Source: Streptomyces luomodiensis
Lineage (GTDB): Bacteria; Actinomycetota; Actinomycetes; Streptomycetales; Streptomycetaceae
Assembly (NCBI RefSeq): GCF_031679605.1
Contig: NZ_CP117522.1
Span: forward strand, 1,922,001 to 1,986,000
DNA length: 64,000 nucleotides
Direction: 5' to 3'
Shown: in pieces, positions 1 to 64,000 of the stretch
How the letters are laid out: every line of letters begins with the position of its first letter
Position numbering within the stretch: the first letter of the stretch is position 1
Notes under the pieces: generated by a model
Told to the model about the DNA's origin: nothing
Database searches by the model: none
Seen by the model: the letters and a program-made list of their open reading frames with translations, nothing else
Program-made: the position numbers and the translations under genes

Positions 1-100
1 CGACCACGTACACGCCCACGCAGAACGAAAGGGGGCCGACGAGCAGCGTCCGTGGCCGCACGAGTTCGACCACCGCGGTGACACGTGCCATGCGGCGCAT
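1..100 (-). CDS. partial N-terminus of a possible membrane protein (UbiA-like?)
   Basis: Only the first 33 codons lie in the window; the gene runs off the left edge. The ATG at 100 follows a GAGAGG ribosome-binding site. The peptide begins MRRMARVTAVVELVRPRTLL and then turns hydrophobic. The 'ELVRPRTLLVGP' pattern resembles the first membrane helix of UbiA-type prenyltransferases, but this is too short for a firm call. It lies 55 bp downstream of the P450 on the same strand, so the two are probably cotranscribed. Confidence 0.45.
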   Translation of the reverse strand, partial: MRRMARVTAVVELVRPRTLLVGPLSFCVGVYVV

Positions 101-155
101 ACGTTAACCTCTCTCGTGGTCTCGCGTTTCCAGAAGATGCGCGCCCGGATCCGGG

Positions 156-1538
156 TCAGATGCGCGTGAGGGTCAGCCCGAATCCCTCACGAGGCCTCAG
201 GGTGATGAGAGCTTTGGGCTCCGGCCCTACGGAATCCCGCGGTGAAACCTCGAACCTGGCGAGAACGGCGGCCAGGAACATGCTCATCTCCATCATGGCG
301 AACCCCTTGCCGATGCACATATGGGCACCGGCCCCGAAGGGCAGGTACTTCCCCTTGCCGGGAGTGCCGTCGAGGAAGCGCTCGGGAATGAATGCGTCGG
401 GCCGTTCGTAAACGGCCGGATCCCGGTGGATGGCCGCGACGTTGAGCATCACGAACGTCCCCTTGGGCACCTCGGCCGAGCCGATGAGCGCGTCCTTCCT
501 GGCCTGCCGCGGAATGGTCGGGGACGGCGGGAACAAGCGCATGCTCTCGTTGATGACGCAGTCCAGGAACGCGCCGCCCTGGGCCTTTTGCTGATCCTCC
601 GCCGCCGGTGCGCACGCCTCCTCCCGAACCCGCCTCTGCACGTCCGGGTAGCAGGCGAGCAGGTAGAGAATCCAGGTCAGCGCACTGGCCGTGGTCTCGT
701 ACGCGGCCACGAAGGTGGTGAGAACCTCGTCCCGGACCTCGCGGTCGGTGAGGCGGTGCCCGGCGTCGCCCACGGTGGCCGCCAGGAGGATGTCCAGCAG
801 GTCATCGTGCTGTTCATCGGTCCCGCGGCGTTCGTCGATGATCCGGTAGACGAGATCGTCCAGGTCCTTGAGAATCGACGTGAATTTCCGATTCCGCCGG
901 CTCGGCACGCCCACCGGCAGGGAAAACGCCCCACGGATGCGGCGTTCGACGAAGTCGAGCAGGAAGGAGATGATGCCCGGTGTGAGGGTTTCGGACACGG
1001 TGTCGCCGGACCGGCTGAACATGCACATCGACACGGTGTCGAGAGCGAAGGCCAGCATCTCCTCATGGACGTCCAGGTCCGTCCGTTCCCGGCCTTCCCA
1101 TCGCCTCGTGCGTTCGGCGATCACCTCGGCCATCTTGTGCCGCATACCCGAAAGGCTGCCGCGGCTGTACATGGGCTGGAGGGCCCTTCGCCGCTTCAGC
1201 CAGTTCTCGTGGACCGGATTGCTGATCAGGCCGTCCCCGAGGACCAGCCGCAGCGGATTCTCGCCGTCCGGTTTGCCGAAGGTGTGAATGTCGGAGAGAA
1301 CGACGTCCGCCGCGGCGCTCCGATTCACGAAAATCATGCGCTTGGGGCCGATGTGGAAAGAGGAGACCTCGCCGCCGGCCGCGGCGGCGTGCTGGATGGC
1401 ATTCAGCAGGTCCGACCGCAGGCGCAGCGCATCTCCGAATACCGGAACACGCACCCGCGGCGCGGTCGGCGCCGAGAGCACACCGCTGTCGTGCTGTACC
1501 CGCCTCGTAGGCAGCGTGCTCCCGAGTGTTCCTGCCAT
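156..1538 (-). CDS. cytochrome P450
   Basis: This is a 460-residue haem monooxygenase of unknown substrate, soluble and probably dependent on separate ferredoxin partners. Visible landmarks are the I-helix oxygen-activation motif AYETT (residues 279-283), the ExxR salt bridge E331-R334, a PERF motif near 386, and the haem-binding loop FGAGAHMCIG with Cys408 as iron ligand. I chose the ATG at 1538 because AAGGGA lies about 6 nt upstream; an in-frame TTG at 1568 would add ten residues. No ferredoxin gene is adjacent. The possible prenyltransferase downstream would fit a terpenoid role, but that is speculation. Confidence 0.93.
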   Translation of the reverse strand: MAGTLGSTLPTRRVQHDSGVLSAPTAPRVRVPVFGDALRLRSDLLNAIQHAAAAGGEVSSFHIGPKRMIFVNRSAAADVVLSDIHTFGKPDGENPLRLVLGDGLISNPVHENWLKRRRALQPMYSRGSLSGMRHKMAEVIAERTRRWEGRERTDLDVHEEMLAFALDTVSMCMFSRSGDTVSETLTPGIISFLLDFVERRIRGAFSLPVGVPSRRNRKFTSILKDLDDLVYRIIDERRGTDEQHDDLLDILLAATVGDAGHRLTDREVRDEVLTTFVAAYETTASALTWILYLLACYPDVQRRVREEACAPAAEDQQKAQGGAFLDCVINESMRLFPPSPTIPRQARKDALIGSAEVPKGTFVMLNVAAIHRDPAVYERPDAFIPERFLDGTPGKGKYLPFGAGAHMCIGKGFAMMEMSMFLAAVLARFEVSPRDSVGPEPKALITLRPREGFGLTLTRI

Positions 1539-1791
1539 CCCCGATCCCTTGTTTGGCCGACGCGTCAAGCAGAACGCCGGGATCCAGATCTCGCTCGCAT
1601 ATCGAGTACACCGGCGGACAATTCAGCCGCCTGGGAGCAGGCGCGCAAAAGCTCCCCCCATCGCGATAAAGGTTTAACCTTCGCCGGCGCGACGGCGCAA
1701 CATCATGGCAGGAAGGTGCCGTGCACAGACCGGTTCGACCGGAGATACGGGGGCACTCGGGGTCGAAGAGATGAGATGCGGACGAGTTGAG

Positions 1792-2301
1792 ATGCAGACG
1801 TTCCTGCCCCATCCCGACTTCCGGCGGTCGGCCCGTGAGCTCGACCGGCGGCGGCTGGGCAAGCAGCGCGTCGAGGCCCTTCAGGTCCTCCGCGGCCTGA
1901 CGGTGCCCGGTTACGGCTGGCGGCGGCACCCCGCCGTGCGGATGTGGACCGGATACGAAGAGGCCCTCGTCCGGTACGGGCTGGAGATGTGCCGGGTGTG
2001 GCGGGAGCTGGGGCATCAGGACAGCTGCGCCGCCTCCCTGGTCGCCGACCTCGCCGCACGCCGCCCCGGCCTCCCGGTCCGCGGCCAGAGCGAACTGGCG
2101 GGGGCCGGGGAACTGCCGCCGTGGCTCGGTGACGCCGCCTTCCACCGCAGCCACCAGTCGGCTCTCGTACGCAAGGACCCCGGGGTGTACGCCCCCCGCT
2201 TCCCCGGCGTGCCGGACGACCTGCCCTACGTCTGGCCGGCCTCGGACCGGGAGGCCCCGGACGCGTCCCGCGGCGGACAAGATCTCAACAGTGGCCCGTG
2301 A
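1792..2301 (+). CDS. MSMEG_6728-type (pyrimidine dimer glycosylase-like) protein
   Basis: A 169-residue protein starting MQTFLPHPDF. It has the family pattern 'LDRRRLGKQRVEALQVLRGL', then 'HPAVRMWTGYEEALVRYG' and a C-terminal 'HRSHQSALVRKDP...FPGVPDDLPYVWP' block. The family is annotated as MSMEG_6728 and is distantly related to T4 endonuclease V-type pyrimidine dimer DNA glycosylases; enzyme activity is not established here. An in-frame ATG at 1705 would give a longer protein, but conservation starts at 1792. The last 17 or so residues after YVWP look non-conserved. It stands alone, divergent from the P450. Confidence 0.8.
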   Translation: MQTFLPHPDFRRSARELDRRRLGKQRVEALQVLRGLTVPGYGWRRHPAVRMWTGYEEALVRYGLEMCRVWRELGHQDSCAASLVADLAARRPGLPVRGQSELAGAGELPPWLGDAAFHRSHQSALVRKDPGVYAPRFPGVPDDLPYVWPASDREAPDASRGGQDLNSGP

Positions 2302-2640
2302 GCAGGGCGATCGCGTCGGTGCTGAGGGGGTCCGGCTGATCGAGGGACGCCCTGCCGGAGGTCACGAGTGCGGCGATGCCCCGACGGCCGGCGCCTCGCC
2401 GTTCCCACACCCCGGCCTCGTACGAGCCGTCACCCTCGCACGACGCGGCGGCGCGGGCGTCAGCTCGGCAGGGCGCAGCCGGCGTCCGCGCCGGCGCCGC
2501 ACGAGCCGATGGTCAGCGTGGCGTCCACCTGCTTCGGCGCGTCCGCCACCCACGGATGGCCGGCCGGCTGCGCGGCCGTGGTGGCGACGGCGCCTCGGCG
2601 GTGCGTCCGATGTCGTTCAGGGACGCCCCCGCCGCGGACG
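2302..2640. other. intergenic region without an intact gene
   Basis: This 339-bp stretch lies between two convergent genes. It is very G+C-rich and open in short frames on both strands, but no frame has a start, a ribosome-binding site and recognisable homology. On the minus strand short patches read like a secreted-protein C-terminus broken by stops, so a decayed gene is possible, but I cannot identify it. Confidence 0.5.
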
Positions 2641-3561
2641 TCAGCGGGTCCCGTACACCGGCCGCGGTGGCCCGGACGCGGCGAGCAGTTCCGCCACCGT
2701 CTCCCCGGCCTCGGCCGGGTTCCAGCGGGCCCCCCTGTCGGCGGTCGGGCCCGGCCGCCAGCCCTCCATCACCGTGATCCGTCCGCCCTCGGCCTCGAAG
2801 ACCCGGCCGGTCACGCCGGCGCAGGCCGCGGAGCCCAGCCATACGACGAGCGGCGAGACGTTCTCCGGGGCCATCGCGTCGAAGACGCCCTCGCCGGGCG
2901 CCGCCATGGTCTCGGGGAAGGTCTCCTCGGTCATCCGGGTGCGGGCGGCCGGGGCGATCGCGTTGACCTGGACGCCGTAGCGGCCCATCTCGGCGGCGGC
3001 CACCAGGGTCAGGCCGACGATGCCCGCCTTGGCGGCGGAGTAGTTGCCCTGGCCGACGCTGCCGAGCAGGCCCGCCCCGGAGCTGGTGTTGATCACACGC
3101 GCCTCGGGGACCCGGCCCGCCTTGGCCTCGGCGCGCCAGTGCGCGGCCGCGTATTTCAGGGGCAGGAAGTGGCCCTTGAGGTGGACACGTATCACCGCGT
3201 CCCAGTCGTCCTCGTCCAGGTTGACGAGCGTCCGGTCGCGCAGGAACCCGGCGTTGTTGACGAGCGTGTCGAGCCGGCCGAAGGAGTCGAGCGCGGTGGC
3301 GACGAGGGATGCCGCGCCGTCGGCGGTGGCGATGTCACCGCCGTGCGCGACGGCCTCGCCGCCGGCCGCGCGGATCTCCTGGACGACCCGCTGGGCGGGA
3401 CCGCTGCCCGCTTTGGACCCGTCGAGGCCGACGCCGAGGTCGTTGACGACCACGTTCGCCCCCTCGGCGGCGAACGCCAGAGCGTGCGCGCGGCCGAGTC
3501 CACGGCCCGCGCCGGTGACGGCGACGACGCGTCCGGCACACAGGGCGGTCGGTGAGGTCAT
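2641..3561 (-). CDS. SDR oxidoreductase, Rv3548c-like (KstR2-type locus)
   Basis: A 306-residue classical short-chain dehydrogenase. It shows the cofactor motif TGAGRGLG (16-23), NNAG (102-105) and the active-site Ser160/161, Tyr174 and Lys178 (YSAAK). The long N-terminal insert 'NDLGVGLDGSK' is typical of the MFE-2/17beta-HSD4-like subgroup that acts on acyl-CoA esters. Length and motifs match Rv3548c, a member of the mycobacterial KstR2 regulon beside echA20. It is divergent from echA20 across a candidate KstR2 operator. The exact substrate is unknown; a hydroxyacyl-CoA intermediate of C/D-ring breakdown is likely. Confidence 0.85.
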   Translation of the reverse strand: MTSPTALCAGRVVAVTGAGRGLGRAHALAFAAEGANVVVNDLGVGLDGSKAGSGPAQRVVQEIRAAGGEAVAHGGDIATADGAASLVATALDSFGRLDTLVNNAGFLRDRTLVNLDEDDWDAVIRVHLKGHFLPLKYAAAHWRAEAKAGRVPEARVINTSSGAGLLGSVGQGNYSAAKAGIVGLTLVAAAEMGRYGVQVNAIAPAARTRMTEETFPETMAAPGEGVFDAMAPENVSPLVVWLGSAACAGVTGRVFEAEGGRITVMEGWRPGPTADRGARWNPAEAGETVAELLAASGPPRPVYGTR

Positions 3562-3671
3562 GGTGGGTGTCCTTTCCGGCGGCGAGGCGGGGAGGCAGGG
3601 AAGCGGGGAGGTGAGTACCGCTCAGCGGCACGGCATTCCCCCGGCGTCCGGATCGCTGCTAGTTTCGGCCT

Positions 3672-3685
3672 AACAAACGTTTGGT
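3672..3685. promoter_or_regulatory. candidate KstR2 operator 1
   Basis: The 14-mer AACAAACGTTTGGT contains the perfect palindrome CAAACGTTTG. It resembles the published mycobacterial KstR2 box (AnCAAGnnCTTGnT as I recall it) with two mismatches, and its reverse complement differs at only two positions from the second site at 9941-9954. It lies in the divergent promoter region between the SDR gene and echA20, 22 bp before the echA20 start. Confidence 0.75.
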
Positions 3686-3706
3686 GGAAAGGTAGCTGAT
3701 GCGCTC

Positions 3707-4456
3707 ATGGGTGTCTCCACCTCCGCCCCGCAAGAGGGCGTCGCCGTCGTCACCGTGGACTTCCCCCCGGTCAACGCCCTCCCGGTGCGGGGCTGGTACG
3801 AGCTGGCCGCGGCGGTGCGCGCGGCCGGCGCCGATCCGCAGGTGCGCTGTGTGGTGCTCACCGCCGAGGGCCGCGGGTTCAACGCGGGCGTGGACATCAA
3901 GGAGATGCGGCGCGCGGACGGACACGGTGCGCTGATCGGCGCCAACCGCGGCTGCTTCGAGGCGTTCGCCGCGGTCTACGAGTGCGAGGTCCCGGTGGTC
4001 GCCGCCGTCCACGGCTTCTGCCTGGGCGGCGGCATCGGCCTGGTGGGCAACGCGGACGCGATCGTGGCCGGCGACGACGCCACCTTCGGGCTGCCGGAGC
4101 TCGACCGGGGCGCGCTCGGCGCGGCCACGCACCTCGCCCGGCTCGTACCCCAGCACCTGATGCGGGCCCTGTACTACACCTCGCGCACCGCGACGGCCCA
4201 GGAACTGCACCGGCACGGCTCGGTGTGGCGCGTGGTGCCGCGCGAGGAGCTGCGGGCGGCCGCCCTCGAACTGGCCGGCGAGATCGCCGCCAAGGACGGC
4301 TACCTGATCCGGCTGGCCAAGGCCGCCATCAACGGCATCGACCCGGTCGACGTACGCCGCAGCTACCGCTTCGAGCAGGGCTTCACCTTCGAGGCCAACC
4401 TCAGCGGGGTCGCGGACCGGGTGCGGGACGCCTTCGGCGCGGACGAGGAGCGGTGA
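3707..4456 (+). CDS. echA20: EchA20-like ring-D hydrolase (crotonase superfamily)
   Basis: A 249-residue crotonase-fold protein. The oxyanion-hole segments are 'GRGFNAGVDIKEM' (about 55-68) and 'VHGFCLGGGIGLVGNADAIVA' (about 102-122). In steroid degraders EchA20 hydrolytically opens ring D of the bicyclic CoA ester HIEC-CoA, giving COCHEA-CoA for IpdAB. The identification rests on the gene order echA20-ipdA-ipdB-ipdC, the same as Rv3550-Rv3553, and on the length. The stop overlaps the ipdA start (GTGA, 4453-4456), so translation is probably coupled. A candidate KstR2 operator lies immediately upstream. Confidence 0.87.
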   Translation: MGVSTSAPQEGVAVVTVDFPPVNALPVRGWYELAAAVRAAGADPQVRCVVLTAEGRGFNAGVDIKEMRRADGHGALIGANRGCFEAFAAVYECEVPVVAAVHGFCLGGGIGLVGNADAIVAGDDATFGLPELDRGALGAATHLARLVPQHLMRALYYTSRTATAQELHRHGSVWRVVPREELRAAALELAGEIAAKDGYLIRLAKAAINGIDPVDVRRSYRFEQGFTFEANLSGVADRVRDAFGADEER

Positions 4457-5325
4457 GCGTGCCCCGGGACAAGACGATGACGGCCGACGACATCGTCGGC
4501 CGGCTGCGCAGCGGCATGACGGTCGGCATCGGCGGCTGGGGCTCGCGCCGCAAGCCGATGGCCCTGGTACGGGCGCTGCTGCGGTCGGACCTCACCGACC
4601 TGACCGTGGTCTCCTACGCCGGCCCGGACGTCGGTCTGCTCGCGGCGGCGGGGAAGATCCGCAAGCTCGTCACGGCGTTCGGCACGCTCGACTCGATACC
4701 GCTGGAGCCGCACTTCACCGCCGCCCGGCAGCGCGGCGCGTTCGAGATGGTCGAGCTCGACGAGGCGATGCTCATGTGGGGCCTGACCGCCGGGGCGCAG
4801 CGGCTGCCGTTCATGCCGGTCCGGGCCGGTCTCGGGTCGGACGTGATGAGGGTCAACCCGTCGCTGCGCACGGTCAGGTCGCCCTACGACGACGGGGAGG
4901 AACTGGTCGCGGCCCCGGCCCTGCGCCTGGACGCCGCCCTGGTCCACCTCAACCGCGCCGACAAACACGGCACCGGGCAGTACCTGGGGCCCGACCCGTA
5001 CTTCGACGACCTGTTCTGCGAGGCCGCCGACCACGCGTACGTCTCCTGCGAGCGGATCGTCGACACCGCGGATCTGCTCACGGCGCACGGGCCGCAGACC
5101 CTGCTGGTCAAGCGCCTGTTCGTGGACGGGGTCAGCGAGACCCCGAACGGCGCGCACTTCACCTCCTGCGCGCCCGACCACGAGCGGGACGAGTCCTTCC
5201 AGCGCGCCTATGTCCGGGCGGCCCGCGATCCCGAGGCGTGGCCGGCCTTCGTGAGACGGTTCCTGTCCGGGGACGAGGCCGCCTACCAGGCCGCCGTCAC
5301 CGCGTTCCACCAGGAGGACGCATGA
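4453..5325 (+). CDS. ipdA: IpdA, alpha subunit of COCHEA-CoA hydrolase
   Basis: A 290-residue protein of the CoA-transferase family I alpha type, starting with GTG inside the echA20 stop. The N-terminal Rossmann-like segment contains 'GMTVGIGGWGSRRKPMALV' (about 22-40). IpdA pairs with IpdB; despite the CoA-transferase fold, the complex hydrolyses ring C of COCHEA-CoA in steroid breakdown. Neighbours match the mycobacterial order, and the stop overlaps the ipdB start by 4 bp (ATGA). Confidence 0.9.
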   Translation: MSVPRDKTMTADDIVGRLRSGMTVGIGGWGSRRKPMALVRALLRSDLTDLTVVSYAGPDVGLLAAAGKIRKLVTAFGTLDSIPLEPHFTAARQRGAFEMVELDEAMLMWGLTAGAQRLPFMPVRAGLGSDVMRVNPSLRTVRSPYDDGEELVAAPALRLDAALVHLNRADKHGTGQYLGPDPYFDDLFCEAADHAYVSCERIVDTADLLTAHGPQTLLVKRLFVDGVSETPNGAHFTSCAPDHERDESFQRAYVRAARDPEAWPAFVRRFLSGDEAAYQAAVTAFHQEDA

Positions 5326-6098
5326 GTGCCACCGGGACCGGCGTCCCGGCCGCGACCCGCGCCGACCACTGTGTGGTGGCCTGCGCGGAGGCGTGGCGGG
5401 GCGCCGGTGAGGTCCTCGCCAGTCCGATGGGCACCGTCCCGGCCATCGGGGCACGTCTGGCGAAGCTCACCTTCTCGCCCGACCTGCTGCTGACCGACGG
5501 GGAGGCGCTGCTCATGGCGGACGTGCCCGCGATCGGGTCCGGGCCGGGGGCGGTCGAGGGCTGGCTGCCGTTCCGTCAGCACCTGGCGCTGACCGCCACC
5601 GGCCGCCGGCACGTGATGATGGGCGCCAGTCAGATCGACCGCCACGGCAACCAGAACATCTCCTGCATCGGCGACTGGGCCCGGCCCACCCGGCAGTTGC
5701 TCGGGGTGCGCGGCGCTCCGGTCAACACGCTCAACAACACCACGAGTTACTGGGTGCCGAAGCACTCCGCCCGGGTGTTCGTCGAGCGCGTCGACATGGC
5801 CAGCGGTGTCGGATACGACCGGGCCGCGGCGGCCGGTCCCTCCGCGACCCGCTATCACCGCGTTGCCGAGGTGATCAGCAACCTGGGCGTGTTCGACTTC
5901 GAGACCCCCGACCGCACCATGCGGCTGCGCTCACGGCACCCCGGGGTCACCCTCGAGGAGGTCACCGAGGCCACCGGCTTCGACCTGGTGATCCCCGACG
6001 AGGTGCCGTGCACGCGGGAGCCCACCGAGACGGAGCTGCGGCTGATCCGGGAGGTCATCGACCCCGAGGGCCTGCGGGAGCGGGAGGTGCCGTCATGA
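5322..6098 (+). CDS. ipdB: IpdB, beta subunit of COCHEA-CoA hydrolase
   Basis: A 258-residue CoA-transferase beta-type subunit, partner of IpdA. Recognisable segments are 'LLLTDGEALLMADVPAIG' (about 54-71), 'MMGASQIDRHGNQNISCIGD' (about 98-117) and 'VNTLNNTTSYWVPKHS' (about 136-151). The complex hydrolytically cleaves the last ring of the steroid nucleus. ATG at 5322 overlaps the ipdA stop, and its own stop overlaps the ipdC start (ATGA), consistent with equimolar coupled synthesis. Confidence 0.9.
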   Translation: MSATGTGVPAATRADHCVVACAEAWRGAGEVLASPMGTVPAIGARLAKLTFSPDLLLTDGEALLMADVPAIGSGPGAVEGWLPFRQHLALTATGRRHVMMGASQIDRHGNQNISCIGDWARPTRQLLGVRGAPVNTLNNTTSYWVPKHSARVFVERVDMASGVGYDRAAAAGPSATRYHRVAEVISNLGVFDFETPDRTMRLRSRHPGVTLEEVTEATGFDLVIPDEVPCTREPTETELRLIREVIDPEGLREREVPS

Positions 6099-7171
6099 GC
6101 GGGACGGGTCCCGCGACGATCCCGACCGCGCTGACCGAGCTGACGGGGGTGCGGTATCCGATCGTGCAGACCGGGATGGGCTGGGTGGCCGGCCCCCGCC
6201 TGGTGTCGGCCACGGCGAACGCGGGGGCGCTGGGCATCCTCGCCTCCGCCACGATGACCGTGGAGCGGCTGCGCACGGCGGTCCGGGAGGTCAGGTCCCG
6301 TACGGACGCGCCCTTCGGCGTCAACCTGCGGGCGGACGCCGGGGACGCCGCGGACCGGGTGCGGATCATCATCGACGAGGGGGTCCGGGTGGCGTCCTTC
6401 GCGCTCGCCCCGACGAAGGAGCTGATCGCGCGCCTCCAGGACGCGGGCGTCGTCGTCATCCCCTCCGTCGGGGCCCGGCGGCACGCCGAGAAGGTCGCGG
6501 CGTGGGGCGCCGACGCGGTGCTGGTGCAGGGCGGCGAGGGCGGCGGGCACACCGGCAACGTGGCTACCTCGGTGCTGGTCCCCCAGGTCGTGGACGCCGT
6601 CGGCATCCCGGTGATCGCGGCGGGCGGCTTCCACGACGGCCGCGGTCTGGTCGCCGCGCTGGCCTACGGGGCGGCCGGTCTCGGCATGGGCACACGTTTC
6701 CTGCTCACCTCCGACAGCACCGTCCCGGCGGCGGTGAAGGCGAGGTACCTGGGTGCCGCGGTCCACGACGTCACGGTCACCACCAGGGTGGACGGGCTGC
6801 CGCACCGCATGCTGCGCACCGAACTGGTCGACCGCCTGGAGCGTTCGGGCCGTGCGGCCTCGCTGCTGCGGGCACTGCGGCACGCCTCGGCCTTCCGCAA
6901 GGAGTCGGGGGCGAGCTGGCCGCGGCTGGTCCGGGACGGGATGGCGATGAAGCGGGGCACGGACCTGACCTGGAGTCAGGTGCTGTTGGCCGCCAACACC
7001 CCGATGCTGCTGAAGGCGTCGATGGTCGACGGGCGCACCGACCTGGGGGTGATGGCCTCGGGACAGGTGGCGGGGGTGATCGAGGATCTGCCGTCCTGTG
7101 CGGAACTGGTCGAGCGGATCATGAGCGAGGCGCGGAACACGCTGGAGTCGCTGTCCCGCGCCGCCGGCTGA
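6095..7171 (+). CDS. ipdC: IpdC, nitronate monooxygenase-family flavoprotein
   Basis: A 358-residue FMN-dependent TIM-barrel protein of the nitropropane dioxygenase/NPD family. The FMN-phosphate region reads 'VLVQGGEGGGHTGN' (about 142-155), followed by 'PVIAAGGFHDGRGLVAALAYGAAGLGMGTRFL' in the expected place. In the KstR2 regulon the homologue Rv3553 (IpdC) is proposed to reduce a CoA intermediate late in C/D-ring degradation. It is the last gene of the echA20-ipdABC operon and is followed by a strong hairpin. Confidence 0.88.
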   Translation: MSGTGPATIPTALTELTGVRYPIVQTGMGWVAGPRLVSATANAGALGILASATMTVERLRTAVREVRSRTDAPFGVNLRADAGDAADRVRIIIDEGVRVASFALAPTKELIARLQDAGVVVIPSVGARRHAEKVAAWGADAVLVQGGEGGGHTGNVATSVLVPQVVDAVGIPVIAAGGFHDGRGLVAALAYGAAGLGMGTRFLLTSDSTVPAAVKARYLGAAVHDVTVTTRVDGLPHRMLRTELVDRLERSGRAASLLRALRHASAFRKESGASWPRLVRDGMAMKRGTDLTWSQVLLAANTPMLLKASMVDGRTDLGVMASGQVAGVIEDLPSCAELVERIMSEARNTLESLSRAAG

Positions 7172-7178
7172 CGCGCAC

Positions 7179-7225
7179 CACGGCGACGGGGCGGGCCGGG
7201 GTCCGCGGCCCGCCCCGTGGCCGTG
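7179..7225. terminator. bidirectional hairpin terminator between ipdC and fadA6
   Basis: Arms 7179-7197 and 7207-7225 are complementary over 19 positions with one mismatch, with a 9-nt loop. The hairpin lies between two convergent stop codons. There is no T-tract, as is usual in Streptomyces. Confidence 0.8.
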
Positions 7226-7229
7226 CCGC

Positions 7230-8387
<1,158 letters not shown>

Positions 8388-8423
8388 GACTGCTCCTTCG
8401 TGATGGGTCGTCGGGGCGCCACG

Positions 8424-9026
8424 TCAACTCCGCGGGGTGATGCCCTCGAGGACCATGGACAGGTACTGCCGGGCGATCTCCTCCGGGCTGTGGGGGCCGC
8501 CGGGGCGGTACCAGGAGGCGGCCACCCACACGGTGTCGCGTACGAACCGGTAGACCAGCCGCACGTCCAGGTCGGCGCGGAAGGCCTGCTCGGTGACGCC
8601 TCGTTCCAGGGTGCGCAGCCAGGCGTGCTCGAACTTCACCTGGGAGGTGGCGAGAGAGCCGAAGCGCGGCTGGGCGGACAGGTGCCGGGACTCCTTCTGG
8701 TAGATGGCGACCGCGGGACCGTGCTGGTCGATCTGCCGGAAGGACTCGGTGACGAGGGCCTCGATGGTCTCCGGGGGCCCGAGTCCGGCGGCGAGCACGG
8801 TCTCGTAGCCGGCCCACAGCTCGTCCAGGAAGGCGGAGAGGATCTCGTCCAGCATCGACTCCTTGGAGTCGAAGTGGTGGTAGAGGCTGCCCGCGAGCAT
8901 CCCGGCGGCGTCGGCGATGCGGCGGACGGTGGTGGCGTTGTAGCCCTGGTCGGCGAAGACCTGGGCGGCGGTGGCCAGGATCTCGGCGCGGCGCCCGGCG
9001 GAGGCGCTGGTGCTCATCGCCCTCAT
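8424..9026 (-). CDS. kstR2: KstR2-like TetR repressor of the C/D-ring genes
   Basis: A TetR-family repressor of about 200 residues. The HTH is in 'ATTVRRIADAAGMLAGSLYHHFDSKESML'. The ligand domain has features I recognise from KstR2: 'YQKESRHLSAQPRF', 'FRADLDVRLVYRFVRDTVWV' and 'WYRPGGPHSPEEIARQYL'. Mycobacterial KstR2 is released by HIP-CoA. ATG at 9026 overlaps the ipdF stop (ATGA); an in-frame ATG at 9017 is an alternative. Its presumed operators are at 3672-3685 and 9941-9954, the second upstream of its own operon, so it is probably autoregulated. Confidence 0.9.
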   Translation of the reverse strand: MRAMSTSASAGRRAEILATAAQVFADQGYNATTVRRIADAAGMLAGSLYHHFDSKESMLDEILSAFLDELWAGYETVLAAGLGPPETIEALVTESFRQIDQHGPAVAIYQKESRHLSAQPRFGSLATSQVKFEHAWLRTLERGVTEQAFRADLDVRLVYRFVRDTVWVAASWYRPGGPHSPEEIARQYLSMVLEGITPRS

Positions 9027-9811
9027 GCCCGCTGGCTGCTGACGGAGACCGTCTCGCCGGTCAGGTAGGAGGAGTATCCGCTGGCCAGGAAGACGATGAC
9101 GTTGGCGATCTCCCATGGTTCGGCGTAGCGGCCGAAGGCCTCGCGTTCGGTGAGTTCGGCGAGCAGCTCGGGGGTGGTCACCTTCACCAGGTGCGGATGC
9201 ATGGCGAGGCTCGGGGCGACGGCGTTGACGCGTACGCCGAAGTCCGCCGCCTCCAGGGCGGCGCACCGGGTGAGGGCCATGACCCCGGCCTTCGCGGCGG
9301 CGTAGTGGGCCTGTCCGCGCTGGGCACGCCAGCCGACGACGGAGGCGTTGTTGACGACGACGCCGCCGCCGTTCTGCGCCTTGAGGCGGCGCAGGGCGGC
9401 GCGGGTGCAGCGGAAGGTGCCGCCGAGCGTGACGTCGAGGACCTTGGACCACTGTTCGTCGCTCATGTCGACGAGGTCGGCCGTGCCGCCGAGGCCCGCG
9501 TTGTTGACGACGACGTCGAGGCCGCCGTGGCGCTCGGCGGCGAGCGCGAACAGGGCGTCGACCTGCTGTTCGTCGGTGACGTCGCAGGGCAGTCCGGCGA
9601 CGTTGGCCGCGCCGAACTCCTCGGCCAGGGCGGCGGCGCTCTCCCTCAGGCGCCGCTCGTGGGCGTCACCGATGACGATCCGGGCGCCCTCCTCGAGGAA
9701 CCTGCGGGCGGTGGCCCCGCCGATCCCGGCGCCCGCGGCGGCGGTGATCACCGCGGTGCGGCCGGCCAGGAGGGAGTGCCCCGGTACGTAGGGGGGCGGC
9801 TGCGGGGTCAC
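9023..9811 (-). CDS. ipdF: IpdF-like SDR (Rv3559c type)
   Basis: A 262-residue short-chain dehydrogenase with an unusual cofactor motif TAAAGAGIG (23-31), NNAG (103-106), Ser157, Tyr170 and Lys174 in 'HYAAAKAG'. The 'VVNNASVVGWRAQRGQAHYAAAKAG' region is characteristic of IpdF, which oxidises the 5-hydroxyl of the bicyclic CoA intermediate. It starts with GTG at 9811 inside the stop of the upstream fadE30-like remnant and overlaps kstR2 by 4 bp. The order (fadE30 remnant)-ipdF-kstR2-fadA6 is the mycobacterial order. Confidence 0.88.
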   Translation of the reverse strand: MTPQPPPYVPGHSLLAGRTAVITAAAGAGIGGATARRFLEEGARIVIGDAHERRLRESAAALAEEFGAANVAGLPCDVTDEQQVDALFALAAERHGGLDVVVNNAGLGGTADLVDMSDEQWSKVLDVTLGGTFRCTRAALRRLKAQNGGGVVVNNASVVGWRAQRGQAHYAAAKAGVMALTRCAALEAADFGVRVNAVAPSLAMHPHLVKVTTPELLAELTEREAFGRYAEPWEIANVIVFLASGYSSYLTGETVSVSSQRA

Positions 9812-9924
9812 GGGCGGATCTCCTGGGGCAGGCCGACGCAGGTCCGGCCGGCGGCGGCCATGTGCCGTTCCCGGGCGGGCCGTTCGGTGGGGGCCTCGGC
9901 GCGGAACTCCTCGACGCTGCTCAT
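9808..9924 (-). pseudogene. fadE30: 38-codon remnant, probably of fadE30 (ipdE1)
   Basis: A 38-codon reading frame begins with ATG at 9924 and ends at a TGA overlapping the ipdF start. It reads 'MSSVEEFRAEA', a short junction, then 'ERHMAAAGRTCVGLPQEIRP'. From memory the FadE30 acyl-CoA dehydrogenase begins with a similar VEEFRA... segment and about 40 residues later has ...LAAAGLTCLGWPEE. The frame therefore looks like two pieces of a fadE30 N-terminus joined by an internal deletion, with the rest of the roughly 385-codon gene lost. The position fits: fadE30 precedes ipdF in Mycobacterium. It may survive as a leader that couples translation to ipdF. The homology is by eye only. Confidence 0.5.
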
Positions 9925-9940
9925 GCCGTTACGTTAATCT

Positions 9941-9954
9941 ACCAAACACTTGTT
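9941..9954. promoter_or_regulatory. candidate KstR2 operator 2
   Basis: ACCAAACACTTGTT fits the recalled KstR2 box AnCAAGnnCTTGnT with one mismatch, and matches the reverse complement of the site at 3672-3685 at 12 of 14 positions. It lies between the fadE30-remnant/ipdF/kstR2/fadA6 operon and the divergent enoyl-CoA hydratase operon, 17 bp before the first start on each side. Confidence 0.8.
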
Positions 9955-9970
9955 AGGGAAGGAGGGCATG

Positions 9971-10828
9971 ATGTCCGCTGCCCACGACGCATCCGCCCCA
10001 CCCGTGCGCTACGAGAAGCGGGGTCCGGTCGCGACGGTCACCATGAACCGGCCCGAGTACCGCAACGCGCAGAACTCCGCGATGACCTACGCCCTGGACC
10101 GGGCGTTCTACCGCGCGGCCGAGGACGACGAGGTGAAGGCCGTCGTCCTGGCCGGGGCGGGCGAGCACTTCTCCGCCGGCCACGACATCGGCACCCCCGG
10201 GCGGGACGCGCATCTGCCCTTCGAGCGCCGGGCGGGACTGTGGTGGGACCACTCGGACAAGGAGGGCGCGGAGAGCCGCTTCGCCCGCGAGTCCGAGGTG
10301 TATCTCGGCATGTGCCGCCGCTGGCGCGAGCTGCCCAAGCCGGTCATCGCCTCCGTACAGGGCGCCTGTGTGGCGGGCGGTCTGATGCTCGTCTGGGTGT
10401 GCGACCTGATCGTGGCCTCGGAGGACGCGTTCTTCGCCGATCCGGTGGTGCGAATGGGCATACCGGGCGTCGAGTACTTCGCCCACCCGTGGGTGATGCC
10501 GCCGCGCATCGCCAAGGAGTTCCTCTTCACCGGCGACCGCATGAGCGCCCGCCGCGCCCACGAGGTCGGCATGGTCAACCGCGTCGTCCCCCGCGCGGAA
10601 CTGGCGCGGCGCACCCGGGAGCTGGCGCTGCGGATCGCTCGGATGCCGCGCCTCGGACTCGCCCTGACCAAGCGCGCCGTGAACCAGGCCGAGGACCTCC
10701 AGGGTCTGCACGCGGGCATGGACTCGGCGTTCGGCCTGCACCACCTGGCGCACGCGCACAACGCCGAGACCGCACCCGACGCGCTCGGCGGCATGGACAT
10801 CCACGCGATGAAGAGGGCGGGCGGCTGA
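9971..10828 (+). CDS. enoyl-CoA hydratase/isomerase family (EchA13-like?)
   Basis: A 285-residue crotonase with oxyanion-hole segments 'AGEHFSAGHDIGTPGRD' (about 64-80) and 'VQGACVAGGLMLVWVCDLIVAS' (about 131-152). The insert 'LWWDHSDKEG' and C-terminal 'FGLHHLAHAHN' mark a distinct actinobacterial subgroup. It heads an operon with the two FadE genes, so it probably hydrates the enoyl-CoA they form. GGAGG at 9961-9965 lies 5 nt before ATG 9971, so I prefer that start to ATG 9968. The stop overlaps the next start (TGATG). Equivalence to EchA13 is uncertain. Confidence 0.8.
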   Translation: MSAAHDASAPPVRYEKRGPVATVTMNRPEYRNAQNSAMTYALDRAFYRAAEDDEVKAVVLAGAGEHFSAGHDIGTPGRDAHLPFERRAGLWWDHSDKEGAESRFARESEVYLGMCRRWRELPKPVIASVQGACVAGGLMLVWVCDLIVASEDAFFADPVVRMGIPGVEYFAHPWVMPPRIAKEFLFTGDRMSARRAHEVGMVNRVVPRAELARRTRELALRIARMPRLGLALTKRAVNQAEDLQGLHAGMDSAFGLHHLAHAHNAETAPDALGGMDIHAMKRAGG

Positions 10829-12003
10829 TGGACCTCGACCTCAGCGAGGCGGACGAGGCGTTCCGCACCGAGGTCCGCGACTGGCTGGCCGCGCATGTGC
10901 CGGCCACTCCGCTGCCGTCCCTGGAGAGCGCCGAGGGTTTCGCCGCCCACCGGGACTGGGAGCGCGAACTGGCCGCCGACCGCTGGTCGGTGGTGTCCTG
11001 GCCCACGGAGTACGGCGGGCGGGGCGCCTCGATCCTGCACTGGCTGATCTTCGAGGAGGAGTACTTCGCCGCCGGCGCGCCCGGACGGGTCAGCCAGAAC
11101 GGCATCCACCTGCTCGCCCCCACCCTCTTCGCGCACGGCACCGCCGAGCAGCGGGCCCGGGTCCTGCCCGCGATGGCGCGCGGCGAGGTCATCTGGGCGC
11201 AGGCGTGGTCCGAGCCGGAGTCCGGTTCCGACCTGGCCTCGCTCACGTCGTCGGCCCGGCGCGCCGCCGGCGGCTGGCTGCTGAGCGGCCAGAAGACGTG
11301 GTCGTCCCGGGCCGCGTTCGCCGACCGGGCCTTCGGCCTGTTCCGCAGCGATCCGGACGCCGGGAAGCCGCACCACGGGCTGACGTACCTGATGTTCCCG
11401 CTGGACGCGGAGGGCGTCACCGTGCGGCCCATCGGGCGCCTCGACGGCCGGCCGGCCTTCGCGGAACTCTTCCTGGACGAGGTGTTCGTACCGGACGAGG
11501 ACGTCATCGGCGAGCCCGGCCAGGGCTGGCGGATCGCGATGAGCACCACCGGCGACGAGCGCGGGCTCACCCTGCGCAGCCCGGGACGCTTCACGGCGGC
11601 CGCCGACCGGCTGACCGCGCTGTGGCACGAGCACGGCGACCCGGCCGACACGGCACTGCGCGACCGGGTCGCCGACGCGGTGATCGGCGCCCGCGCCTAC
11701 CGGCTGTTCTCCTACGCGGCTGCCTCCCGCGTCCTGCACGACGAGGGCGCCCCGGCCGGCGCCGCCGCCAGCCTCAACAAGATCTACTGGTCCGAGCTGG
11801 ACATCGCCCTGCACGAGACGGCCCTGGATCTGCTCGGCCCGTACGGCGAACTCGCCGACCACGCGCCCGACTCCCCCGCCCACGGCGGCTGGGCCGAGGG
11901 CTACACCTTCTCCCTGGCCGGGCCCATCTACGCGGGCACCAACGAGATCCAGCGCGACATCGTCGCCGAGCGGCTGCTCGGCCTGCCGAAGGGACGCCGG
12001 TGA
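10828..12003 (+). CDS. fadE31: acyl-CoA dehydrogenase, FadE31-like alpha subunit
   Basis: A 391-residue acyl-CoA dehydrogenase. Family blocks are 'WPTEYGGRGASILHWLIFEEEYF', 'QAWSEPESGSDLASLTSSA', 'LSGQKTWSSRAAFADRAFGLF' and the C-terminal 'GPIYAGTNEIQRDIVAERLLG'. This agrees closely with my memory of FadE31 of the KstR2 regulon. Steroid-degrading ACADs of this type form alpha2beta2 heterotetramers with a shorter partner encoded next door, as here. It probably acts in beta-oxidation after ring opening. It is clearly distinct from the FadE30-like remnant. Confidence 0.85.
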   Translation: MDLDLSEADEAFRTEVRDWLAAHVPATPLPSLESAEGFAAHRDWERELAADRWSVVSWPTEYGGRGASILHWLIFEEEYFAAGAPGRVSQNGIHLLAPTLFAHGTAEQRARVLPAMARGEVIWAQAWSEPESGSDLASLTSSARRAAGGWLLSGQKTWSSRAAFADRAFGLFRSDPDAGKPHHGLTYLMFPLDAEGVTVRPIGRLDGRPAFAELFLDEVFVPDEDVIGEPGQGWRIAMSTTGDERGLTLRSPGRFTAAADRLTALWHEHGDPADTALRDRVADAVIGARAYRLFSYAAASRVLHDEGAPAGAAASLNKIYWSELDIALHETALDLLGPYGELADHAPDSPAHGGWAEGYTFSLAGPIYAGTNEIQRDIVAERLLGLPKGRR

Positions 12004-12989
12004 TGCGGTTCCTCCTCGACGCCGAGCAACGGGAGTTCGCCCGCTCCCTCGACGGACTGCTCACCTCCTGCGACACCCCGGCCGCGATACGGGCCTGGGC
12101 GGCCGGTGACCACGCCCCGGGGCGGGCTCTGTGGGCGCGGCTGGCCGAGGCCGGGGTGTTCGCCCTGGCCGTACCGGAACGGTACGGCGGCTTCGGTCCG
12201 CTGCCGCTCGACCTGTCCGTCGCCTTCGCGCAGGTGGGGCGGCACGCCGTCCCCGGCCCGCTGGTGGAGACGGTCGCGGCGGCGGCCCTGCTGGACCGGC
12301 TCGGCGACGCGGACGCGGCCGGTGCCCACCTGCCCGGCATCGCCTCCGGCACGACCGTCGCCTCCCTGTGCCTGACCGCCCTCGGCCCGTACGCCCTGGA
12401 CGCCGACGCGGCCGACACGGTGCTGGTCGTGGACGGCGACACGCTGCGCGTGGGCGCCCGGCCGGGGCCCGTCCAGCCCTCGGCCGACCCGGGGCGGCGC
12501 CTGTCGCGGCCGTCCGGCGGCACGGTCCTCGCCGAGGGCCCGGCCGTGGCCGCGGCCGCCGCGCACGCGGCCGGCCTGGCCGCGCTGGCCACCTCGGCCC
12601 AGTCCCTGGGAGTCGGCCGCGCGCTGCTCGCCCGTACCGTCGAGTACGTCAAGCGGCGCACCCAGTTCGGCGTGCCCGTCGGCTCCTTCCAGGCCGTCAA
12701 GCACCGGCTCGCGGACACCCTCCTCGCCCTGGAGTTCGCCGAGCCGCTGGTGCACGGCGCCGCCCTCGCGCTCGCCGCGGGCTCCCCGGACGCCGACCGC
12801 GATGTCGCCGCCGCCAAGGTCACGGCGGGCGAGGCCGCCTACCGGGCCGCGCGCACGGCCCTGCAACTGCACGGGGCGGTCGGCTACACGGACGAACTGG
12901 ACCTGTCCCTGTGGATACGCAAGGCCCGCCCGCTGCGCGACGCCTGGGGCACCCCGGCCGCCTGCCGGGCCCGCGTACTGGCAGCCTGA
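12003..12989 (+). CDS. fadE32: acyl-CoA dehydrogenase, FadE32-like beta subunit
   Basis: A 328-residue short acyl-CoA dehydrogenase starting inside the previous stop (TGATG). It has 'RALWARLAEAGVFALAVPERYGGFG' near the N-terminus and the FAD-contact segment 'VKRRTQFGVPVGSFQAVKHRLAD' towards the C-terminus, with 'ALQLHGAVGYTDELDLSLW'. Length and order match FadE32, partner of FadE31. Loss of FadE32 in Rhodococcus blocks degradation of a late ring-opened intermediate, as I recall. FadE33 (IpdE2) is the main alternative identity, which affects the pathway reading. Confidence 0.8.
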   Translation: MRFLLDAEQREFARSLDGLLTSCDTPAAIRAWAAGDHAPGRALWARLAEAGVFALAVPERYGGFGPLPLDLSVAFAQVGRHAVPGPLVETVAAAALLDRLGDADAAGAHLPGIASGTTVASLCLTALGPYALDADAADTVLVVDGDTLRVGARPGPVQPSADPGRRLSRPSGGTVLAEGPAVAAAAAHAAGLAALATSAQSLGVGRALLARTVEYVKRRTQFGVPVGSFQAVKHRLADTLLALEFAEPLVHGAALALAAGSPDADRDVAAAKVTAGEAAYRAARTALQLHGAVGYTDELDLSLWIRKARPLRDAWGTPAACRARVLAA

Positions 12990-13065
12990 CGCGCGCGGCT
13001 CGCCGCCGGCCCGGACCGGCCTCGTGCTGAACACCCGCCCCGACGGATGAGAGAGGCCGGGAGAC

Positions 13066-13854
13066 ATGGACAACGGCAACCCACTGGACTTCACCGGGCG
13101 CGTGGTGCTCGTCACCGGCGGCACCAAGGGCATCGGCGCCGCCATCGCGGAGGCGTTCCTCGGCGCCGGAGCCGATGTCGTCGTCTGCGGCCGCAACGCC
13201 CCGAAGACGCTGCCGGCGGCCCGGGGCAGGGAGGCGGTCCTCGTCCCCGCCGACGTGCGCGATCCCGTGGCGGCGGCGGGGCTCGTCGACAGCGCGGTGG
13301 GGCGTTTCGGCCGCCTGGACGTGCTCGTCAACAACGCTGGCGGCTCCCCGGACGCCGACGCGGCGACCGCCTCCCCCCGCTTGGTGGAGAAGGTCGTCGC
13401 GCTCAACCTGCTCGCGCCGTTCTACGTGGCGCAGGCGGCCCACCGCGCCATGCGGACCCGGCCGGGCGGCGGCTCGGTCGTCAACATCGGCAGTGTCTCC
13501 GCCCACGACCCGCAGCCGGGCACCGCCGCCTACACGGCCGCCAAGGCCGGGCTGCTGGCCCTCACCAAGGCGCTCGCCCTGGAGTGGGCGCCCCAGGTAC
13601 GGGTCAACCACATCACCACCGGGCTGATCCGCACCGAGAGCGCGGCCGCCGGCTACGGCACGGACGGCGGTGCCTCGGTGGCCGGCGTCATCCCAATGGA
13701 ACGGATGGCCCACCCCGGCGACGTCGCCCGCGCCTGTCTGTTCCTCGCGAGCGACCTGGCCGGATACGTCACCGGCGCCGACCTCGCGGTGCACGGGGGC
13801 GGGGAGGTTCCGGCCCGCTACCTCGCCGCGAGGGCGGCCGGCGGGCAGGGGTGA
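13066..13854 (+). CDS. SDR oxidoreductase, Rv3549c-like
   Basis: A 262-residue short-chain dehydrogenase with TGGTKGIG (17-24), NNAGGSP (89-95), Ser143, Tyr156 and Lys160 (YTAAK), and a C-terminal 'HGGGEVPARYLAA' tail that recalls Rv3549c. In Mycobacterium that gene sits beside echA20; here it is at the end of the echA-fadE31-fadE32 operon, 76 bp after fadE32, with GGGAG upstream of ATG 13066. The substrate is not established. It marks the end of the KstR2-type locus. Confidence 0.82.
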   Translation: MDNGNPLDFTGRVVLVTGGTKGIGAAIAEAFLGAGADVVVCGRNAPKTLPAARGREAVLVPADVRDPVAAAGLVDSAVGRFGRLDVLVNNAGGSPDADAATASPRLVEKVVALNLLAPFYVAQAAHRAMRTRPGGGSVVNIGSVSAHDPQPGTAAYTAAKAGLLALTKALALEWAPQVRVNHITTGLIRTESAAAGYGTDGGASVAGVIPMERMAHPGDVARACLFLASDLAGYVTGADLAVHGGGEVPARYLAARAAGGQG

Positions 13855-13887
13855 ACGCGGACCGGAGCGTGCAGGGCGCCGAGCGCC

Positions 13888-14832
13888 TCAGGTGGTGGGG
13901 AACGACACCTTCGTCAGTTCTTCCGAGATCCGCCAGATGCGCTGGGCCTCCTCGGTGCTGCGCAGGCGGGAGTAGAGCTTCTGGTCGGCGGGCGGGCCTC
14001 CGAGGTGCCCCAGGCCGCTCGGCCCGTAGAGGTGGCCGGGCTGGGCTTCGGCGGCCGTCGCGGCGTAGAGGGCGGGGAGCTTCGCGGTCTCGACGGTCCC
14101 GAGGAGGATGCCACGGGCGGACAGGGCGCTGATGAGCTTCCTGCCTCCGGTTTCCGTGTCGCGGCCGACTTCGGGGCGCGCGGCGAGCAGGCTGGTCGGA
14201 GCGACCCCGGGGTGGGCGAGGTTGCTCGTGATGCCCCAGCCGTGCGCCTGGCTGAGCCGGTCGAGTTCGAGGCCGAAGAGCCCGAAGGCGATCTTCGACT
14301 GGCTGTACGCCTTCATACCGTCATAGGAGCGTTCCCAGTTCAGGTCCTCCCAGTTGATGTCGTTGCGGTTCGCGGCGATGCTGATCTGCGAGGTCACCCG
14401 GGCCTGGCCGGCGCGCAGCAGCGGAAGCAGATGGGCCACCAGGGCGAAGTGGCCGAGGTGGTTGGTGCCGAACTGAAGCTCGAACCCGTCGGTGGTCGTC
14501 TGGCGGTCGGGCGGGGTCATCACCCCGGCGTTGTTGATGAGGATGTGGAGGGGGCGGCCTTCCTCGCGCAGCGTGTCGCCGAGGGCCGCGACCGAGGCGA
14601 GTGAGGACAGGTCGAGGGCGTGGAGCGACACGTCGGCGCCGGGAACTGCCTGCACGATGCTCGCGACCGCCGCTTCGCCCTTGCGCCGATTCCGTACGGG
14701 CAGGAGTACCTCGGCCCCGGCCGCGGCGAGTCGCGTGGCGAGTCCGAGGCCGATGCCGTCGCTGGCCCCGGTGACGAGCGCGCGCCGCCCGGTGAGGTCG
14801 GGCACGGTGATGTCGATGGTTTTGCGCGGCAT
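13888..14832 (-). CDS. SDR oxidoreductase (retinol dehydrogenase-like)
   Basis: A 314-residue SDR of the large 'protochlorophyllide/retinol dehydrogenase-like' group: TGASDGIG (21-28), NNAGVM (100-105), active-site '[10 protein letters not shown]' with Ser151, and Tyr176/Lys180 in 'YSQSK'. The '[19 protein letters not shown]' block is typical. It is divergent from a TetR gene with three operator-like repeats between them, so it is most likely controlled by that TetR. Codon use and gene context separate it from the steroid-type locus. The substrate is unknown. Confidence 0.88.
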
Positions 14833-14868
14833 GCGCTCCTCCTGGGGTCATGTTCGTGAGCCGCCGCT

Positions 14869-14922
14869 CAATGTATGCGACGATCACAATGTATGCAACG
14901 TTCACAATGTAGGCGGCGCTCA
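14869..14922. promoter_or_regulatory. three tandem 18-bp operator-like repeats
   Basis: Three adjacent 18-mers, each beginning CAATGTA and ending in TCA: CAATGTATGCGACGATCA (14869-14886), CAATGTATGCAACGTTCA (14887-14904) and CAATGTAGGCGGCGCTCA (14905-14922). They fill the gap between the divergent SDR and TetR genes and end 15 bp before the TetR ATG. They are the probable binding array for the TetR protein. Confidence 0.75.
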
Positions 14923-14937
14923 GATTAGGCTGTCTCC

Positions 14938-15531
14938 ATGAAGAAGCGGCCTTACCACCACGGAGACCTTCGCGCAGCCCTGCTCGAACGGGCCGAGCAA
15001 GCACTGCGTGAGCGGGGATCGGGCGCACTGTCCCTCCGAGAACTGGCCCGCGACCTCGGCGTGAGCCCCGCAGCACCCAGCCGCCACTTCAAGAGCAAGC
15101 AGGCGCTGCTGGACGCCCTGGCCCTGGACGGCTTCGAACGGCTCAACGAGGCCCTCGAGGCGTCCCAGAAGGGCGCGGGCCGGACCTTCGGCGAGCGCCT
15201 GACCGCCATGGCCCGGACGTATGTGGGCTTTTCCCTGACGAACGCCGCACTGCTCGACTTGATGTTCTCGGCCAAGCACAGCCCGGAGGCGTCGCAGGCA
15301 CTGGAAGCGGCCGCACACCGATGGGCCGAGCAGGGCCTGGAACTGGTCAGCACCGGGCAGCGTCAAGGCGAGGTGCGCGAGGGGCCGGTGGACCGTGTCG
15401 CCCTGACGGTGTTCGCGCCGATATACGGGTACGTCGGCCTGGCGGTGAGCGGCGCACCGCTGCCCGAGACGGACGAGCGCGGACTCGACGACGTCATCGC
15501 GTCCATCATTCGCGCGTGCAGACCGGAATAG
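14938..15531 (+). CDS. TetR-family regulator
   Basis: A 197-residue TetR regulator. The N-terminal HTH lies in 'LSLRELARDLGVSPAAPSRHFKSKQALLDAL' (about 37-67), with the opening 'KKRPYHHGDLRAALLERA' common in this subgroup. The C-terminal ligand domain is of the TetR_C WHG type ('FSLTNAALLDLMFS'). It is divergent from the SDR gene and probably represses both through the 18-bp repeats. Few promoter bases separate the repeats from its start, so strong autoregulation is likely. The ligand is unknown. Confidence 0.9.
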   Translation: MKKRPYHHGDLRAALLERAEQALRERGSGALSLRELARDLGVSPAAPSRHFKSKQALLDALALDGFERLNEALEASQKGAGRTFGERLTAMARTYVGFSLTNAALLDLMFSAKHSPEASQALEAAAHRWAEQGLELVSTGQRQGEVREGPVDRVALTVFAPIYGYVGLAVSGAPLPETDERGLDDVIASIIRACRPE

Positions 15532-15609
15532 AGCCGTACCAGGGCGCCCGTACCACGGGTCCCGACTCACCCGGCGGGCCGGTCGGCGGCTGGATTCGGC
15601 GGATGCGGG

Positions 15610-16272
15610 CTACGCCGTCGGCCTCTGCATGATGCCGGTGAGGACCAGTCCGGCCAGCACCTGGCCGTAGTGGAGGTCATCCTCGTCCGACGACGGTTCC
15701 GGGCGGCCGAACCTGCGGGCGAGCGGCTGCTGGATCAGCCCACTGGTGGGCCCCATCACCGCGAAGTAGAGCAGATGCATGGGCACCGGCGGCATGACTC
15801 CCTTGGCGACGAGTCGCTCGATGCTCGGCTCGACGTTCTCCATGAAGGGCTGGATATACCGCTCGAAGAGGTAGTCGAGCCGCTCGGATTCGCGGGCCGC
15901 CTCATCGGCCACGATGCGGTGAAGCTGGGGCAGGTGGGCGGATTTCCGGTAGATCTTCCGGACGGCGGCGACGATCAGATCTTGGTCGTCGTCATAGTCG
16001 TCGCCGAAGGCCGGGCCGTCGAACTCGAGGACTTCCGCGGAAGCGAAATCGACGACCGCGCGCCAGAAGGCGAGCTTCGAGCCGTAGCGCACGCTGATGA
16101 AGTTGTGACTGACCCCGAGTCTGTGCGCCAGAACGCGGACCGTGGTCGCGTTGTAGCCCAGCTCCGCGAAGGCGTCGAGGCCCCGCCGCAGGATCCTCTG
16201 CTCGACCTCGGCCGGATCGCCGTCGAGGACCGACGTTCGTGAAGCGGCCCGCCGCCCGGGTGAGTTTGCCAT
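15610..16272 (-). CDS. TetR-family regulator of the LinD-like operon
   Basis: A 220-residue TetR regulator; the HTH is in 'ATTVRVLAHRLGVSHNFISVRYGSKLAFW' (about 42-70). The C-terminal half has an acidic stretch 'FGDDYDDDQD' and no recognised ligand motif. It is convergent with the previous TetR and divergent from the LinD-like operon. Two palindromes in the shared upstream region make it the likely repressor of that operon. Confidence 0.9.
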   Translation of the reverse strand: MANSPGRRAASRTSVLDGDPAEVEQRILRRGLDAFAELGYNATTVRVLAHRLGVSHNFISVRYGSKLAFWRAVVDFASAEVLEFDGPAFGDDYDDDQDLIVAAVRKIYRKSAHLPQLHRIVADEAARESERLDYLFERYIQPFMENVEPSIERLVAKGVMPPVPMHLLYFAVMGPTSGLIQQPLARRFGRPEPSSDEDDLHYGQVLAGLVLTGIMQRPTA

Positions 16273-16305
16273 GTCGCTGCTCCTAACCGTCGCTCCGCCC
16301 AGTGT

Positions 16306-16352
16306 AGTTGACAGTCGTCAACTCCTCGACTCATACTCTTGACACCTGTCAA
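16306..16352. promoter_or_regulatory. two palindromes sharing a TTGAC/GTCAA core (TetR operators)
   Basis: AGTTGACAGTCGTCAACT (16306-16323) has 7-bp perfect arms around a 4-bp centre. TTGACACCTGTCAA (16339-16352) has 6-bp perfect arms around 2 bp. Both share the TTGAC/GTCAA half-site. They lie 33-80 bp upstream of the TetR start and overlap a plausible -35 region (TTGACA) for the opposite operon. Confidence 0.75.
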
Positions 16353-16452
16353 GCAGCCGACTTCGCGGCGCCCCAGAGGGACGTGTGTCGCTTGAGGTCG
16401 ATCGCGACCAGAAGAAGGCCGATGTCGAGGCGAAAGCCGCGTGAACCTCATG

Positions 16453-16471
16453 GGTGACCACGTTGGTCACC
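16453..16471. promoter_or_regulatory. perfect palindrome in the 5' leader of the LinD-like gene
   Basis: GGTGACCA-CGT-TGGTCACC has 8-bp perfect arms around 3 bp and ends 16 bp before the ATG at 16488. It could be a second regulator's operator or a leader hairpin that affects translation. Its half-site differs from the TTGAC/GTCAA palindromes upstream. Confidence 0.6.
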
Positions 16472-16487
16472 GACGAAAGAAGAAACC

Positions 16488-18089
16488 ATGACACCCGAGC
16501 TCGTCACTCACGATCCGGGACTGGGAATCGATCTCGACCGGATTCCCGTCCTCGACGACCTCCAGCTGGGCCACCTGCGCCATCTCGAGAATCTCGCCAA
16601 CCAGTTGCCGGGTGACTGGTCGAAGATGGGAGGGGCCGATCCCGGGCAGGAGCTGTTCGACGCCTACCGCTACCAGCTCGCGTACATGGCGTACACGCTG
16701 GGCCTCGCGCATTACCACTGGTTGCCCGCTGCCCCCTCGGCCGTCAAACCGACTTTCGAGAAGACGGTCGGGAAAATGCTGCGCCGTGATGTCTGGGGCT
16801 ATTGGAAGGAGGCCAGCGGCGGTGCCCGTGCCCTCGACCCCGACATCGAGGAGCTGCGCGAACCCTGGACCGATCCGGTGGTCAAGGAGAACATCATGTA
16901 CAGCGGCCACCTGTACGCGATGACCGGCCTGCACGCCACGTTGTTCGATGACGACCGTTATGACGCCCCTGGTGCCCTGACGTTCGAGTGGAATCCGGTT
17001 TTCCAGGGCCTGGCACCGGAAATCCACGTCTATCAGCGGTCGACTTTGGGCGAAGCCATTTACTGGCAGATGGTGGAGAACGGTTGGCTGGGCGTGGCCT
17101 GTGAGCCCAATTGCATCTTCATCGTCTGCAACCAGTTCCCCATGATGGGTTTCCGGTTCGAGGACATCCGCAACGGTACGGCCCGCGCCGAGGAGGCGAC
17201 ACAAGCCTACGCGGCAGCCTGGGAGCGGCGGGGCATGTATGCCGACAACGGCTCCATCTACCCGTTCTTGATGGTGAAGCAGAACCAGCTGGTCCCGCCC
17301 GTCGGCGTGACGAACGACGCTTGGGTGGCGTCGGTGATGAACACCTGGAACCGCGACGTCGTCAGGGAAACCTTCCCCCAGCAGCTGCGGGGCACGCTGA
17401 AGACCGGACCGGACGGCACCATCTCGCCCTACGCGCCGTCTGTCATCCCGCGGGTCCGGGCCGCCCTGGCCGCCGGCGAGCCCGCGGACCTGCCCCAGGA
17501 CACCACCGATCCGACGACGGACCCGACGTTCGGTTACGTCGCGGCCGCGTTGTCCGAGCTCGGGGACGAACGCCTGCGCGGACTGCTGGCCCACGCCGAC
17601 CGTTTCATGAACCCCACCTGGGAGAACGGCGGACTGTACTACCCCCGCGACGACCGCCCGTGGGACGCCGAGGGCAACCGGATCCACGTCGACGCCATGA
17701 CCGGCAACGTCATGCTGGGCTACTCCCGGCTCAACGTCCCGGACGGCCTCTGGTCCCTCTACAACCGGCCGTGGACCGCCGAGCACTTCGCCCAGCCCCA
17801 CGTGGCCGCGCAGGACGGTGAGGTCGACCTGCGCCGCGCCTACTACCACCGCGACAGCCACACGCTGCTGCTCACCGCGCGCCCGCGCGACAGCAAGCCG
17901 TCCGACGTCTCGCTGACCGTCGCCAACTCACCGTCCCGCCCGTGGACGCTCAGTTTCGACGGGGTCACCGTCGCCGGCAGTGACGGTCCGGAGCACACCT
18001 CGGCCGTGCGTGTCGTCGCGGACGGGGACACGCTCCGCATCAGTACGGCACTCGATTCCGAGACGACACTGGCCCTGCGCTGGTCATGA
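16488..18089 (+). CDS. linalool dehydratase/isomerase-like protein
   Basis: A 533-residue protein of the LinD-like superfamily. Family landmarks are 'NIMYSGHLYAMTGLHATLF' (135-153), 'VACEPNCIFIVCNQFPMMGF' with Cys205 and Cys214, and 'DAMTGNVMLGYSRLNVPDGLW' (about 404-424). Cys205 and Cys214 are nine residues apart, as are the two catalytic cysteines of Castellaniella LinD, which needs no cofactor to isomerise and dehydrate monoterpene alcohols. No signal peptide is visible, whereas LinD is periplasmic. The last 110 or so residues look like an added beta-rich domain. The substrate is unknown. It overlaps or abuts a SCO-like gene and is probably repressed by the divergent TetR. Confidence 0.75.
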   Translation: MTPELVTHDPGLGIDLDRIPVLDDLQLGHLRHLENLANQLPGDWSKMGGADPGQELFDAYRYQLAYMAYTLGLAHYHWLPAAPSAVKPTFEKTVGKMLRRDVWGYWKEASGGARALDPDIEELREPWTDPVVKENIMYSGHLYAMTGLHATLFDDDRYDAPGALTFEWNPVFQGLAPEIHVYQRSTLGEAIYWQMVENGWLGVACEPNCIFIVCNQFPMMGFRFEDIRNGTARAEEATQAYAAAWERRGMYADNGSIYPFLMVKQNQLVPPVGVTNDAWVASVMNTWNRDVVRETFPQQLRGTLKTGPDGTISPYAPSVIPRVRAALAAGEPADLPQDTTDPTTDPTFGYVAAALSELGDERLRGLLAHADRFMNPTWENGGLYYPRDDRPWDAEGNRIHVDAMTGNVMLGYSRLNVPDGLWSLYNRPWTAEHFAQPHVAAQDGEVDLRRAYYHRDSHTLLLTARPRDSKPSDVSLTVANSPSRPWTLSFDGVTVAGSDGPEHTSAVRVVADGDTLRISTALDSETTLALRWS

Positions 18090-18106
18090 ACACGGAGGTC
18101 CCTCGC

Positions 18107-18616
18107 ATGGCATCCACCCGCGCTCGCGTCGGCGGGCATTTCGAACTCACCGACCACCTGGGCGCGCGCGTGACACCCGGCACCTACCACGGCCGGTTCA
18201 CGCTCGTCTTCTTCGGCTTCACCCACTGCGGACAGATCTGCCCCGCGGTGCTGAGCCGCAACAGCCGCGCACTGGACCTGCTGGGGCCTGCTGCCGACGA
18301 GATCCGGGCGCTCTACATCACGGTCGATCCCGACCGCGACTCACCCGAGGTGCTCGCCGCGTACCTGCGCGACCGATACCCCCGCTACACCGGGCTGACC
18401 GGCACCGCGGAGGAGATCGAAGCGGCGAAGCGTGCCTATCGCGTCTTCGCCAGGCGGGCGGACGAACTCGACGACTACACCGTGCCGCACACGTCGTTCA
18501 CCTTCCTCATGAACCCCGACGGCGATTACGTGACCCACTACACGGAGACCCTCACCGCGGAAGAACTCGCCGACGGCCTCGCGCACGACATCGAGCGCCA
18601 CCGTCCTGGCGGCTGA
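18107..18616 (+). CDS. SCO1/SenC-like thioredoxin-fold protein, apparently cytosolic
   Basis: A 169-residue protein with the SCO1/SenC copper-binding motif in 'FGFTHCGQICPAVL' (CxxxC) and a downstream His in 'VPHTSFTFLMNPDG'. SCO proteins normally deliver copper to cytochrome oxidase or act as thiol reductases, anchored outside the membrane. Here no signal peptide or membrane anchor is visible. GGAGG at 18094-18098 lies 8 nt before ATG 18107, so I prefer that start to ATG 18086, which overlaps the LinD-like stop (ATGA). Close coupling to the LinD-like gene suggests that the two work together, perhaps on its cysteines or on copper. Confidence 0.8.
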   Translation: MASTRARVGGHFELTDHLGARVTPGTYHGRFTLVFFGFTHCGQICPAVLSRNSRALDLLGPAADEIRALYITVDPDRDSPEVLAAYLRDRYPRYTGLTGTAEEIEAAKRAYRVFARRADELDDYTVPHTSFTFLMNPDGDYVTHYTETLTAEELADGLAHDIERHRPGG

Positions 18617-18640
18617 CGACCGGCACCCCGAGCGTGCTGC

Positions 18641-18657
18641 CGCCCGCACGGCGGGCG
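18641..18657. terminator. short hairpin between convergent genes
   Basis: CGCCCGC-ACG-GCGGGCG is a perfect 7-bp stem with a 3-nt loop, immediately next to the response-regulator stop codon. It probably terminates both convergent transcripts. Confidence 0.6.
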
Positions 18658-19317
18658 TCAGGTTGCCAGACCGTGGCGGTAGGCGTAGACGACGGCCTGG
18701 ACGCGGTCGCGGAGCTGGAGTTTGGTGAGGATGCGGGAGACGAAGGTCTTGACGGTCTCCTGGCTGATGACAAGCGCCGCGGCGATCTCGCTGTTGGACA
18801 GGCCGTCCGCGATGAGGCGGAGGACTTCCAGTTCGCGGGGGGTGAGCGGGATGTCGCGGGGGGTCTTCTCGGTGGGGCGGATGCGGGCGGCGTAGCGGCC
18901 GACGAGCTGGCGTGTCACCTCGGGGTCGAGGAGGGCCGCGCCGGTGGCCACGGTCCGGATGCCGTGGAGCAGCCGGTCCGGGGGCGCGTCCTTGAGGAGG
19001 AAGCCGCTGGCGCCGGCGCGCAGTGCCTCGTAGACGTATTCGTCCAGGTTGAACGTGGTCACCACGAGGACTTTGACGGGGTGGGGCACTCCGGCGCCGG
19101 CCAGCAGGCGGGTGGCCTCGAGGCCGTCGAGGACCGGCATGCGGATGTCCATCACGACGACGTCGGGCCGTACCTGGTGGGCGAGTTCGACTCCGGTCCG
19201 CCCGTCTCCGCATTCGCCCGCCACCTCCATGTCGGGCTGGGCGTCGATGATGGTGACCAGGCCGGTGCGGACCAGCATCTGGTCGTCGCAGACCAGGACC
19301 CGGATCGGTGCGCTCAC
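18658..19317 (-). CDS. NarL/FixJ-type response regulator
   Basis: A 219-residue two-component regulator. The receiver domain has the acidic pair at Asp11/Asp12 and the phospho-acceptor Asp57 ('VVVMDIRMPVLDG'). The C-terminal LuxR-type HTH is in 'LTPRELEVLRLIADGLSNSEIAAALVISQETVK'. It starts with GTG at 19317 inside the kinase stop (GTGA), so kinase and regulator are translationally coupled and form one system with the CPBP gene upstream. The target genes are unknown. Confidence 0.95.
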   Translation of the reverse strand: MSAPIRVLVCDDQMLVRTGLVTIIDAQPDMEVAGECGDGRTGVELAHQVRPDVVVMDIRMPVLDGLEATRLLAGAGVPHPVKVLVVTTFNLDEYVYEALRAGASGFLLKDAPPDRLLHGIRTVATGAALLDPEVTRQLVGRYAARIRPTEKTPRDIPLTPRELEVLRLIADGLSNSEIAAALVISQETVKTFVSRILTKLQLRDRVQAVVYAYRHGLAT

Positions 19318-20513
19318 GAGGTGCTGCCGGCGGGGATGCGGGCCCGTACGGTGAAGCCGCCGTCCGTGCTGCTACCGGCTTGGAAGTCGCCGCCCAGGAC
19401 GTCGATGCGTTCGCGCAGGCCGGTCAGGCCCCGTCCGCTGCCGACGGCGGCGGCGCTGCGTGAGCCGGTTCCGTCCGTGCTGACCTCCACGGTGATCTCC
19501 CTTTCGCCGTGCCGTACCTGGACGGAAGTCCGGCTGCCGTGAGCGTACTTGAGCGCGTTGGTCAGGGCTTCCTGCACCACCCGGTAGGCGACGAGGTCGG
19601 CGCTGCCGGTCGATGCCGGTGGCGTGCCCTCTTCGGTGAAGTCCACCGGCTGTCCGGCCCGGCGGGTCTGCTCCACGAGGGTGAGGACCCTGCCGACGGC
19701 CGGTGTCCTGGGCTCCTTGGCCTCCTTGGGCTCCTTGGTCTCCGCCGCCCCGGCGCCGGTGCCGTGGTCGGGGTTGAGCAGGTCGAGCAGGTGGCGCAGG
19801 TCGGTGATGGCGCGGCGGCCGGTGTCGCTGACGGCGGTCAGGGACTGTTCGAGCCGCTCGGGCGCGGCGGTCAGGTAGCGGGCGGCCTCGGCCTGTACGA
19901 CCATGGCGGTCACGTGGTGGGTCACCACATCGTGCAGCTCGCGGGCGATCTGGGTGCGTTCGGCGGTACGGGTCTCCGCGGCGACGCGCTCACGGCGTTC
20001 GGCCTCCGCGATCCGGGTGGAACGCAGCCACGCCCCGGCCCCCCAGGCCAGGGCCAGCACCAAATAGAACGTCACGAACCCCTCCGGCGGCTCACCGCCC
20101 GAACCCAGCCGGGAGAGCGCGATCGCCAGCGGCACGTACGCCACGGTGAGCAGGACCACGGTGGTGCGCCGGCGGTGTGCCAGATGGGACCCGGCGCTGA
20201 TCAGCGCGAGGGGCAGTGCGGTGCCGGCGACCGAGTGGTAGCCGCGCAGCTGGTCGAGGGCGAAGCCGCACGTCACCAGGGCGAGACAGACGACCGGCCA
20301 CCGCCGGCGCACCGCGAGCGGAAGGCATTCGAGGGCGAGGGCCACGACGGCGAGTGCGTCGAAGGGGCGGGTCGGCAGGTCTCCGACCTCCGTCCCGTGG
20401 CCGCGCAGTCCCGGCAGGAACGACGCGACCAGGAACAGTATTCCGAGCGGAAGGTCGCGGACGGTGACGTCGAGCCGGCGCCACATCTGGCCGGTCCCCT
20501 GAGCGCTGATCAC
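19314..20513 (-). CDS. DesK/NarX-type sensor histidine kinase
   Basis: A 399-residue membrane kinase. About four to five hydrophobic segments fill residues 20-160, followed by the HisKA_3 dimerisation motif 'RTQIARELHDVVTHHV' with phospho-acceptor His194, a low-complexity linker (TKEPKEAKEP), and the ATPase N-box 'VQEALTNALKYAHGS' and G-box 'GSGRGLTGLRERI'. No sensor domain is seen, so it probably senses within the membrane. It starts with GTG at 20513 overlapping the CPBP stop (GTGA); ATG 20486 is an alternative. Confidence 0.93.
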   Translation of the reverse strand: MISAQGTGQMWRRLDVTVRDLPLGILFLVASFLPGLRGHGTEVGDLPTRPFDALAVVALALECLPLAVRRRWPVVCLALVTCGFALDQLRGYHSVAGTALPLALISAGSHLAHRRRTTVVLLTVAYVPLAIALSRLGSGGEPPEGFVTFYLVLALAWGAGAWLRSTRIAEAERRERVAAETRTAERTQIARELHDVVTHHVTAMVVQAEAARYLTAAPERLEQSLTAVSDTGRRAITDLRHLLDLLNPDHGTGAGAAETKEPKEAKEPRTPAVGRVLTLVEQTRRAGQPVDFTEEGTPPASTGSADLVAYRVVQEALTNALKYAHGSRTSVQVRHGEREITVEVSTDGTGSRSAAAVGSGRGLTGLRERIDVLGGDFQAGSSTDGGFTVRARIPAGSTS

Positions 20514-21343
20514 CGCGCGAGTGTAGCGAGGGCGTCGACACGCTCGGCCCGCCGCCGGGGGACGATGTGGCCGCGCCGGCGGGCCAGCCACAGGAAGGCG
20601 AGGGTCAGCAGCGCACCGAACAGCATCGAGTACACACTGGCCTCCGGACCGAACTCGCCGCCCGTGATCAGCTCGGCACCCGAGGTCGAGGCGTCCATCA
20701 GCCCGTGCGTGTCGCCGTTGCCCGAGACCTCGGTGCCGAAGATGCCGGATTCCGCGAAGTTCCAGCCGAAGTGCACGCCGATCGGCAGCCACAGGGAGCG
20801 CGTGGCGACGTACGCGGCGGCGAGCATGCCACCGGCCTCGATCGCGACGGCGATGCCGCCCAGCAGGGTGGCGTCCTTGTTGAGCAGATGGGCCGCGCCG
20901 AACACCACACCGGACAGCACCAGCGCGATGTACGTGCCCAGACCTCGCTCCACGAGCCGGAAGAGCAGCCCGCGGAACATCAGTTCCTCCGTGACGGCGG
21001 CGCCCGCCATGAAGCCGACCAGCCCGATCGCCCCGGTCAGCGAGCCGAAACCGTGGACGTGGTAGTCCCCGAGGAAGGCGATGTTCGCGATGACGCACCC
21101 GAACATCGCGACGCCGATGACCAGACCCCGAAACAGCGCCCCCTGCGCTCCCTCCCGGGCCAGCTCCGTGACCGGGCGCCGCTCGGTGCGCCCCACGACC
21201 CACCGGTAGACGAACACCGAGAGCACGACCGTCAGTCCCCCCAGAAGGAGCGACAACCACGGGTTGTCCCGCACCGCGGTCACGCTCTGACCACCGACCG
21301 CACCGACCGCGACCACGGCCAGGATCTGCCACACCAGTTTCAT
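20510..21343 (-). CDS. CPBP-family intramembrane metalloprotease
   Basis: A 277-residue integral membrane protein with about seven hydrophobic segments and all three CPBP/Abi motifs: EExxxR (Glu119, Glu120, Arg124 in 'VTEELMFRG'), FxxxH (His152 in 'FGAAHLL') and HxxxN (His191, Asn195 in 'HFGWNF'). These are the presumed metal ligands of Rce1-like proteases. It is the first gene of a CPBP-kinase-regulator operon, so its substrate may be part of, or sensed by, the two-component system. The 5' leader holds a run of CGGTTCC-type repeats. Confidence 0.92.
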   Translation of the reverse strand: MKLVWQILAVVAVGAVGGQSVTAVRDNPWLSLLLGGLTVVLSVFVYRWVVGRTERRPVTELAREGAQGALFRGLVIGVAMFGCVIANIAFLGDYHVHGFGSLTGAIGLVGFMAGAAVTEELMFRGLLFRLVERGLGTYIALVLSGVVFGAAHLLNKDATLLGGIAVAIEAGGMLAAAYVATRSLWLPIGVHFGWNFAESGIFGTEVSGNGDTHGLMDASTSGAELITGGEFGPEASVYSMLFGALLTLAFLWLARRRGHIVPRRRAERVDALATLAR

Positions 21344-21566
21344 GACGACTCTTTCTCCGGTTCCGTTTCCGGTTCCTCGTCCGTTCCGCGGCCGGAGCGC
21401 CGCGGCTGAACTGAACGCTAGGGAAACGGTGATCAGGAATCGTCACCTCACAGTGGACACCCGCACGTAGCTCTCACGGGGGACAGCCCTGCCCTGCCGT
21501 CCGACCTGTGTGAGGTACCGCTCACCCCGTCCATGCTCTGTCCTCAACAAGTCGAAAGTCGCGGCG

Positions 21567-22418
21567 TCAGGCGTTCAACCAGGTGCGGCGGTTCCGCGCC
21601 GCGCCGTAGATCGGCTCCATCTCCCTCGGCGTCAACGCCCCCTCCAGGCGTTTGAACGACGAGAACTCCCTGTCCCGGACGACACGCACATCCCGCAAGG
21701 AGGGCGTCACCGTGATCGTGTCGGTGTCGACGAAAGCGAGCACAGGGCGCACATCGACGGCGAAGCCGCACGCTCGGCTGAGGGCCAGGGACGCACGCCT
21801 GGCTTCGGCGCGGCTCTTGCGTACGTACGGGTACGACTGGCCGCCGATCTTCACGGAGTCGTCGCCCACCCAGACGCGGGCGCCGCGGTGGTACTTCGTG
21901 TTCACGCTGAAGACGCCACCCGGGCCTATCAGCAGATGATCGATGTCCACACCCCGCGGCAGCGGTATCGAATGAAGCACCCGCCAGCCCTTGCGGGTGA
22001 GCCGTTCCAGCTCCGCGCCCACCCTTCGCTCCCCCGTCAGGCCCTTCCGCCAGCCGTACGCCTCCGACCGCCGCCCCAACATCAGCGCCACCAGACGAGC
22101 CACGATGCCCGGGGCAAGCTCATCGAGCTTCGCACGCACGGCGGTGCCCGGCCGGTGAGCCGCCAGATCGTCCTCCGGGCGCAGAGAACCCCGGCCGTCG
22201 TCGTCAGCCGCCGCAGCGTCCGAGGCGGCCGCCGACGACGACGTGCCGGCCAGGTACGGCGCCAGAACCTCCAGAACGGCATCCCGGTAGTCCTCGACCA
22301 AGACGTTCAACTTCCCGGTGCCACAGTCGTACCAGGCGACCTTCTCGCCGTCCGGGAGATTGACATACAGACGGTCGTGCCCGTACCGCTTCCACGGCGA
22401 GACCCGTAACCCGTTCAC
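21567..22418 (-). CDS. NERD-domain protein with a TTA codon at position 4
   Basis: A 283-residue protein. The NERD (nuclease-related) domain spans roughly residues 125-230: 'GLTGERRVGAELERL', then 'LPRGVDIDHLLIGPGGVFSVNTKYH', which retains the conserved Asp and Lys of the fold. The N-terminal 50 residues ('YVNLPDGEKVAWYDCGTG') form a small beta-rich region common in actinobacterial NERD proteins. GTG 22418 is preceded by GGAGGT at 6 nt; codon 4 is TTA, so translation may depend on the bldA tRNA. The function is unknown; nuclease activity is predicted, not shown. Confidence 0.85.
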   Translation of the reverse strand: MNGLRVSPWKRYGHDRLYVNLPDGEKVAWYDCGTGKLNVLVEDYRDAVLEVLAPYLAGTSSSAAASDAAAADDDGRGSLRPEDDLAAHRPGTAVRAKLDELAPGIVARLVALMLGRRSEAYGWRKGLTGERRVGAELERLTRKGWRVLHSIPLPRGVDIDHLLIGPGGVFSVNTKYHRGARVWVGDDSVKIGGQSYPYVRKSRAEARRASLALSRACGFAVDVRPVLAFVDTDTITVTPSLRDVRVVRDREFSSFKRLEGALTPREMEPIYGAARNRRTWLNA

Positions 22419-22485
22419 ACCCGTACCTCCACACCACATCGACGATAAGCCGCGACCATAGGACCCAACCTCGGTGCTCGCGACA

Positions 22486-23259
22486 CTAGGATGGCGCGCT
22501 CCAGTCGATCAGCAGGTGGGCGCGGGCGGTAGCGAACATCTGCCGCTGTCTGGCGAGCTTCTCGGAGCTGGCGGCGGTGTCGAAAAGCAGCTGGTAGACG
22601 TGGCCCGCCTGGCCCGCGACGAAGAGTTCGACGCGCTTGCGGGGTTCCCGCTGGCGCACCCAGTGGTAGTCGATCTCCAGCCAGAGCGCGCTCTGTCCGT
22701 TCTGCTGGGTGGGGTGGGTGACGACCTCAAGGTCGGCCATCGACGACTTGCCGGTGTCGCGGTACCAGGCGAGCTGTCCGGCGGAGGCTTCCAGGGCGGT
22801 CGAACCGTACGATGTATCCCGTTTGACGCTCATGTCATGAGCGTCGTCCGGGGACTTCCAGTTGCTCTGGATGTCGTTTTTCATCCTCTGGATCCAGCCG
22901 TCCGGCAGGGCGAAGGCGACCGTGAGGTCGGCTTCACTGACACGATGCCAGCCCTTCGGTACGGCCGACGGGGAGGGCTTTGACGACACCGAGGGCTGGG
23001 ACGACGCCGAGGGTGCGGTGCTGGGCTCGATGGTCGCGGCCGGGGAGCCGGGGGTGTGCGTCTCGGCCGGAGCCGACGTGGAGGAGGCGGGAGTGGTCTC
23101 GGCACCGCCCGCGATGGTCCGGTGGGCTGAGGAGCCACCGACGAACGGAACCCCGAACACCGCCAGCAGCAGACCGATGACGGCGGTGATCGCCGAGACC
23201 ATCGCCGCTATTTCCCCGATCCGCCGATTCGGCGGCGTACCGTCACCTGAACTGCTCAA
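22486..23259 (-). CDS. single-pass membrane protein, unknown function
   Basis: A 257-residue protein. The start is TTG at 23259, chosen because GGGGAGAGG lies just upstream; it begins LSSSGDGTPPNRRIGEI. One hydrophobic segment (about 18-40) is followed by a Ser/Thr/Pro/Ala-rich linker (about 48-100) and a C-terminal domain beginning 'GWHRVSEADLTVAFALPDGW'. This layout suggests an extracytoplasmic domain on a disordered stalk. The domain resembles the extracellular tails of some actinobacterial membrane proteins and kinases, but I do not recognise a family. Confidence 0.75.
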   Translation of the reverse strand: MSSSGDGTPPNRRIGEIAAMVSAITAVIGLLLAVFGVPFVGGSSAHRTIAGGAETTPASSTSAPAETHTPGSPAATIEPSTAPSASSQPSVSSKPSPSAVPKGWHRVSEADLTVAFALPDGWIQRMKNDIQSNWKSPDDAHDMSVKRDTSYGSTALEASAGQLAWYRDTGKSSMADLEVVTHPTQQNGQSALWLEIDYHWVRQREPRKRVELFVAGQAGHVYQLLFDTAASSEKLARQRQMFATARAHLLIDWSAPS

Positions 23260-24283
23260 CTGCCTCTCCCCCCTGCCCCCGGGCACCGAGTGCTGCCCCC
23301 CAGAGCCATTGAACTGGATGAGCAGCGGCACCGACAGGCCCCGGACGTGGCGGGGGACGTCCCCAATTGTGCCGGTGTGCGAAACCACCGAACCGCGTCG
23401 TGATCACCGGACAAAACCGACCAACCACACACCGCGCCTGGCTGCGCCGGGGCATGGTCCCAGGGGCCCGCCGGTGCCGCCAGACCGCCTGCGGGCCGAA
23501 GCGACACGATTCCGGACAGCGCGGTGCGGCACCGACGCCGTCCCCCGGCCCGGCTCGGCCGGGCGGTGCCGCGCGGGCAGTCCGATCCGACCTGCGGTTT
23601 GTCCGCTCCCCAGGGCGCAGTCCGTCGGCGCCGTCCTGATCGCTGGGACCGCTTCCTACACGAGAACGGACCGACAGGGAAGACACGAAGACTAGGGGTT
23701 CTCACACTCACTGAGGCCACCCTTTACACATGGTGTCCCGGCGCAAATACTGGTCGGAAGCTCAGTCCTTGAATTCGCTCGGAACCGGCAGGCGTCCACC
23801 CTTGGTTCGGTCGTCCTGGGCGCGATACAAAGGGGTGACCTTCTCTGTACGTACTGCCTTGCTCCTGTGCACATCGCAGCGCCCATCACCCGCGTACCGC
23901 TCCCTGTGGCGGCTCCGCCCTCCGGCACGGCCATGGACCTGTGTCCGGGACGCCGGAGCGCGGCGCAAGACCGCTCGCCCCGCCGCCCGGCCCGGTGAGC
24001 TTCTCCAGGACACCCAGCATCTGACACCCGGTCCGCGGCCGATCTGATCGCTGCATCAACGGGGGATGGCGTTCGCCCGGAATTCCGCACGGGCACTTTT
24101 TCGGAGCCACGCGCATGGCCGAGTGACATTTCGGCGCGCCATACACATCGCTCCTTTCCGTACGCCTGCGGCGGTCTTTGCCTTGTGCGGTTCATCACAT
24201 GGCTCCGGGGGGTTTCCATGACCACATCCCATACCCGCTGGACAAGTGAGCGCGAAGAACGCAATGCGCAGGAGGGACACACC
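23260..24283. other. 1-kb region without a convincing gene
   Basis: Several short frames are open on both strands, but none combines a start, a ribosome-binding site, third-position G+C bias and recognisable homology. The part from about 23690 to 24280 is less G+C-rich than its surroundings and must contain the promoter of the SARP gene. No clear SARP-type direct heptamer repeats or tRNA-like folds were seen by eye. Confidence 0.5.
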
Positions 24284-26392
24284 ATGCGAAGTTCGCGGCA
24301 GACCCGGAAAGCGAGCGAGTGTGCCCAGGACGGGCCAGGCGCCGACACTCGCCAGGCGCTTGAGTTGCAGGTATTGGGGCCCATGACCCGGCGCCGCGGG
24401 GGCCGGGAAACCCCGCTCGGACCGCCGAGGCACCGGGCGCTGCTGGGCCTGCTGCTCATCCGGCTCGGACATGTGGTCCCCACCGACCAGCTGGCGGAGG
24501 AGCTGTGGAGCGGGGCCCCGCCGCGGCGGCCCGCCGCCACCCTCCAGACCTATGTCTCCCACTTACGCCGCTCACTCGCCCCGGACTCCCCTGCGGAGGG
24601 TGCGCGGCTGTTGCGCTTTCAGGCCCCCGGATACGTCCTCGCGCTGGACCCCGAGCACGTCGACGCCCGTCGCTTCGAGGACCTGGTCGCGCAGGCCCGG
24701 CGGTGCGCGGACGCGGAACTCCTCCGGTCGGCCTACGATCTGCTCACGGCCGCGCTGGGGCTGTGGCGGGGCAGCCCCTTCCTGGGCCTGACCTCCTACG
24801 CACCGCTCGCCGAGGAAAGCTCCCGGCTGGAGCAACGGCGGCTGACGGCGGTCGAGTCGTACGCGGAGGTGTGTCTGGCCCTGGGGCAGCCGGACGCGGT
24901 GGTGGCCAGACTCGGCCCGGAGGCCCGCCACCACCCGATGCGTGAGCGCCTGATCGGCCATCTGATGACCGCCCTGTACGAGCTGGGCAGGCAGGCCGAG
25001 GCGCTTCAGCTCTACGAGCGCACCCGCGCGTGCCTGGCCGAGGAGCTCGGCGTGGACGTCGGCGCCGAACTCCAGCGCGTGCACACGCGTATCCTCCGCC
25101 ATGAGCTGACCGTGCCACCGCACGCCCGCGGCACGGAGGCCGGCGCCCCCGTCGCCCACCTCGGCCACCCTGTGGGCCACCTCAGCGGCGATGACGGCTC
25201 CCGGGACAGCGCGGTGGGCCGGTCCCCGGCGCCCCCGGGCGAGGTGCCGACGGTGACGCGGCCGAGGGAAGCGCGGTCGTTCGTCGGCCGGGAGCGTGAA
25301 CTGGCCGCGCTGCTGAGGCTCACCGGCGACGCTCTGCACGGGGCGGGGCATCTGACGGCGGTGGTCGGGGACATGGGTGTCGGCAAGACCCAGCTCATCG
25401 CGGAACTCGTGGCCCGATTGCAGGAGATGGGGCAGGAGGTGGTCTGCGCCCAGTCCTATGCCGGAGAGGGCGTTCCGGCCCACTGGATGTGGTCCCAGAT
25501 CCTCCGCCAGCTGGCACTCTCCCGCCCCGAGAGCTTCCGCGAAGCCACCGCGAGCCATGCCGGGTCACCCCATTTGCCGCTCCTGGAGCCACCTTCCGGA
25601 CCCCAGTCCTCCCAGACGCGCTTCCTCCTCCAGGACGCGGTGTGCGTCACCCTCACCGCCCTGAGCTCCGAACGGCCGCTGGTGCTCGTGCTGGAGAATC
25701 TGCATCTCGCCGACGGTCCGTCGCTGGATCTGCTCAGACTGCTCAGAGCCCGGCTGCACGGCAGCCGGCTGAGCGTCCTGGTGACGGTCAGCGACTCCTA
25801 CAGCCACGAGGAACCGGTCCGCGGCGAGGACCTGAGCGGGAAGCTGAGCGACATCCTCGGCGATCCGGGAACCCGGACGATGCGCCTGGAGGGACTGTCC
25901 GAGCAGGCCACCGAGGACCTCATCGCCGCGCAGGTAGGGGCCGGCGTGGACATCCGGGTGGTCCGCGCGCTGCACCGGCGCACCCTGGGCAATCCGTATC
26001 TGCTCCTCCAACTGCTCTCGATGCTCGGAACGACGAAATCCCTGCACGACCACGGCGTGGTCAGGGCGCTGCTCACCGAAGTGCCGCCGGATCTCCGCAA
26101 GCGGCTGAGCCGTCGGCTGGCGGCTCTGCCCGCGCGGACGCGACGGGTGCTGGAGGTGTGCGCCGTCCTCGGCGCCGAGGCCGATCTCGGCACCGTCAAA
26201 GCGGTCATGGAGGAGGGTGAGCACACCGCGGCCGCCGTGGACAGCGCCGTGCGCGGCCATCTGCTCACGGCCAGCGCCCAGCGGCCCGGGGTGTTCTCCT
26301 TCGCCTCCGTTTTCATCCAGGAGACCCTGCTCGGCGAGCTGGATCCGGATGACCGCAGCCGGTTGCACGCGCGGGCGGCGCAGCTTCGGTAG
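24284..26392 (+). CDS. SARP regulator with ATPase domain; carries a TTA codon
   Basis: A 702-residue AfsR/SARP-type activator. Residues 25-105 form the OmpR-like winged helix ('LGPPRHRALLGLLLIRLG...LQTYVSHLRRSL'), residues 110-275 the BTAD ('YVLALDPEHVDARRFEDL'), and from about 325 an AAA/NB-ARC ATPase with P-loop GDMGVGKT (362-369). It ends without the TPR region of AfsR. ATG 24284 has GGAGG 8 nt upstream. Codon 94 is TTA (24563-24565), implying bldA-dependent translation. It is the first gene of the candidate RiPP cluster and its likely pathway activator. Confidence 0.92.
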   Translation: MRSSRQTRKASECAQDGPGADTRQALELQVLGPMTRRRGGRETPLGPPRHRALLGLLLIRLGHVVPTDQLAEELWSGAPPRRPAATLQTYVSHLRRSLAPDSPAEGARLLRFQAPGYVLALDPEHVDARRFEDLVAQARRCADAELLRSAYDLLTAALGLWRGSPFLGLTSYAPLAEESSRLEQRRLTAVESYAEVCLALGQPDAVVARLGPEARHHPMRERLIGHLMTALYELGRQAEALQLYERTRACLAEELGVDVGAELQRVHTRILRHELTVPPHARGTEAGAPVAHLGHPVGHLSGDDGSRDSAVGRSPAPPGEVPTVTRPREARSFVGRERELAALLRLTGDALHGAGHLTAVVGDMGVGKTQLIAELVARLQEMGQEVVCAQSYAGEGVPAHWMWSQILRQLALSRPESFREATASHAGSPHLPLLEPPSGPQSSQTRFLLQDAVCVTLTALSSERPLVLVLENLHLADGPSLDLLRLLRARLHGSRLSVLVTVSDSYSHEEPVRGEDLSGKLSDILGDPGTRTMRLEGLSEQATEDLIAAQVGAGVDIRVVRALHRRTLGNPYLLLQLLSMLGTTKSLHDHGVVRALLTEVPPDLRKRLSRRLAALPARTRRVLEVCAVLGAEADLGTVKAVMEEGEHTAAAVDSAVRGHLLTASAQRPGVFSFASVFIQETLLGELDPDDRSRLHARAAQLR

Positions 26393-26645
26393 CGGCCTGA
26401 CCAGGTGCTTCCCGGCCGGAGGGACGCGTACCCCGGCAGGCTTGCGACCGGCGGCAAGCGGATCGCAAGGCATCCTCCAGCGGGCGGGCGAGGTTCCGGA
26501 AAGGGACCTGGCGCAGACTGTGGATCAGCAGCCGGCGGTTCCCCGGGAGCCGGTTCCCCGGACCCCGCCACGTCCGAACGGCGCCGCCCGCACCGATGTC
26601 CCGCTGCATTCCGGGTTCGCTCCTTCTTCGTCAGGAAAGAGCCGC

Positions 26646-27827
26646 ATGTACACGTCGGAGTCGCATCTGCCCGCTACCCGAGAAGATTTCGTCCTGGCCT
26701 GCCTGGAGGGGTCCGGCGAGAACGCGAGACGATGGCTGGAGGCCCTGGACGGGGTGTGCTCGGAGACGGTGGCCCGGCACGCGGCCTCCGTGGACCAGGA
26801 GCGCAGGTCCCCGGCGGAATCGCTCAAGGCGCTGCGGGACATCGGTGCCTTCGGGGTGCAGATCCCCGTATCGCACGGAGGGCTCGGCCTCGGGAACGCC
26901 ATGGCCGCCCTGGCCGTGGAACGGACGGCACGGGCGTGTGCGTCCACGGCCGCCATCCTCATGTTCCACTACCAAGTCGTGCACCGCACCGTGCGCTACG
27001 GCGACGAACTCCAGCAGAAGAGGGACCTCCCCGCGATGGCCGCCGGTGAGCGGATCGCGGCCAGCGCGTGGACCGAACCCGGCCCGTCGAAGAGCAAGTC
27101 GGATGTGAAAACGTCTCTCGAGGGCCGCGCGGACGCCCTGTTCGTCGAGGGCACCAAAACGTACTGCACCGGCCTGGACTCCGCCTCCGTGATAGACGTG
27201 CTCGTGAACGCCGCCACCGACGACGGCCACGGCCCCACCTTCGTCCGGGTGGACGCGGACCACCCGGGGGTGGGCCGGGAGATCTACCCGATGCTGGGCC
27301 TGCGCGGCACCAGTACCGGGACGGTCACCCTGTCCCGCGTCCCGGTGTCGCCGTCCGCTGTGATCGGCGGCGTGGGAGAGGCCCGGCAGCTGATGCGCGC
27401 CAACCACGAAACCCCGCTGAACCCCGCCCTGCTGGCGCTCGGCATCGCGTCGTCCGCGCTCGGCCGGGCCCTTCAGGTGGTACGGGAGCAGGCCGCCGAG
27501 CCGGCCCCGGTCCTGCTCTCCGAAAGCCGTGCGCACCGCCTGGCCGCGACGACGGTGGCCCTGGAGAGCGTCTACGCCTACGCCGCCCGTCTGGTACGCG
27601 GTATCGAGGCGGCACCGCACGACGCGTACGCGGCCTCCAGCAAGCTCAAGGTGGCGGCGACCACGGTGGCCGAGGACCTCACCAGAAGCCTCACGCATGT
27701 GGTGGGCTCCCGCGGCTTCCTCGTGGAGTACGAGCTGGAGCGCCACCTCCGCGACGCCCAGGCGACCGCGTTGATGGGGCCGGGAAACGAGTTGTGTCTG
27801 CGGCGCATCGCGGACGACCTGGTGTGA
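26646..27827 (+). CDS. acyl-CoA dehydrogenase-like flavoprotein (RiPP cluster)
   Basis: A 393-residue protein of the acyl-CoA dehydrogenase fold: N-terminal helical part with 'GVQIPVSHGGLGLGNAMAAL', a middle beta part ('SAWTEPGPSKSKSDVKTSL', 'YCTGLDSASVIDVLV') and a C-terminal 'HVVGSRGFLVEYELERHLRDAQATALMGPGNELCLR'. The ending is of the type found in secondary-metabolism dehydrogenases that act on carrier- or peptide-bound substrates rather than CoA esters. AGGAAAG precedes ATG 26646. It lies 28 bp before the DUF692 gene. A desaturating or oxidising step on the peptide, or on a small precursor, is an inference. Confidence 0.8.
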   Translation: MYTSESHLPATREDFVLACLEGSGENARRWLEALDGVCSETVARHAASVDQERRSPAESLKALRDIGAFGVQIPVSHGGLGLGNAMAALAVERTARACASTAAILMFHYQVVHRTVRYGDELQQKRDLPAMAAGERIAASAWTEPGPSKSKSDVKTSLEGRADALFVEGTKTYCTGLDSASVIDVLVNAATDDGHGPTFVRVDADHPGVGREIYPMLGLRGTSTGTVTLSRVPVSPSAVIGGVGEARQLMRANHETPLNPALLALGIASSALGRALQVVREQAAEPAPVLLSESRAHRLAATTVALESVYAYAARLVRGIEAAPHDAYAASSKLKVAATTVAEDLTRSLTHVVGSRGFLVEYELERHLRDAQATALMGPGNELCLRRIADDLV

Positions 27828-27855
27828 ACGACTGAGCAGATCTGGAGGCAAGCGC

Positions 27856-28764
27856 GTGACGGATCTCATCGAAGCCCCGGCGCGGCGGCATACCAAGCCG
27901 GACCCGATCGGGGCAGGCTTCCTCTATCACTGCGCCCCGAAATTCGCCGACCTGTACCGCGCCCTGGTGGAGTGCGGCGGCCGGATCGACATGATCGAGT
28001 ATCTGGCGACCCATTTCGGCTCGGACGTCGAATACGTGGCGGAGGTGAACCGCTCTCTGGGCGATCCGCCCTCCACGCTCCACTGCTACGAATACATGAT
28101 CGGGTGTGTGGACCGTCCCGACGAGCGGACGATCCGCAAGCTGCGGCGCATGGCCGAGCTGGCCAACTGCCAGTACATCGGCGAACACGTCGGCATGATG
28201 GGCACCGGTGAGCGGTACTCCGGCACCTTTCTCCAGCCGTTCGGCACCGACGAGCAGACCGAGCGGTTCATCGACAATCTGCGGGACCTCGAGGGTGTCC
28301 CCGGCTGTCCGCTCACCATCGAGAACCAGTCGCAGGTCTACAACCAGATCGGCCCGCGCTCCATCTGCGAGCAGGTCCGGGACATCGCCCTCGGCGCCGA
28401 TGTGGGAATCCTGCTGAGCCTGTCGAATTTCATCATCGCCGAGCGGTTCGTCTCCATGGACCGCGAACGGGAACTGGCCGCGATCCCCCTGGACCACGTG
28501 TGGCAGGTGCATCTCCCGCTGGGGCGGGCGGAGGAGCTGAACGACCCCGGGCTCGGCCTCGACTGGCGGCGGGAGGAACAGCGCTGGGCCAACAGCACCC
28601 TGGAACAGCTCTTCCGGGAGCCCTCGTTCCGGCCGGTCTCGGTGATCTTCGAGATCGAGGACGCGGGCACCCCGTCCCACGCCCGGCCGGAGGAGCTGCG
28701 TGACGCCCTGGACTGGGCGCGCGAGCTGCTCGGGGCCGGCACCGAAGTGGCGGTGGCGTCATGA
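27856..28764 (+). CDS. divergent DUF692 (MNIO) family protein
   Basis: A 302-residue TIM-barrel protein that I assign to the DUF692/multinuclear non-haem iron oxidase family. Corresponding landmarks are His76 ('TLHCY'), Glu110-His111 ('YIGEHVGMM'), Glu156-Asn157 ('LTIENQSQVY'), 'GILLSLSNFIIAE' (184-196) and His219 ('WQVHLPLG'). In typical members the fourth block is LLLDVNN; here the metal-binding Asp appears as Ser188, so iron loading may differ. MNIOs oxidatively modify peptide residues, guided by a partner protein. GTG 27856 has GGAGG 7 nt upstream, and the stop overlaps the next gene (ATGA). A relative such as a xylose isomerase-like barrel is the alternative. Confidence 0.7.
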   Translation: MTDLIEAPARRHTKPDPIGAGFLYHCAPKFADLYRALVECGGRIDMIEYLATHFGSDVEYVAEVNRSLGDPPSTLHCYEYMIGCVDRPDERTIRKLRRMAELANCQYIGEHVGMMGTGERYSGTFLQPFGTDEQTERFIDNLRDLEGVPGCPLTIENQSQVYNQIGPRSICEQVRDIALGADVGILLSLSNFIIAERFVSMDRERELAAIPLDHVWQVHLPLGRAEELNDPGLGLDWRREEQRWANSTLEQLFREPSFRPVSVIFEIEDAGTPSHARPEELRDALDWARELLGAGTEVAVAS

Positions 28765-29606
28765 GCCTGCGCGAAGTGCAGAGCTTCCTCGCGGAGTACG
28801 TACGGGACAGTGACGTCCGCCGCCGCTGCGACGGCGGCGAGCTGACTGCCGTACTCGACGGGCGGGGGCTCACGACGGAGGAGCGCGGGCTCATCGAGCA
28901 GATCGAGCTGGCCGATCTCACCAAGGTGGCGGAAACGGTCCGGCGTGAGCGGTTCGACCGGCTCAGCTCGGTCTTCGCGCTGCTCTTCGACCATCTGGCG
29001 CCCCACTGCGACGTCCCCGCGCTCTATCGCCGCTTCGACGACGAGCACCGGCACGGCTGGTGGCAACGGCGCGCGGAGATCCGCCGGTTCGAGGCGTTCG
29101 TGGTCGACTTCATCGTCGATCACCGGCTGCCGCCCTATCTGGTGGACCTGTGCCGGCTGTGCTCCGCCATCACCACGATCGCCGAGTCGCCCAAGGGACA
29201 GGCGCCCCCGCACGCCGATCCGCCCGGGGCGGTGACCGTGCGCGGGAACTACCGGGTCGTTCTGCGACAGCCCTACGAGGTGCTGTCCTTCCGGTACGAC
29301 GTGCTGCCCCTCCTCGACGCCCCGGACACCATCACCCCGGTCACCACCCCGGGTGCCCGGAGGGTCCTCGTACAGCGCATCTGGGACATGCACAAGCGTT
29401 GCCAGGTCTTCGACCTGGCGGAGGAACCGCTGATCGGCTCGATCGGCGAGGAACCGGCGAGTGTGCTGGAACTCGCGGGGCGGCTGCCGGCCTACCCCTA
29501 CGAGACGTTGTTCTCGGAGGTGGCCGAGCTGCACCGGGAAGGCATCGTGCACCTCGTCGTGCCCCCTGAGCTCGCTGGTGAGCTCACCCGCCCGGGTGGG
29601 CGTTAG
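28761..29606 (+). CDS. putative MNIO partner/recognition protein
   Basis: A 281-residue soluble protein with no certain family. Residues 1-90 are helical and start 'MSLREVQSFLAEYVRDSDVR', resembling the leader-binding or DUF2063-like partners encoded beside MNIO genes. Residues 90-170 hold 'WWQRRAEIRRFEAFVVDFIVDHRLPPYLVDLCRLCS', and the C-terminal part ends in an apparent winged-helix-like segment. It overlaps the DUF692 gene by 4 bp, which implies matched synthesis and a complex, and it is followed by the peptide gene. The role as peptide-presenting partner is inferred from position. Confidence 0.6.
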   Translation: MSLREVQSFLAEYVRDSDVRRRCDGGELTAVLDGRGLTTEERGLIEQIELADLTKVAETVRRERFDRLSSVFALLFDHLAPHCDVPALYRRFDDEHRHGWWQRRAEIRRFEAFVVDFIVDHRLPPYLVDLCRLCSAITTIAESPKGQAPPHADPPGAVTVRGNYRVVLRQPYEVLSFRYDVLPLLDAPDTITPVTTPGARRVLVQRIWDMHKRCQVFDLAEEPLIGSIGEEPASVLELAGRLPAYPYETLFSEVAELHREGIVHLVVPPELAGELTRPGGR

Positions 29607-29614
29607 CCAGTGGG

Positions 29615-29649
29615 GGTGTCCGCCGCCGCCCTCGCGGGTGACGGACACC
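29615..29649. promoter_or_regulatory. hairpin upstream of the peptide gene
   Basis: GGTGTCCG (29615-29622) and CGGACACC (29642-29649) are perfectly complementary 8-bp arms around a 19-nt loop. The hairpin falls between the partner-protein stop and the peptide ribosome-binding site. It could be a processing or partial termination signal. Confidence 0.5.
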
Positions 29650-29704
29650 GATGTTATGACCCGTCGTCAAGCGCCGGGTTGGATCTCACCAAGTGGAGGC
29701 TGTC

Positions 29705-29863
29705 ATGCAGAAGCGTCGTAGCGCCGGCCCCGGCACCATCGTCGTGAAGTTCACCGGTTCCACCGAGACCCGCGCCGTCGCCGCGGCTCCCGCCGAGGCC
29801 ACCGGGCGCGGCCGCAAGAGCGGGCCGGGCACCATCGTGGTCAAGTTCACCGGCAACGCCTGA
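29705..29863 (+). CDS. putative RiPP precursor peptide with two repeated cores
   Basis: A 52-residue peptide with GGAGG (29695-29699) 5 nt before ATG. It contains two copies of GPGTIVVKFTG, at residues 8-18 (preceded by RRSA) and 40-50 (preceded by GRGRKS), separated by an Ala/Thr/Glu-rich linker 'STETRAVAAAPAEATGRGRK', and ends in Asn-Ala. The 11 shared codons differ at five third positions, all synonymous, so the amino-acid sequence of the repeat appears to be selected. No Cys is present; Thr, Lys, Phe and the C-terminal Asn are candidate modification sites. It lies 98 bp after the partner gene and is followed by a strong hairpin. The precursor role is an inference; a small structural protein is the alternative. 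Confidence 0.72.
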   Translation: MQKRRSAGPGTIVVKFTGSTETRAVAAAPAEATGRGRKSGPGTIVVKFTGNA

Positions 29864-29932
29864 CCGGTGGTGCGCGCTCGTCGGCGGACCGCCGGGCACG
29901 TCCCTGACGGGGTGCCGGACGAGTGATGAGTC

Positions 29933-29967
29933 GAGTGGTCCGTGCCGTATATCGGCACGGGCCACTC
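29933..29967. terminator. strong hairpin after the peptide gene (terminator/attenuator)
   Basis: GAGTGGTCCGTGCCG (29933-29947) pairs with CGGCACGGGCCACTC (29953-29967): a continuous 15-bp stem with one G-U pair and the 5-nt loop TATAT. It lies 70 bp after the peptide stop and 39 bp before the next gene. Partial termination here would give more peptide mRNA than enzyme mRNA, as in many RiPP operons. Confidence 0.75.
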
Positions 29968-30005
29968 TTCCGCCCCGGCCGATCACCGAGAAGGGAGATC
30001 CGCCG

Positions 30006-30731
30006 TTGACCGCCTCCGTGCGGCGAGCAGCCGCCCCCACATCCGAGGTTCTGGAGTTGCTCCGGCGTCGGTCGAGCGTCCGGAACTTCACCGGAGAGCC
30101 TCTGGAGCCGCACATACTGGACGCCCTGCTCGACGCGGCCCTCCGGGCGCCGACCTCCTTCAACTTCCAGTCCTACTCCCTGGTGACCCTGGTCGACGAG
30201 GACCGCAGACAGGAACTCGCCGAGATCCTGGGCAAGGACTTCGTACGGCAGTGCGCCGCGTTCGTCCTCGTCTGCTGCGACCTCGCGGCCCTGCCGGAAC
30301 AGGGCGACAACTACGGGGTGCCGCTCGGCCAGTGGTCGGCGGACGCCGCCCTGTCCGCCACCATCGACGCCTCGATGGTGGGCATGTGCCTGTCGCTCGC
30401 CGCCGATTCGCTGGGGCTGGGGACCGTCATGATCGGGGCGGTGCGCCGAGCACCGGACCGGGTGGCGGAGGTGTTCGCGCTGCCTCCCGCCGTCACCCCC
30501 CTGTTCGGCGTGTGCATCGGGTGGGCCGCGACGACACCGGCCGCCCGGCCACGGCTCCGTTCCGACCTGATGATCCATCGCGAGCGCTACCGGCAGACCG
30601 GGGCCGAACGGGCCGCGCTGCCGAGCGACGCCACCCTCCGCACCCCCGCCGGGCCGGTCACGGAGCAGGACCTGCACGAGTGGCGGGCACAGGTGGTCAA
30701 GGGGCTGAGGACCTTCCGCGGACCCGGCTGA
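30006..30731 (+). CDS. nitroreductase-family FMN oxidoreductase
   Basis: A 241-residue NfsA/FRP-type nitroreductase starting with TTG, preceded by AAGGGAG at about 9 nt. The FMN-binding start 'LLRRRSSVRNFTGEPL' (about 18-33), 'ALRAPTSFNFQSYSLV' (about 45-60) and 'LGLGTVMIGAVRR' (about 138-150) are typical. Such enzymes use FMN and NAD(P)H for reductions; some in natural-product clusters oxidise azolines or peptides. There is no YcaO gene here, so an azole dehydrogenase role is unlikely. It is the first enzyme gene after the peptide and its hairpin. Confidence 0.85.
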   Translation: MTASVRRAAAPTSEVLELLRRRSSVRNFTGEPLEPHILDALLDAALRAPTSFNFQSYSLVTLVDEDRRQELAEILGKDFVRQCAAFVLVCCDLAALPEQGDNYGVPLGQWSADAALSATIDASMVGMCLSLAADSLGLGTVMIGAVRRAPDRVAEVFALPPAVTPLFGVCIGWAATTPAARPRLRSDLMIHRERYRQTGAERAALPSDATLRTPAGPVTEQDLHEWRAQVVKGLRTFRGPG

Positions 30732-30806
30732 CAGGCCCCCCGCGCCGCACCGGACCGCCCGCCGGCCGCGTCATGCCACCCCCACCCGAGACATGCGAAG
30801 GTGAAC

Positions 30807-32639
30807 ATGTGCCGCGTCTATGGATACATCAACCGTGACGTACCACCGACGCGCCTGGCGCACACGGGTGCCCTTCTGCACCACGGCGGGCCGGACGGGC
30901 GCTTCCTCGACCACGGCCCCGGCTGGGCCCTGGGGGCCACCCGGCTGGCGGTGATGGCTCCCCGGCACGGGGCGCAGCCCTACACCCTCGGTCCGATCCG
31001 GGTGGTGTTCAACGGCGAGATCTACAACCACCGGGAGTTGCGCGAGCGGCTCGCCCAGGACGGCTACCCCATCGCCGACCCCTGCGACGGCGCGGTGCTC
31101 CCCGCCCTCTACCACCGGTACGGCGCCTCCTTCGCCGACCATCTGGACGGCATGTACGCCATCGCCGTGATGGATCTGCGGGACGGGCCGCGGCTGGTGC
31201 TCGCCACCGACGACACCGGCGTCAAACCCCTCTACTACCACCGCGACCGGCACGGTGGCCTCTCCTTCGCCTCCGAGATCGCGGCCCTGCGGTATCTCTC
31301 GGGCGCGGGCGCCCGGCAGGCCCCCGACGCGCTGGACACCTTCCTGACGACGAAGACCCCGCTCGGCACCCGCTCCGTCTACCAGGACATCACGGCCCTG
31401 GAGCCCGCGCGGACGATGACGGTCGACCCGCACGGCCGGATGCGGTGGCACCGCCGCGCACCGGCCGCTCCCCCGCCCGAGCCGGGGATGAGCGGACCGG
31501 CGGCGAGCGGACCGGCGGCGGCCGGGCTGGAGCGGGCCGCCGGCGCGGTGCGCGACCTGCTCCGCACGGAGGTCCACCGGCTCGCCGTGGCGGACGTCCC
31601 GGTGGCCGCCGTCCTCAGCGGCGGCCTCGACTCCTCCCTCGTCACCGGGCTGCTCACGGAGGTGGTGGACGACCTGCACGCCTTCCACATCCGCTACCGG
31701 GGCTCCTGGCCCGCGGACGAGTCCGCCCACGCGCGCGCCGTGGCCGCGGAGCGGGGCGTCCGGCTGCACGAGGTCGAACTCGATCCCGCCCGCATACCGG
31801 ATCTGCTGCCGAAGGTCCTGCGCCACCTGGGGCAGCCGAACGCCGACCCCATCACCGTCAGCACCTACGCGCTCTTCGAGGCCGTGCGGGACGCGGGCTT
31901 CACCGTGGCGCTCACCGGCGACGCGGCGGACGAGCTGTTCGGCGGCTACGACCGGGTCACCGAGGGGGTCGCGGCCCGGGGCGACTGGGGCACGGGCTAC
32001 GTCCGCGCCCTGGCCGCCGTACCGTCCCCGCTGCGCACCCGGCTGTACCGGCCGGACTACCGGGATCTGCTGCGGGAGACCCACACGGCCGAGGAGGAGC
32101 TGCTGGAGCGGGTACGCGGCCGGGATGGTGACCGTCTTACGGCCATGACCGAGGTGGAGATCGACCTGCGGATGCCCGCGTACCACCTGCGCCGCGTCGA
32201 TCACCTGAGCATGGCCAGCGCGATCGAGGTACGGCCGCCGTTCTGCCAGCGCTCCCTCGTGGCGGCGGCGCGCCGGCTGCCGGCCCACCTGAAGGTGCAC
32301 CGGGGCCGGGGCAAACGCGTGCTGCACGCCGCCGCCCGGGGCGTGGTGCCCGAGACCGTACGGAACCGGCCCAAACAGCCCTTCACCCTGCCCATCACGG
32401 CGATGCTCGCCCCGGGCAGCGCGCTGTTCGCCCACGCACAGGAGGTGCTGGCACCGGCGGAGCTGCGGACCGGCGGAGCGCTGGACCCCGGCGGGGTCAC
32501 CGCCTTGCTGCGCCGGCAGGCCGTCGCACCCGACGCCGGCTCGGCGCTCGCCGTCTGGTCACTCATGGTCTTCGAACTCTGGCGGAGGCAGGAGAGCGAG
32601 CCCGTCGCGGTTCCGCGCCTCAGCGAGCAGGTGGCGTGA
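30807..32639 (+). CDS. glutamine-dependent asparagine synthetase (AsnB type)
   Basis: A 610-residue class II amidotransferase. ATG 30807 is chosen over GTG 30801 because it puts the catalytic Cys at residue 2 (MCRVYGY) as the N-terminal glutaminase requires; 'FNGEIYNH' and the ammonia-domain contacts follow. The synthetase domain has the PP-loop SGGLDSS (271-277) and 'TGDAADELFGGYDR'. It adenylates a carboxylate and transfers ammonia from glutamine. Unlike lasso cyclases, it keeps a full glutaminase half and has no lasso leader peptidase nearby. Within this cluster it may amidate the peptide or a small acid. It overlaps the next gene by 4 bp. Confidence 0.9.
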   Translation: MCRVYGYINRDVPPTRLAHTGALLHHGGPDGRFLDHGPGWALGATRLAVMAPRHGAQPYTLGPIRVVFNGEIYNHRELRERLAQDGYPIADPCDGAVLPALYHRYGASFADHLDGMYAIAVMDLRDGPRLVLATDDTGVKPLYYHRDRHGGLSFASEIAALRYLSGAGARQAPDALDTFLTTKTPLGTRSVYQDITALEPARTMTVDPHGRMRWHRRAPAAPPPEPGMSGPAASGPAAAGLERAAGAVRDLLRTEVHRLAVADVPVAAVLSGGLDSSLVTGLLTEVVDDLHAFHIRYRGSWPADESAHARAVAAERGVRLHEVELDPARIPDLLPKVLRHLGQPNADPITVSTYALFEAVRDAGFTVALTGDAADELFGGYDRVTEGVAARGDWGTGYVRALAAVPSPLRTRLYRPDYRDLLRETHTAEEELLERVRGRDGDRLTAMTEVEIDLRMPAYHLRRVDHLSMASAIEVRPPFCQRSLVAAARRLPAHLKVHRGRGKRVLHAAARGVVPETVRNRPKQPFTLPITAMLAPGSALFAHAQEVLAPAELRTGGALDPGGVTALLRRQAVAPDAGSALAVWSLMVFELWRRQESEPVAVPRLSEQVA

Positions 32640-33664
32640 TGCGTGCCTACATCGCCCACGCCCAGGGCAGCCCCTGCCCCACCCTGGTGCTGCCGTCGCC
32701 GATCGGCTGGCCCGGGGACGAGGAGACGCTCTCCTGGATCCTCACCGGTGTCCACCGCGCGCTGTGCGAACGCGGGGCCGCTCATGTCCTGAAGATCGCG
32801 CTGGTGGCGCCGCCGGCCGACCCCGGATGCGATCTCGCGTACCGCTTCGTCCAGGTGGTGCCGGGCGCCGTCCCCCGGTTCGAGTTCGGGGGCAGTTGCG
32901 GGCACTCGATCCTGAGTTCGGTGCTCGCGGTGAGCCAGATGGGCATGGTGCCGCGGCTCCGGCCGGGCGTACGGGTGCGGGTACGGGTCCTCACCAACGA
33001 CGACACCGTGGTGTGCGAGCCCCTGGACACCACCCCGGCCGGGGATCGCGTCACCTTCACCGTCGGTTTCCGGCGCACCGCGCCGACCCCGCTGACGGGC
33101 ACCCTGCTGCTGGGCGAGACGGTGAGCGTGCTGCGCACCGGGGGGCAGGAGATCCCCTATTCGCTCGTCTCGCTCGGCAACCCCTATGTCTTCGTCGACG
33201 CGACGGAGCTGGACATCCCCGACGAGGCAGCGCTGTTCGCGGCCGGGGCACCGCTGTTCCGGGCGCTGACCCGCATCCGCGAGCTGGTGGCGCTCCGGCT
33301 GGGCTGGGACTCCCTGTGCTTCCCCAAGGTGGCGGCCCTGCTGCCGGGCGGGGCGGGAGTTCTCGCCGCCCGCGCCGTATCGGTGCCCTCCTGGCATCCG
33401 ACGCTCGCCCTCACCGGGGCCACCTGTCTGGCGACCGCCGCCGTCCAGGTGGGTACCGTCCCGCACCGGCTGGCCGGAGTGGACGCGAGCGGGCGGCTCA
33501 CCGTCCGCACCGCCGCCGGACGTACCGAGGTCCGGGCCGCCACGGCCGCCGGCCGGCTGGTGGAGGTGAGCGTGTCGCCGAAGTCGGCCCGTCTCGTCAC
33601 CGCACTCGACCTGCCGGAAGCGGGTGCGCGCAGCCGCGCGGTGCCCGAACCGTCCAAGCCGTGA
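32636..33664 (+). CDS. PrpF/DapF-fold isomerase-like protein
   Basis: A 342-residue protein with the two-domain diaminopimelate epimerase/PrpF fold. The first-domain Cys motif is 'GGSCGHSILSSVLAVSQMG' (about 82-100); the second domain has 'SLGNPYVFVDATEL' and 'SWHPTLALTGATCLATAA' with a Cys in the matching place. The layout is closer to PrpF (2-methylaconitate isomerase) than to DapF. Such enzymes shift double bonds or epimerise at a carbon next to a carboxylate. GTG 32636 overlaps the AsnB stop; ATG 32639 is the next codon. Its substrate here is unknown. Confidence 0.75.
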   Translation: MMRAYIAHAQGSPCPTLVLPSPIGWPGDEETLSWILTGVHRALCERGAAHVLKIALVAPPADPGCDLAYRFVQVVPGAVPRFEFGGSCGHSILSSVLAVSQMGMVPRLRPGVRVRVRVLTNDDTVVCEPLDTTPAGDRVTFTVGFRRTAPTPLTGTLLLGETVSVLRTGGQEIPYSLVSLGNPYVFVDATELDIPDEAALFAAGAPLFRALTRIRELVALRLGWDSLCFPKVAALLPGGAGVLAARAVSVPSWHPTLALTGATCLATAAVQVGTVPHRLAGVDASGRLTVRTAAGRTEVRAATAAGRLVEVSVSPKSARLVTALDLPEAGARSRAVPEPSKP

Positions 33665-35142
33665 ACGGAGTCCCCGTGCGATCACCACAGCTCTACGACC
33701 TTCTCCTGCGGGGCGGCACGATCGTGACCCCGGACGGAGCCCGCCCCGCGGACGTCGCCGTACTGGACGGCCGGATCGCGGCACTCCTCCCACCGGCGGC
33801 CCCCGCGGCGGGTCCCGCGGCGAAGGCGACGCTGGACGCCACCGGACGCCATGTCCTGCCGGGGCTCATCGACTCGCATGTCCACTTCCGCACCCCCGGT
33901 CTCACCCACAAGGAAGAGTGGCGGACAGGGTCCATGGCCGCGGTGGCCGGTGGGGTCACCACCGTCATCGACATGCCCAATACGGTTCCGCCGCTGATCA
34001 CACCGGAGGACCTGGCCACCCGCCGGCGGCTGATCGAGGGGCAGAGCCTGGTGGACTACCGATGCCACGCCGGGGTCGATCCCTCGCGCGTGGCGGCGAT
34101 GCGCGACTGGGACCGGGCCGAGGCCGACTCCTTCAAGGTCTTCCTCAGCAGCCACCACACCACACCGACCGTGGTCCGCGACGTCCGCACGCTGCGGCGG
34201 ATCTTCGCCATCGCCGCGGACACCGGTGTCACCCTGCTCTTCCACGCGGAGGACGACACCGTCTTCAGCCTGCTCGACCAGCGGCAGGCGCCGCCCGTGC
34301 GGTACAGCGAGTACGAACGCCATCGGCCACGGACCGGCGGCATCGTGGCGACCGCCCAACTCATCAATCTGACGGCCGAGTTCGGCGTACGCACCCATGT
34401 GGTCCACGTGTCCACGCGGGAGGAGACCGATCTGCTGGCGGCGGCGGCGAGCGCCGGCATCCCGATCACCTTCGAGGTCACCGGACACCATCTGACGTTC
34501 GTGGACGCCGACATCCGGCGGCTCGGACCGCGGATCAGGCTCCGTCCGGCGATCCGGGACGAGGCGGACCGGGACCGGCTGTGGGAGGCGGTCCGCACGG
34601 GCGAGGCGGCGACCGTGGGCAGCGACCACTCACCGCATACGGCGCTGGAGAAGGCCCGCCCCGTCCCGGATGTGCCGCCGGGTCTGCCCGGGGTGCAGGA
34701 GCTGTTCGGCACCCTCTGGCGGGGACTGCGCAGCCGCTGGCCACAGGAGGCCACGGAGACCCTGATGGCCGTCGTCGCGGAACGCCTCGCGCTGGCTCCG
34801 GCCCGGCTGTTCGGACTCGCCGACCGGAAGGGCAGCGTCGAGGTGGGCAAGGACGCCGACCTGGTCGTCGTGGACGCCGAGGCACCGTGGACGATGACAC
34901 CCGGCCGCATCCACACCAAGAACGGCTGGTCGGCGTACGAGGGCAGCGAACTCCTCGGCGCCGTCGAGGCGACCGTCCGGCGGGGCGAGGTGGTGTACCG
35001 GCAGGACGGCTCCGGCGAGGTGTTCGGTGAACGCAACGGGAGGTGGCTGCCCGCCCGGGGCTCCGGGGCGGCGGGCACCGCCCCGGGCGGCCCTGCCGGG
35101 CGCCCCCGCCTCCATACCGCCGCGGCGCCCTCGGTGGGATGA
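33661..35142 (+). CDS. dihydroorotase-like cyclic amidohydrolase
   Basis: A 493-residue amidohydrolase of the dihydroorotase/allantoinase group. Metal ligands are visible as His73/His75 in 'GLIDSHVHFRTPG', His in 'LLFHAEDD', His in 'THVVHVSTREE' and the Asp of 'VGSDHSPHT'. The C-terminal 'NGWSAYEGSELLGAVEATVRRGEVVY' is typical. These enzymes open or close cyclic amides and ureides. Its place inside an accessory operon argues against housekeeping pyrimidine synthesis; it may form or open a ring on the product. GTG 33661 overlaps the previous stop; GTG 33676 is an alternative. The last 25 residues are low-complexity. Confidence 0.85.
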   Translation: MNGVPVRSPQLYDLLLRGGTIVTPDGARPADVAVLDGRIAALLPPAAPAAGPAAKATLDATGRHVLPGLIDSHVHFRTPGLTHKEEWRTGSMAAVAGGVTTVIDMPNTVPPLITPEDLATRRRLIEGQSLVDYRCHAGVDPSRVAAMRDWDRAEADSFKVFLSSHHTTPTVVRDVRTLRRIFAIAADTGVTLLFHAEDDTVFSLLDQRQAPPVRYSEYERHRPRTGGIVATAQLINLTAEFGVRTHVVHVSTREETDLLAAAASAGIPITFEVTGHHLTFVDADIRRLGPRIRLRPAIRDEADRDRLWEAVRTGEAATVGSDHSPHTALEKARPVPDVPPGLPGVQELFGTLWRGLRSRWPQEATETLMAVVAERLALAPARLFGLADRKGSVEVGKDADLVVVDAEAPWTMTPGRIHTKNGWSAYEGSELLGAVEATVRRGEVVYRQDGSGEVFGERNGRWLPARGSGAAGTAPGGPAGRPRLHTAAAPSVG

Positions 35143-35236
35143 TGGGCCCTTCCGCCCGTACGCCGATCATGGTGCCGGGGACGGGCCGCGCTCCCGCCGC
35201 CACCGGCCGATCACTGGAGGTCTTCGCATCGGTAAC

Positions 35237-36514
35237 GTGACAGGGAGGCTCCGCCGGCCGGCGGGAAAGTCCCTCGCTTCTCGCGATGTCGCCCTGCTGT
35301 GGAGTGCGACGGTCTTCGATTCCGGTGCGACCTGGGTCATCCGCATCGTGATCTTCGTACGTATCCTGGAGCAGTACTCGACCTCCACCCTGGCGGTGGT
35401 GGAACTCGTCGGCATCCTGCCGTCGTTGCTGCTCATGCCGCTGGCCGGAAGCCTCGCCGACCGGTACAACGCCCGCAGGCTCTCGCTGCTCTCCATGGCC
35501 ACCCAGATGACGTGCCTGGCGGCCCTGCTCCTGGTGTTCCACCACGGTCCGGCCACTGTCGCGGCCCTCTACGCGCTGCTGACGGTCAGCAACGCGTTAT
35601 GGCAGCCGGCCCGGCAGGTGTGGCTCTACCGGCTGGTGGAGCCCAGCCAGTACACCGCCGTCAACGCGACCATCGGCTCGGTGCAGGGCCTGATGACGGT
35701 CATCGGCGCGGCCGCCGGCGGCGTGCTGACGGCCTGGAACCCGGACCTGACCATCCTGCTGGCCCTCGCCGCCCAGTCCTGTGCCGGCATCGGCACCCTC
35801 ATCGCGCGGTACCCGGCCGCCACCGGCACCGCGCCCGCCGAGCCCGGTGCCCGCTCGCTGCTGCGGGACGCACGGGACGGCGTGCGGCTGGTGAACCGCT
35901 ACCCCCTGGCCCGGTCCATCATCTGGGTCGGCATGGCATGGGGCCTGATCAGCGGCGGGTTCAACGTGCTCATCGCGGGACTGGCCCTCAAGGAACTGCA
36001 CAGCGGAAGCGGCGGGCTCGGGCTCTTCTACGTCGTGGACGGGACCGCGGTGGTGATCGGCAGTTGGTGCACCGCCCGCCTCCGGCGAGCCGGCCATCTG
36101 CCGGGCTACGCCCTGGCGTACGTCGCCCAGGGCGCGTTCTGGGCGCTTACCTTCGCCGCCGGAAACGTCACCCTGGGCCTGCTGCTCTTCGGCGTCATGC
36201 GGCTGGCGAGCGGGGTGATCATCGCGCTGGACACCACCATCCTCCTGGAGACCGTGCCCGATTCCCTCCGCGGACGGGTCACCAGCCTCCACATGACGAC
36301 CTACAACGCGGTGTCCCAGCTCTCCCTCGCGCTGATCAGTGGCCTCCTGGCCGTCGTCGACATCCAGTCGGTGGGCATCGCCACCGGTGTCCTGTCCACG
36401 GCCGTCGGCGCGCTGTGGTGGATCACCACCGCCCGCCGGGCCCATCACACCTACCTGACCGCGGCCCAGGACACCCCACCCCGCCCCGTGGCGACGCCAC
36501 CGCACGCCGAATGA
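35237..36514 (+). CDS. MFS exporter of the candidate RiPP cluster, with a TTA codon
   Basis: A membrane protein of about 425 residues with ten to twelve hydrophobic segments and the MFS loop motif 'GSLADRYNARRLSLL' between helices 2 and 3. It resembles MFS_3-type drug exporters and probably exports the product and confers self-protection. The start is uncertain: GTG 35237 is 16 nt from GGAGG (35216-35220), whereas an in-frame ATC at 35228 has ideal spacing (7 nt). Codon 121 from GTG is TTA (35597-35599), pointing again to bldA. It is the last gene of the cluster, convergent with the Lrp gene. Confidence 0.88.
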   Translation: MTGRLRRPAGKSLASRDVALLWSATVFDSGATWVIRIVIFVRILEQYSTSTLAVVELVGILPSLLLMPLAGSLADRYNARRLSLLSMATQMTCLAALLLVFHHGPATVAALYALLTVSNALWQPARQVWLYRLVEPSQYTAVNATIGSVQGLMTVIGAAAGGVLTAWNPDLTILLALAAQSCAGIGTLIARYPAATGTAPAEPGARSLLRDARDGVRLVNRYPLARSIIWVGMAWGLISGGFNVLIAGLALKELHSGSGGLGLFYVVDGTAVVIGSWCTARLRRAGHLPGYALAYVAQGAFWALTFAAGNVTLGLLLFGVMRLASGVIIALDTTILLETVPDSLRGRVTSLHMTTYNAVSQLSLALISGLLAVVDIQSVGIATGVLSTAVGALWWITTARRAHHTYLTAAQDTPPRPVATPPHAE

Positions 36515-36530
36515 GGCTGAGCCGGCCTCG

Positions 36531-37574
36531 TCATCGGGTGTGGTGATCCGGCGACAGGATGTCGTGGGCCCGGGGGCCGAGTAGGAGGTCGTCGTCGCGG
36601 TCGATCCATTGGCGGCGCAGGACGGACAGGGCGATCAAGGTGTTGAGGCCGTTGAGGCCGGGGAGTGCGCCGAGGTCCTCGGTGACGAACCGGGACAGGT
36701 GGTCCTCGTCGGAGAATACGCCGTGGTGGAGGATCGAGGCCGGTCCGGCGGTCATGACGGTGAACCGCGCGCAGGAGTGCTCACCGAGTGCGGTCAGCAC
36801 GGCGGGGATGTGCCGCGGCTGGACGTCGAGGGTGAACAGCGCGGTGATCGGGAACCCGAGGACGGCCGGTTCGATCTCCACCCGAGGGCGGACGGCGCCT
36901 GATTCCAGCAGCGACTGGATCGTCCGGTAGGCGGTGGACCGGCTGACGTCGAGTTCGCGGGCGACCTGCGCCGCGGAGATCCGGCTGTCCTCGACCAGCA
37001 GCCGGAGCGTCCGGAACTCGATCTCGTTGAGGAGCCCGACGCCGGCGGGGGCCGCACCGGGGAGGACGTCGGCCTGCCGGCGCAGCTCCTCCGTCTGCCG
37101 GGCGGTGAGCCGGTCGAGCCGCCAGGTGAACGCTTCGCGGGCGGAGCGCAGTACCAGGTGCGACTGGATGGACGCGATGCCGGGGATCTCGGGCAGCGTC
37201 CGGGTCAGCAGACGGCGCGGGTCCGTGCCGGGCAGGGGATAGAGCGTGCAGTAGATGTCCGAGTCGCCGGTGGTGGTCATGAGCGACTGGGCCTGCGGCA
37301 CCTGCTGAATGGCGGTCGCGACGTCGACCGTGGCACCCGGCCGGCACTTGATCCACACCACGTAGGGATTGCCGGTGGTGAGGAGCGACCAGTGCACGGT
37401 GCCGATGAAGCGCAGGAGCCGGAGCTGCTGGAGCCGCTGGATGCGCCGCCCCGCCGTGCTGGCCGAGGTGCCCAGGATCTCGGCGACCGTATTCAGCGGC
37501 GCTCGGGGCGCGATCTGCAGCGCGGCCACCAGATCGAGGTCCGCGTCGTCGATCCCGTGCTCCATCTCTCGCAT
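36531..37574 (-). CDS. double-module Lrp/AsnC regulator
   Basis: A 347-residue regulator with two tandem Lrp/AsnC units. The first HTH is near residues 10-50 ('LDLVAALQIAPRAPLNTVAEILG') with a RAM/AsnC domain to about 150; the second HTH is near 185-225 ('FRTLRLLVEDSRISAAQVARELDVSRSTAYR') with a second RAM domain. This duplicated form is common in actinobacteria and usually controls the divergent gene. Here that is the AbgT transporter with its hydrolase, so it probably senses their substrate or an amino acid released from it. Confidence 0.9.
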   Translation of the reverse strand: MREMEHGIDDADLDLVAALQIAPRAPLNTVAEILGTSASTAGRRIQRLQQLRLLRFIGTVHWSLLTTGNPYVVWIKCRPGATVDVATAIQQVPQAQSLMTTTGDSDIYCTLYPLPGTDPRRLLTRTLPEIPGIASIQSHLVLRSAREAFTWRLDRLTARQTEELRRQADVLPGAAPAGVGLLNEIEFRTLRLLVEDSRISAAQVARELDVSRSTAYRTIQSLLESGAVRPRVEIEPAVLGFPITALFTLDVQPRHIPAVLTALGEHSCARFTVMTAGPASILHHGVFSDEDHLSRFVTEDLGALPGLNGLNTLIALSVLRRQWIDRDDDLLLGPRAHDILSPDHHTR

Positions 37575-37587
37575 GCGGACAGCCTAC

Positions 37588-37637
37588 ACAGAGCGATTCT
37601 GTCGTCATACATCTGATGCTTGACACAAAGAAGCATC
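37588..37637. promoter_or_regulatory. inverted repeats in the Lrp/AbgT divergent promoter
   Basis: Two inverted repeats fill the gap: ACAGA-GCGAT-TCTGT (37588-37602) and GATGCTT-9 bp-AAGCATC (37615-37637). The second overlaps a TTGACA -35-like hexamer (37620-37625) reading towards the transporter gene. They are the likely binding sites of the divergent Lrp-type regulator. Confidence 0.65.
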
Positions 37638-37691
37638 GCACTGTCTGATGACGATCCATATCGCCACCGATCAGCAGCGGGAGGGCCTCTC

Positions 37692-39242
37692 ATGACCGAG
37701 GTGACGACGAAACGACGGCGTTCGCCGACGACGGTGATCCTGCGCGTGCTGGACTTCGTGGACCGGGCGGGGAACAAACTGCCGCACCCGTTCTGGCTGT
37801 TCGTGATCCTGAGCGGGCTGATCGTGGCGGTGAGCTGGCTGCTGGCCACGCTCGATGTCTCGGTGGTCTCACCTGCCGACGGCAAGGTCATCGAGGTCAA
37901 GAGCATCGTGTCCGACGCCGGTGTGCAGATGGTCCTCGGCGACCTGATCACGAACTTCGTGAACTTCCCGCCACTGGGGCTGATCGTCGTGGTCATGCTC
38001 GGCGTCGCGATCGCGGACGGCACGGGTCTGCTCCCCGCGCTGATGCGCGCCGCGCTCACCCGGGTCCCGGCCAAGATGGTGACCTTCGCCGTGGCGCTGA
38101 CCAGCATGTTCTCCCATGTGGCCGGAGACGCCGCGTTCGTGGTGATGATCCCGCTCGGCATGATCGCGTTCCGTGCGGTGGGCCGCAGCCCGATCATCGG
38201 TGCGGTCGTGTCGTACGTGGCCGTGGGCGGCGCGAGCAGCGTCAGCCCGGTGATCGAAGGATCCGACGCGATCTTCGCCGGCCTGACCACCTCGGCGGCG
38301 CACACCATCGACCCGTCCTACTCGGTCACCCCGGTGTCCAACTGGTACTTCTCCGCGGCGTCCTGCCTGTTGCTGGCGGTCGTGATCACGCTCGTCACCG
38401 AAGCCGTCGTCGCGCGCCGGGTCGCCGCGATGAACGCCGTCGAGCCGGAGCTGACCGACGTCGACGAGCTGCCCGACATGTCCCTGTCCGCCGACGAGCG
38501 CACGGGGGTACGCCGGGCGATCGCCGCCGGGGCGCTCTACCTGGCCGCGGTCGTCCTCGCGATGCTGCCCGCCGGCTCGCCCCTGCGCGGCGACGGCGGT
38601 TCCATCGTGGCATCGCCGCTGCTCGACAATGTCGCCGTGGTGCTGATGGTGTTCTTCATGGTCATCGGCATCGTGTACGGACTGACCGTGCGCACCATCA
38701 CCGCCGCGCAGGACATCCCGGACCTGATGGCACGGGGGCTGCGCGAACTGGTCCCGGTCCTGGTGCTGTTCTTCGCGGTCTCGCAGTTCCTCGGCTACTT
38801 CAAGTGGACCAACCTCGGACAGGTCATCGCGATCAGCGGCGCCCGGGTGCTCGATTCGCTCGGCGCGCAACCCGTGGTGATCTTCGTCGGCGCGGTGCTG
38901 CTGGTCAGTCTGCTCAACCTGTTCCTCACCAGCGGTTCGGCGATGTGGTCCCTGGTCGCACCGGTCCTGGTGCCGATGCTGATGCTGCTGAGCATCCGGC
39001 CGGAGACCACCCAGGCGCTGTTCCGCATCGCCGACGCGCCCACCAACAGTCTCAGCCCGATGAGCCCGTACTTCGTCATCGCGCTGGGGTTCATCCGCCG
39101 CTACCGGCCGTCCGCGGGGATCGGCACGTTGATGTCCCTGGTCCTGCCGCTGGCCGTGGTCAACCTCGTCGTATGGCTGGCGATGTTCCTCGCCTGGTAC
39201 GCGCTGGGCATACCGCTCGGCCCCGGCGTCCCCGTCCGGTAA
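37692..39242 (+). CDS. AbgT-family transporter
   Basis: A 516-residue membrane protein of the AbgT (p-aminobenzoyl-glutamate transporter) family, with about 12 hydrophobic segments. It shows 'FVDRAGNKLPHPFWLFVILSGLIV' at the N-terminus and 'SPMSPYFVIALGFIRRY' near the C-terminus, both conserved in the family. GGGAGG precedes ATG 37692. The adjacent carboxypeptidase G2-like gene suggests uptake of a folate breakdown product or another N-acylated amino acid that is then hydrolysed. Some AbgT members export sulfonamides, so direction is not certain. Confidence 0.9.
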   Translation: MTEVTTKRRRSPTTVILRVLDFVDRAGNKLPHPFWLFVILSGLIVAVSWLLATLDVSVVSPADGKVIEVKSIVSDAGVQMVLGDLITNFVNFPPLGLIVVVMLGVAIADGTGLLPALMRAALTRVPAKMVTFAVALTSMFSHVAGDAAFVVMIPLGMIAFRAVGRSPIIGAVVSYVAVGGASSVSPVIEGSDAIFAGLTTSAAHTIDPSYSVTPVSNWYFSAASCLLLAVVITLVTEAVVARRVAAMNAVEPELTDVDELPDMSLSADERTGVRRAIAAGALYLAAVVLAMLPAGSPLRGDGGSIVASPLLDNVAVVLMVFFMVIGIVYGLTVRTITAAQDIPDLMARGLRELVPVLVLFFAVSQFLGYFKWTNLGQVIAISGARVLDSLGAQPVVIFVGAVLLVSLLNLFLTSGSAMWSLVAPVLVPMLMLLSIRPETTQALFRIADAPTNSLSPMSPYFVIALGFIRRYRPSAGIGTLMSLVLPLAVVNLVVWLAMFLAWYALGIPLGPGVPVR

Positions 39243-39276
39243 ACCCCTCACCCCACCCACAGATTGGTACACCCCC

Positions 39277-40422
39277 TTGTCTGCGAAGCCGTTGTCCGCC
39301 TGGACCCGGACCCACCTCGACGACCTGCTCGCCGATCTGTCGTTGCTCGTCGGCCTCGAGTCGCCCAGCACCGACAAGGCGTTGCTGGACACCACCGCCG
39401 CCTCGATCAGGGCCTGGGTGGAGGACCGGCTCGGCCCGCCGGCCGAATGGATCCGCCACGAGCAGGTGGAGCACGGTGATGTGCTGACCGCGACCTATCC
39501 CGGCACCCCGGGCAAGCCGGTGCTGCTGCTCTGCCATTACGACACGGTGTGGCCGGCGGGCACGCTGGCCGGGTGGCCCTTCACCGTGGACGACGGGACG
39601 GCCAGGGGGCCGGGTGTCTACGACATGAAGGCCGGGCTCGTCACGGGCGTCTGGGCGCTGCGGGCCCTGCGCGCCCTGGGGCTGCCCCATCCGACGGTGA
39701 CGTTCGTGTTCACCGGGGACGAGGAGCTCGGCAGCCCGATGTCACGGCCCCTCATCGAAGACGCGGCACGCGACTGCGCGGCGGCGCTGGTACTCGAACC
39801 CGGAGTCGGCTGGGACGTCAAGACCGAACGCAAGGGCGTCGGCACCTTCACCATCACCACGACCGGCATCGAGTCCCACGCCGGCAACGACCCCGCGGCC
39901 GGCGCCAGCGCCGTCCACGCGCTCGCCGAGCTGGTCACCCGGCTCGCCGCGGCGGCGGACCCCGACGCCGGGACCACGATCAACATCGGCACCTTCGACG
40001 GCGGCACCGCCCGTAACGTCGTCGCGGGCCGCGCGCACTGCCTCGTCGACGTCCGCATCAGCCGGCAGGACGAAGCCGACCGCGTCGACGAGGTCCTGGC
40101 CGCGCTCCGGCCCAGCGATCCGCGTGTCGATGTGCACATCGGCGGGGAGTGGAACCGCCCGGCGATGCGCCTGACCCCGGCGAGCGAGGCCCTGTTCGGC
40201 CTGGCCGACGAGGTCGCCACCGAGCTGCGCGGCCCCCTCGAGCCGATCAGCGTCGGCGGCGGCAGCGACGCGAACTTCCTCGCCGCGCTCGGCGTGCCGG
40301 TCCTCGACGGGCTCGGCTGCAGCGGCGCGGGCCCCCACGCCCGCCACGAGCACGTGATCGTCGACGACATCCCCGACCGGGTCGCGCTCGTGGCGGGACT
40401 CCTGCACCGGATGACCTCCTGA
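39277..40422 (+). CDS. M20-family hydrolase, carboxypeptidase G2-like
   Basis: A 381-residue zinc peptidase starting with TTG. Metal and catalytic residues are visible: His and Asp in 'LLLCHYDTVWPAGTL' (about 87-101), Asp in 'GVYDMKAGL' (about 112-120), the Glu pair in 'FTGDEELGSPMSR' (about 146-158), and His in 'GPHARHEHV' near the end. The layout matches glutamate carboxypeptidase (CPG2), which cuts glutamate from folates and from p-aminobenzoyl-glutamate, which fits the AbgT neighbour 34 bp upstream. The ribosome-binding site is weak, so TTG 39291 is another possible start. Confidence 0.88.
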   Translation: MSAKPLSAWTRTHLDDLLADLSLLVGLESPSTDKALLDTTAASIRAWVEDRLGPPAEWIRHEQVEHGDVLTATYPGTPGKPVLLLCHYDTVWPAGTLAGWPFTVDDGTARGPGVYDMKAGLVTGVWALRALRALGLPHPTVTFVFTGDEELGSPMSRPLIEDAARDCAAALVLEPGVGWDVKTERKGVGTFTITTTGIESHAGNDPAAGASAVHALAELVTRLAAAADPDAGTTINIGTFDGGTARNVVAGRAHCLVDVRISRQDEADRVDEVLAALRPSDPRVDVHIGGEWNRPAMRLTPASEALFGLADEVATELRGPLEPISVGGGSDANFLAALGVPVLDGLGCSGAGPHARHEHVIVDDIPDRVALVAGLLHRMTS

Positions 40423-40483
40423 CCGCCGGGCCGCTGCCACAGGGGGCGTCGAGTTTCCCGGTGCCCCCGGAAGCGCGGCCGCC

Positions 40484-41419
40484 TTACGGCGTGTAGACGG
40501 CGTCACTCCCGTACAGTTCCCTGGTGAACGCGGAGACATCGGCGCTGCGATCGGCGCCGTCGAGGTTGTACGTCAGATAGACGCCGTATCCCTCGCTGAC
40601 GGTGCGGCGGGCGAGGCCGGCGGCCGTGCTCTGCGCGGTCCGGCCGATCTCGACAGCCGCCGGCGACAGCTTCGACTTGGGCAGTGCCACGCGGGGAACC
40701 TGCCAGGTGCCGTAGTACGGGTTCCAGGCGTAGTCGAACGCGGACGAGACGTCGACGCCGCCGTAGGAGAGGCGCGAGGCGGCCGGGCCGATGTTGTAGA
40801 GGCTGATGATCTTGTCCGGCATGTTCGCGCGCAGCACCGTCACCAGGTGCACGAACGAGCTGTCGTTGGGCTGGCCCGTGCCGTTGTTGCCGTACTCCGC
40901 GTACTCGTCGTCGAAGTCGATACCGTCGAGACCGTACTCGGCCACGGTGTCCGACAGTTCCTTCGCGAACGCCGAAGCTGCCTGCTGGGAGGGGAAGTTG
41001 GCGAAGCCCGCGCCCTGATGGTTGCCGAGCACCGAGAGGACGACCTTGATGCCCTTCTGCTGCAACGGCCGTATCTCCGTGGCGGCGTTGTCGAGGACGC
41101 GCCGCACGTTCTCGTTGAAGTGCAGATACGCCGCCTTCGTCCCCGTGTCGTAGTTGATGTTCGCCGCGAAGATCACGGCGACGTCGAAGACGTTGCCGCC
41201 GTCGTTGGCGAGGGTGTACTTGCCGACGTTCAGCATGCTGTTGTTGTTCACCTCGACGTACGCCACCGAGGTCGGCCCCTGTTTCGCGGGAGCGGGGGCC
41301 GCTGCCGCGCCGGTCGCGGCGGTCGCGGCGGTCCCGGCCGTCCCGGCGAAAGCGAGGGCCGCGACCGCCGAGAGCGCGAACGCGGCCCTCCGTACTCTGC
41401 TCCGTACCAGACTGAACAT
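40484..41419 (-). CDS. secreted endo-beta-N-acetylglucosaminidase H (GH18)
   Basis: A 311-residue secreted glycosidase. Residues 1-40 are an Ala-rich signal/pro region; the mature part starts APAPAKQGPTSVAYVEVNNN, almost as in Streptomyces plicatus Endo H. The active site 'DGIDFDDEY' has Asp170 and Glu172, which correspond to Asp130 and Glu132 of mature Endo H. The enzyme cuts the chitobiose core of high-mannose N-glycans. The gene is monocistronic and is followed by a gene-remnant region upstream. Confidence 0.97.
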   Translation of the reverse strand: MFSLVRSRVRRAAFALSAVAALAFAGTAGTAATAATGAAAAPAPAKQGPTSVAYVEVNNNSMLNVGKYTLANDGGNVFDVAVIFAANINYDTGTKAAYLHFNENVRRVLDNAATEIRPLQQKGIKVVLSVLGNHQGAGFANFPSQQAASAFAKELSDTVAEYGLDGIDFDDEYAEYGNNGTGQPNDSSFVHLVTVLRANMPDKIISLYNIGPAASRLSYGGVDVSSAFDYAWNPYYGTWQVPRVALPKSKLSPAAVEIGRTAQSTAAGLARRTVSEGYGVYLTYNLDGADRSADVSAFTRELYGSDAVYTP

Positions 41420-41761
41420 CGTTGACCGGTCTCCCCTCGCGTGGGTCGGCGCCCGACCTGTTCGAAAGCACCGAGTGAGCCCTCCAAGTGTTCCGCTCCC
41501 CCCACCGCATCCCGGGAATCGCGCGCGAACTCTTCACGACTCCCACGCACGTCACGCCGCACGCCGCAGCCATGTCAGGTAGCCGCGCCGGCGCCGGGCG
41601 CGGACGAGCCGTTCCAGGAGGAGGGCGACGGCCGGGGAGTAGGGCGCCTTCGACGGCTTGCCCTTACCGAGGCGGGTGAGTCGGCGCGACGTGCCGGCCT
41701 GGAGGGCCGCGGCTGCCAGCATCTTGTTCCGGAGCCGGGTGCGGGGCGGGCCGGCCTGCGC

Positions 41762-41896
41762 ATCGATACCGGCTTCCAGCTCACCGATGAGGAGATGGCG
41801 CACATCGGCAGCCTGGACACAGGCCGCAGCCACATCTTCGACCATCACGATCCCGAAGGAGTCACGTGGCTCGGCGGAGTGCGGTTCGACACCTGA
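41762..41896 (+). pseudogene. C-terminal fragment of an aldo/keto reductase
   Basis: The frame reads 'DTGFQLTDEEMAHIGSLDTG' then 'RSHIFDHHDPEGVTWLGGVRFDT' and stops. This is the end of a 2,5-diketogluconate reductase-type aldo/keto reductase; about 230 residues including the active site are missing. Upstream bases in the same frame do not continue the homology. It is the first of several broken genes in this region. Confidence 0.75.
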
Positions 41897-41963
41897 TCCC
41901 GCGCCGCGCCAGGCCGTCCCGGCCGGTGAGGGCGCCTGCAACCACGGGACCGCCTGGCCAACA

Positions 41964-42159
41964 ATGCAAGTCTTTTGCATAGAACTGACTCATTTTTGCG
42001 TCCCGCCCAAACGGGAGCCCATGAACAAGAAGCTGGCCGGTCGCGCGCATGGCCGACGCGGCGGCGGAGGCGCTGGCGCAGCAGATACAGGGTCAGCAAC
42101 CCAGCTTGTAAGAGTCTTGCGAGGTGTCATTGACTTCTTACATGACTGACTTCTACGTT
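41964..42159 (+). promoter_or_regulatory. LacI-type operator and promoter left from a sugar-transport operon
   Basis: ATGCAA-GTCTT-TTGCAT (41964-41980) is a perfect palindrome of the kind bound by LacI-family regulators ahead of Streptomyces sugar ABC operons. Further on, GTAAGA (42108-42113) and TCTTAC (42136-42141) form a second inverted repeat, overlapping TTGACT (42130-42135), an 18-bp spacer and TACGTT (42154-42159), a plausible promoter. A 20-codon frame at 42049-42111 may be a LacI C-terminus, but this is weak. Confidence 0.5.
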
Positions 42160-42231
42160 CTGCGTGTCCGCTTGGGGCTGTGAGCGACGGGGTTTACAGG
42201 CGCGGATGCATCGCAGGAAGGCTGATGTGTC

Positions 42232-42309
42232 ATGGCCGGAATCCAGAGCCGTCGTCGGTTCACAGCCACGGGCGTGGCCTGCGCCCTCACCGGGGAGCTG
42301 ACCGTATGA
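42232..42309 (+). pseudogene. 25-codon remnant, perhaps the start of a sugar-binding lipoprotein
   Basis: The frame MAGIQSRRRFTATGVACALT ends after 25 codons. Arg-rich start, hydrophobic stretch and a Cys are like the signal sequence of an ABC solute-binding lipoprotein. It follows the promoter-like elements and precedes a transporter permease remnant, so the middle of a sugar-uptake operon seems to have been deleted. Identification is tentative. Confidence 0.4.
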
Positions 42310-42562
42310 GGCCCCGGCGGGCGTCGCGGCGGCGGCCCGCGCGCGGGGCATCGAGGTGGTCGCGGTCTGCGGCCGTCTGGCCCTCGCCCCGGCGGCCCTG
42401 GGCAGCGCGGGCATCCGCCGCGCCTACGCCCTCACCGACCTGGAACCGGACCCGTCCCGCCGCATCGCCGAGGCGGGCACCTCCATCCCCCTGCTGGTGA
42501 TCTTCCTGATCTTCCAGCGGCACATCATCGCCGGTCTGGCGGCGGGCAGCCTCAAGGGCTGA
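42308..42562 (+). pseudogene. fusion of a glycerate kinase fragment and an ABC sugar-permease C-terminus
   Basis: One open frame joins two unrelated gene ends. 'VAAAARARGIEVVAVCGRLA' to 'RIAEAGT' is the C-terminal part of a glycerate kinase. From there 'SIPLLVIFLIFQRHIIAGLA' and 'AGSLKG' is the conserved end of a carbohydrate ABC transporter permease (MalG/CUT1 type). Neither half can be functional alone. The junction is near 42480. Confidence 0.75.
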
Positions 42563-42680
42563 CGCCGACACAGTCCCGCTCGCACCGGCTTCACGCCCCC
42601 ACGGGCCTGAGCACCTCCCGGCCGCGCACACGCCCCACGACGCCGGCCGGGCGATCCCCCCACCGAGTGAAAGGCACAGC

Positions 42681-44405
42681 ATGAGCCGCAACAAGCACCG
42701 CCGCCATGGCCGACGCGTGACGGCCGGTCTGGCCGGCGCGCTGACCGTCGTCGCCGGCCTCACCACCTGGCAGCAGGCACACCCGGCCGTAGCCGACGCC
42801 GCCACGAATGCCGCCCCGAGCGGAGCGAGCCTGCCCTACACCACCCTGGAAGCCGAGAGCGGCGACACCAACGCCTCCCTCATAGGCCCCGACCGCACCT
42901 ACCTGACCCCGGCCTCGGAAGCGTCGGGCCGCAAGGCCGTCGTCCTGAAGGAGACCGGCGACTACGTCGAGTTCGCGCTCACCGCGGACACCAACGCCAT
43001 CAACCTGCGCTACTCCATCCCCGACAGCAGCGACGGCAAGGGCCAGGACACGACCCTGAGCGTGTACGCCGACGGCAAGGAACTCAAGAACCTCGACCTG
43101 ACCTCCAGGTACAGCTGGATCTACGGCACCTACCCCTACACCAACAACCCCTCCGACGGCTCCGCCCACCGCTTCTTCGACGACAGCCGCACGCAACTCG
43201 GCCAGACCCTCGAGGCCGGCACCGTGCTGCGCCTCCAGAAGGACGCCGACGACCAGGCTGCTTCCTACACCATCGACCTGCTGGAGACCGAACAGGCGCC
43301 TGCCGCCGCATCCATGCCCAGCGGATACGTCTCGGCCAAGGACCTCGGAGTCACCCCCGACGACGACCAGGACGACACCGCGGCACTGCAAAGTGCCCTC
43401 ACCGCGGCCAAGGAGCAGGGCAAGGGGCTGTTCCTGCCGACCGGCACCTACACCATCTCCGACCACATCAACCTCACCGGCGTGAAGCTACGCGGCGCGG
43501 GCGTGTGGCACACCGTGCTGCGCGGCACCGGCCTCAAGGGCGGCCTGTTCGGCCAGGGCGGCACCAGCAGCATCGAAGACCTCATGATCGACGGCCAGAA
43601 CACGGTCCGCGACGACGCCGGCGGGCACGCCGCCATCGAAGGCGACTTCGGCACCGACTCCGTCATCAAGAACATCTGGATCCAGCACACCAAGGTCGGC
43701 CTGTGGATCTCCGGCCCGACCACCGGCCTCAAAGCCGGCAACCTGCGCATCCGCAACACCTACGCCGACGGCGTCAACCTGCACGGCGCGGTGAAGGACA
43801 CCGTCATCTCCGACAGCAGCATCCGCGGCACCGGCGACGACGCGCTGGCCATGTGGTCGGACGGAGCAGCCGTGACCAACAGCGCCTTCCGCAACAACAC
43901 CGTACAACTGCCCATGCTCGCCAACGGCGCCGCGATCTACGGCGGCAGCGGCAACAGCATCGAGAACAACGACATCTCCGACACGGTCGTCGCCGGCTCG
44001 GGCATCGCCGTCTCCACCCGCTTCGGCGAGCCGTTCAGCGGCACCACCACCGTCTCGGGCAACCTGCTGCGCCGTACCGGCAGCATGGAAGTGAACTGGA
44101 ATACCAAGCTCGGCGCCCTGTGGATCTACGCCGACCGGTATGACATCACCCAGCCCGTCGTCCTGAAGAACAACACCGTTGAGGACTCCACCTACAGCGG
44201 ACTCCTCGTCTCCTGGCAGAAGTCGGTCTCCGACCTGGACGTGGACGGCCTGACCATCGACAAGACCGGCGACCACGGCATCGAGGTCAACGCCGGCGGC
44301 AAGGGGACCTTCTCCAACACCACGGTGTCCGGTACCGCGAGCGGCGCCCTGGACGTCGCCGGCGGGTTCAGCATCCAGCGCGGCAGCGGCAACTCCGGCT
44401 GGTGA
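42681..44405 (+). CDS. secreted beta-helix glycoside hydrolase (GH87-like)
   Basis: A 574-residue secreted enzyme. An Arg-rich signal peptide (1-40) precedes a CBM35-like domain (about 55-195, 'TTLEAESGDTNAS...LLETEQAP'). The remainder is a right-handed beta-helix beginning 'SAKDLGVTPDDDQDDTAALQ'. The 'IRGTGDDALAMWSD' segment holds the paired Asp typical of GH87 alpha-1,3-glucanases (mycodextranases). It probably degrades fungal alpha-glucan outside the cell. The sugar ABC operon remnants just upstream suggest that it once had its own uptake genes. A pectate lyase-superfamily member of other specificity is the alternative. Confidence 0.8.
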   Translation: MSRNKHRRHGRRVTAGLAGALTVVAGLTTWQQAHPAVADAATNAAPSGASLPYTTLEAESGDTNASLIGPDRTYLTPASEASGRKAVVLKETGDYVEFALTADTNAINLRYSIPDSSDGKGQDTTLSVYADGKELKNLDLTSRYSWIYGTYPYTNNPSDGSAHRFFDDSRTQLGQTLEAGTVLRLQKDADDQAASYTIDLLETEQAPAAASMPSGYVSAKDLGVTPDDDQDDTAALQSALTAAKEQGKGLFLPTGTYTISDHINLTGVKLRGAGVWHTVLRGTGLKGGLFGQGGTSSIEDLMIDGQNTVRDDAGGHAAIEGDFGTDSVIKNIWIQHTKVGLWISGPTTGLKAGNLRIRNTYADGVNLHGAVKDTVISDSSIRGTGDDALAMWSDGAAVTNSAFRNNTVQLPMLANGAAIYGGSGNSIENNDISDTVVAGSGIAVSTRFGEPFSGTTTVSGNLLRRTGSMEVNWNTKLGALWIYADRYDITQPVVLKNNTVEDSTYSGLLVSWQKSVSDLDVDGLTIDKTGDHGIEVNAGGKGTFSNTTVSGTASGALDVAGGFSIQRGSGNSGW

Positions 44406-44515
44406 CCGACCGGTTCCTGACCGGTTGAGATGCGCGGTAAGGCCGAACCGGTCCGGCGAGCCCAAGGCGACCGGATACAGTGCGCGAGATGGCAGCCTGG
44501 TCAGGGAGGGGAAGC

Positions 44516-45736
44516 GTGACCGACACCAGCGACACCCGGCCCGCCGAGGGTGAAGCGCAAGCGCCGCGGCAGAGCCGACTGCGCCACCTGATGCGCTATA
44601 TCCCCCTGATCGCCCCCGTCCTGCTGTGGGCCGTGCCCTGCTGGGTGCTCCTGCACACCGGCCAGCACTGGCCGCTGCCCGTCACGCTGGCCGGTACCGC
44701 CCTGTTCGCCCTCGGTCTCATCGGTATGCCGCTCGCGTTGGTGCGCGGCCACGGCCGGCGCCAGCAGGACCGGGCGGCGATCATCGGCGACACCTTGCTG
44801 GGCACCAGTTGGATTCTGTTCACCTGGTCCGTTCTGCTCGGCGTCCTCTTGCGGCTCGCCCTGACCGTGGCCGGCGTCGGCGAGAGCCAGGACCGGGCCC
44901 GCATCGTCACCTGGGCCGTCCTCGGCACAACCGCCGTACTGCTCGGCTGGGGGTACGCCGAGGCCCGCCGCGTGCCCCGCGTGCGCCGACTCGACGTGCA
45001 ACTCCCCAGGCTGGGCGCCGGGTTGGACGGCATCCGCGTCGCCCTCATCACCGACACCCACTACGGTCCGCTCGACCGCACTCGCTGGTCGGCGCGGGTA
45101 TGCGAGACGGTGAACACTCTGGAAGCCGACCTGGTCTGCCACACCGGCGACATCGCGGACGGCACGGCCGAACGCCGCCGCGCCCAGGCCGCCCCACTCG
45201 GTACCGTGCGGGCCACCCGGGCCCGTGTCTACGTCACCGGCAACCACGAGTACTACAGCGAAGCCCAGGGCTGGGTCGATCTGATGGACGAGCTGGGCTG
45301 GGAGCCGCTGCGCAACCGCCATCTGCTGCTCGAACGCGGAGGCGACACCCTCGTGGTCGCCGGCGTTGATGACGTCACCGCCGAGTCCTCCGGCCTGGCA
45401 GGCCACCGCGCCCACCTCGCCGGAGCCCTGAACGGCGCCGACCCCGACCTACCCGTCCTGCTCCTGGCACACCAGCCCAAGTTCATCGACCGGACAGCAG
45501 CCGCCGGGATCGACCTCCAACTCTCCGGCCACACCCACGGCGGCCAGATCTGGCCCTTCCACCACCTCGTCCGCATCGACCAGCCCGCCCTCGCCGGCCT
45601 CAGCCACCACGGCCCCCGCACCCTCCTCTACACCAGCCGCGGCACCGGCTTCTGGGGCCCGCCGTTCCGCGTCTTCGCCCCCAGCGAGATCACCCTGCTC
45701 GTACTCCGCTCCCCGCACCCGCCCACCTCGACATAG
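44516..45736 (+). CDS. membrane-anchored metallophosphoesterase
   Basis: A 406-residue protein. Four to five hydrophobic segments fill residues 25-150; a calcineurin-like phosphoesterase domain follows with all metal motifs: 'LITDTHYGPLDR', 'HTGDIADG', 'TGNHEYYSEA', 'LLLAHQPKF' and 'SGHTHGGQIWPF'. It resembles YkuE/YaeI-type enzymes associated with the envelope. GTG 44516 is chosen because GGGAGGGG (44504-44511) lies just upstream; ATG 44480 is in frame but has no such site. The substrate is unknown. Confidence 0.92.
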   Translation: MTDTSDTRPAEGEAQAPRQSRLRHLMRYIPLIAPVLLWAVPCWVLLHTGQHWPLPVTLAGTALFALGLIGMPLALVRGHGRRQQDRAAIIGDTLLGTSWILFTWSVLLGVLLRLALTVAGVGESQDRARIVTWAVLGTTAVLLGWGYAEARRVPRVRRLDVQLPRLGAGLDGIRVALITDTHYGPLDRTRWSARVCETVNTLEADLVCHTGDIADGTAERRRAQAAPLGTVRATRARVYVTGNHEYYSEAQGWVDLMDELGWEPLRNRHLLLERGGDTLVVAGVDDVTAESSGLAGHRAHLAGALNGADPDLPVLLLAHQPKFIDRTAAAGIDLQLSGHTHGGQIWPFHHLVRIDQPALAGLSHHGPRTLLYTSRGTGFWGPPFRVFAPSEITLLVLRSPHPPTST

Positions 45737-45796
45737 CACCCGACGGGCCGACACATCCGCTTGTGACGTGGGAGTGTCAGGTCTCCCGGTGCCCGC

Positions 45797-47140
45797 TCAG
45801 AACAGTGCCAGGCCCTCGCCGCTGGTGTCCGCGATGACTGGCCGGGACTGGGCAGGGAGTCCGTCCAAGCGGTCAGGACCGGCCGCGGCGGCCACAGCCG
45901 GAGCCTTCTCGGCCAACCAGACACCAAACCGCTCGACGGCTTCGCGGTAGGGGACTCGCGCCAGGACACGGTGCTCGCCGGAGGGACAGAAATCGACGGC
46001 GACAGTGAGCAGGCAGGAACGGGGCGCGTTCTGACTGCCCGTCCAGGACACGCGCAGGACACCGCAGGGCTTGCGCCCGCCGGAGGCGTGGTGGGTCGGG
46101 CGCAGCGATCGGCAGGCTATGTGGGCGGTCCATGCGGCGAGGTGCGGCAGGGGCAGGGTGGTGCGTGCGCGGCAGCCGGTGCAGCGGTGCCAGTGGCGAA
46201 GCCAGTCGCCGGCGCCGGTGTCGAAGAGGCGGGTGTAGCGGTTGGCCACGCGGATGTCGTTGCTGTACAGGTGGTCGGGGCGTTCCTGTGTGTTGCAGGA
46301 CTGGCAGACGGGGGCGCGGACGTAGCCGTGTTCGTGGCAGTGGTCGAGGACGGTGGCAGGCGTGGTGCGGCAGACGGCGCACGCCCACCCGGCCACTCTG
46401 CGGGAGGTACTGGGCTTCCTGCTGAGCACCGAGTACAGCTGGCCTTCCAGCTCTCCGTTGTACGGGCGCGGTGAGGCGGTGGGGCCCTCGGGGCTCGTCG
46501 GCTGCCGACCGTCGGCGTCTCGGGCCTGCCGGGAAGGGGAGGGCGGCTCGGTGGCGGCTGTGCCTGCCTGGCGGGCCCGCGCGGCTTGTACCCACTGCGT
46601 TTCGGCGTGCTCGGCCGCGTCGAGCAGCCTGACCACGGCGCGCGGCAGCCACCACGTCCGCTGCGTCCCGCCGCGGGTCCGCTCCACGAGCAGCTGTCGC
46701 CAGTCGATCCCCGCCAGATGGTACGGCCGGCCGACGTCGCCTCGTGCTGCCCGCTCGGGGCCGCCCAACTCCCGCAGTTCCTCCATGATGCGCCGGCGCC
46801 AACGCAGCGGCGTCTCCTCGTCGGACCCCTGCCTGGGCGCCGTACGAAACGGACCGATGCGGACCAGGTCCTGCCGATCCATCCGCACCGCGTTCAGTTC
46901 CGCGGCCGCCCGGCGCACCTCAGCCTCCGCAACGCTCCACTGACCGCGGCTCGTCCTCACCGTCGCCACCACATGGCCGCCGAGCAGGACGTACCCCACC
47001 CGGGCATGGGCAGGAGAGCGGGTGAATGCCCCAGAAGCCGTCGGCACAGCACTGTCGGCCGTCACATCGACCCACAGAGCGTCCGCGGCACCCAGGGTGA
47101 TGAGGCCGCCCGTGCGACCGGGCATGACACGCTCTGACAT
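45797..47140 (-). CDS. endonuclease VII-like protein
   Basis: A 447-residue protein with a zinc-bound recombination endonuclease VII motif in its middle: 'CAVCRTTPATVLDHCHEHGYV' then 'VCQSCNTQERPDHLY' (about 255-295). A further 'CTGC' and several Cys/His follow, perhaps a second metal site. The N-terminal 200 residues have no recognised domain ('LAGIDWRQLLVERTRGG'). T4 endonuclease VII resolves branched DNA; free-standing actinobacterial members are often phage- or defence-derived. No phage genes are adjacent. It is divergent from the APC permease. Confidence 0.75.
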   Translation of the reverse strand: MSERVMPGRTGGLITLGAADALWVDVTADSAVPTASGAFTRSPAHARVGYVLLGGHVVATVRTSRGQWSVAEAEVRRAAAELNAVRMDRQDLVRIGPFRTAPRQGSDEETPLRWRRRIMEELRELGGPERAARGDVGRPYHLAGIDWRQLLVERTRGGTQRTWWLPRAVVRLLDAAEHAETQWVQAARARQAGTAATEPPSPSRQARDADGRQPTSPEGPTASPRPYNGELEGQLYSVLSRKPSTSRRVAGWACAVCRTTPATVLDHCHEHGYVRAPVCQSCNTQERPDHLYSNDIRVANRYTRLFDTGAGDWLRHWHRCTGCRARTTLPLPHLAAWTAHIACRSLRPTHHASGGRKPCGVLRVSWTGSQNAPRSCLLTVAVDFCPSGEHRVLARVPYREAVERFGVWLAEKAPAVAAAAGPDRLDGLPAQSRPVIADTSGEGLALF

Positions 47141-47384
47141 ACCGACAGGCTAACCTCGTGCTTCCATGAAGCCGGCTGTCCCACGGGTGGTCAGGTAAGC
47201 GAAAAGCGCCTCTGCCCAGCAAGACGGGACCTTCCGGCACCCACAGGCACCACCTCCGGCTACGTACCGACGGACCGGTCCCCCTCCCCCAGCACCCCAC
47301 CCGACCACGGGGACCCCATACCGTGGCAGCGCGGCGCACGCGCCCCCCTCGCAGTCTCTTCGCTCCCCCTCCAAGGAACCGCCC

Positions 47385-48902
47385 GTGTCCTCCAACCTCT
47401 CGACGACCGGACCACGCGCCTTTCACCCCGTGGCCGACGTCCTGCAACGCAGCCTCAGGCGCTTCGACATCACGGCCATGGCCATCGCCGCGGTGATCTC
47501 CTTCGACACCGTCGGGCAGATCGCCACCGGCGGCGGTGAGGCCGCCACCTGGACGGCGGTCATCGCCCTCTTCTTCCTCATCCCCTACGCCCTGCTGTTC
47601 GCGGAGACCGGCGCCGCGTTCCCGCAGGAAGGCGGCCCCTACGTGTGGGTCAAACTCGCCCTCGGCCGTCCGGCGGCCGCCCTCACGACCCTCATGTACT
47701 GGGTCACCAACCCCATCTGGCTGGGCGGCTCACTGGCCTTCCTCGCCGCGGAGACCTGGGACGGATTCGTCTTCCACCTCGGCTCGGGCACGGTCGCCGA
47801 CTACACCTTCAAGCTGCTGTTCGTCTGGATCGCCATCGTGACAGCCGTCGTCTCCCTGCGCCACGGCAAATGGATCAGCACTGCGGGCGCGGCGATAAAG
47901 GTCCTGGCGCTCGCGGTGTTCACCCTCACGGCTGTGTTCTACGGGGTGCGGCACGGCTTCCACGGTCTGGCCGACACCAGCTTCGCCCCCACGACCGCCG
48001 GCTTCCTCGCCCTCGTGCCGATCCTGCTGTTCTCCTTTGTCGGATTCGAGGCACCCAACGCCGCCGGTGAGGAGATGCACGACCCGCAGCGCGACGTGCC
48101 CACCGCACTCGGGCGCTCCGCGACCGTCGCGGCCTGCTGCTATCTGCTGCCGGTCCTCGCCCTCCTCGCCGTCGTACCCGCCCACCAGGTCACCGGTATC
48201 GGCGGCTTCATGGACGGCGCCCGTCTGGTCTTCAGCGTCTACGGCGGCGCGGCCGACCCGCTACTGAAGATCACCGCCGTCATGTTCGTCCTCGCTCTGC
48301 TCACCCAGGGCAGCGCCTGGATGATCGTCAGCGACCGCATGCAGGCCATGGCCGCGGCCGACGGGGGCTTCTTCACCCGCGCCCTTGGCACCTTCCACCC
48401 GCGGCTCGGCACACCGGTGCGCACCAATCTGCTCTCCGGAGCCGTGGCCACGGTGTTCATGCTCGCCGCCATGCGGCTCGCGAACGGCGACGCGGCCGAC
48501 GTGTTCGCCGTGGTACTCACCGTCGCGGTCACCACCCTGCTGCTGTCCTACCTGGCCATCATCCCCGCGCTGGTACTGCTACGGACCCACCGGCCGGATG
48601 TCCCGCGCCCCTATCACGTCCCCTTCGGCACCCGCGGCTTCCTGCTCTGCGCGGGGCTCGTCTACGCGTGGATCCTGATCGGGTCGTGGTCGGCGCTCTT
48701 CCCCGGAGTCCTGGAACAGCTCTTCGGCATCGACTACGCCTTCCACGACGTCTGGGGCGTTTCCCGCGCCTCGTTCGAAGCCTTCACCCTCGGTACCGTC
48801 GCCGCACTGCTGATCGTCGGTGTCATCGGCGTAGCGGTGGCCCGCCGGAGGGACGCGGTACGGGGTGCGGCCGGCGAGGGCGGTTTTCAGGGCGCCGAAT
48901 GA
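47385..48902 (+). CDS. APC-superfamily amino acid permease
   Basis: A 505-residue membrane protein with about 12 hydrophobic segments. The N-terminal 'ITAMAIAAVISFDTVGQIATGGGEAATW' matches the unwound first helix of amino acid-polyamine-organocation carriers, and 'FSFVGFEAPNAAGEEMHDPQRDVP' the conserved helix 6 region. It starts with GTG 47385, preceded by AAGGAAC. The substrate is not deducible. It is monocistronic, with a 244-bp divergent promoter region shared with the endonuclease VII-like gene. Confidence 0.92.
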   Translation: MSSNLSTTGPRAFHPVADVLQRSLRRFDITAMAIAAVISFDTVGQIATGGGEAATWTAVIALFFLIPYALLFAETGAAFPQEGGPYVWVKLALGRPAAALTTLMYWVTNPIWLGGSLAFLAAETWDGFVFHLGSGTVADYTFKLLFVWIAIVTAVVSLRHGKWISTAGAAIKVLALAVFTLTAVFYGVRHGFHGLADTSFAPTTAGFLALVPILLFSFVGFEAPNAAGEEMHDPQRDVPTALGRSATVAACCYLLPVLALLAVVPAHQVTGIGGFMDGARLVFSVYGGAADPLLKITAVMFVLALLTQGSAWMIVSDRMQAMAAADGGFFTRALGTFHPRLGTPVRTNLLSGAVATVFMLAAMRLANGDAADVFAVVLTVAVTTLLLSYLAIIPALVLLRTHRPDVPRPYHVPFGTRGFLLCAGLVYAWILIGSWSALFPGVLEQLFGIDYAFHDVWGVSRASFEAFTLGTVAALLIVGVIGVAVARRRDAVRGAAGEGGFQGAE

Positions 48903-49092
48903 GTGCGCAGCGGGTGCACCTGCGTGCGGCTGCTTCGAACCGATGTCGCCGCGCTGGCTTGATCGCATCGCTCGCCCGCTGTCGGCGTCTCCTCACAGAC
49001 AACCCACAGGCACCTCTCCCCCGTCCTACGTGACGCGAGAGGCGCCCGGGACCGACGGGACGTCTGCGCACGGGGTTTTGAGGAGAGGATCA

Positions 49093-51861
49093 TTGATCCG
49101 TGCCCGGCGAATATGTGTGACCGCCGTGGCGGTGCTGGCGGCCCTGGCGGGCTCACCTGGACTGGCACAGGCTGAACAGGCGCACCAACCGGGGCAGTTG
49201 AGCGCGACGGCCGACGACCCACTTCCGCCGGGGTGGCGGATCGACGGGGAGGGCGGGGCGCGTGAGCTGGTCTGGCGTGCGCCGAAGGCCGTGCCCATGG
49301 GGGATGCGCGGGTCGAGTTCCGTACCGGGGACCGGCTGCTCGGGGTGCCGAAGCCGGCGAGGGACGGGCGGACCTTCCGGCTCGCCCTCGGCAAGACGCG
49401 GCCCGAGAAGCTGGCGGCCCTCCACGTGACGGCCGCGGGGCGCCGGCTGGACGCGGCGGCTGACGACACGCACGGGTCCGGCTCGCGCGTGGCACGGAAG
49501 CCCGCGCAGGCGCCGGCGAACGGCGTTGATCCGGGCAAACCCGGCTCGTACCGCACGGTCACCGGGGAGTACGACCTCGACCCGGTACGCCTGCCCGGGT
49601 TCGACACCCCGGTGGAGATGACCGCCGAGGTGGTGGCGCCGAAGGGGGCCACCGGCAGCCGGCCACTCGCGCTGTTCCTGCACGGCCGCCACGAAACCTG
49701 CTACACGCCGGGCTCCGAGGACGGCGTGAGCGGCGACTGGCCCTGTGCGGACGGCTCCAAGCCGATCCCGAGCCACCTGGGCTATCTGCGCGACCAGCGA
49801 CTGCTGGCCTCGCAGGGCTATGTGACGGTGTCGATCTCGGCGAACGGCATCAACGCCCAGGACTGGGAGGCCGAGGACGGCGGCGCGCAGGCGCGTTCCT
49901 CGCTGGTACGGCAGCACCTCGCCCGCTGGGCCGACTGGACCGCCCATCGCTCCTCCGCCCCGGCCGTCGTACGCGAGGCGGCGAAGGCGGACCTCTCCCA
50001 TGTCCTGCTCGTCGGCCACTCGCGCGGTGGCGAGGGCGTCAACCGGGCCGCCATGGACAGCCTCTATCCGCCGCCGGCCGCCGAGGACGGCTACCGGGGC
50101 CCGGTGCGCTGGAAGGTGCGCGGGACGGTGCTCATCGGACCGACGATCTTCGGCCAGAATCCAGTCGCCGACGTACCGTCCGTGACGCTGCTGCCAGGCT
50201 GTGACGGCGACGTGTCGGACCTCCAGGGCGAGGACTTCGTCGACGGGACGCGCGGGATCAGCCGGGGCACGGCACTGCACAGCGCGGTCTACATGGTCGG
50301 CGCCAACCACAACTACTTCAACAGCGAGTGGACCCCGGGCGAGGCCGCCGCACCGGCCACGGACGACTTCGGGACCGACCCGGAGCAGCCGGACCCGGTG
50401 TGCACGCCGGGTGCCGCGACCCGGCTGACCGCCGCCCAGCAGCACAAGGCGGGCGCCACCTACATCGCCGCCGCGGCCCGGCTCTTCCTCTCCGGGGACG
50501 ATCGGGTGCGTCCGCTGCTCGACGGTTCCGGCAAGCGGGCCCCGTCCGCGGACCCGGCCCGGGTGCTGACCCACGCGGTCGGCGGCCGCCGCAGCGGTGG
50601 TTTCCTGCCGGACGGCGGGGCCAAGGTGACCGGCGCCCGGCTGTGTTCGGCGATCGACCCCGACCCGGCCGTGGCCTGTCTGGACCCGGAGACCCCCGGA
50701 TCGTCACCGCACTTCGCGTGGTGGGAGACGGAACAGGAGACCGGCCGCAGCGCGGTGGACCTGAAGTGGTCCGCGCCGGGCACGGCCGCGCGTATCACTC
50801 CGGCCAAGCCGCTCTCCCTCCGCCACTCCCAGAAGCTCGCGCTCCGGGTCTTCGTACCGCCGAACACGACCGGCACGAAGTTCGACGTGTCCGTCACCGA
50901 CTCCGCCAACCGCCGGGTGACGCTGGGCTCGGTCCAGGTGGACGGGCTCCCGGGCTCCGCCAACACCGCCTCCTACTGGGCTCAGGAGCTGCGTGTCCCG
51001 CTGTCGGCCGCGACCCGGGCCGGGCTCGATCTCCGGCATGTCAGGTCCCTTGAGCTGACGCCCCGTTCGCGGTCCGGGCGGGCCTGGCTGATGGACGCCT
51101 GGGGCTGGGCGCCCGGCACTTCGGCGGTGAAGGCGGCCGCTCTGCCGCGTGTCGACGTGGGCCGCACGATCGTCAAGGAGGGCGACTCGGGCACCCGCAC
51201 CTACCGGATTCCGGTCGAGGTCTCCGGGCACGGCAGCGGACAGGTCCGCGTGTACGTCCTCGACTCGGACAGCGGCCGGGCCGAGAACCGCCTCGTGACC
51301 GTACGGCCCGGCAGCGACACGATCGACGTGCCGGTCGAGGTGAAGGGCGACACGGTCTACGGCGACGACGTAGCCCACGACATCGCCGTCAAGGCCGTCC
51401 AGAACGCCGTCGTCGGCAAGCACCGGGGCGGGCTCACCGTCGAGAATGACGACCCCGCGCCGGTGATCACCCTGTCGCCGGTCGCGGACCGGGTGACCGA
51501 GGGCGAGACGCTGACCTGGCGGTTGTCCATGGACGCGCCCTCGACGGTGGACATCTGGCAGCCGGTGCGGGTGCTTCCGGTCACCGAGGGCACCGAGCTG
51601 TCCACCAAGGACGTGGACCCGCAGTGGCTGGGCGACTGGTCCGGTGACGCGCCCGACCCCGAGCGGCCGCTGTCCGACGCGAGCCTGTGGGTGTGGCTGA
51701 ACATCCCGCCCGGGAGCACCAGCGTGGACTTCACCGTACCGACCGTGCGGGACCAGGTGGCCGAGCCGACCGAGTCGATGCGCCTCGCACTGACCGACGA
51801 CAACGCCGAGCCGCTGCCCGACAGGCCGGTGCTGACGGGGACGGTGCTCGACAAGCCGTAA
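49093..51861 (+). CDS. large secreted alpha/beta hydrolase with Calx-beta-like C-terminus
   Basis: A 922-residue secreted protein. The TTG start at 49093 follows AGGAGAGG and gives a clear signal peptide (MIRARRICVTAVAVLAALAG... cleaved after AQA). The catalytic domain has 'LALFLHGRHETCYTPG' (about 190-207) and the nucleophile elbow GHSRGG near residue 310, plus 'GANHNYFNSEW' with the probable catalytic His near 410. A jelly-roll-like region follows, then two Calx-beta-type repeats from about 690 ('GRTIVKEGDSGTRTYRIPV', 'VADRVTEGETLTWRLSM'). The substrate is unknown; an esterase or peptidase role is possible. It ends at strong hairpins. Confidence 0.85.
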   Translation: MIRARRICVTAVAVLAALAGSPGLAQAEQAHQPGQLSATADDPLPPGWRIDGEGGARELVWRAPKAVPMGDARVEFRTGDRLLGVPKPARDGRTFRLALGKTRPEKLAALHVTAAGRRLDAAADDTHGSGSRVARKPAQAPANGVDPGKPGSYRTVTGEYDLDPVRLPGFDTPVEMTAEVVAPKGATGSRPLALFLHGRHETCYTPGSEDGVSGDWPCADGSKPIPSHLGYLRDQRLLASQGYVTVSISANGINAQDWEAEDGGAQARSSLVRQHLARWADWTAHRSSAPAVVREAAKADLSHVLLVGHSRGGEGVNRAAMDSLYPPPAAEDGYRGPVRWKVRGTVLIGPTIFGQNPVADVPSVTLLPGCDGDVSDLQGEDFVDGTRGISRGTALHSAVYMVGANHNYFNSEWTPGEAAAPATDDFGTDPEQPDPVCTPGAATRLTAAQQHKAGATYIAAAARLFLSGDDRVRPLLDGSGKRAPSADPARVLTHAVGGRRSGGFLPDGGAKVTGARLCSAIDPDPAVACLDPETPGSSPHFAWWETEQETGRSAVDLKWSAPGTAARITPAKPLSLRHSQKLALRVFVPPNTTGTKFDVSVTDSANRRVTLGSVQVDGLPGSANTASYWAQELRVPLSAATRAGLDLRHVRSLELTPRSRSGRAWLMDAWGWAPGTSAVKAAALPRVDVGRTIVKEGDSGTRTYRIPVEVSGHGSGQVRVYVLDSDSGRAENRLVTVRPGSDTIDVPVEVKGDTVYGDDVAHDIAVKAVQNAVVGKHRGGLTVENDDPAPVITLSPVADRVTEGETLTWRLSMDAPSTVDIWQPVRVLPVTEGTELSTKDVDPQWLGDWSGDAPDPERPLSDASLWVWLNIPPGSTSVDFTVPTVRDQVAEPTESMRLALTDDNAEPLPDRPVLTGTVLDKP

Positions 51862-51862
51862 G

Positions 51863-51925
51863 CACGATCTACGAGGGATCGTGAGCACCCTCTTGCGCGG
51901 GGTCCGGTCTGTCCGGGCCCCGCGC
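51863..51925. terminator. tandem hairpins after the secreted hydrolase
   Basis: The first hairpin is CACGATC (51863-51869) with GATCGTG (51877-51883). The second has arms 51895-51907 and 51913-51925, complementary over 13 positions with one mismatch, around a 5-nt loop. They lie between convergent genes and probably stop both transcripts. Confidence 0.75.
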
Positions 51926-52006
51926 TTCACAAGGTCCCGCGGATCCCGACCGTCCCGACCGTCCCGTCCAGCCGGAGCGATGGGGAACCGGCTCTGACCT
52001 GGTGTT

Positions 52007-52495
52007 CTATTGACCCTGTTGACTCTGTTGAGTCTGCGGCAGGTGTGGCTGCTCTCCGCCTCCGCACCGGCTCAGCAGCAACCGCAGCTCCTCGAGGGCG
52101 GCCTCGGTGACGTCGGACTCGTCGAGCACGAGCTGGTGCAGCACCAGACCCTCGAACGCGGCGAAGACGAGCCGGGTCAGAGCAGGGGTGGCGCCTTCGG
52201 GCAGGATGCGGGACAGCTCCCTCTCCCCGTACCCGGTTCCAGGGCACTCGTGCTCGCGCTGGTACGTACCGCATGCTCGAGGGCCCGCCTCGATCAGCGC
52301 GTCCCGCGAGCCGAAGTGGTGCACCACGAGACCGTGCGTGACCCCCGCCTCCTCAGCGACGGCGCGATAGGTGAGTTTGCGCAGCCCGCCCCGGGCCACC
52401 ACGCGTACGGCCGCGTTGAGCAGAGCCTCGCGTCCGGTCCCGTAGTCCACCCGCTTACGAGGCTGAGCGGCGGGCTTGTCTGAGGAATCGCTCAT
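52007..52495 (-). CDS. TetR-family regulator, shortened by an internal deletion
   Basis: A 162-residue TetR protein. The DNA-binding part is complete ('LTYRAVAEEAGVTHGLVVHHFGSRDALIE'), but from there it passes within about 35 residues to 'ALTRLVFAAFEGLVLHQLVL', which normally comes about 70-80 residues after the HTH. The ligand-binding domain is therefore missing several helices, while the frame is kept. The C-terminus is Gln-rich ('QTQQSQQGQ'). It may bind DNA without sensing a ligand, or be decaying. It starts at ATG 52495. Confidence 0.7.
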   Translation of the reverse strand: MSDSSDKPAAQPRKRVDYGTGREALLNAAVRVVARGGLRKLTYRAVAEEAGVTHGLVVHHFGSRDALIEAGPRACGTYQREHECPGTGYGERELSRILPEGATPALTRLVFAAFEGLVLHQLVLDESDVTEAALEELRLLLSRCGGGEQPHLPQTQQSQQGQ

Positions 52496-52628
52496 GAGCG
52501 CGACCCTGCCCGCACGTCGCAGGCAACAAGGCGGCACCAGCGGCTGGCGTTGCCGCAGCGGCAGTCGGGGTGGCGGCCGACGTCATCCGAAGAGGTCGCG
52601 GCCACGATCTCGTTGCTTCGGCCGTCGT

Positions 52629-53366
52629 TCAGGCCCGGGTGTAGCCGCCGTCGGCGAAGAGTTCGGCACCGGTGATGAACGACGAGGCGTCCGAAGCCAG
52701 GAAGAGGGCGGCCTCGGCGATTTCCTCGGCGTCGGCCAGCCGCCCCAGTGGCACGACGGCCTCGGCGAACTGGTCGACGTCCGGCCCCGCGGCGCCCAGC
52801 AGGCCAGGGGTCCGCGTGGGTCCCGGGCTGAGCACGTTGACCCGGAATCGGCGCTCCCGCGACTGCCGGGCCCAGTTGTGCACGAGGTTGCTCACCGCCG
52901 CCTTCGAGGCGCTGTAGACCTCGAGGTGCTCATTGGGCCGCGCGCTGTTGCTCGAGCCGACGACCAGGATGGAGGCGTTCTCCGCCAGCAGCGGAAGCGC
53001 CTTCTGAACGGTGAAGAGCGGGCCCTTGACGTTGACGGCGAGCGTCAGGTCGACGTTCGCCTCGGTGTGGGCGCCGAGCGCGGCGTCCGCGACGATTCCC
53101 GCGTTGGCCACCAGCACGTCGATGCGTCCGGCCTCCTCGCGGACTCGCGCGTAGAGCGCGTCCAGGTCGGCCAGGACCGAGACGTCGGATCGTACGCCGG
53201 TGGCCGCAGGGCCCATCTCCTTGACTGCCGCTTCGAGGCGGTCGATGTCCCGGCCGGTCACGAAGACCCGTGCGCCCTCCCGGACGAAGCGGTGGGCGAT
53301 GGCCAGCCCGATCCCGCTGGTCCCTCCGGTGATCACGGCCACCTTCTCCTGCAGCACGCCTGGCAT
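52629..53366 (-). CDS. SDR oxidoreductase
   Basis: A 245-residue short-chain dehydrogenase with TGGTSGIG (13-20), 'VANAGI' in place of NNAG, Ser138/139, Tyr151 and Lys155 (YSASK), and a C-terminal 'FITGAELFADGGYTRA'. It closely follows the pattern of oxidoreductases regulated by a divergent TetR in Streptomyces. ATG 53366 is the first start matching the fold. It is divergent from a TetR gene with an inverted repeat in between. The substrate is unknown. Confidence 0.9.
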   Translation of the reverse strand: MPGVLQEKVAVITGGTSGIGLAIAHRFVREGARVFVTGRDIDRLEAAVKEMGPAATGVRSDVSVLADLDALYARVREEAGRIDVLVANAGIVADAALGAHTEANVDLTLAVNVKGPLFTVQKALPLLAENASILVVGSSNSARPNEHLEVYSASKAAVSNLVHNWARQSRERRFRVNVLSPGPTRTPGLLGAAGPDVDQFAEAVVPLGRLADAEEIAEAALFLASDASSFITGAELFADGGYTRA

Positions 53367-53391
53367 GTCGAACTCCTTCAGTTGTGGAATG

Positions 53392-53424
53392 GATCGTCCA
53401 TAACGTAGGCGGTAATGGACGATC
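53392..53424. promoter_or_regulatory. inverted repeat between SDR and TetR genes (operator)
   Basis: GATCGTCCAT (53392-53401) and ATGGACGATC (53415-53424) are perfect 10-bp complements around 13 bp. The left arm is also part of a smaller palindrome, ATGGA-TCG-TCCAT. It lies centrally in the 84-bp divergent gap and probably binds the TetR protein. Confidence 0.75.
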
Positions 53425-53450
53425 GAGTCAAGAATGGATAGGCTGAGACT

Positions 53451-54071
53451 ATGGCCAGACCACGCGCATTCGACGAACGCCAAGTCCTGGAGCGGGCCCG
53501 GGAACAGTTCTGGGCGACCGGCTATGCGGGAACCCGGATGGACGACATCGCCCAGGCGACCGGCCTGGGCAAGGGCAGCCTGTACGGCGCATTCGGCGAC
53601 AAGGGCAAGCTGTTCCATCGCGTGTTCGGCGACTGGTGCACCGCAGTCGTTGAGGTGGCCGAAGAGCGGCTGGCAGGCGGCCCGGACGCAGAGGCCCTGG
53701 CCCGGCTATCGGCATACGTGCACCTCATGGCGGAGAACACCGCCTCCGACACCGAGCGCCGCGGGTGCCTGTTGGCCAAGGGCGCGGCGGAACTGGCCCA
53801 GCATGATCCGACGGTCGCCGGACGGTCGGCCGAGACCATGACGGCACTGCTGACCCTGCTGCGGACGGAGATCAGCGCCGCCCAGCGCCACGGCGACATC
53901 GACAGCGCCGCGGATCCGGAGCGGTTGGCGGCCCTGCTGCTGACGGTGGTCCGCGGTATCGAGGCGGTAGGCAAGGCCGGCCTGGCCCCGGAGACGCTGC
54001 GGAACATCGCAGACACCGCACTGGCGGTCCTGCCCATGCCCTGTCGCACGGGGAGCACGACGACGCGCTGA
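53451..54071 (+). CDS. TetR-family regulator
   Basis: A 206-residue TetR regulator. It begins MARPRAFDERQVLERAREQF; the HTH is in 'TRMDDIAQATGLGKGSLYGAFGDKGKLF' (about 25-52). The C-terminal domain has 'DTERRGCLLAKGAAEL', a block typical of AcrR/NemR-like sensors of electrophiles, where the Cys may be reactive. It is divergent from the SDR gene, which it probably represses, and convergent with the polyketide synthase gene. Confidence 0.92.
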   Translation: MARPRAFDERQVLERAREQFWATGYAGTRMDDIAQATGLGKGSLYGAFGDKGKLFHRVFGDWCTAVVEVAEERLAGGPDAEALARLSAYVHLMAENTASDTERRGCLLAKGAAELAQHDPTVAGRSAETMTALLTLLRTEISAAQRHGDIDSAADPERLAALLLTVVRGIEAVGKAGLAPETLRNIADTALAVLPMPCRTGSTTTR

Positions 54072-54109
54072 ACGCGCCGACGACGAGTCGGTGACGATGA
54101 GTTCCGTCC

Positions 54110-57100
54110 TCAGACCGGACTGGCGCTCAGCCACTGGTGGATGGCGAGTGCGGTGGTACGGGCGTGTTCCTCCAGCATGGTGAAGTGGTCCCCGTCCACG
54201 GTGACTTCGGCGTGCGGCAGGCTCCAGTCCGGGGCGGGTTCGGCGCCCGGCAGTGGGTTCCGGGCTCGTACGTACAGGGTGGGACAGGCGAGCGGCGCGG
54301 GTTTCCAGCCGCTGAAGAGCTCGAAGTATCTGGCCATGGCGGTGAGCCGGGCAGGGCTGGCGGAGGCGAATTCCGCCGCCCGGCGCAGCATGTCCGACGT
54401 CGTCGCGGAGAGCGCCTGGCCCCGGTCGCCGTGGCCGGGGGGATCGGTGTCCACCAGGACGACGGCCGCCGGGGCGGCGCCCTCGGACTCCAGACGCTCG
54501 GCCACGGCATGGGCCACCCAGCCACCGGCCGACCGTCCCAGCAGTACCGGGGAGTCTTCGGCCGCGGCTGCGCGGACGGCAATGGCCTGGGCGGTGACGA
54601 GAGCATCCAGCGTGGCAGGCAGAGCCTCCCGGGACTCGAACCCCGGGTGCCGCACCGCGGAAACCGGCCGCAGCCCGCGCAGCCCGGCACCGAGGCGCGC
54701 GTACTCCTGTGGTCCGGACACCGCGCTGAGCGCGGGGAAGCAGACCAGTCGGGACCCCGTGCCGCCCACCGCGAGCATGACGGGTTCGTGCGTCGCGCCG
54801 GGCGCCCCTGTCCTGTCGAAGACCGGGCGCAGGCGCGCGGCGACGGTGAGGAGCGCCATGCCGTCCCAGCTCTGTCCCCGGGAACACGCAGCACGGAAGA
54901 GCACGCCCAGGGAGTCCGGAGCTCCCCCGGCGTGCGGTACGTCGGCGGCCCGCACCCGGGCGTCCGGCGAAGCGCTCGCCTCCGGACCGCCCTCCGGACC
55001 GCCCTCCGGACCGCCCTTCGGTCCGCCCCCCGCTTCGACGTTCGCTGCCGGGCCCTCGGGCGTGACACCCGCGGGAGGTGCCTCGGCGGCATACCGCCGT
55101 GTCAGCTCGGTGGCGAGCGCGCGCGGCGTCGGGAAGTCGAACAACAGCGTGGGCGGCAGTGCCAGCCCCGTCCACGCCGCGAGCTCATTGCGCAGATCGA
55201 CCGCGGCCAGGGAGTCCAGCCCGAGGTCCGCCAGCACGGCGTCCCCGTCGATCTCGCTCGCCTCCTCCGCGTGGCCCAGGACGCGGGCCGCCAGGGTCCG
55301 GACCATCGTGAGCGGCACCCCGCCCCGCTCGCCGGGGGGAGCGGCCGCCAACGCCCGGCCGCGTCGGTCCCCGCCCGTGTCGACCGCATCGGCAGCGGGA
55401 GTTCGGAGCCGGTTCGCCGCCGGTTCGCCGCCGCGGAGAGCGGACGGGGCGAGGCGGGCCGCCACCACCACGGGTTCGTCACCGGCCACGGCGGCGTCGA
55501 AGAGGGCCAGGGCCTCTTCCGGTCCGAGCGGGGCGAACCCGGAACGGGCCATCCGCTGCCGGTCCGCGTCGCCGAGGTGCGCCATCATGCCGTCGTCCTG
55601 CCGCCAGGGGCCCCAGACGATCGACGTACCGGGCAGTCCGAGCCGGCCGCGGTGTCGTGCCAAGGCATCCAGCACGCAGTTGGCCGCGGCGTAGTTGGCC
55701 TGACCCGCGGAGCCGAACGTGCCCGCGACCGAGGAGAACAACGCGAACAAGGTCAGGTCATGACCGCGGGTCAGTTCGTGCAGCGCGAGAGCGGCGTCCG
55801 CCTTGGGGCGCAGCACCCGTCTCAGACGGTCGGTGGTGAGCGCCGTGACGACGGCGTCGTCCAGCACCCCCGCGGTGTGCACGACGCCGGTCAGCGGGTG
55901 GGCCGCCGGTATCGCGTCGAGCAGGGTGGCGAGCGCGGTCCGGTCCGCGACGTCACAGGCGTGCACGTGCACCTGGGCGCCCGCCGCACGCAGCTCCGCG
56001 ACGAGTTCCCGGGCCCCCGGAGCGGCCGGCCCGCGTCGGCCGGCGAGCAGCAGATGACGAACGCCGTGGGCGGTGACCAGGTGCCGCGCCACCAGCATGC
56101 CCAGGGAACCGGTGCCGCCGGTGACCAGGACCGTGCCCTCCGGGTCGAGCGGCCGTCGCCGCCGCGGCTCCGGTGCCGCCTCGGCCAGTGGCACCAGCTT
56201 CGGCACGTACGCCGTCCCCCGGCGTACGGCCAGCTCCGGTGCCGAGGCGGCCAGCAGGGCGGGCAGGGCACTCCAGGAGTCGGGGTGTTCATCCACGTCG
56301 ATCAGGGCGAAGCGGCCCGGGTGTTCGCGCAGGGCCGAGCGGACCAGTCCCCACACCGGTGTGTGCGACGGTACGGACGCCCTCTCGCCGGACCGGCCGT
56401 CGCTCCCGCGACCGACGGCACCGGACGTCAGGAGGACGAGACGGGAGCGGGACAGGTGCGGTGCAGCGAGCCACTCCCGCACGAGCCCCAGCGCCCGGTC
56501 CGCCGCCCGCAGCAACCCGGCAGCCTGGTCCTGCGCGCCGCCGGTCGGGTCAGGCGGGGGGCACGGTGCCACGACGACGGCCGACGACGCGTCGCACGCC
56601 GCCGGGCCGCGGTACACCGGGACGCCGGAACCCGGGGGCGCGAGGGCGTCCACCAGCCGTGTGCCCGCCGTGCCCAGAACCCCCCAGCGGAGCGTCGCCA
56701 CGGGTGCGGGCGGCTCGGTCAGCGGCACCCAGTCCGTCCGGTGGAGAGCACCGGTGACCGCGCCCGCCGGGCTCGAGCCGGTACGCGGTAGGGGCCGGAG
56801 CGTCAGCGAACGGACCGTCGCCACCGGTGAGCCGGTCTCGTCGGTCAGCTCCACTCCGGCCCGCCCGTCGGGCCCGGGGGCCGCCCGGACCCGCAAGCGC
56901 CGTGCGCCGGTGGTGTGCACGCGCACTCCGCTGAAGGCGAACGGCAGGGACAGCCCGCCGGCCGCCGGACCGACTGCCCCGGGGCCGTCTGTGACGATGC
57001 CGTCCAGGGCCAGGGCGTGCAGCGCCGCGTCGAACAATGCGGGATGCAGGACGAACTCCGGGCCGTCCGCCTCCGGGCGCGGCACCCGGGCCGCTTCGGG

Positions 57101-60100
57101 CAGCGCGACATCGGCGTACAGCTCCTCCCCGTGCCTCCAGGCGGCGCGCATGCCCCGGAAGGCAGGACCGTAGCGCAGCCCGTCGGCGGCCAGTTGCTCG
57201 TACGGTCCGGTCCCCGGACCGTCGGTGTGCAGGGGCACCGCGGCCTCCGGCGGCCAGGACACGTGCGGCCGGGGCACACCGCCGGTCCCGGCGGCGGCCG
57301 CTTCCCGGTCCGCGGGCGGCTGAGCCGGCGAAAGAGTGCCGACGGCGTGCCGGAGCCAGGGCTGATCACCCGCCGTGGTGTACGGCCGGGAGTGGAAGAA
57401 CACGGCCCGCCGTCCCGCCTCGTCCGCCCCCGCCACCTTCACCTGCAAGGCGACAGCACCGTCCGAGGGCAACGGCAGCGGTGCGGCCAGGACGAGCTCG
57501 TCGAGGACGGACACGCCCGCCAGCTCACCGGCGTACAGGGCCATGTCGACGAAGGCGGCCGCAGGCAGCACGATCTCGCCGGCCACCACATGATCGGCGA
57601 GCCACGGCTGGTCATGCACCGAGAGCACCGCGCTCAGCAGCAACCCGTCGTCGTCGGCCGTGCGGGTGTACGACCGCAGGAACGGATGGGCGGGCTCGGC
57701 CGTCGGGGACACGGGCGGATGCCCCGGGGCGGTCTCCAGCCAGTACCGGCGGCGCTGGAAGGCGTACGGGGGCAGTGCGACGCGCCGCCCGCCGCGCCCG
57801 GCGAAGACGGCCCGCCAGTCGACGGGCACGCCGTGGGCGTGCAGCGCGGCCAGCGTGTCGAGCAGGGCGTCCGCTTCCGGCCGCGTCCTGCGCAGAGTCG
57901 GCAGGACCAGCGGTGCCGGGCCCCGCTCGCCGCCGCCCGCCTCGGCCGCGGCCGGGCCGGCCGGTGCCGGGCCGGCTGTGGCGAGGCAATCCCGTACCAG
58001 AGCGGTGAGCGTCCCGTCCGGCCCCAGTTCGACGTAGTGTGCCGCGCCTCGCTCACCCAGGTACGCCACCGAATCGGCGAAGAGGACCGGACGGCGGACA
58101 TGGTCCACCCAGAACTCCGGTGTGCACAGCTCCTCGTCGGTGGCCGCCCGGCCCGCCACGACGGTGAGCAGAGGCAGCCTCGGCGCGGTGAAGGACAGAC
58201 GCCGGGCCACATCCGCCAAGTCGGCCAGCACAGGCTCCATCCGAGCGGAGTGGAAGGCATGGCCGACCCGCAGCCGTGTCACCGAACGCCCTCGCTTCCG
58301 GAAGGAGGCGGCGGCCGCCAGCACCGCGGCCTCGTCGCCGGAGAGGACCACCGAGGCGGGCCCGTTGACCGCGGCGATCTCCACCGCCCACCCCGTCTCG
58401 GCAAGGTGGGCGGCCACCTCGTCAGGGCCGGCGGCCACGGCCGCCATCGCGCCGCCCGCGGGCAGCGTGTCCATCAGCCGGCCCCGGGCCGCCACCAGTG
58501 TGCACGCGTCCGCGAGGGACAGCACCCCGGCGACATGGGCCGCCGTCACCTCGCCCACCGAGTGCCCGGCCACCGGACCGGGGCGTACCCCCCATGCCTC
58601 GAACTGCCGGAACAGGGCCGTCCCCAGGGCGAAGAGGGCCGGCTGCGCGAACCGGGTCGTCCTGAGCAGCGCGCCCGTCTCCGTACCGGGCCCGGCGAAC
58701 ATGACGTCCCGCAGGGGCACCGGCAGCAGCGGGTCGAGCAGGGCACAGCACTCGTCCAGCGAACGGGCGAAGGCCGGATGCAGATCCCGCGACGTGTACA
58801 GTTCACGGCCCATCCCGGCGCGCTGGCTGCCCTGGCCGGTGAACAGCAGGGCCGGCGGGCCGTGGTGGCGGGACGTGCCCGTGTGCACTCCGGACCGGCC
58901 GTCGTCCTCCGCCACGGCCCGCAGGGAGCGGAGCAGTTCGGCACGTTCCCGGGCCACCACCACGGCCCGGTGCTCGAAGGCCGTACGCGTGGTGGCGAGC
59001 GAGTACCCGAGGTCCGCCAGGGACGCATCGGGGGTGGCGGCCACATGGTCGTACAGCCGTCGTGCCTGGGCCCGCAGCCCCGGCACGCTCCTGGCCGACA
59101 CCGGAAAGGCCACCGCGGCCCGTCCGGGACGTGTCACCTCTCCCCGCACCGCCCCGGGCCCGACGCGGCCGCTTACGGCCCCGCCGTCCGCCACGGCAGG
59201 CGGTGCGGCCTCCCCGTCGCCCGGAGGCTCTTCGAGCACCACATGGGCGTTGGTGCCGCTGATGCCGAAGGAGGACACTCCCACCCGGCGCCGGCGGTTC
59301 GTCGCAGGCCACTCCACCGCCCGGGTCAGCAGCGCGATCCGCTCCGGCGACCAGTCGACACGGGGGGTCGGCTGGTCGGCGTGCAGCGTGCGCGGCAGCA
59401 CGCCGTGCCGCATCGCCTGCACCATTTTGATCACACCGGCCACTCCGGCGGCGGCCTGGGTGTGACCGATGTTCGACTTCACCGAGCCCAGCCGGAGGGG
59501 ACGCTGCCGCGCGTGGCGCCCGTACGTCGCGAGGAAGGCCTCCGCCTCGATGACGTCCCCCAGCCGGGTGCCGGTGCCATGCGCCTCCACCGCGTCGATG
59601 TCCCCGTAATGCAGCCCCGCGTCCGCGAGCGCCTGCCGGATCACCCGTTGCTGCGCCGGTCCGTGCGGTGCGGTCAGCCCGTTGCTCGCCCCGTCCTGGT
59701 TCACCGCCGAGCCGCGCACCACGGCCAGGACCGGAAGTCCGGCACGGCGCGCCTCGGACAACCGGCTCAGCAGCAGCATTCCGGCGCCCTCGGCCCACCC
59801 GGTGCCGTCGGCGGACGCGCCGAACGCCTTGCAGCGGCCGTCCGGTGCCAGCGCCCGCTGGCGGCTGAACTCCACGAACGACGAGGGCCCCGACATCACC
59901 GTGGCGCCGCCGGCCAACGCGAAGGCACACTCGCCCCGGCGCAGCGCCTGGGTCGCCAGGTGCAGGGCCACCAGGGACGAGGAACACGCCGTGTCCACGG
60001 TGAGGGCCGGTCCTTCGAGGCCGAAGGTGTAGGCGATGCGACCCGAGGCGACGCTTCCGGCGTTGCCGAGGCCGAGGTACCCCTCGACCTGCTCGGGCGT

Positions 60101-62437
60101 CCTTGTCAGGCGGCGGGCGTAGTCGCTGTACATCAGCCCGACGTACACCCCGGTTGCCGAGGAGCGCAGGGTGGCGGGGACGAGACCGGCGTGCTCGAAG
60201 GCCTCCCACGCCACTTCGAGCAGCAGCCGGTGCTGGGGGTCCATGGCCAGCGCCTCGCGGGGAGAGATGCCGAAGAAGCCGGGGTCGAAGCGGTCCGCAC
60301 CGGAGAGGAAACCGCCCTCGCGCACATACGTCCGTCCGGGCCGCCCGGGGTCCGGGTCGTACAGCGCCCGGGTGTCCCAGCCCCGGTCGGTGGGGAAGGG
60401 ACCGATGGCGTCCCTCCCCTCGGCCACCAGCCGCCACAGTTCCTCGGGAGACGTCACGTCTCCGGGATAGCGGCACGCCATCCCCACGATCACCACAGGA
60501 TCGTCGTCCGGCCGGGCCGCGCTCCGGTTCACGGGCCCGGCACCGGCCGGCCCGGCGGCGTTCCGTTCCCCGAGATGGGCGGCGAGCGCGGCGGCCGTGG
60601 GAAAGTCGAAGGCGACGGCCTCGGAGAGCGGCAGGCCGGTCGCCGCCGACAACCGCTCCCGCAGCACCGTCGCGGTGAGGGAGTCCATGCCCAGGTCCCG
60701 CAGTGCCGTGCTCGGCTCCACAGCCTGAGGCGTACCGCCGAGCACGGCCGCCACCTCGCTTCGCACCACAGTCAGCAGGTCCTCCGACGGCTTCCCGACG
60801 GCCTCCGCGCCCAGCGCCCGCGCGGGCAGGCCGGCGAGGTCCCGCCGCAGGATCTTCCCGGAGACCGTACGGGGAATGTCCGCCACCTCGAACAACTCGA
60901 CCGGCACCTTGAAGCCGGACAGTTCCGCACGGCAGGCGGCGAGTATGCGCCCCCTGTCCAGCACGCCGCCACCGGACCCGGCGACCAGATAGCCGACCGG
61001 CACCTCGCCGAAGACGGGGTGCGGGCGTCCGGCCACGGCGGCGTCCGCCACCCCCGGAAGCCGCCGCAGCACCGCCTCCACCTCCGCAGGATGGACGTTC
61101 ACCCCGCCCCGGATGATCAGATCACCTACCCGGCCGGTGACCGCCAGTTCACCGGAGCCATCGATCCTGACCAGGTCACCCGTGCGGAACCAGCCGTCGC
61201 GCAGTACCTCCGCGGTGGCTTCCGGCCTGCCGTGGTATCCGGCCATGACCCCGGGCCCGCTGACCCATAACTCGCCCTCGCCCGTGTCCCGGCCGACGGG
61301 GCCCCCGCCGACCCGGACCCGGGTGCCGGGCAGCACCCGGCCCCGCGCCCCGGACGCCGTCGCCTCGCCCGGCGCCGCCATGGTGACCGGGCCCGCCTCC
61401 GTGCTGCCGTAGTGCTCCAGATACGGGACACGGCAGATCGCCTCGAAGGACTCGCGGAACCCGGGCCCCGCCGCCGCACCACCGCTGACGCAACCCCGCA
61501 GCGCGGGGGCGCCGAGACCGACGCCGCCCTCGCCGGCTTCCTCGCCCCGGACCGCGTCGAGCAGCGCCGAATACGTGGTCGGGACCCCGCCGAGCAAGGT
61601 GAACGGACCGCCCCCGCGGCGTAGTTCGCCGAGCACACCCGCCACCGAGAAATGGGGCAGCAGCACCGCGCTCGCCCCCACCGCGGTCACCCCGAGGAAG
61701 CACACCACCTGGCTCATCGCGTGATGGAGGGGTAACGGCCACAGCACGCGGTCCCGTTCGGACAGGCCCAGGACACCGACGAGGCCCGTCGCGACCGGCG
61801 AAAGGCGGTTGCGCTGGGTGGACAGGACGCCCTTGGGCGCGCCGGAGGAGCCCGAGGTGTAGAGCAGCCAGGCCACGTCGTCCAGCGCGAGATCGTCCCG
61901 GGCCGGCATCCGCGGCTCCGTACCCGCCAACTCCTCGTACCGCAGAACACCGCCCGCGGCCACGACGGGCCGGCCCCCGGCTGCGCCGGCCGCGCCCGGA
62001 GGCGAGCTCCCGGCCCCGTCCTCGTCGCCGCCTTCGACCACCACCACGGTCAGTCCGGGCCGGGACGACAGCGTTCGCCGCCGCGTCAGGCAGGCGCCGT
62101 CGCTGATGAGCACCCGTGCCCCGCTGTCGTCCAGCAAGCGGGTCAGTTCCTCCTCCGGGCTCCCGGGGTCCAGAGGCACGCCCACGCCGCTCGCCCGGGT
62201 GACGGCGAGCAGGCTCTCGACCGCCTCGACACGGTTGCCGAGCAGTACGGCCACCCGGTCACCGCGCGCCACGCCGAGTCCAGCCAGGTGCCCGGCCAGC
62301 CGTGCGGTCCTGCGTTCGAGCTCCCGGTAGGTCACGCGCCCGAGCCGGTCCTGGAAACACACCTTGTCCCCGAGGCGACGGGCGTGGTCCCCGAGCAGTT
62401 CCGGCAGCGGTCTGACGATGTCGTCGTGCGTAGGCAC
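54110..62437 (-). CDS. single-module type I polyketide synthase with AMP-ligase loading, two TTA codons
   Basis: A 2775-residue enzyme. Order: AMP-ligase (1-540; '[13 protein letters not shown]', '[19 protein letters not shown]'), ACP (Ser in GMDSLTA, about 582), KS (about 640-1065; Cys in TACSSS near 816, His in EAHGTGT and NIGHTQ), AT (about 1190-1500; GHSVGE, and HAFH, which indicates malonyl-CoA), DH (about 1580-1850; [10 protein letters not shown]), KR (about 2095-2290; TGGTGSLG, B-type LDD), ACP (GLDSLAA, about 2407) and TE (GRSAGG near 2634). There is no ER. It should activate a free acid, extend it with malonate, leave a double bond and release it, once or iteratively. Codons 235 and 390 are TTA. 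GTG 62437 has AGGAGG upstream. No other biosynthetic genes flank it. Confidence 0.95.
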
Positions 62438-62774
62438 TGCATGACCTCCTTGAGGCGACCTGTCGTTGAGGACGACGGCACGATCCGCTTGGTTGCCGAA
62501 CGGGGATGGCCGATCCGGCCGGGGAAGCGGCGGCTGGTGGCGCGCCGGGCACCCGACGTCGCACGGTGAGGGCCGCTCACGTCACCGGGGCCAAACGGCC
62601 GCGCGGGGAACAGCCGCCCCGGCGGCACGGTTGCATCGACCGAGGGACCGGCGCCGCACGTCGGGGAACACGGAGACCACAAGGTCGTCCGCCCCACCAG
62701 GATCCGGGCCCCGGAATCGCGGTACGCCCGCCGCGCACTCGGACCAAGACGTATTCCTGTAGGAGGACTGTTTC
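62438..62774. other. divergent promoter region between the PKS and PIG-L genes
   Basis: A 337-bp gap holding the two divergent promoters. AAGGAGG serves the PKS start and TAGGAGGA (near 62759-62766) serves the deacetylase. No gene or strong palindrome was seen in it. Confidence 0.5.
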
Positions 62775-63608
62775 ATGACTGACCGGCCTTTGACGCTCAT
62801 GGCCGTGCACGCCCATCCCGACGACGAGGCCACCGGAACCGGAGGGATCCTCGCGCGGTACGCGGCGGAGGGCATCCGGACGGTTCTCGTGACGTGTACC
62901 GACGGCGGTTGCGGTGACGGACCGGGGGGTGTCAAGCCCGGAGATCCCGGGCACGATCCGGCCGCCGTCGCCTCGATGCGCCGTCAAGAACTCAAGGCGA
63001 GCTGTGACGTCCTGAAGGTCAGCGATCTGGAGATGCTGGACTATGCCGACTCCGGGATGATGGGCTGGCCGAGCAACGACGCCCCCGGATCCTTCTGGCA
63101 GACCCCCGTGGCGGAAGGCGCCGCCCGACTCGCGGAACTCATGCGGCACTACCGACCCGATGTGGTCGTCACCTACGACGAGAACGGCTTCTACGGCCAC
63201 CCCGACCACATCCAGGCCCACCGCATCACGATGGCGGCGCTGGAGATGACCACGCTGACACCGAAGGTGTACTGGACGACGATGCCCCACTCCACGATGC
63301 AGCGGTTCGCGGAAGCCATGCGCGAGTTTCATGGGGACATGCCGGAGCCGGATCCTGCCGAGGCCGCCGCGATGGCCGAGATCGGCCTCCCCGACCATGA
63401 GATCACCACGTGGGTGGACACCACCGCGTTCAGCGGTCAGAAGTTCGATGCGCTGGCCGCGCACGCCAGTCAGGGCGAGAACATCTTCTTCCTCAAGATG
63501 GGCAAGGAGAGGTTCGGCGAGTTGATGGGCATGGAGACCTACGTACGGGTCAAGGACACCACCGGCGCCGCCGTACCCGAGAACGATCTCTTCGCCGGAC
63601 TGCGCTGA
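62775..63608 (+). CDS. PIG-L family deacetylase (Mca/LmbE-like)
   Basis: A 277-residue zinc hydrolase. The metal motif AHPDDE is at 13-18 (His14, Asp16/17), and the third ligand is in 'GFYGHPDHIQAH' (about 135-146). The fold includes MshB and mycothiol S-conjugate amidase, which cleave amide bonds on glucosamine conjugates. The segment 'CTDGGCGDGPGGVKPG' differs from typical Mca. It may act on a mycothiol conjugate or an N-acetyl sugar; a link to the divergent PKS is possible but not shown. ATG 62775 follows a clear GGAGGA. Confidence 0.9.
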   Translation: MTDRPLTLMAVHAHPDDEATGTGGILARYAAEGIRTVLVTCTDGGCGDGPGGVKPGDPGHDPAAVASMRRQELKASCDVLKVSDLEMLDYADSGMMGWPSNDAPGSFWQTPVAEGAARLAELMRHYRPDVVVTYDENGFYGHPDHIQAHRITMAALEMTTLTPKVYWTTMPHSTMQRFAEAMREFHGDMPEPDPAEAAAMAEIGLPDHEITTWVDTTAFSGQKFDALAAHASQGENIFFLKMGKERFGELMGMETYVRVKDTTGAAVPENDLFAGLR

Positions 63609-63747
63609 TCCGCCCTGCCGACCGGGGGCCGGGACAGCTCATCGGCCGCACGGCGCGAGGTGTCGCCAGTGGCCTGCGTCAACGCAAGGTGTGCTCGGCA
63701 GGCCGGGCGAAAGGCCGGGCCTCCGGCGGCAGGGGCCGTTGCCTCGG

Positions 63748-64000
63748 TCAGGTGGGGACGCTGCCGGTGTTCACCGGCAGCTTGTCCTGCTCGCGCTGGA
63801 GGGCGCGGAAGTCGTCGTACCAGCCGAGGCTCTGGGCGGGCGTCGACGACTTGGCCTCGGGTCGTGCGGTGCGGCTCGCGTACAGGCTGTTCAGCAGCCA
63901 GGGGTTCTTCTGCGGGCCGAAGTCCTTGGTCATGGCGGCTCCCTGGGCCACACCATAGGTGGCCACGGCGAGCTTGCCGGTGTCGCGGAACTGCTTGACC
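63748..64000 (-). CDS. C-terminal end of an unrecognised gene
   Basis: A frame open from the right edge codes for at least 83 residues, ending 'SLGWYDDFRALQREQDKLPV' and 'NTGSVPT'. The piece contains 'VATYGVAQGAAMTKDFGPQK' and 'NPWLLNSLYASRTARPEAKS'. I do not recognise the family; the rest of the gene lies outside the window. Confidence 0.6.
   Translation of the reverse strand, partial: VKQFRDTGKLAVATYGVAQGAAMTKDFGPQKNPWLLNSLYASRTARPEAKSSTPAQSLGWYDDFRALQREQDKLPVNTGSVPT

Follow-up and report, generated by a model that had tools for sequence, protein, structure and literature searches.

A Streptomyces repeat-peptide operon with a divergent MNIO: a probable new type of ribosomal natural-product pathway

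MNIOs form a recent class of enzymes, of whose reactions few have been solved. The stretch of Streptomyces luomodiensis DNA analysed here (64,000 nucleotides, hereafter the window) contains a divergent MNIO next to a short repeat peptide and a varied set of enzymes, which raises the question of what such a combination makes. Comparison with other loci suggests a ribosomal natural-product pathway of an apparently new type, with a small modified product. We consider it probable that the operon encodes a peptide-templated pathway of an undescribed family, in which a repeat scaffold and its MNIO are coupled to a four-enzyme kit (AsnB, PrpF, ACAD and DHO; Table 1).

Table 1. Genes and repeat units of the operon, in window coordinates.
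Feature	Position	Strand	Basis
SARP-family activator with AAA ATPase domain	24284..26392	+	BTAD 135.4 bits (HMM)
ACAD-like flavoprotein, 393 aa	26646..27827	+	three ACAD domains (HMM), alignment
Divergent MNIO (DUF692), 302 aa	27856..28764	+	PF05114, fold, aligned ligands
TglI-like MNIO partner, 281 aa, without Pfam family	28761..29606	+	structure comparison
Precursor peptide, 52 residues, Cys-free, GPGTIVVKFTG x2	29705..29863	+	
Repeat unit 1, GPGTIVVKFTG	29726..29758	+	
Repeat unit 2, GPGTIVVKFTG	29822..29854	+	
Nitroreductase-family flavoprotein	30006..30731 (start 30006 or 30018)	+	PF00881
AsnB-type amidotransferase	30807..32639	+	TIGR01536; N-terminal Cys, SGGLDSS loop
PrpF-like isomerase/epimerase	32636..33664	+	PF04303; K53, C88, C264 invariant
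Dihydroorotase/allantoinase-like cyclic amidohydrolase (DHO)	33661..35142	+	PF01979; usual metal-site motifs
MFS exporter (predicted)	35237..36514	+	

The initial annotation had read the genes from SARP to MFS (24284-36514) as a candidate RiPP cluster, one operon plus its activator, in which most genes overlap or nearly abut. The HMM families bear out the gene order, with two frames and some starts corrected, and the wording on spacing is a fair description, since MNIO and partner, AsnB and PrpF, and PrpF and DHO each overlap by 4 bases and the remaining gaps are 28 to 253 bases. The ACAD start at 26217 was replaced by one near 26646, the MFS start was placed near 35237, and the longer ORF 29942-30838 for the nitroreductase and the ORF 33624-35030 for DHO proved to be in the wrong frame. 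A tRNA-Ser called by ARAGORN at 32844-32937 was rejected, as it lies inside the PrpF gene and is without Rfam support at the gathering threshold. The SARP is likely the pathway regulator; in L010 and L011 its ortholog adjoins the operon, and at locus L012 none was found.

The motif GP[GS]T[IV]V comes after the MNIO-partner pair in all eight loci with this MNIO type. Each locus has between 2 and 10 copies that can be read, the precursors of genomes G248 and G012 having three and seven repeats; these relatives come from genome searches (tblastn) only. The two repeat units of the window differ by five synonymous changes and by no amino acid, GGAGG stands five bases upstream of the peptide ATG, and the two occurrences of the motif in the six frames of the whole window both fall within the 52-residue peptide. 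The occurrence of the motif is more than chance, and the peptide is a genuine one on which selection acts. It is thus not absent from relatives that keep the enzymes, an outcome that would have spoken against the reading of the initial annotation. A short conserved precursor beside modifying enzymes is the general mark of a RiPP and was found in 8/8 loci; the assignment of the operon as a candidate RiPP pathway is well supported. The peptide contains no Cys, so that it lacks the modified Cys of methanobactin, bufferin and oxazolin precursors, and a literature search found no published description of the motif, which agrees with the earlier view that no known precursor family fits.

The enzymes around the peptide belong to recognizable families, several with unusual active sites. 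All six aligned operon ACADs have LMGP[GS]N (LMGPGN in the window) at the position where solved short-chain ACADs have YEGTSE, whose Glu we take to be the catalytic residue. The nitroreductase scores 67.2 bits with PF00881 (cutoff 23.5). The AsnB reaches 323.9 bits with TIGR01536 (cutoff 267.1) and has TGDAADELFGGY, with an Asp at a position that is presumably Glu in E. coli AsnB; the lasso peptide cyclase model NF033535 gives 119.2 bits, under its cutoff of 525. In PrpF (PF04303, 40.8 bits against 27), K53 and C88 are invariant in 7/7 operon sequences and align with the K and C of YbhH, which are presumably catalytic. DHO scores 73.1 bits with PF01979 (cutoff 25) and 282.0 with pyrC_multi, just over its 279.05; among the matches listed (25 of 73), the allantoinase and dihydroorotase equivalog models are all under cutoff, and its motifs are, we assume, the usual metal-site motifs of cyclic amidohydrolases.

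The same four families also form a cassette of their own, which is new here: of the 295 Streptomyces genomes sampled, 25 (about 1 in 12) contain AsnB-PrpF-ACAD-DHO, and none of the 16 fetched cassette regions contains such a repeat peptide or an MNIO partner. One cassette without the peptide spans 4205-10224 of locus L041. Cassette and operon have the order AsnB-PrpF-DHO and the active-site signatures in common, whereas in the cassette the ACAD gene is placed between those for PrpF and DHO and its product shares about 29% identity with the operon ACAD. In place of the MNIO partner and the repeat peptide, the cassette has varied CysE/CysK-like, cupin, flavin reductase or FAD monooxygenase genes. 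The common active-site oddities suggest a common chemistry and, as the cassette has no such peptide in the 16 regions, the likely substrate of the kit is a small unit that cells can also obtain without a peptide. The initial annotation had asked whether the enzymes match a known non-peptide pathway of the same gene order; the order AsnB-PrpF-(ACAD)-DHO does occur without such a peptide in the 16 regions, and a literature search found no published pathway for it. The cassette also bears on a conventional multi-core RiPP, in which each repeat would be released as a modified peptide some 8 to 18 residues long; AsnB would amidate its C-terminus, PrpF would epimerize a residue, and DHO would either act as peptidase or close a ring at the terminus. 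We regard this as a serious possibility, at somewhat under an even chance: the entire motif is conserved, Gly, Pro and Lys included, which is more than a one-residue scaffold would seem to need, and AsnB-like enzymes convert RiPP C-termini into amides or nitriles (available part of PMC13060819), but the same families and signatures stand without such a peptide in 16/16 regions and the HMM matches of the ten operon genes include no protease.

The MNIO matches PF05114 with 55.4 bits (cutoff 25), a profile that all six aligned members match, and misses the NCBIfam equivalog cutoffs for ApyH (54.9/400 bits), BufB (50.7/310), HvfB (25.8/360) and ChrH (15/600). In sequence searches of the PDB, neither its profile nor its sequence retrieved an MNIO. 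In the fold search (model pLDDT 60.7), TglH 8hci ranked first (E 7.4e-11), followed by TglH 8hi7, 3bww and MbnB, with sugar epimerases from rank 8 down, so that the model appears to have the MbnB/TglH barrel fold. The adjacent gene, which overlaps that of the MNIO, encodes the partner; Foldseek alone gave no significant match for it (best E 0.6), a structural second look ranked TglI first, and four weak Pfam candidates, each matched by a single member and none better than E 0.011, were set aside. The MNIO alignment holds six sequences and took in L004, L005, L006, L007 and L085; L008 and L009, which have no passing frame, were left out. H76, H111, E156, N191, H219 and E266 are kept in 6/6. Five of the six TglH Fe1/Fe2 ligands (His71, His107, Glu151, Asp184, His216, Glu258) are kept in all six sequences; the equivalent of Asp184 is a Ser (S188). 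Of the Fe3 ligands, Asn187 is kept and Asp229 and His231 are absent in 6/6; PesH and PflD, both active, likewise have no HxD motif (available part of PMC13060819). An MNIO that is a non-catalytic relative, like PesX beside PesH (available part of PMC13060819), with the flavoenzymes doing the chemistry, would fit the loss of the bridging Asp and of the Fe3 Asp and His, but is unlikely, given that the six residues above are retained, that the MNIO has a TglI-like partner of its own and that no other MNIO was found in the operon.

Chance cotranscription of an MNIO-peptide unit for metal handling or signalling with an unrelated small-molecule cassette is also improbable: the cassette does exist apart from the operon in the 25 genomes, and two genomes (G012 and G248) have operon and cassette at separate loci, but PrpF, ACAD and nitroreductase lie inside the MNIO operon at 7/7 non-window loci, the operon PrpF, AsnB and ACAD form their own clades, and the peptide is without Cys. 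A simple absence of AsnB and DHO from these two genomes was ruled out by the cassette found elsewhere in both.

Among the closest known systems is nitrilobacillin (pes), which likewise has an MNIO without the Fe3 HxD motif, a partner and an AsnB-like enzyme acting on a ribosomal peptide; it differs in being Bacillus-related, in Asp hydroxylation and a C-terminal nitrile, and in an alpha-KG-HExxH enzyme and M16 peptidases, and ACAD, PrpF, DHO and nitroreductase are not among the genes listed in the available part of PMC13060819. For the HExxH enzyme and M16 peptidases, the general Pfam models that were used give no match among the ten operon genes. In PflD/PosD, an MNIO that works with a nitroreductase in Asp hydroxylation and dehydrophenylalanine formation, PflD also lacks the Fe3 motif (available part of PMC13060819), whereas the protein is fused, from Pseudomonas, directed at Phe-Asp and accompanied by a HEXXH enzyme; the accessible text of PMC12636437 does not mention AsnB, PrpF, DHO or ACAD. 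The initial reading of the enzyme set changes in that MNIOs are known with AsnB-like enzymes and with nitroreductases. The 3-thiaglutamate pathway resembles the operon in its TglH/TglI-like pair and in the peptide as scaffold for a small product, and differs in the full iron-ligand set of TglH and in a tRNA-dependent enzyme adding Cys at the C-terminus (PMC10880893, as far as available); the HMM matches of the ten operon genes include no such enzyme. The StdDE homocitrulline pathway of Streptomyces thermodiastaticus also has an MNIO, whose target is a modified Lys within a very short core, but uses YcaO-TfuA, a carbamoyltransferase-protease and a SNKEWQE motif; its text has no match for AsnB, DHO, ACAD, nitroreductase or a repeat (PMC13174530). 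The karnamicin cluster, with AsnB, ACAD and amidohydrolase genes, was rejected as a relative, being NRPS/PKS-based (available part of PMC9838390).

For the peptide-templated pathway, we infer every chemical step, with target residue, order and product, from the observed conservation, gene order, family membership, active-site residues and cassette. The ribosomal precursor would carry GP[GS]T[IV]VxK 2 to at least 10 times, and the MNIO in complex with its TglI-like partner would oxidize one residue per copy. Since the MNIO lacks the Fe3 site, a two-electron hydroxylation is the most likely reaction, with PesH and PflD as analogues. Next, the modified unit may be dehydrogenated or oxidized further by the nitroreductase and the ACAD-like protein, and enzymes encoded outside the operon would cleave the precursor. 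On the released unit or terminus, AsnB would form an amide on a carboxylate, PrpF would isomerize or epimerize, and DHO would close or open a cyclic amide to give the product, exported by the MFS protein under control of the SARP; that DHO closes or opens a ring on the peptide itself, as initially proposed, is one option only. The separate cassette, which has no such peptide beside it, has the kit in common with the operon, so its small unit is probably part of the operon product as well. Tentatively, and with considerable doubt, the octapeptide arrays could be a consumable feedstock. In each copy the Fe3-less MNIO would convert a Thr, a Val or a Lys and, after proteolysis, the kit would build a small N-heterocycle much as orotate is made: an amide is formed, a dihydroorotase relative closes the ring and a flavoenzyme desaturates it. 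Other Streptomyces would use the cassette to obtain a similar unit, starting from free amino acids.

Thr, Val and Lys are not known to be MNIO targets, carbamoylated Lys excepted; a literature search for such reactions brought up no MNIO paper and lends no weight either way. Each precursor repeat is an internal replicate, the invariant motif is without the usual target residues and the MNIO has lost a defined part of its iron site, which makes target and metal requirement directly testable. The operon also ties the kit, for which literature searches found no publication, to a genetically encoded substrate and could identify the chemistry of both. Across two close relatives only, and with no meaning claimed for it, the Gly/Ser change in the motif tracks in-operon AsnB and DHO.

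In the source genome (G000, 10.04 Mb; the window is G000:C1:1922001-1986000), the operon was re-annotated on the basis of ORFs, HMMs and GC content by codon position. Two ORFs of the mechanical ORF list, 29942-30838 and 33624-35030, proved to be wrong frames, and the tRNA-Ser(CGA) called by ARAGORN within the PrpF gene (32844-32937, +) was taken as a false positive, Rfam giving it no support at the gathering threshold.

Genes of the operon (window positions) and two AsnB-PrpF-ACAD-DHO cassettes (positions in the fetched loci L040 and L041)
Feature	Position	Strand
SARP	24284-26392	+
ACAD (acyl-CoA-dehydrogenase-like)	26646-27827	+
MNIO (divergent DUF692)	27856-28764	+
Partner (TglI-like)	28761-29606	+
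Repeat peptide	29705-29863	+
Nitroreductase	30006-30731	+
AsnB	30807-32639	+
PrpF-like	32636-33664	+
DHO-like (dihydroorotase-like)	33661-35142	+
MFS	35237-36514	+
Cassette	L040 8081-13594	
Cassette	L041 4205-10224	

The 52-residue peptide carries GPGTIVVKFTG in two copies, and the pattern GP[GS]T[IV]V occurs twice in the six frames of the whole window, both times in this peptide. All five differences between the two units are synonymous, none altering an amino acid. When the window is compared with S. physcomitrii (L012), unit 1 has two synonymous codon changes and unit 2 three, with no nonsynonymous change in either, and the spacer is not identical. The motif lies downstream of the partner gene in all eight loci compared (window, L010 to L015 and L021), with two readable copies in the window, L010, L011 and L012, three in L021 (genome G248), seven in L015 (G012), at least nine in L013 and at least ten in L014 (G018), the last two being minima because the L013 array crosses frame changes and the L014 array is partly N. 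The repeat period is 18 aa in L014, L015 and L021, and 13 to 14 aa in L013. As a query, the L021 precursor matched 3/392 Streptomyces genomes, all at their own MNIO locus, its sensitivity being limited, since it failed to pick up the precursors with two copies in G000 and G399.

Four relatives of the MNIO were found by contig search (Streptomyces sp. S465, 100%; NBRC 110028, 97%; S. physcomitrii, 79%; Streptacidiphilus sp. 4-A2, 55%), and whole-genome searches added G018, G012 and G248 (52-55%). An initial search of 100 relatives gave an MNIO match at E 0.001 in nine genomes, six of which hold distant MNIOs only (22-29% identity). In genus, family and class samples, which are overlapping sets, matches were obtained in 5/392 genomes at E 1e-30 (including the source genome and the same-species G399, probably Streptomyces sp. 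S465 judging from its coordinates), in 2/394 at E 1e-12 (the source genome and G493, probably the Streptacidiphilus judging from its repeats and split reading frame) and in 1/394 (the source genome), respectively.

The seven loci outside the window all have genes for ACAD, MNIO, partner, peptide, nitroreductase and PrpF. AsnB and DHO lie inside the operon in L010 to L014 (the last continuing as L022) and not in that of L015 and L021. The MFS gene is located between peptide and nitroreductase in L013, L014, L015 and L021. A JmjC/cupin-type oxygenase gene stands at the operon end in G248 (L021 18256-19563) and G018 (L022 2117-3376); none follows the operon in the window.

Genome searches with DHO and AsnB revealed a second locus in G012 and G248, with genes for a SARP-like protein, AsnB, PrpF, ACAD, DHO and a flavin reductase. 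With the DHO of this locus as query (E 1e-90), 28 loci were retrieved in 27/295 Streptomyces genomes; once the MNIO operons of G000 and G018 are set aside, 26 cassette loci from 25 genomes remain, and two of these genomes (G012 and G248) carry an MNIO operon at another place as well. A cassette-type ACAD is adjacent in 26/26 loci and PrpF was seen at 25, the other locus being near a contig end. In the larger regions examined for 16 of the 26 (L040, L041 and L076 to L089), the order is AsnB-PrpF-ACAD-DHO in 15, L078 being cut; the repeat motif is absent from all 16, as are relatives of the partner, nitroreductase and precursor at E 1e-3. Among the variable genes around the cassettes, Pfam identifies cupin and flavin reductase, and reading of the sequences points to CysE-like, CysK-like, TauD-like, aldolase-like and FAD-monooxygenase-like ones. 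Near the cassette of G220 lies a gene for another MNIO, of canonical type and 22% identical (L085 7493-8812, –), a proximity that may be coincidental.

That operon and cassette belong together is suggested by the active-site signatures they have in common: MGPxN in ACAD (22/22), where short-chain ACADs have EGTSE, TGDxADE in AsnB (19/19), G[SN]CGHS and TGAxC in PrpF (22/22), and HVHFR and GSDH in DHO (21/21), whose Lys motif is found in 20/21, the exception, L013, probably being due to its frame changes. Operon and cassette ACADs are only about 29% identical. In midpoint-rooted FastTree trees, calculated without L010 throughout and without L013 for AsnB and ACAD, the operon sequences fall into one clade in each of the PrpF (n=7, 0.964), AsnB (n=4, 0.981) and ACAD (n=6, 1.0) trees, and into no single clade in that of DHO (n=5). 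Our strongest inference is that the substrate of the four-gene kit is a unit that can arise without the peptide too. A hypothesis drawn from the enzyme families is that the steps would follow an orotate-like order, in which an amide is formed, then a ring is closed and then desaturated.

Literature searches, mostly of non-subscription papers, returned no description of the repeat motif, of RiPPs with DHO, AsnB, nitroreductase and ACAD (PMC13060819 was among the returns), of a pathway combining PrpF with RiPPs or gene clusters, of ACAD with multi-core RiPPs, or of a pathway for the AsnB-PrpF-ACAD-DHO kit, also under other names. Fusions of MNIO and nitroreductase are mentioned in passages of an MNIO survey (PMC12452194), in which text matches for AsnB, DHO, ACAD or PrpF were absent.

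Elsewhere in the window, an AbgT-type transporter and an M20 peptidase are encoded divergently from a double Lrp/AsnC-type regulator (36531-40422), a group left outside the operon. The coding bias of the gene for a predicted 943-aa protein (49030-51861, +) is strong, and Pfam gave nothing for it at E 1e-4; a 533-aa protein (16488-18089, +) belongs to the linalool dehydratase/isomerase family (PF18566, E 7e-120). A type I PKS of 2775 aa (54110-62437, –) combines AMP-binding, KS, AT, DH, KR, PP-binding and TE domains in a single protein.
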